From the IMG/VR virus record IMGVR_UViG_3300032304_000682, positions 1 through 45,306 of that record: a stretch of DNA of 45,306 nt; one strand, written 5' to 3'. Made by a program: the position numbers and the translations under genes. The first letter of the stretch is position 1, and each line of letters begins with the position of its first letter. The notes below the pieces were generated by a model. It did no database searches. It had not been told where the DNA came from and saw only the letters and a program-made list of their open reading frames with translations. Source of the stretch: a virus. Shown piece by piece: positions 1 through 45,306 of this stretch.

Positions 1-1179
1 ATTGACACAAGAATTGAGTCAGCACTTCCCCTGATGGCAAAAATACAACAACAAGGAACAGCAATGAAAGAATCCAACATATTTGAAGCCTGTGACGAGC
101 GCCTGTTAGAAGGCACCTGGCAAACACCAGACACTCCAGAAAAACAAGCCGAATTGCTTGAACTCATGAGCACTGACTTGCCAGTGGGTGCAGATGCTAC
201 CAATGTCACAGAACAATTGTATGACCTATTGGGGGACGATGAATTGTTTGATCAATTGGAAGCATTGGCTGAACGTGATGCTAATGCAGATGCTCGACAA
301 GTTATTTTTGATCGCATGCAAGAACTAAGCAACGATCCAGATGTGCGTAAGGTCATTGAGCAGTTGAACATTGATCCCACAGCAGAAATGAATCCTGCTG
401 AGCCAACCAACCCTAGTGATCTTGAGCCCATGAACGAAAGCGTTTTAACTGACGATACCGGATCAACACTGCAACACATTCTCAACACATTCAAACGTGA
501 CGTTAAAGACTTTAAAGAAACCGGCGAAGTAAGTCAACATCTACATGATGCACTGTACGATTACTACCATGACGACATGCCATATGGCGTACAAAAAGCT
601 CGTGATGGTGATCCGTACGAGTGGGTAGCTGACCGTTTTGGTAAAGACTTAGGTTTGCCTGGGTATGGAATGTTTAGTCCAGGCGTTGGTTCCGAAGATG
701 ATCCAAGCCTTGAGCGTGAAAGCGTCATGCACGGTGACTATGCTGAAGAAAAGAACGCCATGCGCAAGTTGGCTGGTATGGCTCCTGAAGAAGTTCGAGA
801 GCCGCACAGTGTAGACGGCGGTATGGAAAACCCATTGATTCAAGGCGAAGGTGCTGTTGGTGCAGTATTGGGTGGTGTTGCTGGAGCGGCGTTAGGTGGC
901 CCAGTTGGTGCTGTTCGCGGTGCAATAGCCGGTGATGCTATTGGTGATGCTATATCTCCAGACCAAACTGATGATAATGACGCATCCTTATTTGATGATG
1001 CCACATGCAACATGACTGAAGCCGGTGAAAATTGTTCTATACACGGCATGGAAGAATGTTATGGAGCCGATACCAGCCCATTAGCTGGTCAATACGGACA
1101 CTCAGGCAAAATGAAACCAGTGGGCAAAGATTTGAGCTTTTTGGATCGTCTCAAAGAATTATCTGGATTAAAACGTTAA
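1..1179 (+). CDS. Glycine-zipper protein of unknown function, 5' end may lie outside the window
   Basis: I do not recognise the family. The reading frame has no stop back to base 1, so the gene may begin upstream; internal starts are ATG at 34 (no Shine-Dalgarno) and ATG at 64, which has AAGGAA 5 nt upstream. Much of the protein is acidic. About 270-305 residues after the ATG at 34 comes an Ala/Gly stretch with GxxxG spacing (GAVGAVLGGVAGAALGG), a glycine zipper able to pack in a membrane or between helices. The C-terminal part has a short Cys/His segment (CNMTEAGENCSIHGMEEC) and ends in a basic tail. A membrane-active or virion-associated role is possible but is inference. Confidence 0.6.
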   Translation: MDTRIESALPLMAKIQQQGTAMKESNIFEACDERLLEGTWQTPDTPEKQAELLELMSTDLPVGADATNVTEQLYDLLGDDELFDQLEALAERDANADARQVIFDRMQELSNDPDVRKVIEQLNIDPTAEMNPAEPTNPSDLEPMNESVLTDDTGSTLQHILNTFKRDVKDFKETGEVSQHLHDALYDYYHDDMPYGVQKARDGDPYEWVADRFGKDLGLPGYGMFSPGVGSEDDPSLERESVMHGDYAEEKNAMRKLAGMAPEEVREPHSVDGGMENPLIQGEGAVGAVLGGVAGAALGGPVGAVRGAIAGDAIGDAISPDQTDDNDASLFDDATCNMTEAGENCSIHGMEECYGADTSPLAGQYGHSGKMKPVGKDLSFLDRLKELSGLKR

Positions 1180-1202
1180 TTTTACAATCTGAACAACCGC
1201 GT

Positions 1203-1210
1203 CATAAATA
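1203..1210 (+). promoter_or_regulatory. Putative late promoter box (CATAAATA)
   Basis: The octamer differs at one position from the T4 late promoter TATAAATA. It lies in the gap before gene 32, just upstream of a sigma70-type promoter, so gene 32 may be transcribed both early and late. Confidence 0.4.
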
Positions 1211-1214
1211 GTAC

Positions 1215-1243
1215 TTGACGCTAAGGAATTAAGCGTGTACACT
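1215..1243 (+). promoter_or_regulatory. Sigma70-type promoter for gene 32
   Basis: TTGACG (1215-1220), a 17-nt spacer and TACACT (1238-1243) match the host sigma70 layout. Transcription would start near 1250, leaving a leader of about 90 nt before the gene 32 start codon. A 6-bp inverted repeat (AAGCGT at 1231, ACGCTT at 1256) followed by T residues overlaps the promoter; I do not call it a terminator. Confidence 0.6.
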
Positions 1244-1277
1244 ATACAAGTGAATACGCTTTTTTCTTTTGTATCAC

Positions 1278-1337
1278 AGGCAACGTAACATCTATACAAT
1301 AGATAGGCAACACATTTTAAAACTTAGAAAGGCAACA
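1278..1337 (+). promoter_or_regulatory. Triple AGGCAAC(A/G) repeat in gene 32 leader, possible autoregulatory operator
   Basis: AGGCAACG (1278-1285), AGGCAACA (1305-1312) and AGGCAACA (1330-1337) are spaced 27 and 25 nt apart. The third copy provides the weak ribosome binding site (AAAGG) before the ATG at 1342. A small hairpin (TCTAT/ATAGA, 1291-1303) sits between copies one and two. T4 gp32 represses its own translation by binding its mRNA leader, so these repeats are candidate binding sites for this gp32. Confidence 0.4.
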
Positions 1338-1341
1338 CAAA

Positions 1342-2322
1342 ATGGCATCATTAGCAGAAATCCGTGCCCGATTGGCACAATCAGAAGGTAAACAACAAGG
1401 CGGCAACTCCACAGGTGGCGATAATGCAATTTATCCACACTGGAATATGGAAGAAGGCGGTGCCGCAACACTTAGATTCCTCCCAGACGGTAACACAAAG
1501 AACACATTCTTTTGGCAAGAACGTGCTATGATCCGTTTACCATTTAATGGTATCAAAGGAGAGATGGAATCAAAACAAGTTTATGTACAAGTTCCGTGTA
1601 TGGAAATGTGGCAAGAAACTTGTCCAGTGCTTACAGAAGTTCGCACTTGGTTCAAAGATAAAAGTCTAGAAGAAATGGGTCGTAAATATTGGAAGAAACG
1701 CAGTTACATTTTCCAAGGCTTTGTTCGCGAGAATCCAATTGCTGACGACAAGGCTCCAGCAAACCCAATCCGTAGATTTATCATTGGTCCTCAGATTTTT
1801 ACAACTATCAAATCAGCATTGATGGATCCAGAATTGGAAGAATTACCAACAGACTTGATGCGTGGGTTGGACTTCCGTATCACCAAAGGCGCCAAAGGCG
1901 GCTTTGCTGATTATTCAGGATCTAAATGGTCACGCAAAGAAACAGCACTCTCAGAAGCTGAACAAGCGGCCATTGCTGAACACGGTTTGTTTGATCTATC
2001 AACATTCTTGCCTAAGAAACCCTCCGAAGCAGAAGTTCGGGTAATTAAAGAAATGTTTGAAGCGTCAGTAGATGGTCAAAGCTATGACACAGAACGTTGG
2101 GGTCAGTACTTCCGCCCAGCAGGAGTTTCGGCTCCAGCGGGTAGTGGCAGTGCTCCTGCAACAGAAAGTGCTCCAGCAGTGGTAAGTGCGCCAGCATCTG
2201 TATCAAGTGACTTTGATGACGAAGAGCCAGCAGTAGCGACGGCTCCTGTAGAAGCTAAACCAGCTTCTAGTGATAAAGCACAAGATATATTAGCTATGAT
2301 CCGTGCCCGTCAAAAGGCATAA
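1342..2322 (+). CDS. 32: Single-stranded DNA-binding protein (T4 gp32 family)
   Basis: Binds ssDNA cooperatively and organises the phage replication and recombination machinery in the cytoplasm. The 326 residues compare well with T4 gp32 (301). The N-terminus is basic (LAEIRARL), like the B domain used for cooperative binding. Conserved aromatic and basic residues lie in the core (FFWQERAMIRLPF at 56-68), with two cysteines (C86, C94) in the zone of the gp32 zinc site; I could not assign a complete zinc ligand set. The C-terminal third is Ala/Pro/Ser-rich with an acidic stretch (FDDEE), matching the protein-interaction A domain. It has its own sigma70-type promoter and repeat-bearing leader. 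Confidence 0.85.
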   Translation: MASLAEIRARLAQSEGKQQGGNSTGGDNAIYPHWNMEEGGAATLRFLPDGNTKNTFFWQERAMIRLPFNGIKGEMESKQVYVQVPCMEMWQETCPVLTEVRTWFKDKSLEEMGRKYWKKRSYIFQGFVRENPIADDKAPANPIRRFIIGPQIFTTIKSALMDPELEELPTDLMRGLDFRITKGAKGGFADYSGSKWSRKETALSEAEQAAIAEHGLFDLSTFLPKKPSEAEVRVIKEMFEASVDGQSYDTERWGQYFRPAGVSAPAGSGSAPATESAPAVVSAPASVSSDFDDEEPAVATAPVEAKPASSDKAQDILAMIRARQKA

Positions 2323-2325
2323 ACA

Positions 2326-2979
2326 ATGTTTTCGGAAGTAGATAATATTATCTTCCCAGATAGCTGTGAGGTGATTCAAGTTGCCTCACAGCAATTTGTC
2401 TATCCAATTTTTAAATGTGGTCGCTCCTCGTTAACCTGGAAAATGGAATCTAGAGGATGGACATTTGTGCCAGAACAAGATATTGTCAAAATTAACACGC
2501 CAATTAGAATATTTTTACGAGATCCTCGTGAGCGTTTTCTAAGTGGAATAAACACTTATCTACAACACTTGGCCGCAGAAGGCAACGATCTGGACCAACA
2601 TACTGTATTATTTTTTGTTAATAGATATTTGTTTTTGAATAGGCACTATGCTCCGCAGTTTTTTTGGCTGTTAAATCTAGCTCGTTTAACTCGCCCCAAC
2701 ATTTTAGTGACATTTAGTCCTATAACAGAAATTAGCCAACTAACACACGTTAATAGTCGTGCTAGAGTAGAACCATTAACTGATGAACTCAGACAAAAAA
2801 TTAATAGTTTTAATTGGACGTCAATAGAATTATATTACGCATTAGATCAAATTTTAATTGATCATATAGGCAAAACAGTTACAATACATGAGTTACTAAC
2901 TTATGTACAAGATAACCACTCTAATCTGTACGATTTAGTTTTTAAAAAATCTCTCAACATAACCAATGTACTGCCCTAG
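2326..2979 (+). CDS. Sulfotransferase-like protein
   Basis: Probably transfers sulfate from PAPS to a glycan or other acceptor. Residues 26-36 (YPIFKCGRSSL) resemble the 5'-phosphosulfate loop of carbohydrate sulfotransferases, where a basic residue is followed by a Gly/Ser-rich turn. Residues 65-74 (RDPRERFLSG) match the 3'-phosphate binding motif RDP-x-R-F-x-S. At 217 residues it is on the short side for the family. It starts 3 nt after gene 32 and overlaps the next radical SAM gene by 14 nt, so the two are probably translated together. The substrate is unknown. Confidence 0.6.
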   Translation: MFSEVDNIIFPDSCEVIQVASQQFVYPIFKCGRSSLTWKMESRGWTFVPEQDIVKINTPIRIFLRDPRERFLSGINTYLQHLAAEGNDLDQHTVLFFVNRYLFLNRHYAPQFFWLLNLARLTRPNILVTFSPITEISQLTHVNSRARVEPLTDELRQKINSFNWTSIELYYALDQILIDHIGKTVTIHELLTYVQDNHSNLYDLVFKKSLNITNVLP

Positions 2980-3850
2980 ACTAGATCATTTTGTTCGTTT
3001 TAATCCCAATGGCACAGTTAGCCGTTGTGGTCACATGACCAATGCTCCGCAATATGCTTCATTGGCAGATATGGAGTCTAGTTTGTGGTTGGCTAATACA
3101 AAGGAATTATTTAAATTTGACACATGGCCCAAAGAATGTGTGCGTTGTCAAGAAATTGAAGTGAAAAGTCCTAGCAGTGTAAGAATACATGCTATTGCAT
3201 TGGATGAATCTGAATCCGATTCCGAGTATCTTCAAGTAGGTGGAGTACTAGACAATGTATGTAATGCAGCTTGCCAAACTTGTAATCCTGATTGTAGTAC
3301 TCGCATTGGTGCACTAACCGGCAACAAATTTCCTGTAATCAATAATAGCACATCATATTGGAACTTGCCTCAGGAACGCATCAGGCACCTAGACATCAAC
3401 GGCGGCGAGCCAAGCTACAGCAAAAACTATAAAAAACTGTTGGCAAACTTACCACCAAATTTACGCACACTAAGACTCAATACTAATTGTAATATTGTAT
3501 TAGACGAGCTTACTGAAATAGCTCAACGTGGCATTGAGGTTACTGTTACAGTTAGTTGTGACGGAATTGGCCCGGTTCATGAGTTTATGCGTTGGCCCAT
3601 TCCTTGGGAAACTTTTTATCTTAACCTAATGCAATACAAAACCATGCCGGTAAAATTAAATTTATGGACCACAGTTAGTGTATTGAATGTAGATGATTTG
3701 GCTAATATACAAGCTTTTGCCCAGGAACATGGCATTGATCATGGTTATGCATATTTAAAAATGCCCGCGGAACTAAGCGTTGATAACACCGACCATGCTG
3801 CCAGAGATGCATACATACGCAAACAAAAACAGTTAAGAGGCATTGAATGA
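2966..3850 (+). CDS. Radical SAM protein with N-terminal twitch domain (copy 1, shortest)
   Basis: Radical SAM enzymes cleave S-adenosylmethionine with a [4Fe-4S] cluster to start radical chemistry. The cluster motif CX3CX2C is C99, C103, C106 (CNAACQTC); GGEP, typical of the SAM-binding strand, follows. Upstream lies a separate cysteine set (C3, C21, C58, C61) like the twitch/SPASM auxiliary cluster domain, but before the core instead of after it. This arrangement fits the family named twitch domain-containing radical SAM protein. At 294 residues it is 50-90 shorter than the other four copies and lacks their C-terminal FPEL-like ending. The ATG lies inside the upstream gene. The substrate is unknown. 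Confidence 0.8.
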   Translation: MYCPRLDHFVRFNPNGTVSRCGHMTNAPQYASLADMESSLWLANTKELFKFDTWPKECVRCQEIEVKSPSSVRIHAIALDESESDSEYLQVGGVLDNVCNAACQTCNPDCSTRIGALTGNKFPVINNSTSYWNLPQERIRHLDINGGEPSYSKNYKKLLANLPPNLRTLRLNTNCNIVLDELTEIAQRGIEVTVTVSCDGIGPVHEFMRWPIPWETFYLNLMQYKTMPVKLNLWTTVSVLNVDDLANIQAFAQEHGIDHGYAYLKMPAELSVDNTDHAARDAYIRKQKQLRGIE

Positions 3851-4392
3851 AAATAGCAATTACGGGACATACTGCAGGTATAGGTCAAGCACTGGCTAAA
3901 GAATATGTCCTTGATAAACATGAGGTTGTAGGACTTAGTCAACGCGAAGGCAATAACATTCGTAACATACCTAAAATTTGTAATCAGATTGAGTCGTGCG
4001 ATGTGTTTGTGAACAATGCACAAGCTGGATACGCACAGACTGAGTTGTTATTTGAAATGGCACAACGCTGGACTGGCACCAAAAAACACATTATAGTAAT
4101 CAGTACCATAATGACACAAGATCCTGTTAGTGTACTACCTGGATTGGATATGGTGGCCTATCATCAACAAAAAGTCACATTGGAAGAAATGGTCAAACAG
4201 CTACGCCATCAACGTCTTGGTATAACTATTACCATTGTTAGACCTGGATACATTGCCACACAACCTGGACAAACTGTACCACCTGCGGCAGATGTTAATA
4301 ACTGGGCTAGAACTTTATTAGATTTATTTGATATGGCCAAAAATAATAATTTAACAATACCAGATATATCACTAGGACCATTGTATAAATGA
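3847..4392 (+). CDS. Short-chain dehydrogenase/reductase (SDR)
   Basis: Predicted NAD(P)-dependent oxidoreductase with a Rossmann fold. The N-terminus carries TGHTAGIG, a form of the TGxxxGxG cofactor loop; NNAQAG matches the NNAG motif; a serine in VISTIM and YHQQK (YxxxK) supply the catalytic Ser, Tyr and Lys. At 181 residues it is shorter than the usual 250, missing part of the C-terminal substrate region. It overlaps both neighbouring radical SAM genes by 4 nt (ATGA), so the three form one translation-coupled unit and may act on the same substrate. Confidence 0.75.
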   Translation: MKIAITGHTAGIGQALAKEYVLDKHEVVGLSQREGNNIRNIPKICNQIESCDVFVNNAQAGYAQTELLFEMAQRWTGTKKHIIVISTIMTQDPVSVLPGLDMVAYHQQKVTLEEMVKQLRHQRLGITITIVRPGYIATQPGQTVPPAADVNNWARTLLDLFDMAKNNNLTIPDISLGPLYK

Positions 4393-5534
4393 ATCCTAAA
4401 GACGTACTGACAAATCGACATTTTTGTCCTATGCCATGGACAGGGCTCATGTACAATTCCGACGGCGCAGTTAAAAACTGCATTCGTAGTGATGATACAC
4501 TTGGCAATATCAAGGACGCACCGATTGAGGAAATACTGCTCGGAACCAAGAATGTAGGTAAACAAACCAACATTCTTAATAATCAGCCAGCTGTTGGATG
4601 TCACACTTGTTATGATCTTGAGCACAATAAAAAAGGATTTGACATTATCAGCGATAGAATTTTTTACATAAGAGAATTCAAACGAACACCGCTTGATACA
4701 TACCAAGTTGATAATTTTAATTTGCAAACAGTTGATGTTCGGTGGACTAATTTATGTAATTTTTCTTGTGTGTATTGCGGGCCTAGATTTAGTAGTAAAT
4801 GGGTTCAAGAACTTCAAGTGGTACAAGATACACCAACAGATCTACAACGTGCTGAGTTTAAAGAATATATTTTTAAACACGCACCCACTCTTAAACACGT
4901 TTACTTGGCAGGCGGCGAGCCGTTGCTAATGAAAGAAAATTTAGAGTTACTTAAAAAATTAAACCCCGATGTTAATCTTAGGATAAACACTAACCTTAGC
5001 AAGGTTGATACCGGAGTGTTTGATGCAGTATGCAAGTTTAAAAATGTTCACTGGACTGTGAGTGTAGAAACTGTAGAAAAAGAATTTGAATATATTCGAT
5101 TTGGCGGCAAATGGTCTGATTTTTTAGATAATTTAACGGTAATTAGAAAACTCGATCATAAGATAAGTTTTAATATGTTGTGGTTTTTATTAAACTATGA
5201 CACAATATTTGGTTGTGTAGATTACCTCAAAGGGTTAGGATTCCATAACAACAGCTTTATCATAGGAGCATTGCTAACTCCAGAACATCTAAACATTAGA
5301 CATTTGCCAGAAAATATGTTAAACTTACTAAAGACTAAATTGGAGTCTAAAATTAACGAGCACCCGGGATACTTGCTTGAAGACAGTTACCGAAATATGT
5401 TACACTATATAGAACAACCAATTGAAAAGAACTTAACAACGTCATTTGAGAAGTTAGCTGTAATGGATCAAAGACGTGGAGTAGACAGCAGTAAAATTTT
5501 TACAGAATTATATAAACTTAAAGAAGGAACTTAA
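4389..5534 (+). CDS. Radical SAM protein with N-terminal twitch domain (copy 2)
   Basis: The N-terminal 75 residues read like a SPASM/twitch domain: FCPMPW at 12-17, then C31, the LGNI turn, and C71/C74 as CHTC. The radical SAM cluster motif follows at C123, C127, C130 (CNFSCVYC), with GGEP further on. The domain order is therefore auxiliary-cluster domain first, core second, the reverse of classical SPASM enzymes. The 381-residue length matches copies 3 and 4. The block SVETVEKEFEYIRFGGKW is shared in pattern with the other copies (S-x-D/E-x-V/I...YIR...W). Substrate unknown; probably cytoplasmic. Confidence 0.85.
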   Translation: MNPKDVLTNRHFCPMPWTGLMYNSDGAVKNCIRSDDTLGNIKDAPIEEILLGTKNVGKQTNILNNQPAVGCHTCYDLEHNKKGFDIISDRIFYIREFKRTPLDTYQVDNFNLQTVDVRWTNLCNFSCVYCGPRFSSKWVQELQVVQDTPTDLQRAEFKEYIFKHAPTLKHVYLAGGEPLLMKENLELLKKLNPDVNLRINTNLSKVDTGVFDAVCKFKNVHWTVSVETVEKEFEYIRFGGKWSDFLDNLTVIRKLDHKISFNMLWFLLNYDTIFGCVDYLKGLGFHNNSFIIGALLTPEHLNIRHLPENMLNLLKTKLESKINEHPGYLLEDSYRNMLHYIEQPIEKNLTTSFEKLAVMDQRRGVDSSKIFTELYKLKEGT

Positions 5535-5536
5535 TC

Positions 5537-6592
5537 ATGGGTAAACCATTTGACGTATCAAAATTCCGTAAGGACATTACCAAGAGCATTGATGGTCTAT
5601 CGATCGGATTTAACGATCCCACCGACTGGATCAGCACAGGTAACTTTGCACTCAACTACTTGATCTCAGGCGACTTTAACAAAGGTATCCCGTTAGGCAA
5701 AGTTACAGTATTTGCCGGTGAGTCTGGTGCAGGCAAGAGTTATTTTTGTTCAGGCAACATCATTAAGAACGCACAAGAGCAAGGCATTTTTGTTATTTTG
5801 ATTGACAGTGAAAATGCGCTGGATGAAGATTGGCTCAAGGCATTAGGAGTTGATACTAGCGATAGCAAATTACTTAAATTGTCAATGGCCATGATCGATG
5901 ATGTGGCCAAAACAATTTCAACATTCATGAGTGACTATAAAGCACTTCCAGACGGCGAGCGCCCAAAGGTGTTGTTTGTTATTGACAGCTTGGGCATGTT
6001 GTTGACACCCACTGACGTAAATCAGTTTGATGCAGGTGAAATGAAAGGTGACTTGGGTCGTAAACCCAAAGCACTGACAGCATTGGTTCGTAATTGTGTC
6101 AACATGTTTGGTAGTTACAACGTGGGTCTGGTATGTACAAACCATACCTACGCTAGCCAAGACATGTTTGATCCAGATGATAAAATTTCAGGTGGTCAAG
6201 GCTTTATCTATGCATCAAGTATTGTAGTTGCTATGAAGAAAATGAAACTGAAAGAAGACGAGGATGGCAACAAGATTACCGATGTCATGGGTATCCGTGC
6301 TGGTTGTAAAGTAATGAAAACTCGTTATGCCAAACCGTTTGAAGGTGTACAGGTCAAAATTCCTTATGAAACAGGTATGAACCCGTACTCAGGCATGGTG
6401 GACATGGCTGAGAAACGTGGCCTGCTTAAAAAGGAAGGCAACAGTCTAGCGTTTGTTACCAGCGATGGTGAAATCATCAAACAGTTCCGCAAAAAGTGGG
6501 AAGCCAACGAAGGCGGATGTTTAGATAAACTCATGTTGGACTTTAATAATCAAAAAACGGTAAGTATTGAAGACACAGTTGCGGAGGAATAA
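5537..6592 (+). CDS. uvsX: UvsX, RecA-like recombinase
   Basis: ATP-dependent strand-exchange protein for recombination-dependent replication and repair. Walker A is GESGAGKS (61-68), followed by a Walker B-type strand (VLFVIDSLGML) and the RecA-like segment around TNHTYASQ and the GGQG loop. Length 351 compares with 391 for T4 UvsX. A good ribosome binding site (AAGAAGGAA) precedes the ATG. UvsY follows one gene downstream, the partner that loads UvsX on gp32-coated DNA; all three members of this T4 trio lie within 6 kb here, split by the cargo block 2326-5534. Confidence 0.93.
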   Translation: MGKPFDVSKFRKDITKSIDGLSIGFNDPTDWISTGNFALNYLISGDFNKGIPLGKVTVFAGESGAGKSYFCSGNIIKNAQEQGIFVILIDSENALDEDWLKALGVDTSDSKLLKLSMAMIDDVAKTISTFMSDYKALPDGERPKVLFVIDSLGMLLTPTDVNQFDAGEMKGDLGRKPKALTALVRNCVNMFGSYNVGLVCTNHTYASQDMFDPDDKISGGQGFIYASSIVVAMKKMKLKEDEDGNKITDVMGIRAGCKVMKTRYAKPFEGVQVKIPYETGMNPYSGMVDMAEKRGLLKKEGNSLAFVTSDGEIIKQFRKKWEANEGGCLDKLMLDFNNQKTVSIEDTVAEE

Positions 6593-6594
6593 AA

Positions 6595-6843
6595 ATGAGT
6601 GTAGAATTAAGTAAAGAAATTTGGGACGAGCTCAAACGTTATGTTAATCCACAAGATCGTGACGAAGCCGCAGAAACATTGGTAAGTGTGTTAATTGACA
6701 ACGATGCCGACGCTGACGAAATCAAATCAGTATTTAAAACTGATAATGAAATTAAACGTGCTCTTACAAGTTATCTTAAAGATCATGAAGATGAAATTAA
6801 TGATGATGACGAAGATGAAGAATACGAGGACGAGGATTACTGA
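6595..6843 (+). CDS. Small acidic protein between uvsX and uvsY
   Basis: Not recognised. An 82-residue protein with a helical N-terminal two thirds and an extremely acidic tail (DDDEDEEYEDEDY). It starts 2 nt after the uvsX stop and its stop overlaps the uvsY start by 1 nt, so all three are probably translated together. The acidic tail could mimic DNA or contact a basic partner such as UvsX or UvsY, but that is inference. Confidence 0.7.
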   Translation: MSVELSKEIWDELKRYVNPQDRDEAAETLVSVLIDNDADADEIKSVFKTDNEIKRALTSYLKDHEDEINDDDEDEEYEDEDY

Positions 6844-7295
6844 TGTGGTATAGTAAGATTGTTGCCAGTCTAGGTAACATTCCTGATTTCATAGCTCATT
6901 ACGAAACAGAGCTAGAAGATGCCAAGCGTGATGTACGTATTGGTGGCCTTGTTGAAAAAAATATCACAGCATTACCTGGCATTACTGAACATCGTTTCAA
7001 CCAGTTACAAGAAATTGAAGCGGTATTGAATCATCTCAATATACAGTTACGCAAGATTCGCCGTAAACATTTTCAAAAATATCTTGAAGGTTATGCCAGG
7101 GCACTAACCAGCAGAGACGCAGAAAAATACGTAGATGGTGAGGACGAAGTCATTGATTTTGAAACCATCATAAATGAAGTAGCCTTGTTACGCAATAGAT
7201 ATTTGGGCATACTAAAAGCCATGGAATCTAAAAACTTTATGTTAGGGCACATAGTTAGACTCAGAGCCGCCGGCATGGAGGATATACAGGTATGA
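6843..7295 (+). CDS. uvsY: UvsY-like recombination mediator
   Basis: In T4, UvsY helps UvsX displace gp32 from ssDNA. The best match is the C-terminus: residues around 127-150 (ILKAMESKNFMLGHIVRLRAAG) follow the pattern of the T4 UvsY end, where a helix with A-I-K-S-R-G-F is followed by I-K-H-I and an arginine. The middle is helical and basic (RKIRRKHFQKYLEG), consistent with ssDNA binding. Length 150 compares with 137 in T4. Its position right after uvsX and the acidic gene supports the call. Confidence 0.75.
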   Translation: MWYSKIVASLGNIPDFIAHYETELEDAKRDVRIGGLVEKNITALPGITEHRFNQLQEIEAVLNHLNIQLRKIRRKHFQKYLEGYARALTSRDAEKYVDGEDEVIDFETIINEVALLRNRYLGILKAMESKNFMLGHIVRLRAAGMEDIQV

Positions 7296-8047
7296 CATTT
7301 ATACATCCTGGAGATAGCCACCGTCACAGTCTTGAAACTCTAAATCGGTTATACGAATACGACGATTTTATGGCCAGTATTAAAACTGTGCTAGATCTCG
7401 GATGTGGCACAGGTGATGATCTTGAGTGGTGGGCTACAAGGACCACCAGAGATGAAGTTCCTCAACCGTTGAACATCAGATGCACTGGCATAGATTTAGC
7501 ACCCAACCTGGCGCTAACCAAAAAGTGCAATACTGTATTTTATCAATCTGGCAATTTTGAAGGCACAATTCTAGCATCTCCTGGGGAATTTGACGTGCTA
7601 TGGTGCCATGATAGTTTTCAGTACACACACGCACCTGTAAAGACATTAAGCAATTGGTGGCATTTGGCCAGTCCCGGAGCCATGTTGTATCTGGCTGTGC
7701 CAGTAACCCAACGAGTACATCGTAATCAACTAGATTACCATCTGTCCTCGGGATGCTATTATCACCACACCATGGTCAGTTTAATCTACCAGCTGGCCAC
7801 TGCAGGTTGGGATTGTGGTTCAGGATTTTTCCGACAAGCACCCACAGATCGGTGGATTCATGCCGTAGTTTATAAAAGTGCCCATGCTCCGCAAGACCCA
7901 ACTACCGCTTCTTGGCATACATTATCTGAACTTGGCCTATTACCCGAATCTGCCATGAAAAGCATACACGCACACAATTACCTACGCCAGCAGGATCTTG
8001 TTGTGCCCTGGATCGATCACAGCTTGATGAGCATGGCTGTGAAATAA
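7292..8047 (+). CDS. Class I SAM-dependent methyltransferase
   Basis: Motif I, VLDLGCGTG, lies at residues 33-41, followed by an acidic residue at the end of strand 2 (GIDLAPN) and a motif IV-like WCHDSFQY. These mark a Rossmann-fold methyltransferase that uses S-adenosylmethionine. Length 251 fits small-molecule or sugar methyltransferases. It overlaps uvsY by 4 nt and opens the glycan island, so an O- or N-methyl transfer to a sugar is a reasonable guess. The acceptor cannot be read from the sequence. Confidence 0.75.
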   Translation: MTFIHPGDSHRHSLETLNRLYEYDDFMASIKTVLDLGCGTGDDLEWWATRTTRDEVPQPLNIRCTGIDLAPNLALTKKCNTVFYQSGNFEGTILASPGEFDVLWCHDSFQYTHAPVKTLSNWWHLASPGAMLYLAVPVTQRVHRNQLDYHLSSGCYYHHTMVSLIYQLATAGWDCGSGFFRQAPTDRWIHAVVYKSAHAPQDPTTASWHTLSELGLLPESAMKSIHAHNYLRQQDLVVPWIDHSLMSMAVK

Positions 8048-8076
8048 TCAATCTAGCAGAGTGGGTATTAACGGCG

Positions 8077-8084
8077 TATAAATA
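8077..8084 (+). promoter_or_regulatory. T4-type late promoter TATAAATA
   Basis: An exact match to the T4 late consensus octamer in a 42-nt gap between genes. The ATG at 8090 begins 5 nt after the box, where transcription is expected to start, and there is no Shine-Dalgarno sequence, so the mRNA is predicted to be leaderless. Confidence 0.75.
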
Positions 8085-8089
8085 TCCGT

Positions 8090-8830
8090 ATGAAAACTAT
8101 TGTGGTAGTAAGCGGTGGATTTGATCCTGTACATTCTGGACATATCAAACTAATTAAACATGCACGCCTACTAGGCGACATGCTTGTTGTAGGCATCAAC
8201 AGCGACGAGTGGCTTGCCCGTAAAAAAGGTCGCGCATTCATGCCCTGGACCGAACGTCTTTGTGTGCTCAACAATCTCAAACAGGTGGATGAAGTATACA
8301 CGTTTGACGACGAAGACGGAACCGCTTGTCACTTATTACAGCAAGTTCAGGCTCACTATCCAGATGCAAAAATTATCTTTGCCAACGGCGGCGATCGCAC
8401 AAAAGAAAATATTCCAGAAATGTCAGTCAACGGTGTGGAATTTGCATTTGGTGTGGGTGGCAAAGACAAAGCCAACAGTAGCAGTTGGATATTACAAGAA
8501 TGGAAAGCACCCAAGACAGAACGTCCGTGGGGCCACTATCGTGTACTACACGAAGTGTCTGGAACCAAAGTTAAAGAACTTACTGTCATGCCCGGATGTA
8601 GTCTTAGTATGCAACGGCACCAACATCGTGCAGAACACTGGCATGTGTCAGAAGGTCGATGCGCAGTGGAAGGTGAAAGCCAACGACAAACATCTTTAGA
8701 AACTCACAATAGTTACCATATACCCACAAATGAATGGCATCGTTTATATAATCCATTTGACCAACCTTGTCGCATTGTGGAAATACAATATGGTCCTAAC
8801 TGCGTAGAAGAGGACATTGAGCGTCTATGA
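8090..8830 (+). CDS. Fusion of cytidylyltransferase-like and mannose-6-phosphate isomerase-type cupin domains
   Basis: Probably makes or modifies an activated sugar. Residues 1-135 form a nucleotidylyltransferase of the HxGH class: GFDPVHSGHI at 10-19 and a late SSSWIL block, as in HldE/RfaE C-terminal and glycerol-phosphate cytidylyltransferases. Residues 142-246 form a type II phosphomannose isomerase cupin: ERPWGHY, then MQRHQHRAEHWHV with likely metal ligands H177, H179, E182, then IPTNEWHRLYN. In ManC/AlgA this cupin is fused to a GDP-mannose pyrophosphorylase of a different fold, so the partner domain here is unusual. It overlaps the next glycosyltransferase gene by 4 nt. Confidence 0.8.
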   Translation: MKTIVVVSGGFDPVHSGHIKLIKHARLLGDMLVVGINSDEWLARKKGRAFMPWTERLCVLNNLKQVDEVYTFDDEDGTACHLLQQVQAHYPDAKIIFANGGDRTKENIPEMSVNGVEFAFGVGGKDKANSSSWILQEWKAPKTERPWGHYRVLHEVSGTKVKELTVMPGCSLSMQRHQHRAEHWHVSEGRCAVEGESQRQTSLETHNSYHIPTNEWHRLYNPFDQPCRIVEIQYGPNCVEEDIERL

Positions 8831-9507
8831 CACCAATTCCAATTTTTGTTGGATACGACCCAAGAGAAGCAGTAGCATATCACGTATGTGCTAACAGCAT
8901 TATTCGACACGCTAGTCAACCCGTCGCTATTATTCCGTTGGCATTAAATCTACTCAAAGATTACAATGAAACACACACCGACGGTAGTAATCAATTTATC
9001 TACAGTCGTTTTTTGGTTCCACACTTGATGAGCTATACCGGCTGGGCCATATTCATCGACGGCGACATGATTGTGCGTGACGATATAGTTAAACTATGGA
9101 ATCTACAGGAAAGCCATGTTGACGTCATGGTAGTCAAGCATGATTATAAAACACGGATGAAGGAAAAATATCTTGGCTCAAAGAACGAAGATTATCCACG
9201 TAAGAATTGGAGCAGTGTAATACTTTGGAATTGTGCAAATCATCCTAACCGTAAGCTAACACCAGAGTTTGTGCAAGCCAGCACCGGAGCATATCTGCAT
9301 AGGTTTAGTTGGCTAGCAGACAACCGTATTGGCACCTTGCCTAAAGAATGGAATTGGTTGCCAGATGAGTTTGGACCTAACAAAGATGCTAAACTGTTAC
9401 ACTACACACTAGGCACACCTAGTTTTCATGAGTTTGCCGACACGCCACAAGCAGAAGAGTGGCATCGAGAACACTTGTTAACTGATTATTGTTTACAACG
9501 AACTTAA
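8827..9507 (+). CDS. GT-A glycosyltransferase (GT8-like)
   Basis: Predicted to move a sugar from a nucleotide-sugar to a glycan. The N-terminus FVGYDPREAVAYHVCANSI is typical of GT8-like bacterial and phage transferases; the metal-binding DxD motif is DGD at 78-80 within AIFIDGDMIV. Length 226 is compact. It is coupled to the upstream nucleotidylyltransferase-cupin gene by an ATGA overlap. Its stop shares the bases TTAA with the stop of the convergent gene. Confidence 0.75.
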   Translation: MTPIPIFVGYDPREAVAYHVCANSIIRHASQPVAIIPLALNLLKDYNETHTDGSNQFIYSRFLVPHLMSYTGWAIFIDGDMIVRDDIVKLWNLQESHVDVMVVKHDYKTRMKEKYLGSKNEDYPRKNWSSVILWNCANHPNRKLTPEFVQASTGAYLHRFSWLADNRIGTLPKEWNWLPDEFGPNKDAKLLHYTLGTPSFHEFADTPQAEEWHREHLLTDYCLQRT

Positions 9508-10136
9508 TGCCAGTGCTGTTTCACTAGTGGATGATCCATCATAGTGCTAGGTTTTTGACTTACTTTTCTAAAAATTAAAATCTTAGTGTCGGGTGAGGCC
9601 ACTGGCTGACTAGACCATCCAATCCACTCAGCGGGAATATAATCTTGAAGTAGAGTATGATCAGTGTAGTCTTCTATGAATGCTTGATCACCATATCTGG
9701 GCATTTTTGAATATTGTTCTTTTATCTCTTCTGCAGATATTTCTAAATATTGATCCCATAGATACGAATGATTACCTTGCCACCACATTACGGCACTGGA
9801 CACTACATTTTTATCTGTTTCTAATAACATAACAAACTGTTGATCTTTGATTTTGTTAACCATATCATCTAGACTAGCACAAACGACAGTATCCAAATCA
9901 ATATACAGTACAGGACCGTTAAATAATTTAGGACGAAACAGTTCCAGTTTGGACCAAAATCCAGCACCCGTGCCAATCAATGGTATGCGTTCGCACGGAA
10001 CGTCTACGTCGCTTAGACAAATAAATTTGTGTTCCAATGCTAAATTTCTAGCAACAGAATTTTTTAATTTTTCCACCCAGGTAGCATCATACCCAACCTT
10101 GCCGCCTAGCCTTAATACGCAAACAATATTAATCAC
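9504..10136 (-). CDS. GT-A glycosyltransferase
   Basis: The DxD motif is DLD at 80-82 in LYIDLDTVV, preceded by the WSKLELF block that commonly precedes it in this family. C-terminal residues WGDQAF-like (YGDQAFIED) form the usual second conserved patch. 210 residues. It is the last gene of a three-gene minus-strand operon and overlaps the upstream methyltransferase gene by 8 nt. Its pattern (K-x-x-LF...P-x-LY-x-DLDTV) is shared with the gene at 14678, so the two are probably paralogues. Confidence 0.75.
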   Translation of the reverse strand: MINIVCVLRLGGKVGYDATWVEKLKNSVARNLALEHKFICLSDVDVPCERIPLIGTGAGFWSKLELFRPKLFNGPVLYIDLDTVVCASLDDMVNKIKDQQFVMLLETDKNVVSSAVMWWQGNHSYLWDQYLEISAEEIKEQYSKMPRYGDQAFIEDYTDHTLLQDYIPAEWIGWSSQPVASPDTKILIFRKVSQKPSTMMDHPLVKQHWH

Positions 10137-10671
10137 GGTAACGTTCTAGCACCAGTAGTCCAGAACCTCGATTACAGTGTTCAATTATGTGCCACCCTCT
10201 ATTATGATGTAGGAATATAATAACTGCTTCAAATACACCGTGCCATTCGCTGGGATCGTGCAATACAATATACCGCTGTGTGTTTTTGGCATGACGATCT
10301 AGCTCTGCTAAACAATGCGGACGTTTATGTACCGTGTCAATGAACAACAAATCGCAAGGCTCTATATCTAGCTCAAGACTGTTGCCAATGGCAAATTCAA
10401 AATCTATATTGTGTTCTTGGGCATACCGCATTAATTCGGGTAATACTGTTAAATTTGCATCGGTGATGTCGTAACTACGAAGATATTTAGGATTGCCGGC
10501 TAACCATGCACAAGTGCTTAGTCCAGTATATACTCCAAACTCCACAATACGATCAACCTGTTGGGCATACCGTGTATAGGTGTCAACTCGGGTTGGACTA
10601 TCGCCTAGCCAAGCAGTGGGTTGAATTTTTAATTCAACAAAGTCTTTTTTCAGTTGTTCTAAGTTTCTCAT
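10129..10671 (-). CDS. SAM-dependent methyltransferase (CmcI / methyltransferase_24-like)
   Basis: Residues with the pattern IVEFGVYTGLSTCAWLA form motif I, followed by SYDI at the end of strand 2 and LLFIDTVHKRPHCLAEL, the pattern of cephalosporin hydroxylase-like methyltransferases (IDG.H.Y). I chose the ATG at 10671, which leaves 4 nt after the upstream stop; a longer reading from 10719 would overlap that gene by 44 nt. Probably methylates a sugar, given the flanking glycosyltransferase and FkbM genes. Confidence 0.7.
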   Translation of the reverse strand: MRNLEQLKKDFVELKIQPTAWLGDSPTRVDTYTRYAQQVDRIVEFGVYTGLSTCAWLAGNPKYLRSYDITDANLTVLPELMRYAQEHNIDFEFAIGNSLELDIEPCDLLFIDTVHKRPHCLAELDRHAKNTQRYIVLHDPSEWHGVFEAVIIFLHHNRGWHIIEHCNRGSGLLVLERYRD

Positions 10672-10675
10672 AACG

Positions 10676-11344
10676 TTATCCAGCGCATTTGTAAACAGTG
10701 TCGTGATCCCATGTGACATGAATTTTATAATTCCACGAGTTCAATAAATTGTCAATTTTTTCTTGTGGCCATCCATATTCATCTCCGCTGCCATTTGTTT
10801 CTAGCACAATTAATGGCTTTGATCTGGTAATGGTTTCTTTGGCTCCCAGCAATGCAAATGCTTCAAACCCTTCTATGTCTAAATGTATCAAATCTGGATC
10901 CAGATCCAATGAATCAATTGTAATCTGTTTTATATTGCCGTGGCCTTTTATTTTTAATGCACCGGTATTAGTTTCATTCCATCTTGGGTTGGTTTCTAAT
11001 TCAATCATTGATTCTACATCGCCCACGGCTGCTTGATATTTTACAACATTTTTTTCCAATACATTGCGACACAAACAAGTAAAGTTTCTGTAGTCGGGTT
11101 CTAAGGTTACAACTGACCGAAACAGTTGACTATATTGTTTGGGATAAAGTCCAGCATTGCCGCCGGCCTGTACCACTAAGTTTCTATGTTCACACAAATT
11201 GGCAATTTGAACCGGTAAGTCCCAGTGACCTATTTTGTTTAACCATTTCCATGCCCAGATATCTTCGCTGGGCCACAACCATGTTCCAGGATGCCTGCGG
11301 CTTTCTCTATATTCTAACCCCAACAATTTATCGTTATCTTGCAC
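10676..11344 (-). CDS. FkbM-family methyltransferase
   Basis: The pattern is that of FkbM enzymes, which O-methylate sugars and natural products: a glycine-rich VQAGGNAGLYPKQY loop (motif I), TLEPD at the strand 2 end, the block NVVKYQAAVGD, and IHLDIEGFE followed by IVLETNG. Length 222 fits. The start is GTG, supported by AAGGA 8 nt upstream; it leads the minus-strand operon with a GTAAATA box further upstream. Confidence 0.8.
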   Translation of the reverse strand: MQDNDKLLGLEYRESRRHPGTWLWPSEDIWAWKWLNKIGHWDLPVQIANLCEHRNLVVQAGGNAGLYPKQYSQLFRSVVTLEPDYRNFTCLCRNVLEKNVVKYQAAVGDVESMIELETNPRWNETNTGALKIKGHGNIKQITIDSLDLDPDLIHLDIEGFEAFALLGAKETITRSKPLIVLETNGSGDEYGWPQEKIDNLLNSWNYKIHVTWDHDTVYKCAG

Positions 11345-11359
11345 CCCGTGTTCCTTTAC

Positions 11360-11390
11360 TATAAATAAACTACTACTATTATTTATTTAC
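11360..11390. promoter_or_regulatory. Interleaved divergent late promoters
   Basis: TATAAATA (11360-11367) reads rightward to the GT25 gene. GTAAATA on the minus strand (11390-11384) reads leftward to the FkbM gene. Each box lies beyond the other's expected start site, so the two transcripts would overlap at their 5' ends. Confidence 0.5.
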
Positions 11391-11391
11391 A

Positions 11392-12153
11392 ATGCAAGCC
11401 TTTATCATTTACCTCCCAGACCGCGAACACAGTGTAAAGCACAGTGCTTACATGTTAGAAACCCTGACCGGGTATGGAATTGATGCCAACTTATTTGAAG
11501 GAACCCGCGGTGATGAGGCAGTGTTGCTGGCAGCCAAATCAAAAAAAGTATTGTATCCGTACAGTATTAAAAATCAAAAATTAAGTAACCGCGAGATTAA
11601 AGAATATATTAGGCCGGAATTATGGGAAGAATTTAAACAAGAGTTTCACAGCACAATATATAAACGCCAACGTGTTGGACAAGAAGATATTGGAAAATTA
11701 AGTCGCCCAGGTGTTGTTGGATGTTTTTATAGTCACTATGCATTATGGAATAAATGCATTGAATTGGGCGAACCAATCATGATTTTTGAGGATGATGTTA
11801 AGTTTTATAGAAAGTATGAACCTGTAGACTTTGACGGAGTATTGGTATTGAGTTTAGGTAAAAGTTCTTACATGAGAGATCCTCAAAAAACCTATTTAGA
11901 AAATCCAACAGGTGTACCTAGGATTGTAAAATGGATAAACTTCAGCATGCCCGGAGCCAGCGGATATGCTATCACTCCAGACGCGGCCAAGGGTTTGGTA
12001 AAGTTTTATAAAGCCTATTGGTCGCCTGCCGACAACGCAATTAATCAATTTATTACACCTATATATCTTCATACCTATCTTATGGGTCGCAATACCCTGC
12101 CAGAAGAAGGCAACATATCAATGACCAAATCTAAAGATTGGAACGTTGAATGA
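11392..12153 (+). CDS. Glycosyltransferase family 25 (LPS-type)
   Basis: GT25 enzymes add galactose or glucose to lipooligosaccharide. Visible marks are the N-terminal FIIYLPDREHS, the block GVVGCFYSHYALWNKCIE (110-124 region; family S-H-x-x-x-W), and the acidic EDDV at 133-136. The ending region MPGASGYAITPDAAKGLV also matches the family pattern (G-x-x-Y-x-I-T-x-x-x-A). 253 residues. No clear ribosome binding site precedes the ATG. It overlaps the next gene by 4 nt. Confidence 0.8.
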   Translation: MQAFIIYLPDREHSVKHSAYMLETLTGYGIDANLFEGTRGDEAVLLAAKSKKVLYPYSIKNQKLSNREIKEYIRPELWEEFKQEFHSTIYKRQRVGQEDIGKLSRPGVVGCFYSHYALWNKCIELGEPIMIFEDDVKFYRKYEPVDFDGVLVLSLGKSSYMRDPQKTYLENPTGVPRIVKWINFSMPGASGYAITPDAAKGLVKFYKAYWSPADNAINQFITPIYLHTYLMGRNTLPEEGNISMTKSKDWNVE

Positions 12154-13058
12154 AAGTAGGTATCTTTTACAACTCGATTAGCAATCCGGCTAAGTTCAGT
12201 AACAAGGTCATGCTCATGGATAATTTTAAAACCGGTGTGTTGGCCAATGGTGACGAAGTAATTGAATTTAGAGACAACACATTGCCAGGTCAATCACTAG
12301 ATGCTGGATTTGTGCTAGGATATACCCTCGAAGACAACTTCCGTAAGAAGATTATTAATCTTCTCAAAGCACAACAGTCCGCAGCAATATTTGTTGATAG
12401 TAATGTACTACATTATGCTCGTAAGGAACATGAATGGCACCGCTATAGTTTAAACAGCGTATATCCAGACTCCGGCAAGTACTTTTTTGGTGAATTAGAC
12501 ACTACCAAATGGACAACGTATAGTCAGTGGCACGGTGCAGAACTAAAACCTTGGCGCACTACTGGCGAACATATTTTAATATTTTGCCAACGGCCAAAAG
12601 GATTCAATATGTTTATTGATCAGGAAGAGTGGCTAGACACGATTATTACAAAAATTCGACAGCACAGCGCCCGCCCCATAATGATTCGCATGCACCCGGG
12701 TGATGGCACAAGAGAAAAGCAGATACATAAAATTAGAAAAAAATACAGAAAATCGGTCACTATATCAAAACACGACAGCATTAAAGATGCATTAATCAAC
12801 TGCTGGTGTACGGTAGGTATAAATTCAACTCCAAATGTAGTGTCTGCTATAGAAGGCATTCCAGGTTACATCGAAGATCCTGTGCATAGTTGGGCCGCAG
12901 ACGTTGCATTTACTGACATAGCACAAATAGAAAATCCGCCATTGCCGGATAGAAATGAGTGGATTAACAAAATTGCCAACATACACTGGTCAAACGATGA
13001 AGTTAAGTCGGGGCAACTGTGGGCTGCAATTAAGACGTGTATTTCTTCTTCTCGTTAA
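12150..13058 (+). CDS. GT-B-like glycosyltransferase (capsule synthesis type), copy 1
   Basis: The N-terminal part resembles a Rossmann-like first domain. The second half has ILIFCQRPKGFNM, then IMIRMHPGDG, and VGINSTPNVVSAIEGIPGYI, the order seen in KpsC/KpsS and related capsule transferases (R-x-H-P then a T/S-rich loop before E-A). It is similar in layout to the gene at 13845. Its 3' end overlaps the convergent gene by 29 nt. The donor sugar is unknown and the family call is moderate. Confidence 0.55.
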   Translation: MKVGIFYNSISNPAKFSNKVMLMDNFKTGVLANGDEVIEFRDNTLPGQSLDAGFVLGYTLEDNFRKKIINLLKAQQSAAIFVDSNVLHYARKEHEWHRYSLNSVYPDSGKYFFGELDTTKWTTYSQWHGAELKPWRTTGEHILIFCQRPKGFNMFIDQEEWLDTIITKIRQHSARPIMIRMHPGDGTREKQIHKIRKKYRKSVTISKHDSIKDALINCWCTVGINSTPNVVSAIEGIPGYIEDPVHSWAADVAFTDIAQIENPPLPDRNEWINKIANIHWSNDEVKSGQLWAAIKTCISSSR

Positions 13059-13827
13059 CAAATATCTCTAAATCTTTTCTAGTACCTTTGGCAGTCCAAA
13101 TATAACTGCGATCTTGCATTTCCCAATCAATATATTCCATGGGTAAGTTACTCCAGTGATATTTTGGAACCAAGTCAGTTAATAAGTCTTGATCAATTCC
13201 CCAATATAGATTATCGTCAGAGATGTTGGTTTTTAGAACACCAGCATATTCTGTCAGAAAATCGTAGCCATTGATATTACCAGTTAGGTATAGTCCCCCG
13301 GCTAGATATCTAGCCTTACGACCCGAGATATAATGTATGTAAAAATCTCGACTGTTATCTAATATTGGTAGATCTTTGCGCACAATAGCGTCAATATCAA
13401 TGGCAAACATTTGAGTATTTGGTCTTATTAGTTGTTGTAGTCGTATAAATCTAGCTGATGCAAAATAAGTTCTTTGTATTCGTTGTTGTATGCTGGTGTC
13501 TTTGCCCTTGCCCATAGCAGTAATAATTCTTCGTCGGCGATCGGCCAACTCTGGGTCGGCGGGCACAGTTTTCCAACGATCGGCGGCCACATCAAATATT
13601 TCTATAGGCACTGCTTCGTAGGTAATACTTACACGATCAATTGATCTGCAATATTGGATTTGATCCAGTGTGGGATTGTATAGATGTAGATGAATGCCAA
13701 ATGTGGTATTCTTTAGAACACTGTTGATCAGTGCAGGGCCAAATTCATCAAAGTATTCTACGTCGCATGCAGCGTAAACAAAAAATTGTGATTGAGCTAG
13801 GTTTCCTAGTAGTGGTGGCAATTTCAT
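13030..13827 (-). CDS. GT-A glycosyltransferase
   Basis: The DxD motif is DID at 144-146 in MFAIDIDAIV, preceded by the helix block ARFIRLQQLI common to GT8-like enzymes. Further on, ARYLAGGLYLTGN and WGIDQDLL match the usual acceptor-side patches (a G-rich N-containing strand and D-Q). 265 residues. It begins only 6 nt after a minus-strand TTAAATA box without a ribosome binding site, and shares a palindromic promoter with the divergent gene at 13845. Confidence 0.7.
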   Translation of the reverse strand: MKLPPLLGNLAQSQFFVYAACDVEYFDEFGPALINSVLKNTTFGIHLHLYNPTLDQIQYCRSIDRVSITYEAVPIEIFDVAADRWKTVPADPELADRRRRIITAMGKGKDTSIQQRIQRTYFASARFIRLQQLIRPNTQMFAIDIDAIVRKDLPILDNSRDFYIHYISGRKARYLAGGLYLTGNINGYDFLTEYAGVLKTNISDDNLYWGIDQDLLTDLVPKYHWSNLPMEYIDWEMQDRSYIWTAKGTRKDLEIFVNEKKKYTS

Positions 13828-13828
13828 A

Positions 13829-13840
13829 TTAAATATTTAA
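13829..13840. promoter_or_regulatory. Palindromic bidirectional late promoter TTAAATATTTAA
   Basis: The 12-nt perfect palindrome gives a TTAAATA box on each strand between two divergent genes whose starts are only 17 nt apart (13827 minus, 13845 plus). Neither start has a Shine-Dalgarno sequence, so both messages are predicted to be leaderless. Confidence 0.6.
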
Positions 13841-13844
13841 CCTT

Positions 13845-14693
13845 ATGCGTGTGGCCTACTTTCCAAATCAATGTGCTCAAAACAGCGTTCCTGTCATGCA
13901 GGCCATGCTGGATAGCCTACGTAGTGCTGGCCACACTATTGAACCAAACAGCATGAACGCAGATGCAGTGATCATATGGTCGGTGCTATGGTCAGGCCGC
14001 ATGGCCGCTAATCAGGCAGTGTGGAGTCACTATAGAAGTCTGGATCGCCCAGTCGTCATCATAGATGTGGGTGCCTTGTATCGTGGTGAGACCTGGAAGA
14101 TTGCCTTAAACTCTATCACAGCCAACGGCTATTATGGACACACTGAAAACTTGGATTGGGATCGTCCCAGAAAGCTGGGCATCAGTCTGGCCATCAATCT
14201 GAGCCAGAATCCCAGGATTGTAATCGCCGCACAACACGCTCGTAGTCTGCAGGTGGTGGGCTTGGTCAGCATGGAGGGTTGGGTTATCCAACAAGTAGAA
14301 CGACTACGTACAGTCACAGACCGTCCTATTGTGGTACGCCCACATCCTCGTAGTGCTTTGAATCAGTCTGGGCTTGTACACTTGCCCAAGGATGTGATCA
14401 TAGAACAGCCACAAAAAATATCCAACACCTACGATAGCTACAATTTGGCCTTTGACTGTCATGCTATCATCAATCATAATTCTGGTCCTGGAATACAGGC
14501 CGCATTGGCCGGCACCAGACCCGTGGTTGATTCCAGTAGTTTGGCGCACCCAGTTAGTATACCGATAGCAGATATAGAAAAACCATATAATTGCGACAGA
14601 GATCAATGGCTGGTGGAAATTTGTCACACAGAATACACCCTAAAAGAGATCGAACAAGGCCTATGGCTCAAGAGATTATGCACGGCCCTATAG
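13845..14693 (+). CDS. GT-B-like glycosyltransferase (capsule synthesis type), copy 2
   Basis: Shares with the gene at 12150 a C-terminal half with IVVRPHPRS, then NHNSGPGIQAALAGTRPVV, the pattern of capsule Kdo transferases and related enzymes in which a His/Ser loop is followed by the A-L-x-G-x-P motif. The N-terminal half has MRVAYFPN and a later IIDVGALYRGETW. 282 residues. GC content looks higher than in the neighbouring genes. Acceptor and donor are unknown. Confidence 0.55.
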   Translation: MRVAYFPNQCAQNSVPVMQAMLDSLRSAGHTIEPNSMNADAVIIWSVLWSGRMAANQAVWSHYRSLDRPVVIIDVGALYRGETWKIALNSITANGYYGHTENLDWDRPRKLGISLAINLSQNPRIVIAAQHARSLQVVGLVSMEGWVIQQVERLRTVTDRPIVVRPHPRSALNQSGLVHLPKDVIIEQPQKISNTYDSYNLAFDCHAIINHNSGPGIQAALAGTRPVVDSSSLAHPVSIPIADIEKPYNCDRDQWLVEICHTEYTLKEIEQGLWLKRLCTAL

Positions 14694-15391
14694 ACTGTGC
14701 CTGTGTAATACACGGCACCGCTTATTCGTGGGACTACGTAGAACGCCTGTACAACATGCTGAGTCGACACGTCACGCCAGGTGTGAAATTGCACGTTTAC
14801 ACCGAAGCCGATAGGCCAGTACCTGAACACATGATCAAACATGTGCTTGAACCGTGGTCTATTGCCAGTCCAAAACGATCTTGGTGGTACAAAATGCAAC
14901 TTTTCAATCCTGCTCATCATGCTGGGCCATTGTTGTATTTTGACCTAGATACTGTGATAGTAGGTAACATAGACTGGATTTGGCAACAGCCTACCACATA
15001 TTTTTGGGCCATACGAGATTTCAAATATCTATGGCGCCCAAATCACACAGGTATAAATTCCAGTGTAATGTGGTGGAACACTCAACATTACCAGACCATG
15101 TGGGACACCTTTACTCAGCAAGACCTAGCTACAAACATGCGAAAATATCCTGGAGACCAAGACTATATTTCAGCAGTAATTCCTGAAAATCAACGTAGAT
15201 TTTTTGATACAACTCGTGTGCAAAGTTGGCGCTGGCAGTGCCTTGACGGCGGGTATAATTTCCGTAAACGACGTCACCAAGCACCCGGTACCGGCACACA
15301 TGTTGCAAACAGCACCAGTATTATGATATTTCACGGCAATCCAAAACCTGAGCAAATTACAGATCAAACAGTGGTTGCCCATTGGCGATGA
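14678..15391 (+). CDS. GT-A glycosyltransferase
   Basis: The DxD motif is DLD at 89-91 in LLYFDLDTVIV, preceded by WWYKMQLFNP, and followed by a conserved MWW and GDQDYI patch. I chose the ATG at 14678 because it aligns with the start of the paralogue at 9504 (minus); ATG at 14663 is equally possible, and a longer open frame to 14591 would overlap the previous gene by over 100 nt. About 237 residues. Probably works with the other transferases of the island. Confidence 0.75.
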   Translation: MHGPIDCACVIHGTAYSWDYVERLYNMLSRHVTPGVKLHVYTEADRPVPEHMIKHVLEPWSIASPKRSWWYKMQLFNPAHHAGPLLYFDLDTVIVGNIDWIWQQPTTYFWAIRDFKYLWRPNHTGINSSVMWWNTQHYQTMWDTFTQQDLATNMRKYPGDQDYISAVIPENQRRFFDTTRVQSWRWQCLDGGYNFRKRRHQAPGTGTHVANSTSIMIFHGNPKPEQITDQTVVAHWR

Positions 15392-15397
15392 TAAATA
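15390..15397 (+). promoter_or_regulatory. Late promoter box GATAAATA
   Basis: Overlaps the stop codon of the upstream glycosyltransferase. Transcription would start near 15403, and a good ribosome binding site (AGGAGA, 15405-15410) lies 8 nt before the ATG at 15419, so this late message has a short leader. Confidence 0.6.
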
Positions 15398-15418
15398 ACT
15401 GTATAGGAGATTTACACA

Positions 15419-16081
15419 ATGGCAAATAGAACAATACAATTTTTTGGGCAAGGATATGCTCCAACTGGAACAGAACCGATTGTAATTACGGCAACCTTAA
15501 ATGGAAATGCAGTTTATAATGGAACAATTCCAACTTTGTACAACACAACAGTAGGACGCTTGCCAACTGATCAAACAGTACTGTTTACTTGTGAATTGCC
15601 TGTAGATTTTGCAGGCACATTACCTATGTCGATCACTCTAGATAGTCCAGTAGGAGTTGATGCATATTTTGAACAAATCATGTCAAATTACATGCCTGTC
15701 ACTAACACAATTTACACCGAAAGTGAACTAGGTGTTTTAACTAATCCAGCAAGCACAAGAACTGAACTCATTGCAATTTATACTGCAAAAGCCGTTCCCC
15801 CATTGAGTGCTGCTGAAATTGCAATATTAGAAACAGGTACACAGGCAGAATATGACGCTGTTTTAGAGTCCAATAATTTAACAGTGAGCGTAAGTTCAGG
15901 ATCTGGCACGTTTCTTTCTGTAAGTGGTGGCGGCGACCCCAGAACCAATGTTGTAATTAATGGAGTTGCACAGACCCGTGGTGATACGCCCGTCGGTGGG
16001 TGGGGATGGGAAATACAGTTTCCAGCAGAAGGATCTGGATTATTTGAGTGCGATCTTAATGTGGCCGCCGGTTTAGAATAA
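15419..16081 (+). CDS. Putative virion protein, beta-sandwich type
   Basis: The family is not certain. A 220-residue protein, low in charge and rich in Thr, Asn, Gly and Val. The N-terminal segment (RTIQFFGQGYAPTG, then ATLNGNAVYNGTIP) has the alternating pattern of a carbohydrate-binding or Ig-like beta domain, and the C-terminal segment has SVSSGSGTFLSVSGGG. Late box, strong ribosome binding site and terminator make it a single-gene late transcript, which fits an abundant structural or decoration protein. Confidence 0.6.
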   Translation: MANRTIQFFGQGYAPTGTEPIVITATLNGNAVYNGTIPTLYNTTVGRLPTDQTVLFTCELPVDFAGTLPMSITLDSPVGVDAYFEQIMSNYMPVTNTIYTESELGVLTNPASTRTELIAIYTAKAVPPLSAAEIAILETGTQAEYDAVLESNNLTVSVSSGSGTFLSVSGGGDPRTNVVINGVAQTRGDTPVGGWGWEIQFPAEGSGLFECDLNVAAGLE

Positions 16082-16102
16082 GTCAGCACGCACCAATCCG
16101 CT

Positions 16103-16131
16103 AAAAACCCTACAAAAAGTAGGGTTTTTTT
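16103..16131 (+). terminator. Rho-independent terminator
   Basis: An 11-bp stem AAAAACCCTAC / GTAGGGTTTTT with a 5-nt loop is followed by T residues, 21 nt after the stop of the virion-type gene. It ends that transcript just before the next promoter. Confidence 0.85.
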
Positions 16132-16135
16132 GTGG

Positions 16136-16164
16136 TTGACCAACAATGCCCTTTTTGCTACAAT
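16136..16164 (+). promoter_or_regulatory. Sigma70-type promoter
   Basis: TTGACC (16136-16141), 17 nt, TACAAT (16159-16164). The nonamer GGTTGACCA is repeated at the next promoter 191 nt downstream. It drives the tiny membrane-protein gene. Confidence 0.75.
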
Positions 16165-16195
16165 ACTAGCATAACAATTAATAAAGGAGTTTTAA

Positions 16196-16321
16196 ATGGA
16201 ATCAACTACAATCTTAATCCTAATAGCCCTGGCATATGGTGCTTTTTTAGGCTACTGTTTGGGTCGTTATCAAGGATACAAAAACGGTGCTGATATAACT
16301 AGTGAAATTTACCGCAAATAA
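16196..16321 (+). CDS. Tiny single-pass membrane protein (41 aa)
   Basis: The ATG at 16196 has AAAGGAG 6 nt upstream and a sigma70-type promoter of its own. Residues 5-22 are hydrophobic (TILILIALAYGAFLGYCL), enough for one membrane helix, followed by a short polar tail with Arg and Lys that would favour the cytoplasm. A second promoter follows 5 nt after the stop, so the gene is an isolated early unit. Small early membrane proteins of phages often alter the host envelope; the function here is unknown. Confidence 0.7.
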   Translation: MESTTILILIALAYGAFLGYCLGRYQGYKNGADITSEIYRK

Positions 16322-16326
16322 GCCGG

Positions 16327-16355
16327 TTGACCAGAAATTGCCAATATAGTATAAT
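16327..16355 (+). promoter_or_regulatory. Sigma70-type promoter
   Basis: TTGACC (16327-16332), 17 nt, TATAAT (16350-16355): the best sigma70 match in the window. A leader of about 25 nt carries AAAAAGGAG before the TTG start at 16386. Confidence 0.85.
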
Positions 16356-16385
16356 AGTTGTATAGTTAATAAAAAGGAGCTAACC

Positions 16386-17435
16386 TTGAGTACAGTAAAA
16401 ATTATAAGCGGAACATACCGTAATCAGCAAGTGAACAACATGATCTTTAACTTGGTTAAAGGATTTCAAACAGGCGCCAAGGGAGGCTATGTGACTGTGA
16501 ATGCAGATGGCTTTTTTGGCCCAGACTTACCAGAAGTGGTTCGTATCAATGTAAACACCATTGAAGATGTAGAATTTGTAGGCGAATCAGTTCCTACAGG
16601 TGAATTTGTGGCACCTATTGCTCATGCTCAGGTTCATGTGCATAATAAGGCACCAGTTGAAACCGACGAAGAAGTGATGACCCGTATTGGCGAACGCTTT
16701 GACATTTTGGATCAAATGACCAAGGCCACAATTGCCGGAGATGTACGAGCCATGATTGTGGTTGGCCCTCCTGGAGTTGGCAAGTCATACGGTGTAGAAA
16801 AGCAATTGGAGCATTCGGGCCTATTTGACAAATTGTCAGGTCGCAAGATCAAGTATGAAGTGATCAAAGGTGCAATGACTCCGATTGGTCTGTACTGCAC
16901 CCTGTACAAACATTCTGACAAGAACAATGTGTTGGTGTTTGACGACTGTGACTCGGTGTTCCAAGATGATCTTAGCTTGAACATTCTTAAGGCTGCACTG
17001 GATTCAGGTAAAAAGCGTCGTATCTACTGGAACAGTGATAGTGCCATGTTGCGTCGTGAAGGCGTTCCAGACATGTTTGACTTCAAAGGTGCTTGTATCT
17101 TTATCACAAACTTACAGTTCAGCAACCTTAAGAGCAAGAAGTTGCAAGACCACTTGGAAGCCTTACAGAGTCGCTGTCACTTCTTGGACCTGACACTTAA
17201 CACCATGCGTGATCGTTTCTTGCGTATCAAGCAGATTTATCGCAAGGGCGAGTTGTTTGCAGACTACGACTTTACACCGGAACAGGGTGACATGGTCATT
17301 GACTTTATGGAACAGAATCAAACCCGCTTGCGTGAAATGAGCTTGCGTATGGCACTGAAGATAGCAGACTTGACCAAAGTATCGGATACAAATTGGAGAG
17401 CACTAGCGGCCACAACTTGTATGAAAAATTCCTAA
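16386..17435 (+). CDS. AAA+ family ATPase
   Basis: Walker A is GPPGVGKS (127-134) and Walker B is NVLVFDDCDS (181-190); FITNLQF fits sensor 1. The first 75 residues form a separate domain with an SH3-like or KOW-like look (GTYRNQQVNN, then a run of beta strands). Such proteins occur in T4-like marine phages, with no proven role; it is not an obvious gp44 clamp loader, as the arginine-finger SRC motif is not clear. The TTG start is fixed by the ribosome binding site AAAAAGGAG 6 nt upstream. Expressed alone from a strong early-type promoter and ended by tandem hairpins. Confidence 0.75.
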   Translation: MSTVKIISGTYRNQQVNNMIFNLVKGFQTGAKGGYVTVNADGFFGPDLPEVVRINVNTIEDVEFVGESVPTGEFVAPIAHAQVHVHNKAPVETDEEVMTRIGERFDILDQMTKATIAGDVRAMIVVGPPGVGKSYGVEKQLEHSGLFDKLSGRKIKYEVIKGAMTPIGLYCTLYKHSDKNNVLVFDDCDSVFQDDLSLNILKAALDSGKKRRIYWNSDSAMLRREGVPDMFDFKGACIFITNLQFSNLKSKKLQDHLEALQSRCHFLDLTLNTMRDRFLRIKQIYRKGELFADYDFTPEQGDMVIDFMEQNQTRLREMSLRMALKIADLTKVSDTNWRALAATTCMKNS

Positions 17436-17472
17436 GGGGATTTGAGCAAGATTAAGTACTAACAGTAGCTCC

Positions 17473-17525
17473 TGGGTAGTGCAAACTACCCATTTTACAA
17501 CAGGCACTTTGGTGCCTGTTTTTTT
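17473..17525 (+). terminator. Tandem hairpin terminator
   Basis: The first hairpin is TGGGTAGT-gcaa-ACTACCCA (17473-17492) followed by four T. The second is AACAGGCAC / GTGCCTGTT (17499-17520) followed by a T run. The T run overlaps the -35 box of the next promoter. Confidence 0.85.
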
Positions 17526-17553
17526 GACTTTACTAGACTAAGTATGTTATACT
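17524..17553 (+). promoter_or_regulatory. Sigma70-type promoter at radical SAM gene
   Basis: TTGACT (17524-17529), 18 nt, TATACT (17548-17553). The ATG at 17559 starts 5 nt after the -10 box and lacks a Shine-Dalgarno sequence, so transcription probably begins at the start codon. Confidence 0.7.
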
Positions 17554-17558
17554 AACAC

Positions 17559-18680
17559 ATGACTTTTTGCTATTCTCCTTGGACTAATATTGATATTGAC
17601 CCACAAGGTAACATAACTCCTTGTTGTAAGTTTCAAAAACAATATTATGATCAAAAATTTAATATTCAAACGCATTCTACGGTTGAATATTCTAATAGCC
17701 AATTAGTCACAACTATCAAACAAGAATTTCAACAAGGAGCTTGGCCGCAAGGTTGCGAAAGATGTCGTATTGAAGAAGAAAATGGTATTGAAAGTAAACG
17801 ACAATTGGACTACACCCGGTGGAAACATCACTACGATGTGTACGACTTTAACAGTAACAAATTCATTACAACCAGCGTTGCATTTGGAAACACTTGTAAT
17901 CTTAAATGCATAACTTGTGGACCCTATGCGTCAAGCCGTTGGCAAAAAGAGTATCATGACTTGTACGGCAAAGATATTCCGCATTTTAAATTTTACAAAA
18001 AAAACTTTGTACAAGATTTTATATCACAGGCTCCGGATATTGTACACCTGGACGTTCCAGGAGGAGAACCATTTCTAAGCGGAGTGGCCGAGCAAAAGGT
18101 ACTGTTATCACATTACGTGAATGTAGGACAAGCAAAAAATATAACTTTACATTATACAACCAATGCACAGATATTTCCAGATGAAGAATGGTGGCAACTA
18201 TGGGCACACTTCAAAGAAGTTGATATCCAACTAAGTATTGATGGAGTAGGCCGCAGATACGAATATATACGACATCCAGCCAATTGGAATAAATTAATTG
18301 CCAACGTGATTGCATACCAACAGATACACGTATCAAACATTAAACTAAGTGTTAGTCATACTGTCAGTGCCTACAACGTTTATTATCTTGACGAATTCTT
18401 TGAATGGTGTTATAGTATGGGTTTACCACGTCCTTGGTTGGGTCGTGTCCATACACCACAATCAATGCGCCCGGGTGTATGGCCTAAACTTGCCAGAGAC
18501 ATGATAGTGAAGCAATTACAATCTAGTCTAGATCCAGATGTGTTATTGTGGGCAAATTTAATATCCACTGTGGATGAGTCAGAATTTTTTGATGAATTTA
18601 AATCCAAATTGCAGATGCATGATCAATATAGGAACACTGACTTTAATACCACTTTTCCAGAACTAGCCAAACACATATGA
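17559..18680 (+). CDS. Radical SAM protein with N-terminal twitch domain (copy 3)
   Basis: The N-terminal cysteine set is C4, C22, C23, C66 and C69 (CERC); the radical SAM motif is C113, C117, C120 (CNLKCITC), followed by GPYASSRW and a GGEP strand. SIDGVGRRYEYIRHPANW repeats the block seen in the other copies, and the end FPELAKHI carries the shared FPEL. Domain order is twitch first, core second. 373 residues. Its own early-type promoter predicts leaderless mRNA. It overlaps uvsW by 4 nt, so it shares a message with a core recombination gene. Confidence 0.85.
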   Translation: MTFCYSPWTNIDIDPQGNITPCCKFQKQYYDQKFNIQTHSTVEYSNSQLVTTIKQEFQQGAWPQGCERCRIEEENGIESKRQLDYTRWKHHYDVYDFNSNKFITTSVAFGNTCNLKCITCGPYASSRWQKEYHDLYGKDIPHFKFYKKNFVQDFISQAPDIVHLDVPGGEPFLSGVAEQKVLLSHYVNVGQAKNITLHYTTNAQIFPDEEWWQLWAHFKEVDIQLSIDGVGRRYEYIRHPANWNKLIANVIAYQQIHVSNIKLSVSHTVSAYNVYYLDEFFEWCYSMGLPRPWLGRVHTPQSMRPGVWPKLARDMIVKQLQSSLDPDVLLWANLISTVDESEFFDEFKSKLQMHDQYRNTDFNTTFPELAKHI

Positions 18681-20137
18681 GAACAGCCACAATTGTAATT
18701 CGAGACGAAGTAAATATTAAAATTGAAGGCTTAGAACTTGATGCTCGTAGAGCGTTGGTTAATGCTTTTAAGTACGACGTGCCTGGAGCTCGTTACTTGC
18801 CAGCAGTCAGACTTGGACGTTGGGACGGCAAGGTAAGCTATTTTCAACTTGGTGGTAGCACTTATGTAAACTTGCTACCAGAGATTATTCCTATCCTAGA
18901 AAAGTTTAACTATGACATTGATTTGAATGATCAGCGAGATTATCCTACTACATTTACTTTTGAACAGGTAACAGAACAAACATTCAATCATATTGTGTGG
19001 GGAAAAGGGCATCCATTAGAAGGCAACCCAATGGAGTTGCGTGACTACCAAGTTGAGATTATCAACAACTTCCTTGAAAATCCACAATGTATTCAGGAGA
19101 TTGCTACTGGTGCAGGTAAAACTGTTATCACTGCCGCATTAAGTAATGCGGTAGCACCTTATGGTAGGACTATTGTTATTGTTCCTAACAAGAGTCTGGT
19201 AACACAAACAGAAAAAGACTACATCAACATGGAACAGGATGTTGGTGTTTACTTTGGCGATAGGAAAGAGTGGGGCCGCCAGCATACAATCTGCACATGG
19301 CAAAGTTTGAATGTGTTGTTAAAGAATACAAAAAATAGTGTAGGCGATGTTACCATTGGCGAATTTTTAGAAGATGTTGTATGTGTAATTGTTGACGAAG
19401 TACACATGGCCAAGGCTGACGCACTCAAGAGTCTGCTCACAGGTGTAATGAGCCGTATACCATTGCGTTGGGGACTCACAGGAACTATACCCAAAGAACC
19501 CTTTGAGTTTCAGGCGTTAAAATGCAGTCTAGGTCCTGTTATTGGTCGACTCAGTGCCAGTGAACTACAGAGTCAGGGTGTGTTGGCACAATGTCACGTA
19601 AACATTGTGCAGTTGGTTGATCATGCAGAGTTCTCAAACTATCAGAGTGAACTAAAGTTCTTGTTAGAAGAACCTGGCAGATTAGACACCATTGCCAATC
19701 TAATTCGACAGGTTAATGCTACAGGCAATACACTGGTGTTAGTTGATCGCATCGCCGCAGGACAGGGTATTATAGCACGCTTAGGTGACAATGCAGTTAT
19801 GGTTAGTGGTGCTACAAAAGCAAAGGATCGACAAGATGAATATGATGAAGTGGCCGACGCAACTGGCAAAATTATTGTGGCAACTTATGGTGTGGCCGCT
19901 GTGGGTATTAATATTCCTAGGATCTTTAATCTGGTGCTTGTGGAGCCAGGCAAGAGTTTCGTCCGTGTCATACAAAGTATTGGTCGTGGCATCAGGAAAG
20001 CTGAAGATAAGGACCACGTACAGATCTGGGACGTAACAAGCACCTGCAAGTTTGCCAAACGACACTTGACCAAGCGCAAACAATTTTATAAAGAAGCCGC
20101 ATATCCTTTTACACAAGAAAAATTAGAATGGAAATAA
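18677..20137 (+). CDS. uvsW: UvsW DNA helicase (superfamily 2)
   Basis: In T4, UvsW unwinds R-loops and recombination intermediates and governs the switch from origin to recombination replication. Walker A is ATGAGKT (143-149), motif II is DEVH (240-243), motif III is LTGT, and motif VI is QSIGRGIRK. The N-terminal 110 residues form the extra DNA-binding domain (LPAVRLGRWDGKVSYF is typical). Length 486 compares with 503 for T4. Its start overlaps the upstream radical SAM gene by 4 nt. Confidence 0.93.
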   Translation: MRTATIVIRDEVNIKIEGLELDARRALVNAFKYDVPGARYLPAVRLGRWDGKVSYFQLGGSTYVNLLPEIIPILEKFNYDIDLNDQRDYPTTFTFEQVTEQTFNHIVWGKGHPLEGNPMELRDYQVEIINNFLENPQCIQEIATGAGKTVITAALSNAVAPYGRTIVIVPNKSLVTQTEKDYINMEQDVGVYFGDRKEWGRQHTICTWQSLNVLLKNTKNSVGDVTIGEFLEDVVCVIVDEVHMAKADALKSLLTGVMSRIPLRWGLTGTIPKEPFEFQALKCSLGPVIGRLSASELQSQGVLAQCHVNIVQLVDHAEFSNYQSELKFLLEEPGRLDTIANLIRQVNATGNTLVLVDRIAAGQGIIARLGDNAVMVSGATKAKDRQDEYDEVADATGKIIVATYGVAAVGINIPRIFNLVLVEPGKSFVRVIQSIGRGIRKAEDKDHVQIWDVTSTCKFAKRHLTKRKQFYKEAAYPFTQEKLEWK

Positions 20138-20823
20138 AACGAATTGTAGTGTGCGGCGATAGTTTTTGTTCAGCAGAGACCAACGATAACCAACACTTTA
20201 GCAACATTTTAGCCAACCACGGGTATGAAGTAATCAACTTGGCTAGAGGAAGCATGACAAACACTGGAATTTGCTTTCAAATTAAACAAGCAATTGATAT
20301 ACCACATGTTGATCTTGTAATTTTTAGACAAGCTGATTCTAGCCGTTTGGATATTCCATTATATCCATCTCCATCTCCAAACATAACACTTAAAAATTTT
20401 ATATATCCTTACCCATCTGATAGTAGTTTTGGAAACCAGTATGTCGGTGATGTAACCTCTAATATACTTTCCGACAATGCTCACGGACTATCTAATCAAC
20501 GCCCAGACTCATTAATAAGTATTCCTGACAGTATTGTAACTGCTGTAAAAAATTACTATACTTTTATTTTTGATCGCTACCTTGCTGAAGAAAAAGATCG
20601 ATGGATGTTCGGATACTGGGAGCATTGTTTATCTACAGCATCCATACCTTATATTGAGTTAACATACAATGGAATTGGTCGCGAAATTTACGAATACATT
20701 AACAAAAATCCAGATAAAACAACTCAAAAGGTATATCATACCACAGCTGAACCACAACAAAAAGTGGCAGACGCTATAATGCATGAAATACAAAGGTTGA
20801 TTTTACAAAAAAATATGTTATAA
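20128..20823 (+). CDS. SGNH/GDSL hydrolase-like protein
   Basis: GDSFCS near residue 10 supplies the likely nucleophilic serine, followed by NLARGSMTN, which fits block II, and a later VYHTTAEPQQKVADAI where a histidine could complete the catalytic set. SGNH enzymes act as esterases or acetyl transferases on sugars and lipids. No signal peptide is seen, so it probably acts in the cytoplasm, perhaps on sugar acyl groups. It overlaps uvsW by 10 nt. A block III Asn is not clear, so catalysis is not proven. Confidence 0.55.
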   Translation: MEIKRIVVCGDSFCSAETNDNQHFSNILANHGYEVINLARGSMTNTGICFQIKQAIDIPHVDLVIFRQADSSRLDIPLYPSPSPNITLKNFIYPYPSDSSFGNQYVGDVTSNILSDNAHGLSNQRPDSLISIPDSIVTAVKNYYTFIFDRYLAEEKDRWMFGYWEHCLSTASIPYIELTYNGIGREIYEYINKNPDKTTQKVYHTTAEPQQKVADAIMHEIQRLILQKNML

Positions 20824-20824
20824 T
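20797..20824 (+). promoter_or_regulatory. Sigma70-type promoter
   Basis: TTGATT (20797-20802), 16 nt, TATAAT (20819-20824), inside the end of the SGNH gene. The ATG at 20831 starts 6 nt after the -10 box without a ribosome binding site, so a leaderless message is expected. Confidence 0.65.
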
Positions 20825-20830
20825 AATATT

Positions 20831-21331
20831 ATGAAAATACTAACACTTGATAACGAGCCATTTGACTTAGATCATCTACCAGAAGAGGTAGATGATATGC
20901 GGTTTGCTATATTTGATAATAGCGATCCAAAAGACCCAGACTATCATTATATTCCATTAATCTTCTTAGAAAGTTTTACAGCACCTGCATTGGTATTACG
21001 TATAGGTGAACATAGAGTGCGCATGCCTGTGGATTGGCAAATCCTAATTGGTGAACCTGACCTGGGCGACCTAGAAGTATTACCACTTACTAGTATTAAT
21101 GATCGCGGATTTAAAGCATTTCAATTCAACCCACTCAGCAGTTTCCGCCCTAGCTTTCTAGACATTGAAATTATTGATGTGTATCAAGAAGTCACATGGT
21201 ATGCGCCCAAGTTAAAAAATGGTCAAATGCTATGTGTACCACTGGGCAACGGTGAAAAGCCAGACTGTGTGTATTTTGTCAAGGACATTAGTCGCAACTG
21301 CGAAGTGGTAAATTACAATCAGGCCTGGTAG
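20831..21331 (+). CDS. Conserved-type phage protein of unknown function
   Basis: Not recognised. A 166-residue acidic protein without signal peptide or membrane helix. Two aromatic and proline-containing strands (HYIPLIFLESF; RMPVDWQILIGEPDLGDLEVLPL) suggest a compact beta fold. It heads a run of genes joined by 1-4 nt overlaps (20831-23026) that ends in the DnaE-like gene, so a role in replication is possible by position only. Confidence 0.65.
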   Translation: MKILTLDNEPFDLDHLPEEVDDMRFAIFDNSDPKDPDYHYIPLIFLESFTAPALVLRIGEHRVRMPVDWQILIGEPDLGDLEVLPLTSINDRGFKAFQFNPLSSFRPSFLDIEIIDVYQEVTWYAPKLKNGQMLCVPLGNGEKPDCVYFVKDISRNCEVVNYNQAW

Positions 21332-21777
21332 TGGATAAACTGTCAATACAAAATGAAATGATGTGTTTTGATCGTAAGGATCGAGACTTTTATTCCAGTC
21401 TTACTGACGAAGAACGCAAGAAGTTTAGCAACTTCCTAATGATACGCTGGGGATCAAGCATTCAGGGTAGTGCAGAATTGCAACATTATTATTTGCAAAG
21501 TAGTAATCACTATGTCAACAAACATTTTTTTGCCATCAATCGCCATCCTAAACTACAATGGTTGTGTGCCACAGCAGTCAGCCCTGGGTTAGGTACGCAA
21601 CGACATCAATGGATTGCTCCTAAGAAAAAAGAAGCCGGTGCTAGTGGTATTCGAAAACAAATTGCTGAGTTATTTCCACATTTAAAAGATGACGAAATTG
21701 AACTCATGTCTAAAATCAATACTAAAAAAGACATCGATAACTACCTTAAACAGCTAGGACAAGAAGCAAAAAAATGA
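21331..21777 (+). CDS. Phage protein, possible clamp-loader small subunit (gp62-like)
   Basis: 148 residues, starting with GTG that overlaps the previous stop by 1 nt. The segment NHYVNKHFF, then HPKLQWLCATAVSPGLGTQRHQWI, follows the general pattern of T4 gp62 (Y-x-x-N, then Y-L...A-V-P...K-R...W) and the C-terminal helices look similar in spacing. This likeness is weak and seen by eye only. Without it, the gene is a hypothetical phage protein. Confidence 0.45.
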   Translation: MDKLSIQNEMMCFDRKDRDFYSSLTDEERKKFSNFLMIRWGSSIQGSAELQHYYLQSSNHYVNKHFFAINRHPKLQWLCATAVSPGLGTQRHQWIAPKKKEAGASGIRKQIAELFPHLKDDEIELMSKINTKKDIDNYLKQLGQEAKK

Positions 21778-22448
21778 AGTATACTTGTCAGTATTGTAAG
21801 AAAGATTTTATTAAAGAGTCTAGTCTTGCGGTGCATTCATGCGAACCAAGACGTCGACGCCAGGAAAAAGATGAAGCAGGAGTACGCCTGGGGTTTCACG
21901 CTTACATAAAATTTTATGAACTTACCCAAGGCAGTGCCCGGTTAAAGACCTATGATGATTTTTGCGAAAGCCCTTACTACCGTGCTTTTGTAAAATTTGG
22001 TCGGTATTGTGTAGACGTTCGAGCTATTAATCCAGCACGTTTTACTGAGTGGGTACTAAAACAAAATAAAAAAATTGATCACTGGTGTAAAGATTCAGTG
22101 TACACAGAATATTTAACAGATTACTTGCGGGTGGAAAATGTCAATGACGCACTGGCCCGTGCCATGGAGTTTGGTATAGACTGGGCCGAACAACACGGCC
22201 ACCCTGCAGAAGATTGCTTACGATTTGGCAATACTAATGCTATGGTGTATGCTGTGACCGCAGGTCGTATTAGTCCTTGGATCATTTATAATAGTGCAGC
22301 TGGGCAAAAGTTTCTAGCAGAATTAGATTCTACACAAATAGCCATGGTATGGCCTTACATTGATGCAGATTTTTGGATGCGTAAATTTAAAGATTATCCC
22401 GCAGATCAAGAGTATGCTCGAGATATATTAACAAAGGCAGGTTGGTAA
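21774..22448 (+). CDS. Protein with N-terminal C2H2-like zinc finger
   Basis: The N-terminus has CQYCKKDF followed by SLAVHSC, a C2H2/C2HC finger with spacing C-x2-C-x12-H-x-C, then a basic RRRRQEK stretch, suggesting nucleic acid contact. The remaining 190 residues are helical with many aromatics and are not recognised. It overlaps both neighbours (4 nt upstream, 1 nt downstream as TAATG). Confidence 0.6.
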   Translation: MKYTCQYCKKDFIKESSLAVHSCEPRRRRQEKDEAGVRLGFHAYIKFYELTQGSARLKTYDDFCESPYYRAFVKFGRYCVDVRAINPARFTEWVLKQNKKIDHWCKDSVYTEYLTDYLRVENVNDALARAMEFGIDWAEQHGHPAEDCLRFGNTNAMVYAVTAGRISPWIIYNSAAGQKFLAELDSTQIAMVWPYIDADFWMRKFKDYPADQEYARDILTKAGW

Positions 22449-23026
22449 TGAGCGCAGATATTGATTTAGACTTAGCTGATAGAGACCAATTACTAAAATT
22501 GATACAAGCCACCCCTGCTCGTCAACTGCATCAGGGCCAGGTACGTAGGCACAATAGTGGTGTATATGTTACAGATATTCCTTATGATCCCGTTAACGCC
22601 TGTGCAGCCATAGATTATGAACACGCTGAACAACTAGGTTATTTTAAAATAGATTTGTTGAACATGAGTGTTTATCAATTGATAAAAAGTCCAGAACATT
22701 ATCAAGAACTATTAGTCCAGGAACCTGCATGGTCACAATTATGGACAGATTCTAAATGGGCAAAACAATTGGTACACGTAGGTAACTATACTGATTTATT
22801 GCAGATAATGCAACCTGATTCAATACCTAGGATGGCAGCATTTATCAGTATTATTCGCCCAGGCAAAGCGCATTTACAAAATCGTCCATGGTCAGAAGTA
22901 TTTGAGTCAGTGTGGGATGGTGACGACAGCAGAGGGTTTGTGTTTAAGCATGCTCACGCCATTGGCTATGCAGCTTTAGTAGCATTACATATGAATTTGC
23001 TTAGTCAACCCGTCGAACAAGTGTAA
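22448..23026 (+). CDS. Miniature DnaE-like protein (DNA polymerase III alpha core remnant)
   Basis: 192 residues. Four blocks appear in the same order as in bacterial DnaE: SADIDLDLADRD (D4, D6, D8) versus the PDIDIDF motif that holds two catalytic aspartates; HNSGVYVTDIP versus the HAAGVVIS strand; LGYFKIDLLNMSVYQLI (D69) versus LGLVKFDFLGLRTL, which holds the third aspartate; then ISIIRPGKA versus ALYRPGP and FVFKHAHAIGYAALVALHMNLL versus FNKSHAAAYA...LKAHYP. E. coli DnaE has 1160 residues, so PHP and most of the fingers would be missing. ATG at 22448 is chosen over an upstream TTG at 22442. Activity is unproven. Confidence 0.55.
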   Translation: MSADIDLDLADRDQLLKLIQATPARQLHQGQVRRHNSGVYVTDIPYDPVNACAAIDYEHAEQLGYFKIDLLNMSVYQLIKSPEHYQELLVQEPAWSQLWTDSKWAKQLVHVGNYTDLLQIMQPDSIPRMAAFISIIRPGKAHLQNRPWSEVFESVWDGDDSRGFVFKHAHAIGYAALVALHMNLLSQPVEQV

Positions 23027-23378
23027 TTGATTTTCTTTTAGATTTTTTGCGACCCATGTCGCTAAGACTACAAACAGGACCGTGTAGTACTTCTAAATCT
23101 TTGTTGATAAAAGTACGTAGGTAAGGTTTAAATACGTCCCAATCATTTTTGAGAAATATGTTAATAGGCACACTACGATTACTTTCCCACCACCAAATAT
23201 TAGCCAACTCTAGGAATTGACGTTTGATTTCTAGGTCTTGAATAGCGCCAAAGTCGTAGATGGTAGTAATAGCATCGTCTTGATTTTGTATGATACCCAC
23301 GTATTCCGTTGTGGCATAAACACACAAGGTTATAAATGGGTATTTTTCTGCTAGTTTTTCAAAGAAATCATTGTTCAT
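23001..23378 (-). CDS. Conserved small phage protein
   Basis: A 125-residue protein with the pattern EKYPFITLCVYATTEYVGIIQN, then a WWWESNRSVPINIFL block, and a basic tail (GRKKSKRKSITLVRR). I believe proteins of this pattern recur in marine T4-like phages, but no function is known to me. It begins 9 nt after a minus-strand GTAAATA box without a ribosome binding site. Its 3' end overlaps the convergent DnaE-like gene by 26 nt. Confidence 0.65.
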   Translation of the reverse strand: MNNDFFEKLAEKYPFITLCVYATTEYVGIIQNQDDAITTIYDFGAIQDLEIKRQFLELANIWWWESNRSVPINIFLKNDWDVFKPYLRTFINKDLEVLHGPVCSLSDMGRKKSKRKSITLVRRVD

Positions 23379-23387
23379 ATCTACGGA

Positions 23388-23394
23388 TATTTAC
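23388..23394 (-). promoter_or_regulatory. Late promoter box GTAAATA (minus)
   Basis: Minus-strand GTAAATATCCGTA precedes the start at 23378; the same TAAATATCCGTA-like extension (AAATATCCGTA) follows the TATAAATA box at 8077, which supports a functional extended element. Confidence 0.5.
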
Positions 23395-23425
23395 CAGACC
23401 ATTCTGTGACCCTATTCTAAACCGG

Positions 23426-23432
23426 CTAAATA
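23426..23432 (+). promoter_or_regulatory. Late promoter box CTAAATA
   Basis: Lies 6 nt before the ATG at 23439 without a Shine-Dalgarno sequence. It is divergent to the minus box at 23388-23394, so the 60-nt gap serves both directions. Confidence 0.55.
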
Positions 23433-23438
23433 CTCTGT

Positions 23439-24587
23439 ATGTACTCTACCCAAGTTTATATCTATCAACAGCTCACGCGAGTGTTACTCATGGATACAGG
23501 CGCGGGAGAAACTTTTACTTATAGGTACGATCCTGTGTACGCAAAACAACTAACCATAAACAAAGGCGTGGACAACGTGCTTTTGTTTGAATTTATTAAT
23601 CAACAAGAAAAACCTGTTAACATCACAGGTAGTACGTTCCTATTCCGGGCAATTAATACTGCTGGTGACCGTATTCTGGTTGAAAAGGAGTTGGTTACAT
23701 TGAGTGCCACTACTGGTCGAGCTAAAGTTACATTAACTAGTTCAGAAATGTTGGAAGTGTTAGCACAACCAGCCACCTACAGCATACAACGCACACAACC
23801 GGGCGGACTGGTTGAAGCGGTGTTTACTAATGCTCAAGCCGGAGCTCGTGCTCCTGTAAACATTGTAGACAGCATATTGCCACAATATGTGCCCAGCGCA
23901 CCACTCACAATACCTACACTTAAATTGTCAGCACAGGCCAGTGTTGATGGCACCGCCTGGAGCCAAAATCCCAGCAATCCTTACTGGGCTGGCAACCCCA
24001 ACGGCGGCAACTACTTGAACAGTTTTACAAACACAGAATATTTTAGCAGTTTTATTGAACCAGTAAATGCAGTGACCACAGTGCAGATGACTCTAGACGG
24101 ATACACCGGCACTATCAAAGCACAGGCCGCAGAAAACTATCAAAGTCTGTTTTATAACATCACAGAATCTACCACCTATCTCAATAAAACTGGCACAATC
24201 TACATGAATCTGGTAGGCTGGTACCCAATAATGAGATTGTGTTTTAACAACAGCATTTTTGCTGTGCCAGACCAACCGGGCGTTCCAGCGTTAGCTTTTG
24301 CCACTACAGAAAACGGTGTGGTTACTAGCATCACAGTAACCAATGGTGGATCAGGATATTTGGCACCGCCCAAGATCAACATCATTGGCAGCGGTGCCGG
24401 AGCCACAGCAGTAGCAACAGTGTCAGGGGGAGTAGTTACTGGTGTTACGGTAACTAATGGAGGAAGTGGCTATTGGTATCTGCCTAATGCAGGATTTGGT
24501 ATAGGGTTGTATCCAACCAATCCTACCGAAACTGGCGCCGCGGTGCTGATCAGTACCGGTTATGTGGTTGATCTATTGTACCGATAA
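23439..24587 (+). CDS. Putative virion protein with GGSGY repeats
   Basis: The family pattern is seen in the C-terminal third: two copies of a unit reading V-T-x-I-T-V-T-N-G-G-S-G-Y followed by a P-x-I-x-I-x-G-x-G-A-x-A strand, common in tail or adhesin proteins of marine phages. The N-terminal 120 residues (TYRYDPVYAKQLTINKGVDN, then a beta-rich domain) look like a separate Ig-like fold. 382 residues if the ATG at 23439 is used; ATG at 23490 (MDTGAGE) is an alternative with no better binding site. Late box upstream fits a structural role. Confidence 0.65.
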   Translation: MYSTQVYIYQQLTRVLLMDTGAGETFTYRYDPVYAKQLTINKGVDNVLLFEFINQQEKPVNITGSTFLFRAINTAGDRILVEKELVTLSATTGRAKVTLTSSEMLEVLAQPATYSIQRTQPGGLVEAVFTNAQAGARAPVNIVDSILPQYVPSAPLTIPTLKLSAQASVDGTAWSQNPSNPYWAGNPNGGNYLNSFTNTEYFSSFIEPVNAVTTVQMTLDGYTGTIKAQAAENYQSLFYNITESTTYLNKTGTIYMNLVGWYPIMRLCFNNSIFAVPDQPGVPALAFATTENGVVTSITVTNGGSGYLAPPKINIIGSGAGATAVATVSGGVVTGVTVTNGGSGYWYLPNAGFGIGLYPTNPTETGAAVLISTGYVVDLLYR

Positions 24588-24599
24588 CACCAAACGTTC

Positions 24600-24628
24600 T
24601 TGATTTTATCCAGACAATCTGCTATAAT
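24600..24628 (+). promoter_or_regulatory. Sigma70-type promoter for primase-helicase
   Basis: TTGATT (24600-24605), 17 nt, TATAAT (24623-24628). The ATG at 24634 begins 5 nt after the -10 box with no ribosome binding site, so the primase message is predicted to be leaderless. Confidence 0.7.
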
Positions 24629-24633
24629 ATTGT

Positions 24634-25596
24634 ATGATTGATGTGGTTTCTTTTTTACCTGGCAAACGAAAACAAACAGCAAGTGGCTGGATCAGCTTTA
24701 ACGCACCTTGTTGCATTCATCGCGGGGATAGCCAAGACAAACGACAACGTGGTGGTATTAAACCCGGTGCAGACGGCTCGTGGTCATATCATTGTTTTAA
24801 CTGTGGCTATACTGCCAGTTTTGTATTAGGACGTAACTTAACATTTAAGGCTCGCAAACTGTTAGAATGGCTTAATATTCCTACAGAAGAAATAGAACGC
24901 ATCAATCTTGAAAGTTTAAAACACAAAAGTATAGAAGGCTTGTTGGGCAATCGCCAAGAAGTAATACAAAAATTACAATCAATTGAATTTGAAGATCGAG
25001 ATTTGCCGAGTGAAACACAAGAATTAAATGAGTTTGCTGAAAAATATTTGCGTAATAGATGTGCTCCGCTAGACTATCCATTCCTGTATAAAACAATGCC
25101 ACGACGTGGTGTTGTAATTCCGTTTACACACAACAATCAAGTGGTAGGGCATACCACACGTTTTTTAGATGATCGTACGCCCAGATACATTCAAGACATA
25201 CAACCAGGGTATGTGTTTGGCACAGACTTGCAAAAGTCCAACTGGCAAACTGCAATTGTAGTAGAAGGCGTGTTTGATGCACTGAGCATTAACGGCTTGG
25301 CTGTGCTACATGCAGAGATCAATGATGCACAGGTAAGATTGATCCGTAGTCTTGGACGTGACGTTGTAGTTGTACCAGACCAAGACTCTGCAGGGATGAA
25401 GTTGGTAGACCGTGCTGTAGAACTAGGCTGGGCAGTCAGCATGCCAGACTGGCCAGCAGATGTCAAGGATGTAAATGATGCAGTGATTCGTTGGGGCAAA
25501 CTTGGAACTTTGCTAACTATAATGCAGGCTAAAGAAACTAGTAAAATTAAAATAGAACTAAGGAAAAAACAACTTGTTAAAAGACTACGGACTTGA
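24634..25596 (+). CDS. 61: DNA primase (T4 gp61 family)
   Basis: Makes RNA primers for lagging-strand synthesis together with gp41. The N-terminal zinc-binding region has C26/C27, H29, C54 and C57 (CIH...CFNC). The Toprim core shows VVEGVFDALS (glutamate) and VVPDQDSAG (D-x-D), the metal-binding triad. Length 320 compares with 342 in T4. The 3' end overlaps gene 41 by 23 nt, placing primase and helicase in one message. Confidence 0.9.
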   Translation: MIDVVSFLPGKRKQTASGWISFNAPCCIHRGDSQDKRQRGGIKPGADGSWSYHCFNCGYTASFVLGRNLTFKARKLLEWLNIPTEEIERINLESLKHKSIEGLLGNRQEVIQKLQSIEFEDRDLPSETQELNEFAEKYLRNRCAPLDYPFLYKTMPRRGVVIPFTHNNQVVGHTTRFLDDRTPRYIQDIQPGYVFGTDLQKSNWQTAIVVEGVFDALSINGLAVLHAEINDAQVRLIRSLGRDVVVVPDQDSAGMKLVDRAVELGWAVSMPDWPADVKDVNDAVIRWGKLGTLLTIMQAKETSKIKIELRKKQLVKRLRT

Positions 25597-26977
25597 TGTC
25601 CAAAAACTATTCTTAGAAATGATGTTGCAAGACGCAGAAAGTTATGTTCGCGTTCAAAACATTTATAATCCAGAAAACTTTGATAGAAGTTTAAGACCTG
25701 CGGCCGAGTTTATTGCTGAGCACAGTAACCAACACAAAACACTTCCAGCACCAGAGCAGATTGCAGCCGCAACCGGAGTCAAATTAAATCATGTGCCCGA
25801 ACTCAACGAAGGCCACTTTGAATGGTTTATGAACGAGTTTGAGCAGTTTACTCGCAGGCAAGAACTAGAACGTGCTATTCTTAAGTCGGCTGACTTGTTA
25901 GAAAAAGGCGAGTATGATCCTGTAGAAAAACTGATCAAAGATGCGGTACAAATATCACTTACTAAAGATATGGGCACAGACTACTTTGCAGATCCTAATG
26001 CTCGTATCAACAAGTATTTTAATTCAGGCGGACAAGTATCAACAGGTTGGCCACAGATGGACAAGATCCTGTATGGTGGATTCAGTCGCGGCGAATTAAA
26101 TATTTTTGCTGGCGGATCAGGTTCGGGTAAATCGCTTGTTATGATGAACATAGCATTGAGCTGGTTACAAGCTGGCCTCAGTGGTGTGTACATCAGTTTA
26201 GAATTAAGTGAAGAACTGTGTGCGTTAAGAACAGATGCCATGTTGGCAGGTATGAGTACCAAAGAGATTCGCAAGGACATTGATCAAACTGAACTCAAAG
26301 TCAAGTTGGTGTCTAAGAAAGCTGGACAGTATCGTATCAAAGCATTACCAGCACAAAGTAACATCAATGATATACGAAGTTATATTAAAGAAGTGCAAGT
26401 ACAAACAGGCATCAAGGTAGATTTTATCATGTGTGACTACTTAGATTTGTTGATGCCAGTTAGTGCCAAAGTTAGTCCCAATGACCTATTTGTCAAGGAC
26501 AAGTATGTTTCAGAAGAACTGCGTAACTTGGCCAAAGAACTTAATGTGTTGTTTGTTACAGCGTCACAGTTGAATCGTAGTGCGGTAGAAGAAATTGAAT
26601 TTGACCATAGTCATATTAGTGGTGGTATTTCAAAGATCAATACAGCAGATAACGTGTTTGGTATCTTTACCAGTAGAGCCATGCGTGAGCGTGGCAAGTA
26701 TCAAATTCAGTGTATGAAGAGTCGTAGCAGTACAGGCGTAGGACAAAAAATTGATTTAGATTATAATATTGAAACCATGCGTATCACTGACCCAGGAGAA
26801 GAAGCTGGTCCAGTTAACTCGTTTGCTAAAGGTAACCTATTAGATAGTATCAAGGCCAAAAGCACAATGGTCAATAAAGAACCTATAGATGCTGACACTG
26901 GTGAAATCAGTAAAGTTACTGCGGATGTGCAAAGTGCCAAATTAAAACAATTACTTGGACAAATTAAACAAACATGA
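25574..26977 (+). CDS. 41: Replicative DNA helicase (T4 gp41 / DnaB family)
   Basis: Hexameric 5'-3' helicase of the replication fork. Walker A is GGSGSGKS (180-187); Walker B is in FIMCDYLDLL; the DnaB-like arginine and Q region TASQLNRSAVEE follows. The N-terminal 130 residues match the helical collar domain. The start is TTG, supported by AAGGA upstream, and lies inside the primase gene. Length 467 compares with 475 in T4. It overlaps the next radical SAM gene by 4 nt. Confidence 0.9.
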   Translation: MLKDYGLDVQKLFLEMMLQDAESYVRVQNIYNPENFDRSLRPAAEFIAEHSNQHKTLPAPEQIAAATGVKLNHVPELNEGHFEWFMNEFEQFTRRQELERAILKSADLLEKGEYDPVEKLIKDAVQISLTKDMGTDYFADPNARINKYFNSGGQVSTGWPQMDKILYGGFSRGELNIFAGGSGSGKSLVMMNIALSWLQAGLSGVYISLELSEELCALRTDAMLAGMSTKEIRKDIDQTELKVKLVSKKAGQYRIKALPAQSNINDIRSYIKEVQVQTGIKVDFIMCDYLDLLMPVSAKVSPNDLFVKDKYVSEELRNLAKELNVLFVTASQLNRSAVEEIEFDHSHISGGISKINTADNVFGIFTSRAMRERGKYQIQCMKSRSSTGVGQKIDLDYNIETMRITDPGEEAGPVNSFAKGNLLDSIKAKSTMVNKEPIDADTGEISKVTADVQSAKLKQLLGQIKQT

Positions 26978-28101
26978 CCAACCTTTATTGCTCAATGATT
27001 CATGGCGGATTGAATATTGATTTTAAGACACCCGATGTTGATAATCAAGCTGTAATAAGACATTGTTGTTTGCGTAACGATGTTTTTTCTGTAGAAGTTA
27101 ATGATAATTTTTGGCAGAATAAAAAATTAGAAACTCTTAGAGAAACTAATAAAAAAAACGTATGGGACACCGGCTGTTCAAATTGTGAAAGATTAGAATC
27201 ATCAAATGAGGTCAGTTTTAGAACTGGAATGAATGAAGGCCTAAATATTTTTGGACAATATGATGCAACAGGACCGTCACGCATTGATCTTATGTTTGAT
27301 ATTAGTTGTAATTTGGCCTGTAGAATTTGTGGAACTCATAGCAGTACCTATTGGCAACGACATCTTAAAGAACACGGATTATGGGATCAGCCTGTAACAA
27401 CACCACGAAAGAAACACAAAGTCATTGAATCTTTATCTAAACTTGATCTTTCTAATTTACGGCAATTGGTATTTTGTGGCGGCGAAACATTACTTGGTCA
27501 AGAATATTGGGACGTAGCGGAATGGTTAGGCAACAATGTTCCCAATGCCAAACAACAATTAACCTTGTGTTTTCAAACTAACGGAACCCAACCAATACTT
27601 CCTAAAAACTTTGACATTGTTGAAAAATTTCATTTAGTAAAGTTACATATAAGTTTAGATGGAGTGGGTGATAGATTTGAGTATCAACGGTGGCCAGCAA
27701 AATGGGATCAGGTGGAGGATAACATATTAAATTTACGAAAAACTTTACCTGGAAATGTAATGTTTGTTGTAGAAGAAACAGTCAACGTTTTTAATCTACT
27801 ATACTTGAGTGAACTTAAAACATGGATCAATTCAAATTTTACAACAAATAGAGGAGGTGACCTTGTTAATCACACAAAACACTTGGCCCATGGAGATTTT
27901 GGTCTACAGAACATGTCAGTAGAATATGTAAAATTAATTAAACAAACTGATCAGCACACACTGATACCAACAAATTGGAAAGAAAACTCTGTTGCAATAC
28001 AAGCTATGCTGGCAGAAATAAAGAAATTCGATGCCTTACGAAATGAATCTTTTGAAAAAACGTTTCCAGAATTACATAAACTGTATTCTAGATTCTGGTA
28101 G
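26974..28101 (+). CDS. Radical SAM protein with N-terminal twitch domain (copy 4)
   Basis: N-terminal cysteines C6, C31, C32, C68, C71 (CSNC) precede the radical SAM motif C112, C116, C119 (CNLACRIC). The SAM-binding strand is GGET instead of GGEP. SLDGVGDRFEYQRWPAKW and the end FPELHKLYSRFW are shared with the other copies. 375 residues. It is coupled to gene 41 by an ATGA overlap, so this cargo gene rides on the replisome message. It ends against copy 5 on the other strand with a 14-nt overlap. Confidence 0.85.
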   Translation: MTNLYCSMIHGGLNIDFKTPDVDNQAVIRHCCLRNDVFSVEVNDNFWQNKKLETLRETNKKNVWDTGCSNCERLESSNEVSFRTGMNEGLNIFGQYDATGPSRIDLMFDISCNLACRICGTHSSTYWQRHLKEHGLWDQPVTTPRKKHKVIESLSKLDLSNLRQLVFCGGETLLGQEYWDVAEWLGNNVPNAKQQLTLCFQTNGTQPILPKNFDIVEKFHLVKLHISLDGVGDRFEYQRWPAKWDQVEDNILNLRKTLPGNVMFVVEETVNVFNLLYLSELKTWINSNFTTNRGGDLVNHTKHLAHGDFGLQNMSVEYVKLIKQTDQHTLIPTNWKENSVAIQAMLAEIKKFDALRNESFEKTFPELHKLYSRFW

Positions 28102-29119
28102 CCGCCAGCTCTGGCAAATAGTCTTTAATGTTAGTACCTTTTAACTGATCTTGCCGATCAATTTCTTCCCAGAATTTTTCCAGTAGTCCTCCGCCATAGC
28201 TTAGAAATGCGCTGACTTCTTTATGGTATCTTTTATTATTTTCAAGCACTTGTTGTTTAAATTCTTTTGGTAAATTACCGGGTGCAAAGTACTCAGGATC
28301 TACAATTTGTTTACAAATATATTTGAGTTGATTAGATTCAAAGAAATCAACTAAGTCAGTATAATACATTATATTAAGATTACTAATCATACAACTTACG
28401 CTTATGTACTGTGTCATCTGTTTAAATTGGATAAGATTGTATTGTAGTTGATCCCATTTCAATGGCCACCTTATATAGTTAAATTGATCTCCAATGCCAT
28501 CTATGCTTAGACATATATTGAGATTTTTAAATTGTGATAATACAGTTAATTGTCGTTGACTTAATTCAATACTTCCGTTAGTTACTATCGAAACAAAGCA
28601 ATTGGTGTTTCCTAAACTAATAAGTTCTTCTAGTATGTCAAAATTTCTTTTTTCTAACAATGGCTCTCCGCCAACAAAACTTAATTGAACTATGTTTTTA
28701 AAGTTAATAGCAGAAGTGTCAGCAATTGTATATTTAATAGCACGATTTTCTAATTTTGCCCAAGCGGTGCTACTAGATGCGCCACAGGTTATACAAGTGG
28801 CATTGCATAAATTAGAAGTAGTAAGTTTAATTATTTTAGGAGTAAATCCGTTAGCAATAGCATCTTGCTCTGCTAACTCTAGATCACGGTCTGAATAGTA
28901 ATCAAACGTTTGATTGTGTATTTTTCGCTCGCTATCCAGTCCTTGATCTTCAAGTTTCCAACAGGTAACACAAGCAGGCGAGCGTTCTTTGTTTCTAATA
29001 GAACTTCGAACATCTTCTATATTAGTGCCAGCCTGCAAGCGGCAACAGTGTATATTTTTAGTAGATTGCAGAGATCCTTCATAAGAAAAAAAAGGTAAAA
29101 CACAAAAATAGTTGTTCAT
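28088..29119 (-). CDS. Radical SAM protein with N-terminal twitch domain (copy 5)
   Basis: N-terminal cysteines C6, C25, C26, C50, C53 (CVTC), then the radical SAM motif C105, C109, C112 (CNATCITC), a GGEP strand, SIDGIGDQFNYIRWPLKW and a LPELAATRI ending. 343 residues, the most compact full copy: the twitch region is shortened between the third and fourth cysteines. It starts 6 nt after a minus TTAAATA box with no ribosome binding site, so it is expected late, unlike copies 2-4. Confidence 0.85.
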   Translation of the reverse strand: MNNYFCVLPFFSYEGSLQSTKNIHCCRLQAGTNIEDVRSSIRNKERSPACVTCWKLEDQGLDSERKIHNQTFDYYSDRDLELAEQDAIANGFTPKIIKLTTSNLCNATCITCGASSSTAWAKLENRAIKYTIADTSAINFKNIVQLSFVGGEPLLEKRNFDILEELISLGNTNCFVSIVTNGSIELSQRQLTVLSQFKNLNICLSIDGIGDQFNYIRWPLKWDQLQYNLIQFKQMTQYISVSCMISNLNIMYYTDLVDFFESNQLKYICKQIVDPEYFAPGNLPKEFKQQVLENNKRYHKEVSAFLSYGGGLLEKFWEEIDRQDQLKGTNIKDYLPELAATRI

Positions 29120-29125
29120 GGCACT

Positions 29126-29132
29126 TATTTAA
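29126..29132 (-). promoter_or_regulatory. Late promoter box TTAAATA (minus)
   Basis: Sits in the palindrome CTTAAATAAG-like region before the radical SAM start at 29119, with a 6-nt gap to the ATG; predicts leaderless late mRNA. Confidence 0.55.
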
Positions 29133-29176
29133 GTGTATAGTATATGCAACGCTAATTATTAGATAACGCAAAATCC

Positions 29177-29184
29177 AATAAATA
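29177..29184 (+). promoter_or_regulatory. Late promoter box AATAAATA
   Basis: Lies 21 nt before the ATG at 29206; a weak ribosome binding site (AAAAAGG) stands between. It opens the structural block that runs to about 35625. Confidence 0.5.
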
Positions 29185-29205
29185 ATAAAAAGGTCCTAAA
29201 CTAAA

Positions 29206-29454
29206 ATGCAAAAAAAGACTAGAAGTTTATTGGAAGAATTAGACTCAATGTATGTTGAGCGTGATCAACGCCACGTTATTGAAAATCGTGCTGCCAACAT
29301 CATTGCCAGTGCCATACGCTTGCTGGAACAAATTGATTCTAGTTACAGTGTAGAAGATGCTCAGAATCTACAACGCAAATTACTCAATGCTATCAACCAG
29401 CGTGACCCAGGCAAATTTACCCGCACAGTGAGACGCACAGATGCAAATTCATGA
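29206..29454 (+). CDS. Small helical protein of the late block
   Basis: Not recognised. The 82 residues are mostly charged and helical (MQKKTRSLLEELDSMYVERDQ, then a long Ala/Leu/Arg helix with a coiled-coil look) and end in a basic segment. It starts the late block and overlaps the next gene by 14 nt, so it may be a small virion or assembly protein. Confidence 0.65.
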   Translation: MQKKTRSLLEELDSMYVERDQRHVIENRAANIIASAIRLLEQIDSSYSVEDAQNLQRKLLNAINQRDPGKFTRTVRRTDANS

Positions 29455-30553
29455 AATAACTCAACGGAAAAACGTTAACGAAGCGTTGGGCGGCTTAGGA
29501 TCATTTATGTCTGGCCTGACCGGAGGAATGTCTGACAAATACATGGACAAAACTCCTGGAGCAGGCAAAGAACAAAACACGTCCACTGATTGGAAAGAAA
29601 GATATCAAGCTATACAAAAAGATCCAACTGTAATGTCTTATGTCAAAGGTCTGGGCACAAGTTGGGCAAAAACTGCCGGCACTTTAATTAAACCCACACA
29701 AGGGTTGACTTCCGCTGCAACCTTGCAAAAAACAATTCCAACCTTGGTCAGTGCCGCTAAAAAAACCAATAACAATTTAACATCCACACAGATTGGCCAA
29801 ATTTTGGCCAAGTTAGCACCTACTGTTTGGAGCAACACCGCAGACAAGTCTGCTGCTATTGCACAATTAAAAAATGAACTGGAAAAACAAGGAGTCACAG
29901 TCGACGGAGCATCCGCCACAACTGCATCTACAAAATCAGCAACAAAATATTCTTATGGTAAACCAGGACAAATGAGTTCAACTGTTGCTGCAAGCAAGTC
30001 TGGACAGAACATGCAAAAAGTTTTTGGTCAACCTAAGGGCGGCATCCAGGGTATGCAGTCTGATTTACAGGAAGCAGCTATAGTAGGTCCAGCTGCGGAT
30101 CAATATCGAACAGCTTTTATACAATGGTCTAACGGACAGTTGGCCACTCGTGTGCGAGAGACCGGCGAAACTGTGACCATGGATGCTGTACAACAACAAT
30201 TTCCAGATTTGGCCACAGAACTTAAATCAGCATTAGATCAAATTGTTGCCTCTCGCGGCACTCCTCAACAAGCACAGGCTGTAGAATACTACGTTGAGTT
30301 GGCAGTGGCCGGGGTGCAGGCTGTGGCTCAAATATCAAAAAATAAAACATCAACAAACCGCCAACAAAATAAACAATTTGCCACCTCGGCTGGGGCCGTG
30401 AAACAGTCTTTGCGCGCCGCCGGTATTGATCCTGCTAAACTGGCTCAGTTTGGTGCCCAGGCCAAAGAAGCCGGTGACTCCATGCAGGCAAGAAGAACTG
30501 GGAATGATTCGCTCAACGCTTTGGCCAAACTAGCAGGATATACTTTGGTATGA
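29441..30553 (+). CDS. Putative structural protein, Ala/Gln/Ser-rich
   Basis: Not recognised. The 370 residues are rich in Ala, Ser, Thr, Gln and Lys. A short N-terminal peptide (MQIHEITQRKNVNEA) is followed by a Gly-rich stretch (LGGLGSFMSGLTGGM), and the rest is largely low-charge helix with Gln/Thr linkers (TTASTKSATKYSYGKPG). It lies between late genes and overlaps the next gene by 4 nt. A virion or scaffold role is inferred from context only. Confidence 0.6.
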   Translation: MQIHEITQRKNVNEALGGLGSFMSGLTGGMSDKYMDKTPGAGKEQNTSTDWKERYQAIQKDPTVMSYVKGLGTSWAKTAGTLIKPTQGLTSAATLQKTIPTLVSAAKKTNNNLTSTQIGQILAKLAPTVWSNTADKSAAIAQLKNELEKQGVTVDGASATTASTKSATKYSYGKPGQMSSTVAASKSGQNMQKVFGQPKGGIQGMQSDLQEAAIVGPAADQYRTAFIQWSNGQLATRVRETGETVTMDAVQQQFPDLATELKSALDQIVASRGTPQQAQAVEYYVELAVAGVQAVAQISKNKTSTNRQQNKQFATSAGAVKQSLRAAGIDPAKLAQFGAQAKEAGDSMQARRTGNDSLNALAKLAGYTLV

Positions 30554-32463
30554 ACTTACAGGAAGGCGGCAACGTATTCAAAGACGGCAACGGTCGTGCT
30601 CAAACACAACGCATTAATCAAACTGATGTTAAATCGACCTTGGCCTGGTTGGAAGAAATGTTACCAGGCCTTGATTTACAAAACAACACCCTTGGATCAA
30701 CCGGTATCCGAGACACGTCGGGTGATTTGGACATCGCTGTTGACGCCAAACAATTGACCAAAGAACAATTAATTGCACAATTAACCCGCTGGGCAACCAG
30801 TCAAAAACAAAAACCCGAGGACTGGATCAAACAAACCGGTGCTGGTGTACATTTTAAAACTCCCATCAATGGTCGCCCAGACCTAGGATTTGTGCAAACA
30901 GATTTTATGTTTCTTAAAAATGTTCCTTGGTCAAAGTTTGTGCTTGGTGCCATGCCTTTAGACAGCAAGTACAAAGGTCGTGAGCGCAATGTGCTAATGA
31001 ACTCAATTGCCAAAAGCATGGGATATAAATTAAACCAAGTTGGCGGCATTGCTGACCGTGCCACAGACAAAATTATTACCGACAGTCCCGATGCTGTAGC
31101 CAAGCTATTATTAAACCGTACAGCAACACGCCAAGATTTAGCCAGTGTAGAAACAATATTACAAGCCTTAAGCACGGATCCCAAACGTGACGCTAAACTG
31201 GCAGACTTTAAGCAACACATGGAACGCGAAGGCCTGCCATTCTTAGAAAGTGCAGAATTGTATCAACCAGTGAGCGATGTAAACTTCCTGGCTAGACTAC
31301 GTGATCGCATTATAAACCAAGGTATGCAGGTCATTGTTGAAGCAGAAGTGCAAGGTGGTCGTGCTAAAGGTATTGAACACCTGGAAGATCTTGTGTTTCG
31401 CAATGGCAGTGCCGGCATCAAAAAAGCTCTAGACATTGTAAAATATACCGCAGACAACACAGGCAAAACTACCACAGTCAAATGGGACGGAAAACCAGCG
31501 TTGGTATTTGGGCGCAATACTGAAGGGACATTTGTTCTTACTGATGTATCCGGATTTACAGCTCGCGGCTACAATGGTCTGTTTACAAGTCCACGCCAAG
31601 TAGCAAGACATTTAGAGCAACGTGACGCCGATGCCGAAGCACAAGGCCGACCGGCCACTCGTGTTGAAACACTGTTGCCTTTGTATGTGAATCTATGGCC
31701 CATGCTGGAAGCTGCTGTGCCCAAAGATTTTAAAGGATATGTACAAGGCGATTTACTATATACACAACAGCCGCCTGAGCAAGCTGGTAATTTTGTTTTC
31801 ACTCCTAATACAGTAGAATATAAGATTCCAGCGGCCAGTGAGGTAGGACAACGTATTGCCAATAGCGAAGTTGGTATTGCTATGCACACACGGTATGCGG
31901 AACCCGGTGCTACTAAAGAACCTATCGGCCGTGTTGATTTTAAACGGGTTCCTGGGCTATTGTTGTTAGAACCTGTGTATGCCAAAGAAAATATACAACC
32001 AAATCGTCAACTGGTACAGCAAGTTAAAGATGTGTATAACAGTCAAGGTGCCGCAATTGATCAGCTGTTTGATCCTGTAGATCTTCGTGCATTACAAATT
32101 ACTGATTTACCCAAATTATGTATAGATTATATCAACAGCAGAGTTGGTACTGGATTTGACAATTTGTTGGCGCAGTTTGGACCATGGCTTGAGCAACATG
32201 TTACTCCTAAAAAGTTCAACAACATTGTAGAATACATTCAAAGTCCACGTAGTAATTTAGATGGCATGGCCGCGGCATTTACAGCCTGGGTTTTGTTACA
32301 CGATATCAAAATGGATATTTTAAATCAATTGGATCTACAACATCCGGGTCAAGAGGGCTGGGTAATGGCCACAGGAGCCGGCATGGCCAAAGCAGTTAAT
32401 CGTCTAGCCGGTGGATTTACAGCGGCAAATCGTCAAATAAACAACCCAAAACAGTCCGCCTAA
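30550..32463 (+). CDS. Pol-beta-type nucleotidyltransferase joined to ligase-like domain
   Basis: Two enzyme-like domains in 637 residues. Domain 1 (about 25-165): GSTGIRDTSGDLDIAVD (49-65) matches the polymerase-beta superfamily G-S...D-x-D pattern (D59, D61), with a third acid at D118 in VQTDFMF. Domain 2 (about 270-520): TVKWDGKPALVFGR, with K311 as in the KxDG motif I of ATP/RNA ligases and capping enzymes; then YVQGDLLYT (398-405) and VEYKIP (422-427), placed like motifs III and IV. Similar ligase-like proteins exist in marine T4-like phages; the fused N-terminal domain seems unusual. Substrate unknown. Confidence 0.65.
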   Translation: MNLQEGGNVFKDGNGRAQTQRINQTDVKSTLAWLEEMLPGLDLQNNTLGSTGIRDTSGDLDIAVDAKQLTKEQLIAQLTRWATSQKQKPEDWIKQTGAGVHFKTPINGRPDLGFVQTDFMFLKNVPWSKFVLGAMPLDSKYKGRERNVLMNSIAKSMGYKLNQVGGIADRATDKIITDSPDAVAKLLLNRTATRQDLASVETILQALSTDPKRDAKLADFKQHMEREGLPFLESAELYQPVSDVNFLARLRDRIINQGMQVIVEAEVQGGRAKGIEHLEDLVFRNGSAGIKKALDIVKYTADNTGKTTTVKWDGKPALVFGRNTEGTFVLTDVSGFTARGYNGLFTSPRQVARHLEQRDADAEAQGRPATRVETLLPLYVNLWPMLEAAVPKDFKGYVQGDLLYTQQPPEQAGNFVFTPNTVEYKIPAASEVGQRIANSEVGIAMHTRYAEPGATKEPIGRVDFKRVPGLLLLEPVYAKENIQPNRQLVQQVKDVYNSQGAAIDQLFDPVDLRALQITDLPKLCIDYINSRVGTGFDNLLAQFGPWLEQHVTPKKFNNIVEYIQSPRSNLDGMAAAFTAWVLLHDIKMDILNQLDLQHPGQEGWVMATGAGMAKAVNRLAGGFTAANRQINNPKQSA

Positions 32464-32485
32464 CTCTCCTTTTTTGTCCCAAAAG

Positions 32486-32492
32486 GTAAATA
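32486..32492 (+). promoter_or_regulatory. Late promoter box GTAAATA
   Basis: Lies 40 nt before the ATG at 32533, with a strong ribosome binding site (AAGGAGA, 32520-32526) in the leader. Confidence 0.6.
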
Positions 32493-32532
32493 TTAATAGG
32501 ACCTCTGAGTCCATATATTAAGGAGAATTAAA

Positions 32533-32916
32533 ATGGCTTTTATTACTATAGTTTCGGGCGATGCCCAACCAGTATTTGCAACAGACGTATTGAATGGACC
32601 AGTTGCACCTTCAGCAGCTACAGCAGGCACACCTGTTAACTTTGCTGGACCAAAATTAGATTTTTTCCGTGCAGTTGCTAACACCACAGTTGTAGGACAA
32701 CAAGGTGTAAATGAATACGTGTCCAACGTTATTCAAGCAATTCAGCAAACATCTACAGTTGCTATGTATCAAGTTGATGGCACAGCATTGAGTTTTGGCG
32801 TTTTTCCAGCAGGTGCATTTGATTCCGCCGCAACATTCTTGGCTGCTGCAAACATCACAGCTACTGGTTTCCAGTTGAACTCGGCTACAAACGCTGGTTT
32901 CAAATTGTCAGCCTAA
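32533..32916 (+). CDS. Small putative virion protein
   Basis: 127 residues, almost without charge and rich in Ala, Thr, Val, Gly and Phe, with many short beta strands. No family is recognised. It is a single-gene unit with a late box, the strongest ribosome binding site in the block, and a terminator 20 nt after the stop, as expected for an abundantly made virion or decoration protein. Confidence 0.7.
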   Translation: MAFITIVSGDAQPVFATDVLNGPVAPSAATAGTPVNFAGPKLDFFRAVANTTVVGQQGVNEYVSNVIQAIQQTSTVAMYQVDGTALSFGVFPAGAFDSAATFLAAANITATGFQLNSATNAGFKLSA

Positions 32917-32936
32917 TCAATCTAGTTGATTACATA

Positions 32937-32965
32937 AAAAACCCACCATTATGGTGGGTTTTTTT
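32937..32965 (+). terminator. Rho-independent terminator
   Basis: Stem ACCCACCA / TGGTGGGT with a 3-nt loop, A residues before and seven T after. Confidence 0.85.
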
Positions 32966-32997
32966 GTTGACTTATATATTGCTGACATTTAAATAAC

Positions 32998-33004
32998 TTA
33001 AATA
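32998..33004 (+). promoter_or_regulatory. Late promoter box TTAAATA
   Basis: A second similar box (TTTAAATAAC) begins at 32988. The ATG at 33010 starts 5 nt after this box without a ribosome binding site, so leaderless mRNA is predicted. Confidence 0.6.
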
Positions 33005-33009
33005 CTAGT

Positions 33010-33264
33010 ATGATGGTTAATAAAGTTACCGAAGTGACAATATTTGAAAGTCCCGATGGTGGCCGCACCGTGTATGCTCGGCAACCAGGAAGTGCTCATA
33101 GAGAACTACACAGTCAAGATCCTGCCTTGCAACAAGAGCTCAAAGAACTGGAAAGTCAAAAACGCTGGGTGGACATTTTTCAAGCTCGTCATAACAACCC
33201 TGAACTTGATCACCTGTGCGAAAAAGTTGAAATATTATATGAACTTAGCAGGAACTCTAAGTGA
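33010..33264 (+). CDS. Small conserved-type phage protein
   Basis: 84 residues beginning EVTIFESPDGGRTVYARQPGS, then a charged helix. Proteins of this opening pattern occur, as I recall, in T4-like marine phages; function unknown. Two in-frame ATG codons (33010, 33013) could serve as start. It overlaps the next gene by 4 nt. Confidence 0.6.
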   Translation: MMVNKVTEVTIFESPDGGRTVYARQPGSAHRELHSQDPALQQELKELESQKRWVDIFQARHNNPELDHLCEKVEILYELSRNSK

Positions 33265-33689
33265 AATTCGCCTGTCAGACTCAATTTGATATTACTGTAA
33301 CTGGCATAACTGGGCATTTGAAATCAGCTCATATGCCATTTCAAGACCGTGCTGGACAAGTGATACAAGACACTGCATCTTGGAATCGCAGTCGTAATCA
33401 ACAACGAAATTGGGAAACACTTACACAGATTTTAGGACTTCGCACACAATTATTTGCTCTTACTGTACCAATACAAGACCAAACCGGTACTCGATGGATG
33501 TTTGAATTTGAAACAGAAACTGACGGAGTATATGGACCAGAGGATGATCCTACTCGAGTATTGAGAGAAGATGCCAACGGAGTTCCTATGTTGCGAGAAC
33601 TTAATAACACACTAGAAGTTGAATCAGTTTTGGTTACCGAAGGGCCCAAGCAAAACATTTGGTTTGCTCCTATTTCCATAAATAATTGA
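33261..33689 (+). CDS. Unknown late protein
   Basis: Not recognised. 142 residues, starting with GTG that overlaps the previous stop (GTGA-type coupling). No membrane segment or signal peptide; a basic central part (NRSRNQQRNW) and a C-terminal part with several beta strands (MFEFETETDGVYG). Located among small late genes. Confidence 0.6.
   Translation: MKFACQTQFDITVTGITGHLKSAHMPFQDRAGQVIQDTASWNRSRNQQRNWETLTQILGLRTQLFALTVPIQDQTGTRWMFEFETETDGVYGPEDDPTRVLREDANGVPMLRELNNTLEVESVLVTEGPKQNIWFAPISINN
33677..33684 (+). promoter_or_regulatory. Late promoter box CATAAATA
   Basis: Overlaps the end of the upstream gene and lies 49 nt before the ATG at 33734; a second weak feature near the start is AGAGAAAAT. 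Confidence 0.4.
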
Positions 33690-33733
33690 TAAGATTTGCC
33701 CAAGAGCTAATCCGCTAAACTAGAGAAAATATT

Positions 33734-33997
33734 ATGGTCGAAGCTACAGATATTGAAAAGAAAAGCCTAGAAGCGCATGTAGAACTGTGTGCTGAACGCT
33801 ACAATGCGCTTGAAGACAAAATGTCTGTTATGAGTGAAAGCATTGCACATCTTTGCACTATGGTTCAGGAAGTCAAATCCAGTGTAAGTAAACTCAGTGA
33901 AAAAAGCACAGACAGATTAATTGGATGGGGTGTTGCAATTATTGGCTTTTTATCAGCCTCGGTAATTTATCTCATATCTCATTACGTTCTTAAATGA
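33734..33997 (+). CDS. Coiled-coil protein with C-terminal membrane anchor (XhlA-like)
   Basis: 87 residues: a charged coiled-coil-like helix (about 5-58) then a membrane segment at 64-84 (GWGVAIIGFLSASVIYLI). This layout matches small phage proteins of the XhlA type, which partner with holins in lysis, but is also shared by other tail-anchored proteins. The following gene overlaps by 4 nt. A role in lysis or membrane attachment is inferred. Confidence 0.55.
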   Translation: MVEATDIEKKSLEAHVELCAERYNALEDKMSVMSESIAHLCTMVQEVKSSVSKLSEKSTDRLIGWGVAIIGFLSASVIYLISHYVLK

Positions 33998-34491
33998 AAC
34001 CAGACCAAGAATTTGAACGCTTGTTTAGCCAGGAATTTAAAAATATTACTCCTAATTTAATCTGGCAAAACGATTCGGGCGAATATGAAGCATTTGGACG
34101 ATATCGTATTGTTCCACACCGTCATGGATATCAAGTATTTTGCTCGGCCACAGAAGTAGGCACGTTCCACAGCACCAGAACCGCACTCAGTTGGTGTATA
34201 GCCGACAAAAACAATGCCTATAATACTGCACGTGAACTGTTAACAGTAGACAACAAATTAAACGCATTGACACAAGATATTAATGCTAGAGCCGCTATTG
34301 GGGACCGTAGCAAAAACCCAGCGTTACGTGAAACTATTTTGACCAAGCTAGAAAGCAAGATCATACACAAAAAACAGCTGGAAAATCAACTAACCAAATG
34401 TGTAGACTGGGCTAAATATATTCAACAACGAGGATTTGATAATGAAACTGCAAGAACTGGCCGTAGCCAACCCAACAAAACAAGCCGCTAA
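33994..34491 (+). CDS. Unknown late protein
   Basis: 165 residues. The N-terminal half has a beta-rich section (YEAFGRYRIVPHRHGYQVF); the second half is a long charged helix (LTQDINARAAIGDRSKN, then KLESKIIHKKQLENQLTKC). No family recognised. Its last 50 nt overlap the next gene's start, which uses a different frame. Confidence 0.6.
   Translation: MKPDQEFERLFSQEFKNITPNLIWQNDSGEYEAFGRYRIVPHRHGYQVFCSATEVGTFHSTRTALSWCIADKNNAYNTARELLTVDNKLNALTQDINARAAIGDRSKNPALRETILTKLESKIIHKKQLENQLTKCVDWAKYIQQRGFDNETARTGRSQPNKTSR
34412..34418 (+). promoter_or_regulatory. Possible internal late box CTAAATA
   Basis: Lies inside the preceding gene, 23 nt before the ATG at 34442, with AGGA in between. It could give the larger structural gene its own late transcript; chance is not excluded. 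Confidence 0.35.
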
Positions 34492-35290
34492 GGTTTTTGA
34501 AAGCTATTTTGGAACTAGTATCAAATTTGACACTATTTCTTGCCGCCAAGCACAGGATTTATTAACCCGTGTGCGCTCATTGATCAGTGAACACCGTCGC
34601 ACTCCAGCATTCCACCGTAGTGAACAAGATCCTGCTTATCTTAAATTGGTAATGCTAGAGCAGGCCTTGGCCACTCAAGCCGTTGTCGGTCAACCCGCGG
34701 CTAATCCTCAGCAACAACAAGCCCTAATGGCTGCACAACAACAACAAAAGAAACGTCAAATTCAAGACGCTATCAAGGCCAAACAAGCTGAAATTACTGA
34801 CTTGCAAAAGCAAATGAACAACCCTGTAATGAGCACAATGGAAAGTCGTCCAAGTTTGCGTCAGCGTTTGAAAGAAAGCGAAGTACAACAGGCTCAAGTT
34901 GTGTTAGCCAGTCAAGACATGGTTGACCAAGTGCAAAAAATGAGCGAACAGATCAGTGCCATGCAGTTCAAAGACTTGCCAGCCTTGGTTGACCAAATCA
35001 AAAACGAAGTCGGTGTAGATCAAGCCATGCAGTTTAACACAGATGCTACAGCCGCATTAGCTGGACTGTTACAAAACTTGCAAGGTGCTAAGACTCAGTT
35101 AGAGTCTGCATTAGGTGTAGTAACTGGACAGGCTCCGCAAATTCCAGGCGAAGAGCTTGCACCACCTGTGCCAGGTGAAGAAGAAGTTGCGGTTGATGCT
35201 GAAATTCCAACACCAGGCGGTGAAGAAGACATCGATGCTGAAATGGACGCCAACATTGAACCAGCCGGGTTAGGACGTGAACGTAGATAA
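34442..35290 (+). CDS. Putative structural or scaffold protein
   Basis: 282 residues if the ATG at 34442 is used (AGGA 7 nt upstream); an upstream TTG would add two. The N-terminal part is a compact helical domain (SCRQAQDLLTRVRSLISEHRRTPAFH), the middle is a Gln-rich coiled coil (QQQQALMAAQQQQKKRQ), and the tail is strongly acidic and Pro-rich. This mix of coiled coil and acidic tail resembles phage scaffold or core proteins; the role is inferred. Confidence 0.6.
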   Translation: MKLQELAVANPTKQAAKVFESYFGTSIKFDTISCRQAQDLLTRVRSLISEHRRTPAFHRSEQDPAYLKLVMLEQALATQAVVGQPAANPQQQQALMAAQQQQKKRQIQDAIKAKQAEITDLQKQMNNPVMSTMESRPSLRQRLKESEVQQAQVVLASQDMVDQVQKMSEQISAMQFKDLPALVDQIKNEVGVDQAMQFNTDATAALAGLLQNLQGAKTQLESALGVVTGQAPQIPGEELAPPVPGEEEVAVDAEIPTPGGEEDIDAEMDANIEPAGLGRERR

Positions 35291-35625
35291 TGTTAATCCG
35301 CGAAGTTGCAGATCCTAACACACAACGACTGGCTGCATTGAGCCAGTTTTTGCTTGGCCGTAGCCAAGATGAAACAGCCAAAAAACAAATCAGTCAAACA
35401 GCATTTATTGATCTGGCCAAAAGTTTAGGTGTAAATGTTACCCAAGACAACCTAGGCGACTTGATCAGTCAAGAGCCATTGAGTAATCTATTAGAACCAC
35501 TAGAACCAAATTCAGGTGTAGTTCGATTCAAAGGCGACACAGAGGCCGCAACCGGAATGAGTGTGGATCAAGCTAGGGCAGTGGTGGACTCGAATGCCAA
35601 AGCGGCAATGAAACGCCGCTCTTAA
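35290..35625 (+). CDS. Unknown late protein
   Basis: 111 residues, starting with ATG overlapping the previous stop by 1 nt. The middle part is helical with a small Gly/Asn-rich region (AKSLGVNVTQDNLGDLI); the end is basic (AAMKRRS). It has the look of a small assembly protein paired with its acidic upstream neighbour; no family recognised. Confidence 0.6.
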   Translation: MLIREVADPNTQRLAALSQFLLGRSQDETAKKQISQTAFIDLAKSLGVNVTQDNLGDLISQEPLSNLLEPLEPNSGVVRFKGDTEAATGMSVDQARAVVDSNAKAAMKRRS

Positions 35626-35634
35626 TCAAAACGG

Positions 35635-35663
35635 TTGTAAATAATCAAGTAGCATGTTATAAT
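35635..35663 (+). promoter_or_regulatory. Overlapping sigma70-type and late promoters for the iscU-iscA genes
   Basis: TTGTAA (35635-35640), 17 nt, TATAAT (35658-35663) form a sigma70-type promoter. GTAAATA (35637-35643) overlaps its -35 box and matches the late motif. AAAGGAG then precedes the ATG at 35681, so the Fe-S genes could be made both early and late. Confidence 0.65.
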
Positions 35664-35680
35664 ATACAAAGGAGTATGAA

Positions 35681-36064
35681 ATGGCCTATTCAGAAAAAGT
35701 AATTGATCATTATGAAAATCCCCGCAACGTGGGCAAATTAGAAATAGACGAAACCACAGGAACCGGAGTGGTAGGAGCTCCTGCATGCGGGGATGTAATG
35801 AGACTACAAATCAAAGTTCAAGACGGAATAATTACAGATGCAAAATTCAAAACATACGGGTGCGGGTCGGCGATTGCAAGTAGTTCGCTCGTCACGGAGT
35901 GGGTCAAGGGTAAAACGCTGGACGAGGCTGGATCAATTAAGAATGCTGAAATTGCAGAGGAACTCGCACTCCCGCCGGTTAAGATTCATTGTTCAATCCT
36001 TGCGGAAGACGCTATTAAGGCGGCAGTAGCAGATTACAAGAGCAAACATGATACAAGTAACTGA
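35681..36064 (+). CDS. iscU: Fe-S cluster assembly scaffold IscU
   Basis: IscU holds nascent [2Fe-2S]/[4Fe-4S] clusters for transfer to target enzymes. The three ligand cysteines C36, C61 and C104 and the aspartate D38 are all present, and LPPVK (97-101), the chaperone HscA recognition motif, is intact. Length 127 matches bacterial IscU (128). The C-terminal half of the gene looks more GC-rich than its neighbours, hinting at recent acquisition from a host. It overlaps iscA by 17 nt. Confidence 0.92.
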   Translation: MAYSEKVIDHYENPRNVGKLEIDETTGTGVVGAPACGDVMRLQIKVQDGIITDAKFKTYGCGSAIASSSLVTEWVKGKTLDEAGSIKNAEIAEELALPPVKIHCSILAEDAIKAAVADYKSKHDTSN

Positions 36065-36365
36065 AGCCGCCGCCAACAAAATTAAATTTAATTTAGACAA
36101 GCGTGGTGGAATAGGTATCCGTATAGGTGTAAGAACTACAGGATGCTCAGGACTTGCTTATGTGTTAGAATATGTAGATGCACTACAACCCGGTGATGTT
36201 GCCATGGCTGACAATCACACCAATGTTATTGTAGACAAAAAAAGTTTACCTATCGTAGACGGTATCACGGTAGACTATGTACGCCAAGGTCTTAATGAAG
36301 GCTTTGAATTTATCAACCCAAACGAAAAAGATCGCTGTGGTTGCGGCGAATCATTTAGGATTTAA
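36048..36365 (+). CDS. iscA: IscA/SufA/ErpA-type Fe-S carrier protein
   Basis: A-type carriers pass Fe-S clusters to apo-enzymes. Cysteines C33 (in TTGCSG), C97 and C99 (CGCGESF) are the three conserved ligands. Length 105 fits IscA (107). Its start lies inside iscU, so the two are coupled. The exact subtype (IscA, ErpA or SufA) cannot be settled by eye. Confidence 0.88.
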   Translation: MIQVTEAAANKIKFNLDKRGGIGIRIGVRTTGCSGLAYVLEYVDALQPGDVAMADNHTNVIVDKKSLPIVDGITVDYVRQGLNEGFEFINPNEKDRCGCGESFRI

Positions 36366-37078
36366 TGTATAACCCAAAATTTGCATATCATGAATTAAGT
36401 CGCACCAGCGAAGAAGGCAAACGACTGTATTCTACCCCGGATGGTAGTAAGGTACCTAGTGTAACCACTATTTTAGACAAAACAAAACCAGCTGAAAGTC
36501 GAGCCGCACTAGAACAGTGGCGTAAAAATGTAGGGCATGCTAAAGCACAACAAATTACCACAGAAGCCGCTAATCGTGGAACTAGAATGCATACCTACCT
36601 GGAACACTATGTAAAAAACAATGAGCTAAAAGATCGTGGAACAAATCCGTTTGGCTGGGCAAGTCATGCCATGGCGCAGACTGTAATTGAAGACGGGCTG
36701 GTAAATGTAGATGAATTTTGGGGTGTAGAAATACCGCTATATTTTCCCAAGCTGTATGCAGGCACAACAGACTGTGTAGGCATTCATCAACAAGACGAAA
36801 GTATCTTAGACTTTAAACAGACTAACAAGCCTAAAAAACAAGAGTGGATCACGGATTACTACTTACAGCTGGTAGCCTATGCACTAGCGCACAACGAAGT
36901 GTATGGAACTAACATACGTAAGGGTGTAGTACTAATGTGCATTAAGCCTCCGGTAGATGAAATGGGTCGTCCTTTAGAGCGTCCAAAATATCAAGAATTT
37001 ACCTTAGAAAGTAGGGATTTTGACTACTGGTCTGATGCGTGGTGGCGCAGATTAGAGCAGTACTACCTGCAGGCCTAA
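36365..37078 (+). CDS. PD-(D/E)XK nuclease, RecB/Cas4/MGME1-like exonuclease
   Basis: Conserved nuclease residues in order: H76 in GTRMHTYLEHY, E122-region VEIPLYF, D136 in AGTTDCVG, then D149-x-K151 in ILDFKQTNK, and Q168 in YYLQL. This is the signature of RecB-family exonucleases (motifs GxxxD...DxK...YxxQ). Length 237 is compact. Overlaps iscA by 1 nt. Likely a DNA-processing enzyme of replication or recombination. Confidence 0.8.
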   Translation: MYNPKFAYHELSRTSEEGKRLYSTPDGSKVPSVTTILDKTKPAESRAALEQWRKNVGHAKAQQITTEAANRGTRMHTYLEHYVKNNELKDRGTNPFGWASHAMAQTVIEDGLVNVDEFWGVEIPLYFPKLYAGTTDCVGIHQQDESILDFKQTNKPKKQEWITDYYLQLVAYALAHNEVYGTNIRKGVVLMCIKPPVDEMGRPLERPKYQEFTLESRDFDYWSDAWWRRLEQYYLQA

Positions 37079-37082
37079 CCAG

Positions 37083-37089
37083 CTAAATA
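37083..37089 (+). promoter_or_regulatory. Late promoter box CTAAATA
   Basis: Lies 26 nt before the TTG start at 37116; an AAGGAAGA ribosome binding site at 37103-37110 stands between. Confidence 0.6.
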
Positions 37090-37115
37090 CTGGATAGAAT
37101 TCAAGGAAGACTAAA

Positions 37116-38708
37116 TTGGCCATTGTACAAATATCCCAGATCACTAACCGTAAAGGGTTAAATGAAAATTTACCACAATTAGCTGGTGCTGAATTAGGCT
37201 GGTCAACAGACACACGTCAGTTGTACATTGGTAATGGTACCCTTGAAGATGGTGCCCCGGTTATTGGTAACACTGAAATCTTAACAGAATTTAGTGACAT
37301 TTTAAACTTCACTAATACTTACACCTACAAAGGTGAAGCCGCTGGATATACAGTACAAACAGGCGCCACTGCTGGCGATCCAATAACTTTAAGTTTGCAA
37401 TCATGGTTGGATCAGTTTGCCAGCGTGTTGGACTTTGGTGCAACAGGTGATGGTGTTACAGATGATACTGCGGCCATTAATCGCGCCCTATATCAACTCT
37501 ATTGCAGAGAAGTAAATCCACAAATACGCCGCAGTTTGTTTTTTCCAGCAGGTGTATATCGTGTGACCAGTGCCATTAATATTCCTCCTTTTGCTACATT
37601 GGTAGGTGAGGGCAATGACAATTCCTTAATTGTTATGGATGACGGTGTAGTTGATTATGTGGCCCGTACTGCCGACAGTCTACAAAATACGGGTGTAAAC
37701 ATTGGCGATGCTGGAGCAATAACACCTCAATATATTACCATTACCAACATGGGATTTACACACTCTGATCCAGAGCAAAATGTGTTCCTAGTACAAGATG
37801 CTACTAACTGTCGTTTTCAAAATGTAGGATTCCGTGGCACATCGACTACAGCTAATTTAATATCCGATGCTAATGGAAGTATTGGTGTAAGTTTTGCCAG
37901 CACCAGTGCTCTTGTTTGCGAACAAATTACCTTTGATGGTTGCGTGTTCTCCGGCCTAGTATGGGGGATCAATACTAATCAACAAACAAAAGCAGTTACA
38001 GTTAGTACCAGTCAATTTGATACTTTATACCGAGGCATTGTTTTAGGAACCGCAGCAGTGACCAATGGCGGCCCAACTGGCACACGAATTGTAGGCAACA
38101 TGTTTGACAACATCTATGCCGAAGGTATTATATTTGGCAGTAATCTTGTGTTGGCAATCAATGCTAGCGGCCATAACATTTTTTATGACGTAGGCAATCA
38201 CTTTACAGGCAGCACAGGCACTCCAGCTACTAGTATTATTAGCATACAAAGCAACAACAACGTCAGTATCAGCGATCTGTTTGAGCGCACTGATACATTT
38301 GCTACAACCTATCCTAGAATTGATCTTAATAATACACTAAGCATAGCTACTACCAACGGTGGTCAGTTGGCCATGGGCACATACACACGCGAAAGTGGAG
38401 AGTTGGTCACATTAACTGACAACGACACAGGTACTGTGTTTGAGCTCAATGCCACAACAGTTCGAGCATTCAGTATAAACTATACCATTGTGCGAAATTT
38501 TTCATACCGAACCGGCACTATCATGGTAGCTACTGACCTTGGAGATTCTAGTATAGGAATCACTACCAGCGATGACTATGTGGAAAACAACAACACTGGT
38601 ATTACTTTGACAGTTGATCAAGCAGGAGACATAGTTAGTCTAATTTACACTGCTACCAACGCTGGCACTAATGCCACAATGACCTACAGTATTACACACC
38701 TAGCTTGA
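37116..38708 (+). CDS. Tail spike/fibre protein with pectate-lyase-type beta helix
   Basis: The N-terminal 60 residues (ISQITNRKGL, then LAGAELGWSTDTRQLYIGNGT) match a repeat common at the start of marine phage tail proteins. Residues from about 104 (VLDFGATGDGVTDDTAAIN) are the entry motif of right-handed parallel beta-helix proteins (pectate lyase 3 family), which bind or cleave host polysaccharide. Length 530. The TTG start is set by the strong ribosome binding site. Probably reads the host surface; the enzymatic activity is unproven. Confidence 0.8.
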   Translation: MAIVQISQITNRKGLNENLPQLAGAELGWSTDTRQLYIGNGTLEDGAPVIGNTEILTEFSDILNFTNTYTYKGEAAGYTVQTGATAGDPITLSLQSWLDQFASVLDFGATGDGVTDDTAAINRALYQLYCREVNPQIRRSLFFPAGVYRVTSAINIPPFATLVGEGNDNSLIVMDDGVVDYVARTADSLQNTGVNIGDAGAITPQYITITNMGFTHSDPEQNVFLVQDATNCRFQNVGFRGTSTTANLISDANGSIGVSFASTSALVCEQITFDGCVFSGLVWGINTNQQTKAVTVSTSQFDTLYRGIVLGTAAVTNGGPTGTRIVGNMFDNIYAEGIIFGSNLVLAINASGHNIFYDVGNHFTGSTGTPATSIISIQSNNNVSISDLFERTDTFATTYPRIDLNNTLSIATTNGGQLAMGTYTRESGELVTLTDNDTGTVFELNATTVRAFSINYTIVRNFSYRTGTIMVATDLGDSSIGITTSDDYVENNNTGITLTVDQAGDIVSLIYTATNAGTNATMTYSITHLA

Positions 38709-39121
38709 TGTGGCCCACAACTTTTGATGCTAGGCTGGCCAGCTGGACCCAGTTACGGAATCATTGCCAAACTCTCCCCTTAGAATCTGCACTAGCCGCT
38801 GTCAATACCTGGTGGTTTACGGCTCCGTGGCGCCCATATTATCTACATTGGGATGATCAGCTGACTTGGCCCGATCCCTGGCAACTTTTGAGCGATGATG
38901 TCTATTGTGATCTTGCAAGAGGGCTTGGAATAGTGTATACTATCAGTATGTTGGACCGTGCGGATATGGCGCCTACAACCTTGATTTTGACCGAAGATGG
39001 CAGTAATTTAGTCCAGGTTGCAAAAGAAAAATATATACTTAATTGGCAAGCTGACCAAATCGTAAATACCTTCACTAAAGTAAAAATCAAAAGGCAGTAC
39101 CAGCAGGACCAAATTATCTAG
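38708..39121 (+). CDS. Small tryptophan-rich protein downstream of the spike
   Basis: Not recognised. 137 residues starting at ATG 38708 that overlaps the spike stop (TGATG); TTG at 38705 is an alternative. It has many Trp and Tyr (WWFTAPWRPYYLHWDD, then LLSDDVYCDLARGLG). Position right after a spike suggests a spike chaperone or partner, but this is inference only. It contains a promoter for nrdA. Confidence 0.6.
   Translation: MWPTTFDARLASWTQLRNHCQTLPLESALAAVNTWWFTAPWRPYYLHWDDQLTWPDPWQLLSDDVYCDLARGLGIVYTISMLDRADMAPTTLILTEDGSNLVQVAKEKYILNWQADQIVNTFTKVKIKRQYQQDQII
38913..38941 (+). promoter_or_regulatory. Sigma70-type promoter for the nrd operon
   Basis: TTGCAA (38913-38918), 17 nt, TATACT (38936-38941), inside the preceding gene and about 215 nt before nrdA. 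Confidence 0.5.
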
Positions 39122-39155
39122 TAGTAAACAGTACAATTAAGAATAGAGAGTATTA

Positions 39156-41477
39156 ATGACGCAAATTACAGTAGTTAAAAGAAGCGGCGTAAAAGAGCCA
39201 TTGCATATTGAAAAGTGGCAGGCACAAGTTGCCAAAGTCTGCCAGGGCATTGCTGACGTAAGTCAGAGTATGATTGAAATCAAGGCACAATTGCATTTCT
39301 ACGATGGCATCACCACACAAGAAATTGATGGTATTACGTTGCGAGCTATCGTGGATCTTATCGACATCGAAAGTAATCCAGATGTAGGTCATACCAATTA
39401 TCAATACGTTGCAGGCAAACAACGCCTGAGTATGTTACGTAAAGATGTATATGGATCATATGAACCACCACATCTTTATGAGATTGTAAAGAAAAACGTA
39501 GACACAGGCTTATACACATCAGAACTTCTTGAGTGGTATACCGAAGAAGACTGGAACAAAATGAATGACATGTTGGATCATGCCAAGGATGAAGAATATA
39601 GTTATGCTGCTATTGAACAACTTATTGAGAAGTATCTTGTACGCAATCGCGCTACAAAGGAGATCTATGAGACTCCACAAATTAGGTATATGGTCGCGGC
39701 CGCTACGGTCTTTCATAAAGAAGAACCTGGATCGGCACGTATGCGTTACATCAAAGAGTATTACAACTGTGCGTCAGATGGTTTGTTTACTCTTGCTACA
39801 CCTGTGCTGGCTGGGCTTGGCACTCCAACTAAACAGTTTTCTAGTTGTGTGCTTATCCGCAGTGACGACAATCTGGATTCTATTTTTGCTAGTGGGGAGA
39901 TGATGGCCAAGTATGCGGCCAAGCGAGCCGGCATCGGCTTAGAGATTGGTCGCTTACGTCCACTAGGTGCTCCTATCCGCGGTGGTGAAGTCATGCATAC
40001 AGGTATGGTTCCATTCTTGAAAAAATGGTTTGGTGACCTGCGGTCATGTTCACAAGGAGGTATCCGCAATGCAAGTGCTACTGTGTTCTATCCTATTTGG
40101 CATTATCAGTTTGATGATCTTATTGTTCTTAAAAACAACCAAGGAACCGAGGAAACCCGAGTCCGTCATATGGATTATGGGGTTGTGCTTAATGCCATGT
40201 TCTGGCGTAGATTCAAAAACAAAGAAACCATAACATTCTTTGATCCCAACGAAGTGCCTGACCTGTACGAAGCCTTTTATAAAAATACAGAGTTGTTTGA
40301 AGAACTTTATATAAAGTACGAAAAACGTAAAGACCTGCGTAAAAAAATAATGAATGCAGAAGATGTGTTCAAAGGCGGCATTTTAAAAGAACGCACTGAC
40401 ACCGGACGTATCTATCTTGTGTTTATTGATAACGTTCAAAACCAAGGACCTTTTGATCCTGAGTATCATACAATCTATCAGAGTAACTTGTGTTGTGAAA
40501 TCTTATTGCCTACTAAATCGTTTAAACGTCTTGATGATGACGAAGGCCGCATTGCTCTTTGCACACTAGGATCCATTAACTGGGGTGCGTTCCGTAATCC
40601 AGAAGATATGCGCCGTGCTTGTCGTATATTGCAACGTAGCCTCTGTAACATACTTGATTATCAAGATTTTTTGAGTATTCAAAGTCAACTCAGCAATCAA
40701 GAAATTCAACCATTAGGTATTGGCATTACTAACTTGGCCTATTGGCATGCCAAACGTGGCCTACAGTACGGCGAGAAGGATGCACTACAAGAAGTTAAAT
40801 CATGGATGGAACATCAAGCCTACTACTTAACAGAAGCCACAGTAGAGCTGGCCAAAGAACGTGGACCATGCGGTCACAGTGGTTTCACACGTTATGGACA
40901 AGGCGTATTTCCGTGGGAACTCCGTGCCGAGGCTGTTAATGAATTGGCAAACTTTAAACCAGAACTGGATTGGGAAAAGCTACGTGAAATGATGAAAGTT
41001 CACGGTGTGCGTAATGCTACCTTAATGGCTGTGGCACCAGTTGAATCTAGCAGTGTTGTTATTAATTCTACAAATGGTATTGAAATGCCAATGAGTTTGA
41101 TCACTGTTAAAGAATCAAAAGCAGGTTCATTAATTCAAGTTGCACCAGAGTATAACAAGTTGAAGAACAAGTATCAACTCATGTGGGATCAAAAAGATTG
41201 CGTTGGCTACATCAAGACAGCAAGTGTAATTGCTGCTTATGTTGACCAAAGTATTAGTACCAACACATTCTACAATCCAGCACACTTTGGCGACCGCAAG
41301 GTTCCAACCACATTAATTGCTCGCAATCTCATGAATGCACATCGCTGGGGACTAAAGACATTCTACTACAGCCTGATCAACAAGCAAGGTAGTAAAGGAC
41401 AAGATGAAGCTGTAGAAGGCAAGTTAGAAGCAATTGACTTTGACGATCAAGAAGATTGTGAAGCTTGTAAATTATAA
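39156..41477 (+). CDS. nrdA: Ribonucleoside-diphosphate reductase alpha subunit (class Ia)
   Basis: Reduces ribonucleotides to deoxyribonucleotides for phage DNA synthesis. 773 residues (E. coli 761). The N-terminal ATP-cone-like segment is followed by FSSCVLIRSDD (conserved disulfide cysteine), the middle NLCCEI and ESSSV region, and the C-terminal pair DCEACKL, which reacts with glutaredoxin. The tail STNTFYNPAHF, then LIARNLMNAHRWGLKTFYY is typical. It heads the operon that contains nrdB and glutaredoxin. Confidence 0.95.
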   Translation: MTQITVVKRSGVKEPLHIEKWQAQVAKVCQGIADVSQSMIEIKAQLHFYDGITTQEIDGITLRAIVDLIDIESNPDVGHTNYQYVAGKQRLSMLRKDVYGSYEPPHLYEIVKKNVDTGLYTSELLEWYTEEDWNKMNDMLDHAKDEEYSYAAIEQLIEKYLVRNRATKEIYETPQIRYMVAAATVFHKEEPGSARMRYIKEYYNCASDGLFTLATPVLAGLGTPTKQFSSCVLIRSDDNLDSIFASGEMMAKYAAKRAGIGLEIGRLRPLGAPIRGGEVMHTGMVPFLKKWFGDLRSCSQGGIRNASATVFYPIWHYQFDDLIVLKNNQGTEETRVRHMDYGVVLNAMFWRRFKNKETITFFDPNEVPDLYEAFYKNTELFEELYIKYEKRKDLRKKIMNAEDVFKGGILKERTDTGRIYLVFIDNVQNQGPFDPEYHTIYQSNLCCEILLPTKSFKRLDDDEGRIALCTLGSINWGAFRNPEDMRRACRILQRSLCNILDYQDFLSIQSQLSNQEIQPLGIGITNLAYWHAKRGLQYGEKDALQEVKSWMEHQAYYLTEATVELAKERGPCGHSGFTRYGQGVFPWELRAEAVNELANFKPELDWEKLREMMKVHGVRNATLMAVAPVESSSVVINSTNGIEMPMSLITVKESKAGSLIQVAPEYNKLKNKYQLMWDQKDCVGYIKTASVIAAYVDQSISTNTFYNPAHFGDRKVPTTLIARNLMNAHRWGLKTFYYSLINKQGSKGQDEAVEGKLEAIDFDDQEDCEACKL

Positions 41478-41487
41478 GGAAACCATA

Positions 41488-42582
41488 ATGATTAAACATG
41501 TATTAATATCAACCATGCTCGGCATTGTATTAGCCGGCGGTGCCATAGCATCGGATGCACCAACCACATTACTAAGCTCAGGAACCATAAGCCCTTATGT
41601 AGCTCAACGTAATGGACTATTCATGGCCGCAGATTTTCTTGCGGCAGTGCCCGGCAACACACGATTTGAAATCAGCACACAGCCCTGGATGGATACCACA
41701 AACAATACCGTGGTCGTTGCAAAGATGCCATATGTGAGTGGCACCAAATATGCCAAAGACTATGCAAAAGAAGGCAGTGTGTTTGCCATTACCGAAGATG
41801 CCAAGTATCGTTATTTTGTAGGCAATGGCCTACCAAACACTGCCATGGGCGACTTTCCTGTACAACCTGGCACTCCTGCTTACAAGTATTACCAGGCCGC
41901 CCCGGGCGGACATGATTTTAGAACAGGCTTTCCCGGTCATGACTATTCCAGTGCCGCAGCCATTGGCGTCAGTCCGTATGAGTTGAATATCCAACTGCCT
42001 AAAGTCCCCAAGTTAAGTGCCAAGCCCAATCCCATTGCCGCATTGCCAATTGGCGTCACACTCACAGGCACAGTATGGCACGCTGAGATTGCCAACGCCA
42101 GTGCCACAGCCTGGTATCCACCTGCTTCGATCTTGCCTGTTGACCAATGCTGGGGTCATCCTTATGCTCAACAGTATCACTTGCATGGGTATAGCTGGAA
42201 GTGCTTTCCCAATCAAGGAACCGAAGGCCACTCACCACTATTTGGCTATGCTCTAGACGGCTTTGGTATCTATGGTCCCCGAGGTGATGATGGCAAAATG
42301 GTCACCAATGCAGAACTGGACGAATGTCATGGACACACCCATCCAGTCATGTGGGATGGCAAGATGCAGAATATCTATCACTATCACTTGAACCGTGAAT
42401 TTCCCTATGCTGTTGGTTGCTTCAGAGGCGAAGTCAACTATGATCAAGCCCTAGGGTCGGCTGATTTAAGGGCACACAACAAACCACATGGAGCGCCAGG
42501 CAAAGGACACGACCACAAACATAATAAGAAGAGTGACAAACTGCCTGGTATTATTGCGGTACCCATTGGAGCTTTCCAATAA
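41488..42582 (+). CDS. Secreted YHYH-domain protein
   Basis: The start at 41488 is supported by AAGGAAA; a longer frame from 41434 overlaps nrdA. The N-terminus (MIKHVLISTMLGIVLAGGAIA) is a typical signal peptide, cleaved near residue 21. The YHYH motif lies at 297-300 (IYHYHLNREFPYAVGC), preceded by LDGFGIYG and CHGHTHPV, all hallmarks of the YHYH protein family. Length 364. Probably exported to the periplasm or outside. Function unknown in the family; GC looks higher than in nrdA. It sits 10 nt after nrdA, an odd place for a secreted protein. Confidence 0.8.
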   Translation: MIKHVLISTMLGIVLAGGAIASDAPTTLLSSGTISPYVAQRNGLFMAADFLAAVPGNTRFEISTQPWMDTTNNTVVVAKMPYVSGTKYAKDYAKEGSVFAITEDAKYRYFVGNGLPNTAMGDFPVQPGTPAYKYYQAAPGGHDFRTGFPGHDYSSAAAIGVSPYELNIQLPKVPKLSAKPNPIAALPIGVTLTGTVWHAEIANASATAWYPPASILPVDQCWGHPYAQQYHLHGYSWKCFPNQGTEGHSPLFGYALDGFGIYGPRGDDGKMVTNAELDECHGHTHPVMWDGKMQNIYHYHLNREFPYAVGCFRGEVNYDQALGSADLRAHNKPHGAPGKGHDHKHNKKSDKLPGIIAVPIGAFQ

Positions 42583-42598
42583 TGTTAGAAACCACACA

Positions 42599-43702
42599 AT
42601 GCAATATACCAAATTAAAAGAATTCTCAGTGGTCTACACAGATCGAAGTTTGAATCACATGAGTGACGAATTTGTAGACATCATGAAAGACATCAGCCGA
42701 GTATTGAAAACTGCCTATACGGCAGATTCAGCAGTGATTGTTCCAGGCTCTGGTACTTTTGGTATGGAAGCAGTGGCCAGACAGTTTGCCAATGACAAAG
42801 ACATCTTGATCATACGCAACGGTTGGTTTAGTTATCGTTGGACACAGATATTTGACATGGCCGGTATTGCCCGGTCAGTGCATGTGATCACAGGTCATCA
42901 AGTTGTGGATTCTCGTGAAGGCAAATATGCACCACCCGATTCCTTGGAAGTTGCTGACTACATACGAGACAATCAACCAGAAGTTGTATTTGCTCCTCAT
43001 GTAGAAACTAGTGCTGGTATAATCCTGCCCGATAACTATCTAGCTGAAATAGGACAAGCATGTCGTGACGTTGGCGCATTATTTGTACTAGATTGTATTG
43101 CCAGCGGAGCTGCATGGGTTGATATGAAGTCTTTAAATATTGATGTGGTAATTACAGCACCACAGAAGGGGTGGTCTAGTGCTCCATGTTGTGCATTGAT
43201 TGCCATGAGCGCACTTGCCAGACAAGTGCTCAATACCACTAAGAGTACCAGCTATAGCATGGATGTTCTTAAATGGACACAGGTCATGGAGACTTATGAA
43301 AAAAGTTCTTTTATCTATCATACCACAATGCCAACTAACGCATTAAAAGAACTACGTGGCACCATGTTGGAAACAGAAAGCCTGGGGTTTGATGATCTTA
43401 AAAGTCGTCAGTATGATCTAGGAACACAGGTGCGTGACTTATTGGTTGAATACGGATATCCTAGTGTGGCCAATTATGGCTATCATGCACCTGGAGTAGT
43501 AGTTTGTTATACCATAGACAAAGATATTCAAAACTCTACAAAATTTAGGGCACTAGGATATCAAACCGCAGCAGGAGTGCCCTTACAACTGGGCGAACGT
43601 GAGGATTTTCAAACATTCCGCATTGGGCTGTTTGGAATAGATAAATTAATGAACATTGATTTAACAGTATTAACATTAAAAGAGGCATTAGACCAATTAT
43701 GA
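42599..43702 (+). CDS. Class V aminotransferase (alanine-glyoxylate aminotransferase-like)
   Basis: PLP-dependent transaminase. K190 in TAPQKGWS is the likely Schiff-base lysine, D165 in FVLDCIAS the likely pyridine-nitrogen partner, and GSGTFGMEAVA the phosphate-binding loop. Length 367 fits the AGXT/SGAT family. ATG at 42599 is chosen because it is the first start after the YHYH stop; the longer frame to 42488 has no support. It overlaps nrdB by 4 nt, tying amino-group metabolism to the dNTP operon. Substrate is inferred from family only. Confidence 0.8.
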   Translation: MQYTKLKEFSVVYTDRSLNHMSDEFVDIMKDISRVLKTAYTADSAVIVPGSGTFGMEAVARQFANDKDILIIRNGWFSYRWTQIFDMAGIARSVHVITGHQVVDSREGKYAPPDSLEVADYIRDNQPEVVFAPHVETSAGIILPDNYLAEIGQACRDVGALFVLDCIASGAAWVDMKSLNIDVVITAPQKGWSSAPCCALIAMSALARQVLNTTKSTSYSMDVLKWTQVMETYEKSSFIYHTTMPTNALKELRGTMLETESLGFDDLKSRQYDLGTQVRDLLVEYGYPSVANYGYHAPGVVVCYTIDKDIQNSTKFRALGYQTAAGVPLQLGEREDFQTFRIGLFGIDKLMNIDLTVLTLKEALDQL

Positions 43703-44799
43703 GCAAAGAACAATACAACTTAAAAACAAAAACAGATTACCTACATCGCAAAATGTTTCTTGATCCAGCGGGTCCTGTGACCATACAGAGATTTGAGGAA
43801 GTCAAATATTCGAAGCTAACAAAGTTTGAAGCTGAAGCACGTGGATTCTTTTGGGTACCAGAAGAAGTAAGTCTTACCAAAGACGCTAACGATTTTAAAG
43901 AAGCCACAGACACAGTGCGTCATATCTTCACCAGCAACTTGCTACGTCAAACAGCATTAGATAGTTTACAAGGTCGCGGACCCACTCAGGTGTTTACGCC
44001 CGTATGTAGTATTCCTGAGCTTGAATCCTTGATGTTTAACTGGGGATTCTTTGAAACAAATATTCACAGTCGCAGTTATAGTCACATTATTCGTAACATT
44101 TACAACGTGCCTAAAGATGCGTTCAATACAATTCATGATACTAAAGAAATTATTGACATGGCGTCAAGCGTAGGCAACTACTACGAAGCACTACACTTAG
44201 TTAATTGTCGTAAAGAGTTAGGCGAAACAGTCACTGAAAAAGAACACATCCGGGCTATTTGGATGGCTTTGCATGCCAGTTATGCGCTAGAAGCATTCCG
44301 CTTTATGGTAAGTTTTGCCACCAGTTTGGCCATGGTTGAGAATCGTATCTTTATTGGTAACGGCAACATTATCAGTTTGATCTTGCAAGATGAAATTTTA
44401 CATAAAGATTGGACTGCTTGGATGATCAATCAGGTATGTAAAGAAGATCCACGATTTGCTGAAGCCCGTGCCGAATGTGAAACTGAAGTATATGCATTGT
44501 ATCAGGATGTGATCCGCGAAGAAAAACAGTGGGCAGACTACTTGTTTAACAAAGGACCTGTTATTGGACTTAACGCCAACATTCTAAAAGACTTTGTAGA
44601 CTATACCGCAGTAGGCGCATTGAAAGAAGTGGGCATCAAATACCAAACTCCGGCTCCTAAAACCACACCTATACCGTGGTTTAATAAACACGTAAATACC
44701 AGCAACAAACAAACAGCACTACAGGAGTCAGAATCAACTAACTATGTTATTGGTGTAATGAGTGATACACTTGACTACGACCAGTTGCCTAGTTTATAA
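43699..44799 (+). CDS. nrdB: Ribonucleoside-diphosphate reductase beta subunit (class Ia)
   Basis: Holds the diiron-tyrosyl radical centre that starts NrdA catalysis. The tyrosine is in IHSRSYSHIIRN, the same setting as Y122 of E. coli NrdB, and iron ligands E/H are in the same segment and in a later EILHKDWT block. 366 residues (E. coli 376). Separated from nrdA by the YHYH and aminotransferase genes, yet in the same operon. Confidence 0.95.
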   Translation: MSKEQYNLKTKTDYLHRKMFLDPAGPVTIQRFEEVKYSKLTKFEAEARGFFWVPEEVSLTKDANDFKEATDTVRHIFTSNLLRQTALDSLQGRGPTQVFTPVCSIPELESLMFNWGFFETNIHSRSYSHIIRNIYNVPKDAFNTIHDTKEIIDMASSVGNYYEALHLVNCRKELGETVTEKEHIRAIWMALHASYALEAFRFMVSFATSLAMVENRIFIGNGNIISLILQDEILHKDWTAWMINQVCKEDPRFAEARAECETEVYALYQDVIREEKQWADYLFNKGPVIGLNANILKDFVDYTAVGALKEVGIKYQTPAPKTTPIPWFNKHVNTSNKQTALQESESTNYVIGVMSDTLDYDQLPSL

Positions 44800-44817
44800 T
44801 AATAAAAAGGAAAAATT

Positions 44818-45042
44818 ATGAAAGCAGTTGTATGGAGTAAAGATGCCTGTCCATTTTGTGTTCAAGCAAAAGCATTGTTAGAATTACGTGGTGTTGAATT
44901 TGAAGAACGTAATGTGAGTAAAGATTGGACCCGAGAGCAGTTGTTAGAAGCAGTACCCAACGCCCGCACGTTACCGCAGATCTTTTTAGATGGTCAGCAC
45001 ATTGGCGGATTTACTGATTTACGAAGTCATTTACGAGGATAA
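44818..45042 (+). CDS. Glutaredoxin
   Basis: 74 residues; the active site is CPFC (residues 11-14) and TLPQIFLDG, with its cis-proline, plus GGFTDL follow the glutaredoxin pattern. It probably supplies electrons to the phage NrdA through its C-terminal CEAC. A good ribosome binding site (AAAAAGGA) precedes the ATG, 18 nt after nrdB. Confidence 0.92.
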   Translation: MKAVVWSKDACPFCVQAKALLELRGVEFEERNVSKDWTREQLLEAVPNARTLPQIFLDGQHIGGFTDLRSHLRG

Positions 45043-45043
45043 C

Positions 45044-45306
45044 ATGAAAGTAGAATTAGATCAAGTTTATACATTTAAAATTGCAAACGGTGATGAAATC
45101 GTAGCAAGAATCACTGCAGAAGATGATACAACCTATACTGTAGCTAAACCATTAACAGTAGTACCGGGTCCCCAGGGTATCAACATGATGAATAGTTTGT
45201 TTACAGCAGATCCTGACAAAAATGTCTCTATAAATAAACAACAAGTATCAATTATTGCACCTAGCCGTGAAGAAGTATGCGATAGTTACTTAGAAGCCAC
45301 CACTGG
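45044..45306 (+). CDS. Small phage protein, cut by the window end
   Basis: ATG at 45044 lies 1 nt after the glutaredoxin stop, with GAGGA upstream. The 87 visible residues (VYTFKIANGDEIVARITAE, then a beta-rich pattern with VVPGPQGINMMNSLF) resemble a small SH3- or Sm-like beta barrel conserved in T4-like marine phages, as far as I recall. The 3' end is missing, so length and function are unknown. Confidence 0.65.
   Translation, partial: MKVELDQVYTFKIANGDEIVARITAEDDTTYTVAKPLTVVPGPQGINMMNSLFTADPDKNVSINKQQVSIIAPSREEVCDSYLEATT
45229..45236 (+). promoter_or_regulatory. Possible late promoter TATAAATA inside the last gene
   Basis: An exact TATAAATA match within a coding region. It would serve a gene beyond the window; chance cannot be excluded in AT-rich DNA. 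Confidence 0.35.

Follow-up and report, generated by a model that had tools for sequence, protein, structure and literature searches.

A module of sulfotransferase-like, radical SAM and short-chain dehydrogenase genes that probably builds or decorates one molecule in uncultured large phages

Why are four metabolic genes inserted between two replication and recombination genes of a viral genome, and do they serve one pathway? The question is raised by the IMG/VR record IMGVR_UViG_3300032304_000682, of which positions 1 to 45,306, the whole stretch analysed, are called here the window. On its plus strand, four complete open reading frames, each starting with ATG, encode a sulfotransferase-like protein (ST, 217 aa, positions 2326–2979), a short twitch-type radical SAM protein (rsA, 294 aa, 2966–3850), a short-chain dehydrogenase/reductase (SDR, 181 aa, 3847–4392) and a twitch-domain radical SAM protein (rsB, 381 aa, 4389–5534). 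The initial annotation had placed them between gene 32 and uvsX, and this was confirmed by profile matches of both anchors of the site, a gp32-like ssDNA-binding protein on the left (1342–2322, plus strand; phrog_1192, 3e-65) and a UvsX-like recombinase on the right (5537–6592, plus strand; phrog_97, 1.4e-69). It had also described overlaps of 4–14 nt, which hold for the three inner junctions (14, 4 and 4 nt), but the outer junctions are gaps of 3 nt after the gp32-like gene and 2 nt before the UvsX-like gene. Purifying selection acts on each of the four genes, with median pairwise dN/dS values of 0.176 (ST), 0.079 (rsA), 0.094 (SDR) and 0.074 (rsB), in comparison with 0.103 for gp32 and 0.052 for uvsX. 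In our opinion, the four overlapping genes probably build or decorate one molecule in uncultured large phages.

The predicted fold of ST is sulfotransferase-like. Its earlier naming as a sulfotransferase is supported by motifs and by this fold, but not by curated families: the window protein reached no curated-family cut-off and had no match in Pfam, PHROG or NCBIfam, and the label is therefore kept at "sulfotransferase-like". Weak Pfam matches were found among 51 ST relatives, to Sulfotransfer_2 in 11 and to Sulfotransfer_1 in 9. The residues K30, R65, P67, R70, S73 and G74 are invariant in the 51-row alignment, and K29, R59, R64, S67 and G68 (L321 numbering) in the eight rows of a divergent ST set. 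The lysine presumably represents the 5'-phosphosulfate loop and the R...S motif the 3'-phosphate site, and ST has both of these motifs of PAPS-dependent sulfotransferases. When the AF2 model of ST (pLDDT 86.7) was used in a VIA fold search, ranks 1–22 were all sulfotransferases (Z 5.7–3.8) and the first other fold appeared at rank 23 (Z 3.7), all ST matches lying below Z 6, in the range which that tool calls common. Foldseek gave no significant match (best E 0.14), and the ST profile retrieved nothing relevant from PDB sequences. The nearest solved structures by VIA are glycan sulfotransferases; the predicted fold is similar to those of heparan sulfate 3-O-sulfotransferases (1vkj, 7scd; Z 5.6–5.7 over 152–158 residues), but ST is shorter (217 aa) and only 10–13% identical to them.

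The other assignments of the initial annotation, two radical SAM enzymes and an SDR, were borne out. The SDR matches PF00106 with 32.2 bits (cut-off 26.6), and T6, G7, G11, G13, S86, Y105 and K109 are invariant in 45 rows, so that the TGxxxGIG motif, the serine and YxxxK of classical SDRs are all present and the active site is intact. The protein rsB belongs to NF033640 (N_Twi_rSAM) by its score (243.2 bits, cut-off 170), by the CxxxCxxC motif and by auxiliary-cluster cysteines, and matches PF04055 (3.4e-15); like the members of that family, it has four invariant N-terminal cysteines (C13, C31, C71, C74) followed by C123, C127 and C130 (43 rows). In rsA, the CxxxCxxC motif (C99, C103, C106) and C3, C21, C58 and C61 are invariant in 44 rows, but this protein differs from the family in being shorter (294 aa) and in scoring under the cut-off (126.2 bits, 1.7e-36). 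Both proteins align with each other over 270 columns (E 1.9e-19). To our knowledge, no tested function has been assigned to the NF033640 family. The twitch domain of rsB (residues 12–85) resembles that of BtrN (4m7s, E 0.0013), a radical SAM enzyme of the twitch type that dehydrogenates an aminocyclitol, although the alignment is confined to this domain, which is C-terminal in BtrN (chain 168–243). Fold matches of rsB include peptide enzymes (SuiB, Z 13.1; SkfB; anSME) together with the sugar and nucleotide enzymes BlsE, AprD4 and DesII and with MoaA, and the fold search was rejected as a guide to the substrate because the matches are mixed.

Whether the four genes stay together was studied in loci collected with module genes or uvsX as bait, a design that shows the companions of ST and not its frequency. 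Relatives were the best 80 of up to about 600 candidates, distant ones being under-sampled, and the removal of near-identical loci reduced 386 to 253, with L105–L117 outside that tally; rsB was assigned at a threshold of 300 bits, which separates it from paralogs. Including truncated ones, 187 runs contained ST or STv, the gene that takes its place, and 152 loci were dereplicated and untruncated. A radical SAM partner adjoins ST/STv in 152/152 of these, the SDR is also present in 140 and all four genes in 127, which answers the check proposed in the initial annotation in favour of a linked set. In the first set of loci, rsA came after ST in 119 of 121 cases, and the other two lay at contig edges. 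According to the initial annotation, independent occurrence of the genes in relatives would speak against one pathway; it was found in part, as ST–rsA without SDR and rsB in 12/152 loci, as the absence of rsB alone in a further 13 and as rsB without the other three genes in L004, and otherwise the genes occur together. Strict four-gene dependence was rejected on these grounds; some parts can be dispensed with, and the unit is modular rather than indivisible. Each of the three SDR runs that lack ST is cut off by a contig end.

The module consists of two movable gene pairs, [ST–rsA] and [SDR–rsB]. Within the gp32–uvsX site, a swapped order SDR–rsB–ST–rsA was found in five loci (L378, L380, L385, L391, L397), and the order rsB–ST–rsA–SDR in L363. 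Another genome position is occupied in 23/152 loci, where the arrangement is SDR–[rsB]–ST–rsA, often beside genes of a putative 2OG-Fe(II) oxygenase (OX) and an SGNH-type protein; where measured (G018, G022, G025, which also hold terminase), the module lies more than 30 kb from uvsX. A PHROG scan named few of the neighbours at this second location. These contigs give the impression of being marine, one of them being named MED13. Co-occurrence in several orders and two kinds of position strongly suggests one functional unit, and the earlier argument from gene coupling to one pathway is upheld to that extent.

The first pair can also be exchanged as a whole: ST and rsA are jointly replaced by STv and rsAv in L011, L022, L062, L066–L068 and L073; of the 117 complete four-gene sites, 4 have the variant pair. 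Profile comparison did not match STv to ST (hhalign E 0.46, probability 0.1; shallow profile of five rows), and a sulfotransferase may therefore be missing from the variant module. In the pair L047/L058, ST is 37% and rsA 86% identical, and simple drift is therefore an unlikely cause of ST divergence. No match to the whole unit (blastn) or to any of the four proteins (tblastn) was found in INPHARED, where cultured relatives exist for the gp32-like and UvsX-like anchors only. The single locus obtained when genome contigs were searched with rsA lies in a MAG named Porticoccaceae, and no host is inferred from that name.

The module is optional cargo at the gp32–uvsX site. Among 59 uvsX-selected sites (78 loci minus 19 without both anchors), module genes are present in 12 and other genes in 31, among them genes for an AMP-binding enzyme in L298 and, in L283, an ADI-like protein (E 0.015); the remaining 16 are empty.

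We assign a probability of roughly 0.45 to the reading that this two-pair cargo module modifies one acceptor, most likely a sugar or glycan, in several steps within the infected cell. Unactivated C–H or carbinol positions on this acceptor would be oxidised by the twitch-type radical SAM enzymes, in the manner of BtrN acting on its aminocyclitol, the SDR would reduce or re-oxidise a carbonyl with NAD(P)H, and ST would cap a hydroxyl with sulfate from PAPS; OX and the SGNH-type protein may sometimes join them. The window has no APS kinase, and 1 of 10 phage records has one; PAPS is therefore presumably supplied by the host, and its production by the phage was rejected on the same count. A sugar or glycan is suggested as the acceptor, with modest confidence, because related phages encode glycosyltransferases, sugar-type methyltransferases and nucleotide-sugar genes; the window itself contains glycan-type genes (GT8, cytidylyltransferase-cupin, GT25, FkbM).

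It is unlikely, in our opinion, that the radical SAM enzymes (twitch/SPASM-like) and OX, as a putative Asp/Asn-hydroxylase-like enzyme, modify a phage or host protein, a side chain of which is then sulfated by ST. The peptide maturases among the best fold matches of rsB are consistent with such an acceptor, as is OX, in which H80, D82, H129 and R141 are invariant (11 rows) in an HxD...H plus R pattern that we take to be the facial triad and arginine of 2OG-Fe(II) oxygenases; two of the 11 OX members also weakly resemble the Asp/Arg hydroxylase family PF05118 (best E 0.014), and a sequence search found no solved relative. However, OX is optional in relatives and missing from the window's module, no small conserved precursor ORF was seen in the module on inspection by eye, and the solved structures nearest to ST act on glycans. 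A DNA or nucleotide acceptor is improbable: the flanking replication and recombination genes, and the fact that certain base modifications of phages involve radical SAM and 2OG enzymes, would fit a hypermodification pathway, but the second-location module lies far from uvsX, other gp32–uvsX sites are empty or hold unrelated cargo, and no base-modification kinase or ligase was noticed by eye in the window.

Equally little credence is given to the absence of any shared pathway, with independent metabolic genes gathered at an integration hot spot and kept together by position. The other cargo at more than half of the sites (31/59) and divergent ST versions that mismatch the history of their neighbours, as in L047/L058, agree with it, but a shared site cannot account for gene families that recur as a group at a second location and with their order permuted, and pure hitchhiking is disfavoured for this reason. 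We also regard as improbable a small diffusible or host-directed compound, such as a modified nucleoside or aminocyclitol, in place of polymer decoration. In the related phage G001, radical SAM arrays are accompanied by genes for a carbamoyltransferase (PF02543, 1e-38), a DegT aminotransferase, an epimerase and ADI-like proteins, and the AMP-binding enzyme and ADI-like protein mentioned above are cargo at the same site; however, the biosynthetic genes do not adjoin the module, which itself has no scaffold-building enzyme.

Phage metabolic genes are usually judged singly, and a defined four-gene unit, conserved across divergent phages and two locations, offers a clear set for co-expression. It also provides a starting point for explaining why certain large phages have as many as about 15 paralogous twitch radical SAM genes. 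The window holds five such genes and a NifU_N protein gene, and paralogs are widespread in related phages, including three with a module-free site (G014, G015, G016), so that the presence of twitch radical SAM genes alone is not specific to the module. Radical-SAM-rich T4-like phages have already been published: the environmental viral genomes of Nishimura et al. 2017 encode Fe-S scaffold proteins (IscU/ATC) and as many as 12 radical SAM proteins (PMC5332604), and the window resembles them in both respects. The relevant section of that paper describes no module of radical SAM, SDR and ST genes, and the word "sulfotransferase" is absent from the main text (0 occurrences). The cultured Aeromonas giant phage 332-Vera has eight radical SAM genes, but it belongs to Chimallinviridae and carries them, according to the part of the report concerned, within a structural cluster (PMC12390700), where "sulfotransferase" also occurs 0 times. 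The role of phage sulfotransferases has been called unclear in a passage of PMC10580990. The statement of the initial annotation that no phage pathway of this composition was described agrees with the literature found, in which the four-gene module does not appear. A bolder reading, possible but doubtful in our estimate, is that a transferable self-contained module, with optional 2OG-oxygenase-like and SGNH-type genes, moves as two pairs and leads to a sulfated, radical-SAM-oxidised product new to the described phage and bacterial pathways, ST doubling as the 3' hairpin of gp32 wherever the module follows that gene.

This hairpin, a strong one, follows gp32 in 180 of 201 loci and may be a terminator or an mRNA-protecting hairpin. 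Behind it, the module would be transcribed by read-through, and would therefore probably be made at a lower level than gp32. Where ST is next to gp32, the hairpin falls within the ST coding sequence, in the window as a 13-bp stem at its start (2363–2392, plus strand). T-rich tails were found on 59 of 118 perfect hairpins before ST. A perfect stem is present at fewer of the other-cargo sites (22/41) and at none of four STv-first and four SDR-first sites, where the folded regions are still stable. The hairpin is an RNA element that has been retained while unrelated coding sequence came to overlie it.

In the 45,306-base virus record, a tightly packed four-gene unit occupies the plus strand between gp32, encoding a ssDNA-binding protein (phrog_1192, 3e-65), and the recombinase gene uvsX (phrog_97, 1.4e-69). 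It consists of a sulfotransferase-like gene (ST, 2326–2979), a twitch-type radical SAM gene (rsA, 2966–3850), a short-chain dehydrogenase/reductase gene (SDR, 3847–4392) and a second twitch-type radical SAM gene (rsB, 4389–5534). The open reading frames are present as described in the initial annotation; the junctions ST/rsA, rsA/SDR and SDR/rsB overlap by 14, 4 and 4 nt, and the module is separated from gp32 by 3 nt and from uvsX by 2 nt. Purifying selection was found on ST, rsA, SDR and rsB. By UvsX (best match among cultured phages 68%) and gp32 (50–54% to the closest cultured relatives), the nearest cultured phages are large ones such as Sinorhizobium phage Phosso, Agrobacterium phage Atu_ph07 and the PA5oct/Ettore group. 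The four proteins had no match in 50,697 phage records, nor did the whole unit by blastn. In Phosso the site is empty, the recombinase gene directly following the gp32 homolog after a 78 bp gap, and in Ettore two different ORFs lie between the homologs.

The relatives were collected from IMG/VR with rsB, SDR, ST, rsA and uvsX as baits and from GTDB contigs with rsA. Of the 121 ST genes in the first set, 119 had rsA next, and the remaining 2 stood at contig edges. Dereplication reduced the full set from 386 loci to 253, among which 152 untruncated runs contain ST or its replacement STv. The expectation behind the proposal of one coupled pathway, namely that the genes stay together in relatives, was largely borne out in these bait-selected loci: a radical SAM partner was present in 152/152 runs, SDR in 140/152 and all four genes in 127/152. 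The exceptions are the 12 runs with ST-rsA alone, 13 more that lack only rsB, and locus L004, in which rsB stands alone between gp32 and uvsX. At the gp32-uvsX site all four genes occur in 117 of 129 runs (four of these with the replacement pair STv-rsAv), rsB is missing from 2 and 10 have ST-rsA only; away from this site the corresponding counts are 10, 11 and 2 of 23.

The order of the genes is variable. Inside the gp32-uvsX site, SDR-rsB-ST-rsA was found in L378, L380, L385, L391 and L397, and rsB-ST-rsA-SDR in L363. A second group (L321–L343, L346, L357 and L359) has the order SDR-[rsB]-ST-rsA, in a few cases without SDR, at a different genome position, and in three contigs with both uvsX and terminase (G018, G022 and G025) a distance of about 33–46 kb separates the module from uvsX. 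In seven loci STv and rsAv jointly replace ST and rsA; comparison of STv with ST by a shallow 5-row profile gave no match. Since the genes are reordered, relocated and jointly replaced in this way, it may be concluded that inheritance proceeds by two pairs, [ST-rsA] and [SDR-rsB]. Their recurrence in new orders and positions cannot be accounted for by a common insertion site, but it could be by a common function. ST itself also occurs in divergent versions of 35–37% identity (e.g., L047 vs. L058, L061 vs. L070) next to rsA, SDR and rsB that are 80–86% alike, which we read as a sign that the sulfotransferase-like gene alone was exchanged or has changed fast.

At the second position the module often adjoins a putative 2OG-Fe(II) oxygenase gene (HxD, H and R invariant; PF05118 matched weakly in 2/11) and an SGNH-type gene (weak GDSL match in L339), both of which are optional module genes at the gp32 site; GCS, D and H are invariant in the SGNH-type proteins of both positions. 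Transporter-like genes of tricarboxylate or TRAP type were seen by eye near the relocated module (L339, 12398–14913; L334, 60–791), and a PHROG search of the two in L339 gave no match. Among GTDB genome contigs the module was found on just one, L321 (NZJL01000003.1, 10 kb, from a MAG named Porticoccaceae), which may belong to a phage or may hint at a host.

Selection by uvsX only yielded 78 dereplicated loci, 59 of them with both anchors visible. The full unit was found in 9 of these sites, the full unit with an oxygenase-like gene in 1, ST-rsA only in 2 and no module genes in 47; the module is therefore optional cargo. Among the 47 sites, 16 have a gap of 4–69 nt and 31 contain 0.57–4.2 kb of other sequence. 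Cargo unrelated to the module was observed in L261, L283, L266, L297, L298 and others: L298 has an AMP-binding enzyme and L283 a protein with weak similarity to ADI, and ADI-like/amidinotransferase-like (L261) and SGNH-like proteins were noted by eye.

The protein rsB exceeds the curated cut-off for the twitch-domain radical SAM family NF033640 (243 bits), and its C123, C127, C130 and four N-terminal cysteines are invariant in 43 rows. Its shorter relative rsA, aligned with it over 270 columns, scores below the cut-off (126 bits) and has seven invariant cysteines (44 rows). SDR is above the PF00106 cut-off and keeps TGxxxGIG, Ser and YxxxK across 45 rows. The ST of the window had no match of its own in Pfam, PHROG or NCBIfam; sulfotransferase Pfam families weakly match 11/51 and 9/51 of its relatives, in which K30, R65, P67, R70, S73 and G74 are invariant (51 rows). 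Foldseek alone gave no significant match for its AlphaFold2 model (pLDDT 86.7); in structural alignment rows 1–22 were all sulfotransferases (Z 5.7 to 3.8), ahead of the first other fold. On these motifs and the predicted fold we call the first gene sulfotransferase-like.

In the proposed mechanism, the radical SAM enzymes would oxidise an acceptor, SDR would perform a carbonyl step and ST would sulfate the acceptor using PAPS of the host, proposed because APS kinase was found in only 1 of 10 phage records. In our opinion, a sugar or glycan ranks first as the acceptor and a protein second. In its twitch domain rsB is similar to BtrN, an aminocyclitol dehydrogenase, but both peptide and sugar enzymes are found among its fold neighbours. 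Glycan-type genes lie downstream of the module within the window, and radical SAM arrays of the related record G001 adjoin carbamoyltransferase, DegT and epimerase genes.

A 13-bp hairpin was detected by a terminator scan at 2363–2392, within the start of ST; no other 42-mer in the gene folds as stably as the one that contains it (−23.1 vs. a mean of −5.0 kcal/mol). The stem is kept even where ST protein identity is only 42%, with compensatory changes inside the coding sequence (e.g., a double synonymous T-to-C/A-to-G pair in L074) and many further arm sequences among relatives. Stems of at least 9 pairs are predicted no more than 100 nt behind gp32 in 180/201 loci (median z −4.66), against 21/181 after ST, 17/182 after rsA, 29/178 after SDR, 11/156 after rsB and 26/179 after uvsX; the hairpin is therefore a feature of gp32. 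Perfect stems occur in 118/133 gp32-ST loci and in 16/16 empty gp32-uvsX sites, and in 2/33 ST genes not adjoining gp32 and 1/764 windows of uvsX coding sequence. Where the module directly follows gp32, the gp32 hairpin is built into the ST coding sequence, and we infer read-through of the hairpin in expression of the module. The hairpin may be either a terminator or an mRNA-protecting element; gene 32 of T4 has a downstream stem-loop as well.

The statement that no phage pathway of this composition has been described agrees with the open-licence PMC literature on radical SAM, sulfotransferase and phage, in which no account of the ST-rsA-SDR-rsB module was found. Published sources describe radical-SAM-rich T4-like viral genomes, one of which (183 kb) carries 12 radical SAM genes (PMC5332604), a cultured phage with eight such genes (PMC12390700) and, in marine OM43 phage genomes, a sulfotransferase whose function was called unclear (PMC10580990). 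We place the module among the auxiliary or tailoring genes of phages.

Five twitch radical SAM genes are present in the 45 kb window (rsA, rsB, 17559–18680, 26974–28101 and 28088–29119), and 14 matches were counted in G001 (182 kb), 15 in G002 (145 kb), 12 in a 212 kb record and 0 in G010. A NifU_N/IscU-type Fe-S scaffold at 35681–36064 (5.7e-53) fits this heavy load of Fe-S enzymes. The array at 112000–150000 of G001 (L111, L112), in which an ADI-like protein, carbamoyltransferase, DegT aminotransferase, epimerase and an oxygenase homolog accompany radical SAM genes, is a biosynthesis-like cluster in a phage. The glycan-type cluster of the window (7292–15391) comprises methyltransferases including FkbM, a cytidylyltransferase-cupin fusion and GT8 and GT25 glycosyltransferases, and at 41434–43702 a YHYH-domain protein and a class V aminotransferase are encoded between two ORFs judged by eye to be ribonucleotide-reductase-like.

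Follow-up and report, generated by a model that had tools for sequence, protein, structure and literature searches.

What use would a phage have for one chain that carries both a nucleotidyltransferase and a ligase-like domain? The question arises from a 45,306-nucleotide stretch of viral DNA (IMG/VR record IMGVR_UViG_3300032304_000682, hereafter the window), in which the original prediction, made from the sequence alone, had placed a 637-residue protein of this kind. We analyzed the gene and its relatives, the predicted folds of its 2 halves, its N-terminus, and the substrate on which it might act.

The fusion gene, its neighborhood and its relatives

The reading frame is open and intact, begins with ATG, and encodes the expected 637 aa; its start overlaps the stop of the preceding gene (Table 1). 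Homologs of the protein were found at approximately 160 loci on viral contigs, far above chance. Most of these are full length, with 51% to 96% identity, and several lie on contigs of 250 to 350 kb. No cellular homolog was confirmed among 84,980 genomes, and no plasmid homolog was found. The window encodes a T4-like replication set (gp32-like SSB, RecA/UvsX-like protein, UvsW-like helicase, Toprim primase, DnaB-like helicase, and ribonucleotide reductase), and the carrier of the fusion protein is a giant T4-like phage.

Table 1. Positions in the window of the fusion gene, of the domains and motifs assigned to it, and of neighboring genes.
Feature	Positions	Strand	Basis
Toprim primase and DnaB-like helicase (gp61/gp41-like), upstream	24634..26977	+	Pfam
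82-aa gene, two genes upstream of the fusion	29206..29454	+	phrog_11854 'virion structural protein', E 2.6e-16
Upstream gene, 370 aa, start MQIHEIT..VNEALGG, overlapping the fusion-gene start	29441..30553	+	ORF, N-termini
Fusion CDS, PolX-like nucleotidyltransferase and predicted ligase-superfamily domain (DUF6267)	30550..32463	+	ORF, PF19782 E 7.9e-30, homologs
Leader M-N-L-Q-E, residues 1-5; predicted prohead-protease site L-x-E / G-G after E5	30550..30564	+	114 homologs; cleavage inferred
Nucleotidyltransferase domain, residues 6-235, family-X-polymerase-like predicted fold	30565..31254	+	AlphaFold; Foldseek PDB pol lambda/beta/mu, prob 0.96-1.00
NTase motif G49-S-T-G..S-G-D59-L-D61	30694..30732	+	G49, T51, G52, S57, G58, D59, D61 invariant; S50 at least 90%
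Third carboxylate motif V115-Q-T-D118-F	30892..30906	+	Q, D invariant in 53 sequences including split relatives
Linker, residues 236-271, low confidence	31255..31362	+	pLDDT 42-55 in most of the block
Predicted ligase-superfamily domain (DUF6267), residues 272-637	31363..32460	+	AlphaFold of domain alone, pLDDT 93, pTM 0.88
Motif I K311-W-D-G, predicted covalent-AMP lysine	31480..31491	+	Invariant in 103 fusion and cyanophage sequences
Motif IIIa-like G400-D-L-L	31747..31758	+	Invariant, fusions and cyanophages
H446, strand expected to bear motif III	31885..31887	+	Invariant; motif label is our assignment
Helical insertion, about residues 480-600, between candidate motifs III and IV	31987..32349	+	DSSP of models
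Candidate motif IV E602-G-W-V605	32353..32364	+	E, G, V invariant in fusions and cyanophages
Candidate motif V K614-A-V616-N-R618	32389..32403	+	K, V, R invariant in fusions and cyanophages
282-aa gene, downstream, conserved MKLx[E/D] start	34442..35290	+	phrog_14154 'virion structural protein', E 8.1e-14
111-aa gene, conserved M[KRL][ILV]xE[VFL] start	35290..35625	+	N-termini

The gene had been described as part of a late block, among structural genes, and this is true in part: the 82-aa gene and the 282-aa gene match virion-protein PHROGs, while replication genes surround the locus. Homologs of the 82-aa gene are present in Atu_ph07 (gp068, 'virion structural protein'), Phosso, and PA5oct, and the PA5oct homolog of the 282-aa gene (L087:8111-9307) is recorded as structural by ESI-MS/MS. 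No tRNA gene was found when the window and 100 kb of a relative were examined.

In the same 3 phages, the transferase and ligase-like halves are encoded by separate nearby genes. Atu_ph07 and Phosso share an order of primase, DnaB-like helicase, the homolog of the 82-aa gene, 2 further genes, the second with a KLDG motif, and then the transferase. The Atu_ph07 pair is gp065/gp066, and its KLDG protein, gp066, has a weak PF09414 RNA_ligase match (E 0.002) that falls below the cut-off. In PA5oct, the homolog of the 82-aa gene, the KIDG protein EST35_0228, and the transferase EST35_0231 all lie within 5.5 kb. The paper describing Atu_ph07 reports that a cluster of CDS 31-76 holds 29 virion proteins.

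Two predicted nucleotidyl-transfer domains

An AlphaFold model of the full protein, built with 103 sequences, has a mean pLDDT of 90 and consists of 2 domains. The residues singled out by the original prediction (G49-S50, D59-x-D61, D118, K311-W-D-G, G400-D-L-L-Y, and Y424-K-I) all occupy the positions given for them. Across 78 aligned full-length proteins with at least 51% identity, G49, T51, G52, S57, G58, D59, D61, Q116, and D118 are invariant in the N-terminal half, as are K311, W312, D313, G314, and G400-D401-L402-L403 in the C-terminal half.

A Foldseek search of the N-terminal half against the PDB returned family X DNA polymerases (best E 0.005, probability 1.00), with matches to DNA polymerases lambda, beta, and mu, terminal transferase, and African swine fever virus PolX. 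Together with this fold, the conservation of G49-S50...D59-x-D61 and of D118, placed as the third carboxylate by sequence only, agrees with the signature of the Pol-beta nucleotidyltransferase superfamily (hG[GS]..[DE]x[DE] and a third carboxylate, carried by a palm fold), and the glycines and G-D-x-D of the NTase motif are invariant in the split relatives too. This half is like the family X polymerases (lambda, beta, mu, AsfvPolX) in its fold and 3 carboxylates but is only about 12% to 17% identical to them. No family X polymerase model in Pfam matched it at E <= 10, and a profile search against PDB sequences returned nothing. Since a sequence-family match is lacking, we describe the transferase as predicted to work like family X and do not call it a member.

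The only Pfam match of the window protein at E <= 10 is that of its C-terminal half to PF19782 (DUF6267), at 104.9 bits versus a cut-off of 27, and an NCBIfam search gave nothing meaningful. DUF6267, which corresponds to phrog_455, is listed in Pfam as 'function unknown' and has more than 450 phage records; we found no literature on it. Most of its isolate members come from cyanophages and stand alone, lacking both the N-terminal transferase and the leader of the window protein.

When the C-terminal half was compared with the PDB by Foldseek, the first 28 matches were all polynucleotide ligases, with a fungal tRNA ligase at the top and archaeal and human DNA ligases, an archaeal RNA ligase, and T4 ligase among them. 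Each match is weak (E 0.02 to 0.5, probability 0.1 to 0.7, TM about 0.2), so the argument for a ligase fold rests on the consistency of the list. Among the viral models of BFVD, this half matches viral RNA ligases, and the whole protein matches DUF6267 proteins, the 277-aa Atu_ph07 transferase, a 446-aa PA5oct protein, and an Atu_ph07 'RNA ligase'. The length of the PA5oct match is that of EST35_0228. The window protein has no match to the Rnl1/Rnl2 RNA ligase families PF09511 and PF09414, and neither hhalign of DUF6267 against phage DNA ligases nor a profile search of this half against PDB sequences found anything. Because sequence profiles detect no relation, the ligase assignment depends on structure prediction and motifs.

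The motif pattern agrees with that of the covalent nucleotidyltransferase superfamily. K311xDG, GDLL, EGxV, and KxVxR are invariant in 103 sequences, stand-alone cyanophage proteins among them, with an Asp at the IIIa-like site where ligases usually carry Glu, and the only variable positions in candidate motifs IV and V are the aromatic (W) and A/N. The KxDG ligase-like domain of the original prediction is upheld in its K311 and GDLL but not in its third element, YKI (residues 424-426), in which we recognize no ligase motif. YKI was considered as motif V and rejected because K425 is not conserved: relatives have R, S, or N there, and cyanophages have C. The original prediction had overlooked E602-G-W-V605 and K614-A-V-N-R618, the likely motifs IV and V.

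Approximately 120 residues, mostly helical, are inserted before candidate motif IV, and the chain ends 19 residues past candidate motif V in a segment that is helical or of low confidence in the models. Since the chain stops there, the modeled protein has no OB domain with motif VI, by which ATP-dependent DNA ligases are recognized. Known DNA ligases have an OB domain, and its absence is a trait of RNA ligases. The DUF6267 half thus has the fold, motif I, and candidate motifs IIIa, IV, and V in common with ATP-dependent polynucleotide ligases (Trl1, archaeal RNA ligase, DNA ligases) and differs from them in the missing OB domain, the long helical insert, the IIIa Asp, and its invisibility to sequence profiles. 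We predict that it is a ligase-superfamily enzyme. The proposed joining of a transferase to a ligase-like domain is borne out by the predicted folds and conserved residues: each half resembles nucleotidyl-transfer enzymes, and at the level of the fold neither appears to be without an active-site pocket.

The N-terminal leader and the phage head

A leader that fits the prohead-protease cleavage motif is present in 113 of 114 fusions, and this observation is new here. Among the 114 distinct N-termini, P1 is Glu in all except one (L070, with Met), P3 is Leu in 75, Ile in 32, and Val in 7, and P2 can be any of eleven residues. Gly-Gly-Asn follows P1 in 114 of 114, and [L/I/V]-x-E with Gly-Gly is found in the 113 with Glu. 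The narrower [L/I]-x-E of T4-type capsid-targeted internal proteins is matched at P3 in 107, the remaining 7 having Val. Residues 1 to 6 have pLDDT < 50 and are predicted to be disordered. The P1 Glu codon is nearly always GAA, and for this reason synonymous evidence for selection at P1 is thin.

L/I-x-E is the motif after which the T4 prohead protease gp21 cleaves, and six residues are lost from Alt, an injected T4 protein, by a cut at ITE (PMC9026906, PMC5694885). Alt and the T4 internal proteins cleaved by gp21 have a short N-terminal leader ending in [L/I]-x-E, as the fusion protein does. Alt is an unrelated protein, however, and capsid targeting is a prediction here. A gp21-type S77 prohead protease and gp23 are encoded in 5 of 8 large relatives, with no protease gene in the window itself, and the gp23 N-terminus of the relatives (MSQELLEGRW..ALLEGL) contains LLEG twice. 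Over 100 kb of a single relative, [LI]xE at positions 4-10 with a small or hydrophobic residue after it was counted 11 times versus 3.1 expected, and 2 genes there start with MRA[RK]EFI[AR]E, which we take to be a close likeness of the T4 internal-protein leader. N-terminal LxE is not clearly enriched among the window genes; those at 34442 and 35290 have the same conserved N-terminal pattern.

The conserved LxE/GG leader suggests head packaging, and the fusion protein is probably packed in the head and injected, with the leader predicted to be removed. A real contender, if short of probable, is that the protein is an ordinary replication or repair enzyme that is not packaged and that the conserved E-G-G-N-V-F is merely part of the fold. 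Gly-Gly-N-V-F needs no protease explanation, since conservation continues well past the leader and the split relatives have transferases whose first residues are M-G-G or M-S-G, and replication genes are nearby. This reading does not account for the conserved Glu and L/I/V, which the M-[G/S]-G relatives do not have and which belong to a segment with predicted disorder, and the transferase of PA5oct is recorded as a virion structural protein (ESI-MS/MS annotation). That record does not link the leader to packaging, because the PA5oct transferase, the only homolog with a virion record, is without the LxE leader.

The likeness of the leader to those of injected T4 proteins would also fit an early take-over factor, with timing like that of T4 Alt, in which the NTase or KxDG domain puts AMP on a host protein or small molecule after injection. 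In cyanophages, an NMNAT-like cytidylyltransferase is fused to DUF6267 or encoded next to it, and this cytidylyltransferase has been detected in the virions of S-SM1 (PMC3037559) and S-CREM2 (PMC10665884). We nevertheless regard such host modification as very unlikely given the full set of candidate ligase motifs, ligase folds as the nearest matches, and a family search that showed no similarity to known AMPylators. As a point against packaging, the DUF6267 protein of S-CREM2 (gp87), a form without the leader, is not in the virion proteome list of that phage (PMC10665884).

Proposed end repair of RNA or DNA

Nucleic acid end repair, one of the roles first suggested for the protein, is consistent with a Pol-beta NTase and a predicted ligase-superfamily domain and is supported to that extent. 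A toxin or antidefence role, also suggested, finds no support: the protein has no similarity to toxins, and PADLOC defence-system models gave no match. We put at about even chances a two-step fill-and-seal end-repair enzyme, probably head-packaged and injected, with RNA slightly favored. We infer its catalysis, substrate, cleavage, packaging, and injection as follows. The prohead protease would remove the MNLQE leader and expose Gly-Gly, and the protein would be packed into the head, injected with the genome, and able to act from the first minutes of infection. The family-X-like transferase would then restore nucleotides missing from a damaged 3' end, and the DUF6267 domain, adenylated on K311, would join this end, once restored, to a 5' phosphate. 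A tRNA cut by host nucleases would be one example of a substrate. Substrate and packaging are separate questions, and our confidence in the different explanations overlaps accordingly.

RNA is placed slightly ahead of DNA on account of the missing OB domain, the tRNA ligase as top match, the RNA_ligase-like partner in Atu_ph07, the separate DNA ligase, and the parallel with RlaP. All six of the large jumbo relatives have an ATP-dependent DNA ligase as a separate gene, on which their PF09414 matches also fall, and given this gene a replicative DNA ligase role for the fusion in jumbo phages is unlikely. The same six relatives (G001-G006) gave no hit for RlaP and, in a search run without a positive control, no separate hit for Rnl1.

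DNA gap repair stays on the improbable side. Here the family-X half would fill short gaps and the ligase half would seal nicks in phage DNA, during replication or on the incoming genome, comparable to the pairing of PolX and ligase in African swine fever virus. What favors DNA is the polymerase-like transferase, whose top fold matches are DNA polymerases, the DNA ligases among the top ligase matches, and the replication neighbors, the fusion gene adjoining primase, helicase, and exonuclease. The cyanophages point the same way: their DUF6267 is stand-alone and near gp41, between gp41 and gp61, often directly before the NMNAT-like cytidylyltransferase, in T4-type phages reported to be without g30 DNA ligase (PMC2984593), and a PF01068 ligase was not found in 7 of the 8 cyanophages searched. 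Against DNA gap repair stand the lack of an OB domain and the canonical ATP-dependent DNA ligase already present in the six large relatives and in S-CRM01.

The RlaP parallel concerns a Pol-beta NTase that, with an Rnl RNA ligase, has been described as a repair system in jumbo phages (PMC7824862). The idea is shared, namely that a Pol-beta-type transferase and a ligase act together on broken ends, but Atu_ph07, XaC1, and Vibrio phage 2.275.O encode RlaP as a gene of its own, whereas the window protein has both activities predicted in one chain. Membership of the transferase in RlaP (PF10127) itself was rejected, with no Pfam match and a negative hhalign comparison against three RlaP sequences. 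The fusion could be a variation on the known repair theme of Pol-beta transferase plus ligase, to which it would add DUF6267 as a predicted ligase-superfamily domain and a leader that may serve capsid delivery. More doubtful is the broader proposal that DUF6267 is a new OB-less branch of polynucleotide ligases, fused to a PolX-like polymerase and shipped in the capsid in T4-like jumbo phages, that supplies the ligase activity marine cyanophages were believed to lack.

If the leader is cut as predicted, a complete end-repair enzyme would be delivered with the genome before phage gene expression, and its action would oppose host nucleases or mend the DNA as it enters. DUF6267, which is found in hundreds of marine phage genomes, gains a concrete and easily checked enzymatic prediction that bears on a stated gap, namely T4-type cyanophages without a recognized g30 DNA ligase (PMC2984593). 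In one cyanophage, S-PM2, DUF6267 is itself fused to the NMNAT-like cytidylyltransferase (S-PM2d138). Like the window protein, S-PM2d138 joins DUF6267 to a nucleotidyl-transferring domain, but its partner is C-terminal and cytidylyltransferase-like (NMNAT-type), whereas that of the window protein is N-terminal and PolX-like.

DUF6267 and DNA ligase in cyanophages

DUF6267, the ligase-superfamily domain predicted at the C-terminus of the window's fusion protein, is carried by all of P-HM1, S-WAM1, S-PM2, S-CREM2, S-SM2, P-RSM1, and Syn33, and a family search of these same phages found no PF01068 DNA ligase. Both DUF6267 and a PF01068 DNA ligase are present in the freshwater cyanophage S-CRM01. 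In S-PM2, a single 591-aa protein (S-PM2d138, L282:2495-4270) combines DUF6267 with an NMNAT-like cytidylyltransferase domain.

Candidate head-packaged proteins

The window 64-1179 protein, with the N-terminus MKESNIFEACDERLLEGTW, has 2 LxE-type motifs near its start and a glycine-zipper stretch, and is a candidate for a further head-packaged protein. Two small genes of the relative G001 (L262:6896-7276 and L262:8548-8949) start with MRAREFIAEG and MRAKEFIRED, which resemble the capsid-targeting leaders of T4 internal proteins.

Atu_ph07 gp063 and the genes downstream (L084:10588-18423) form a series alike in size. The 4 genes read begin MRLFQLLE, MRWHQLIE, MKWHQLTE, and MRWDQLTE, and 3 of them share "PLYRG". 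Their products are possibly ADP-ribosyltransferase-like with capsid-targeting-type leaders, a reading that is only a lead since Pfam gave no convincing match for 2 members of the run.

Other genes in the window

Radical-SAM-like, cysteine-rich motifs were judged by eye to occur in at least 5 genes, an unusual number. A NifU/IscU-like and IscA-like gene pair was also found in this phage.

Additional features of the window
Feature	Position	Strand	Basis
Radical-SAM-like motif gene	2966-3850		By eye
Radical-SAM-like motif gene	4389-5534		By eye
Radical-SAM-like motif gene	17559-18680		By eye
Radical-SAM-like motif gene	26974-28101		By eye
Radical-SAM-like motif gene	28088-29119	(-)	By eye
NifU/IscU-like scaffold gene, then IscA-like gene	35681-36365		NifU_N, E 5.7e-53; IscA by eye
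Tail-fibre-like protein (domains: Mtd_N, pectate-lyase-like)	37116-38708		Family search
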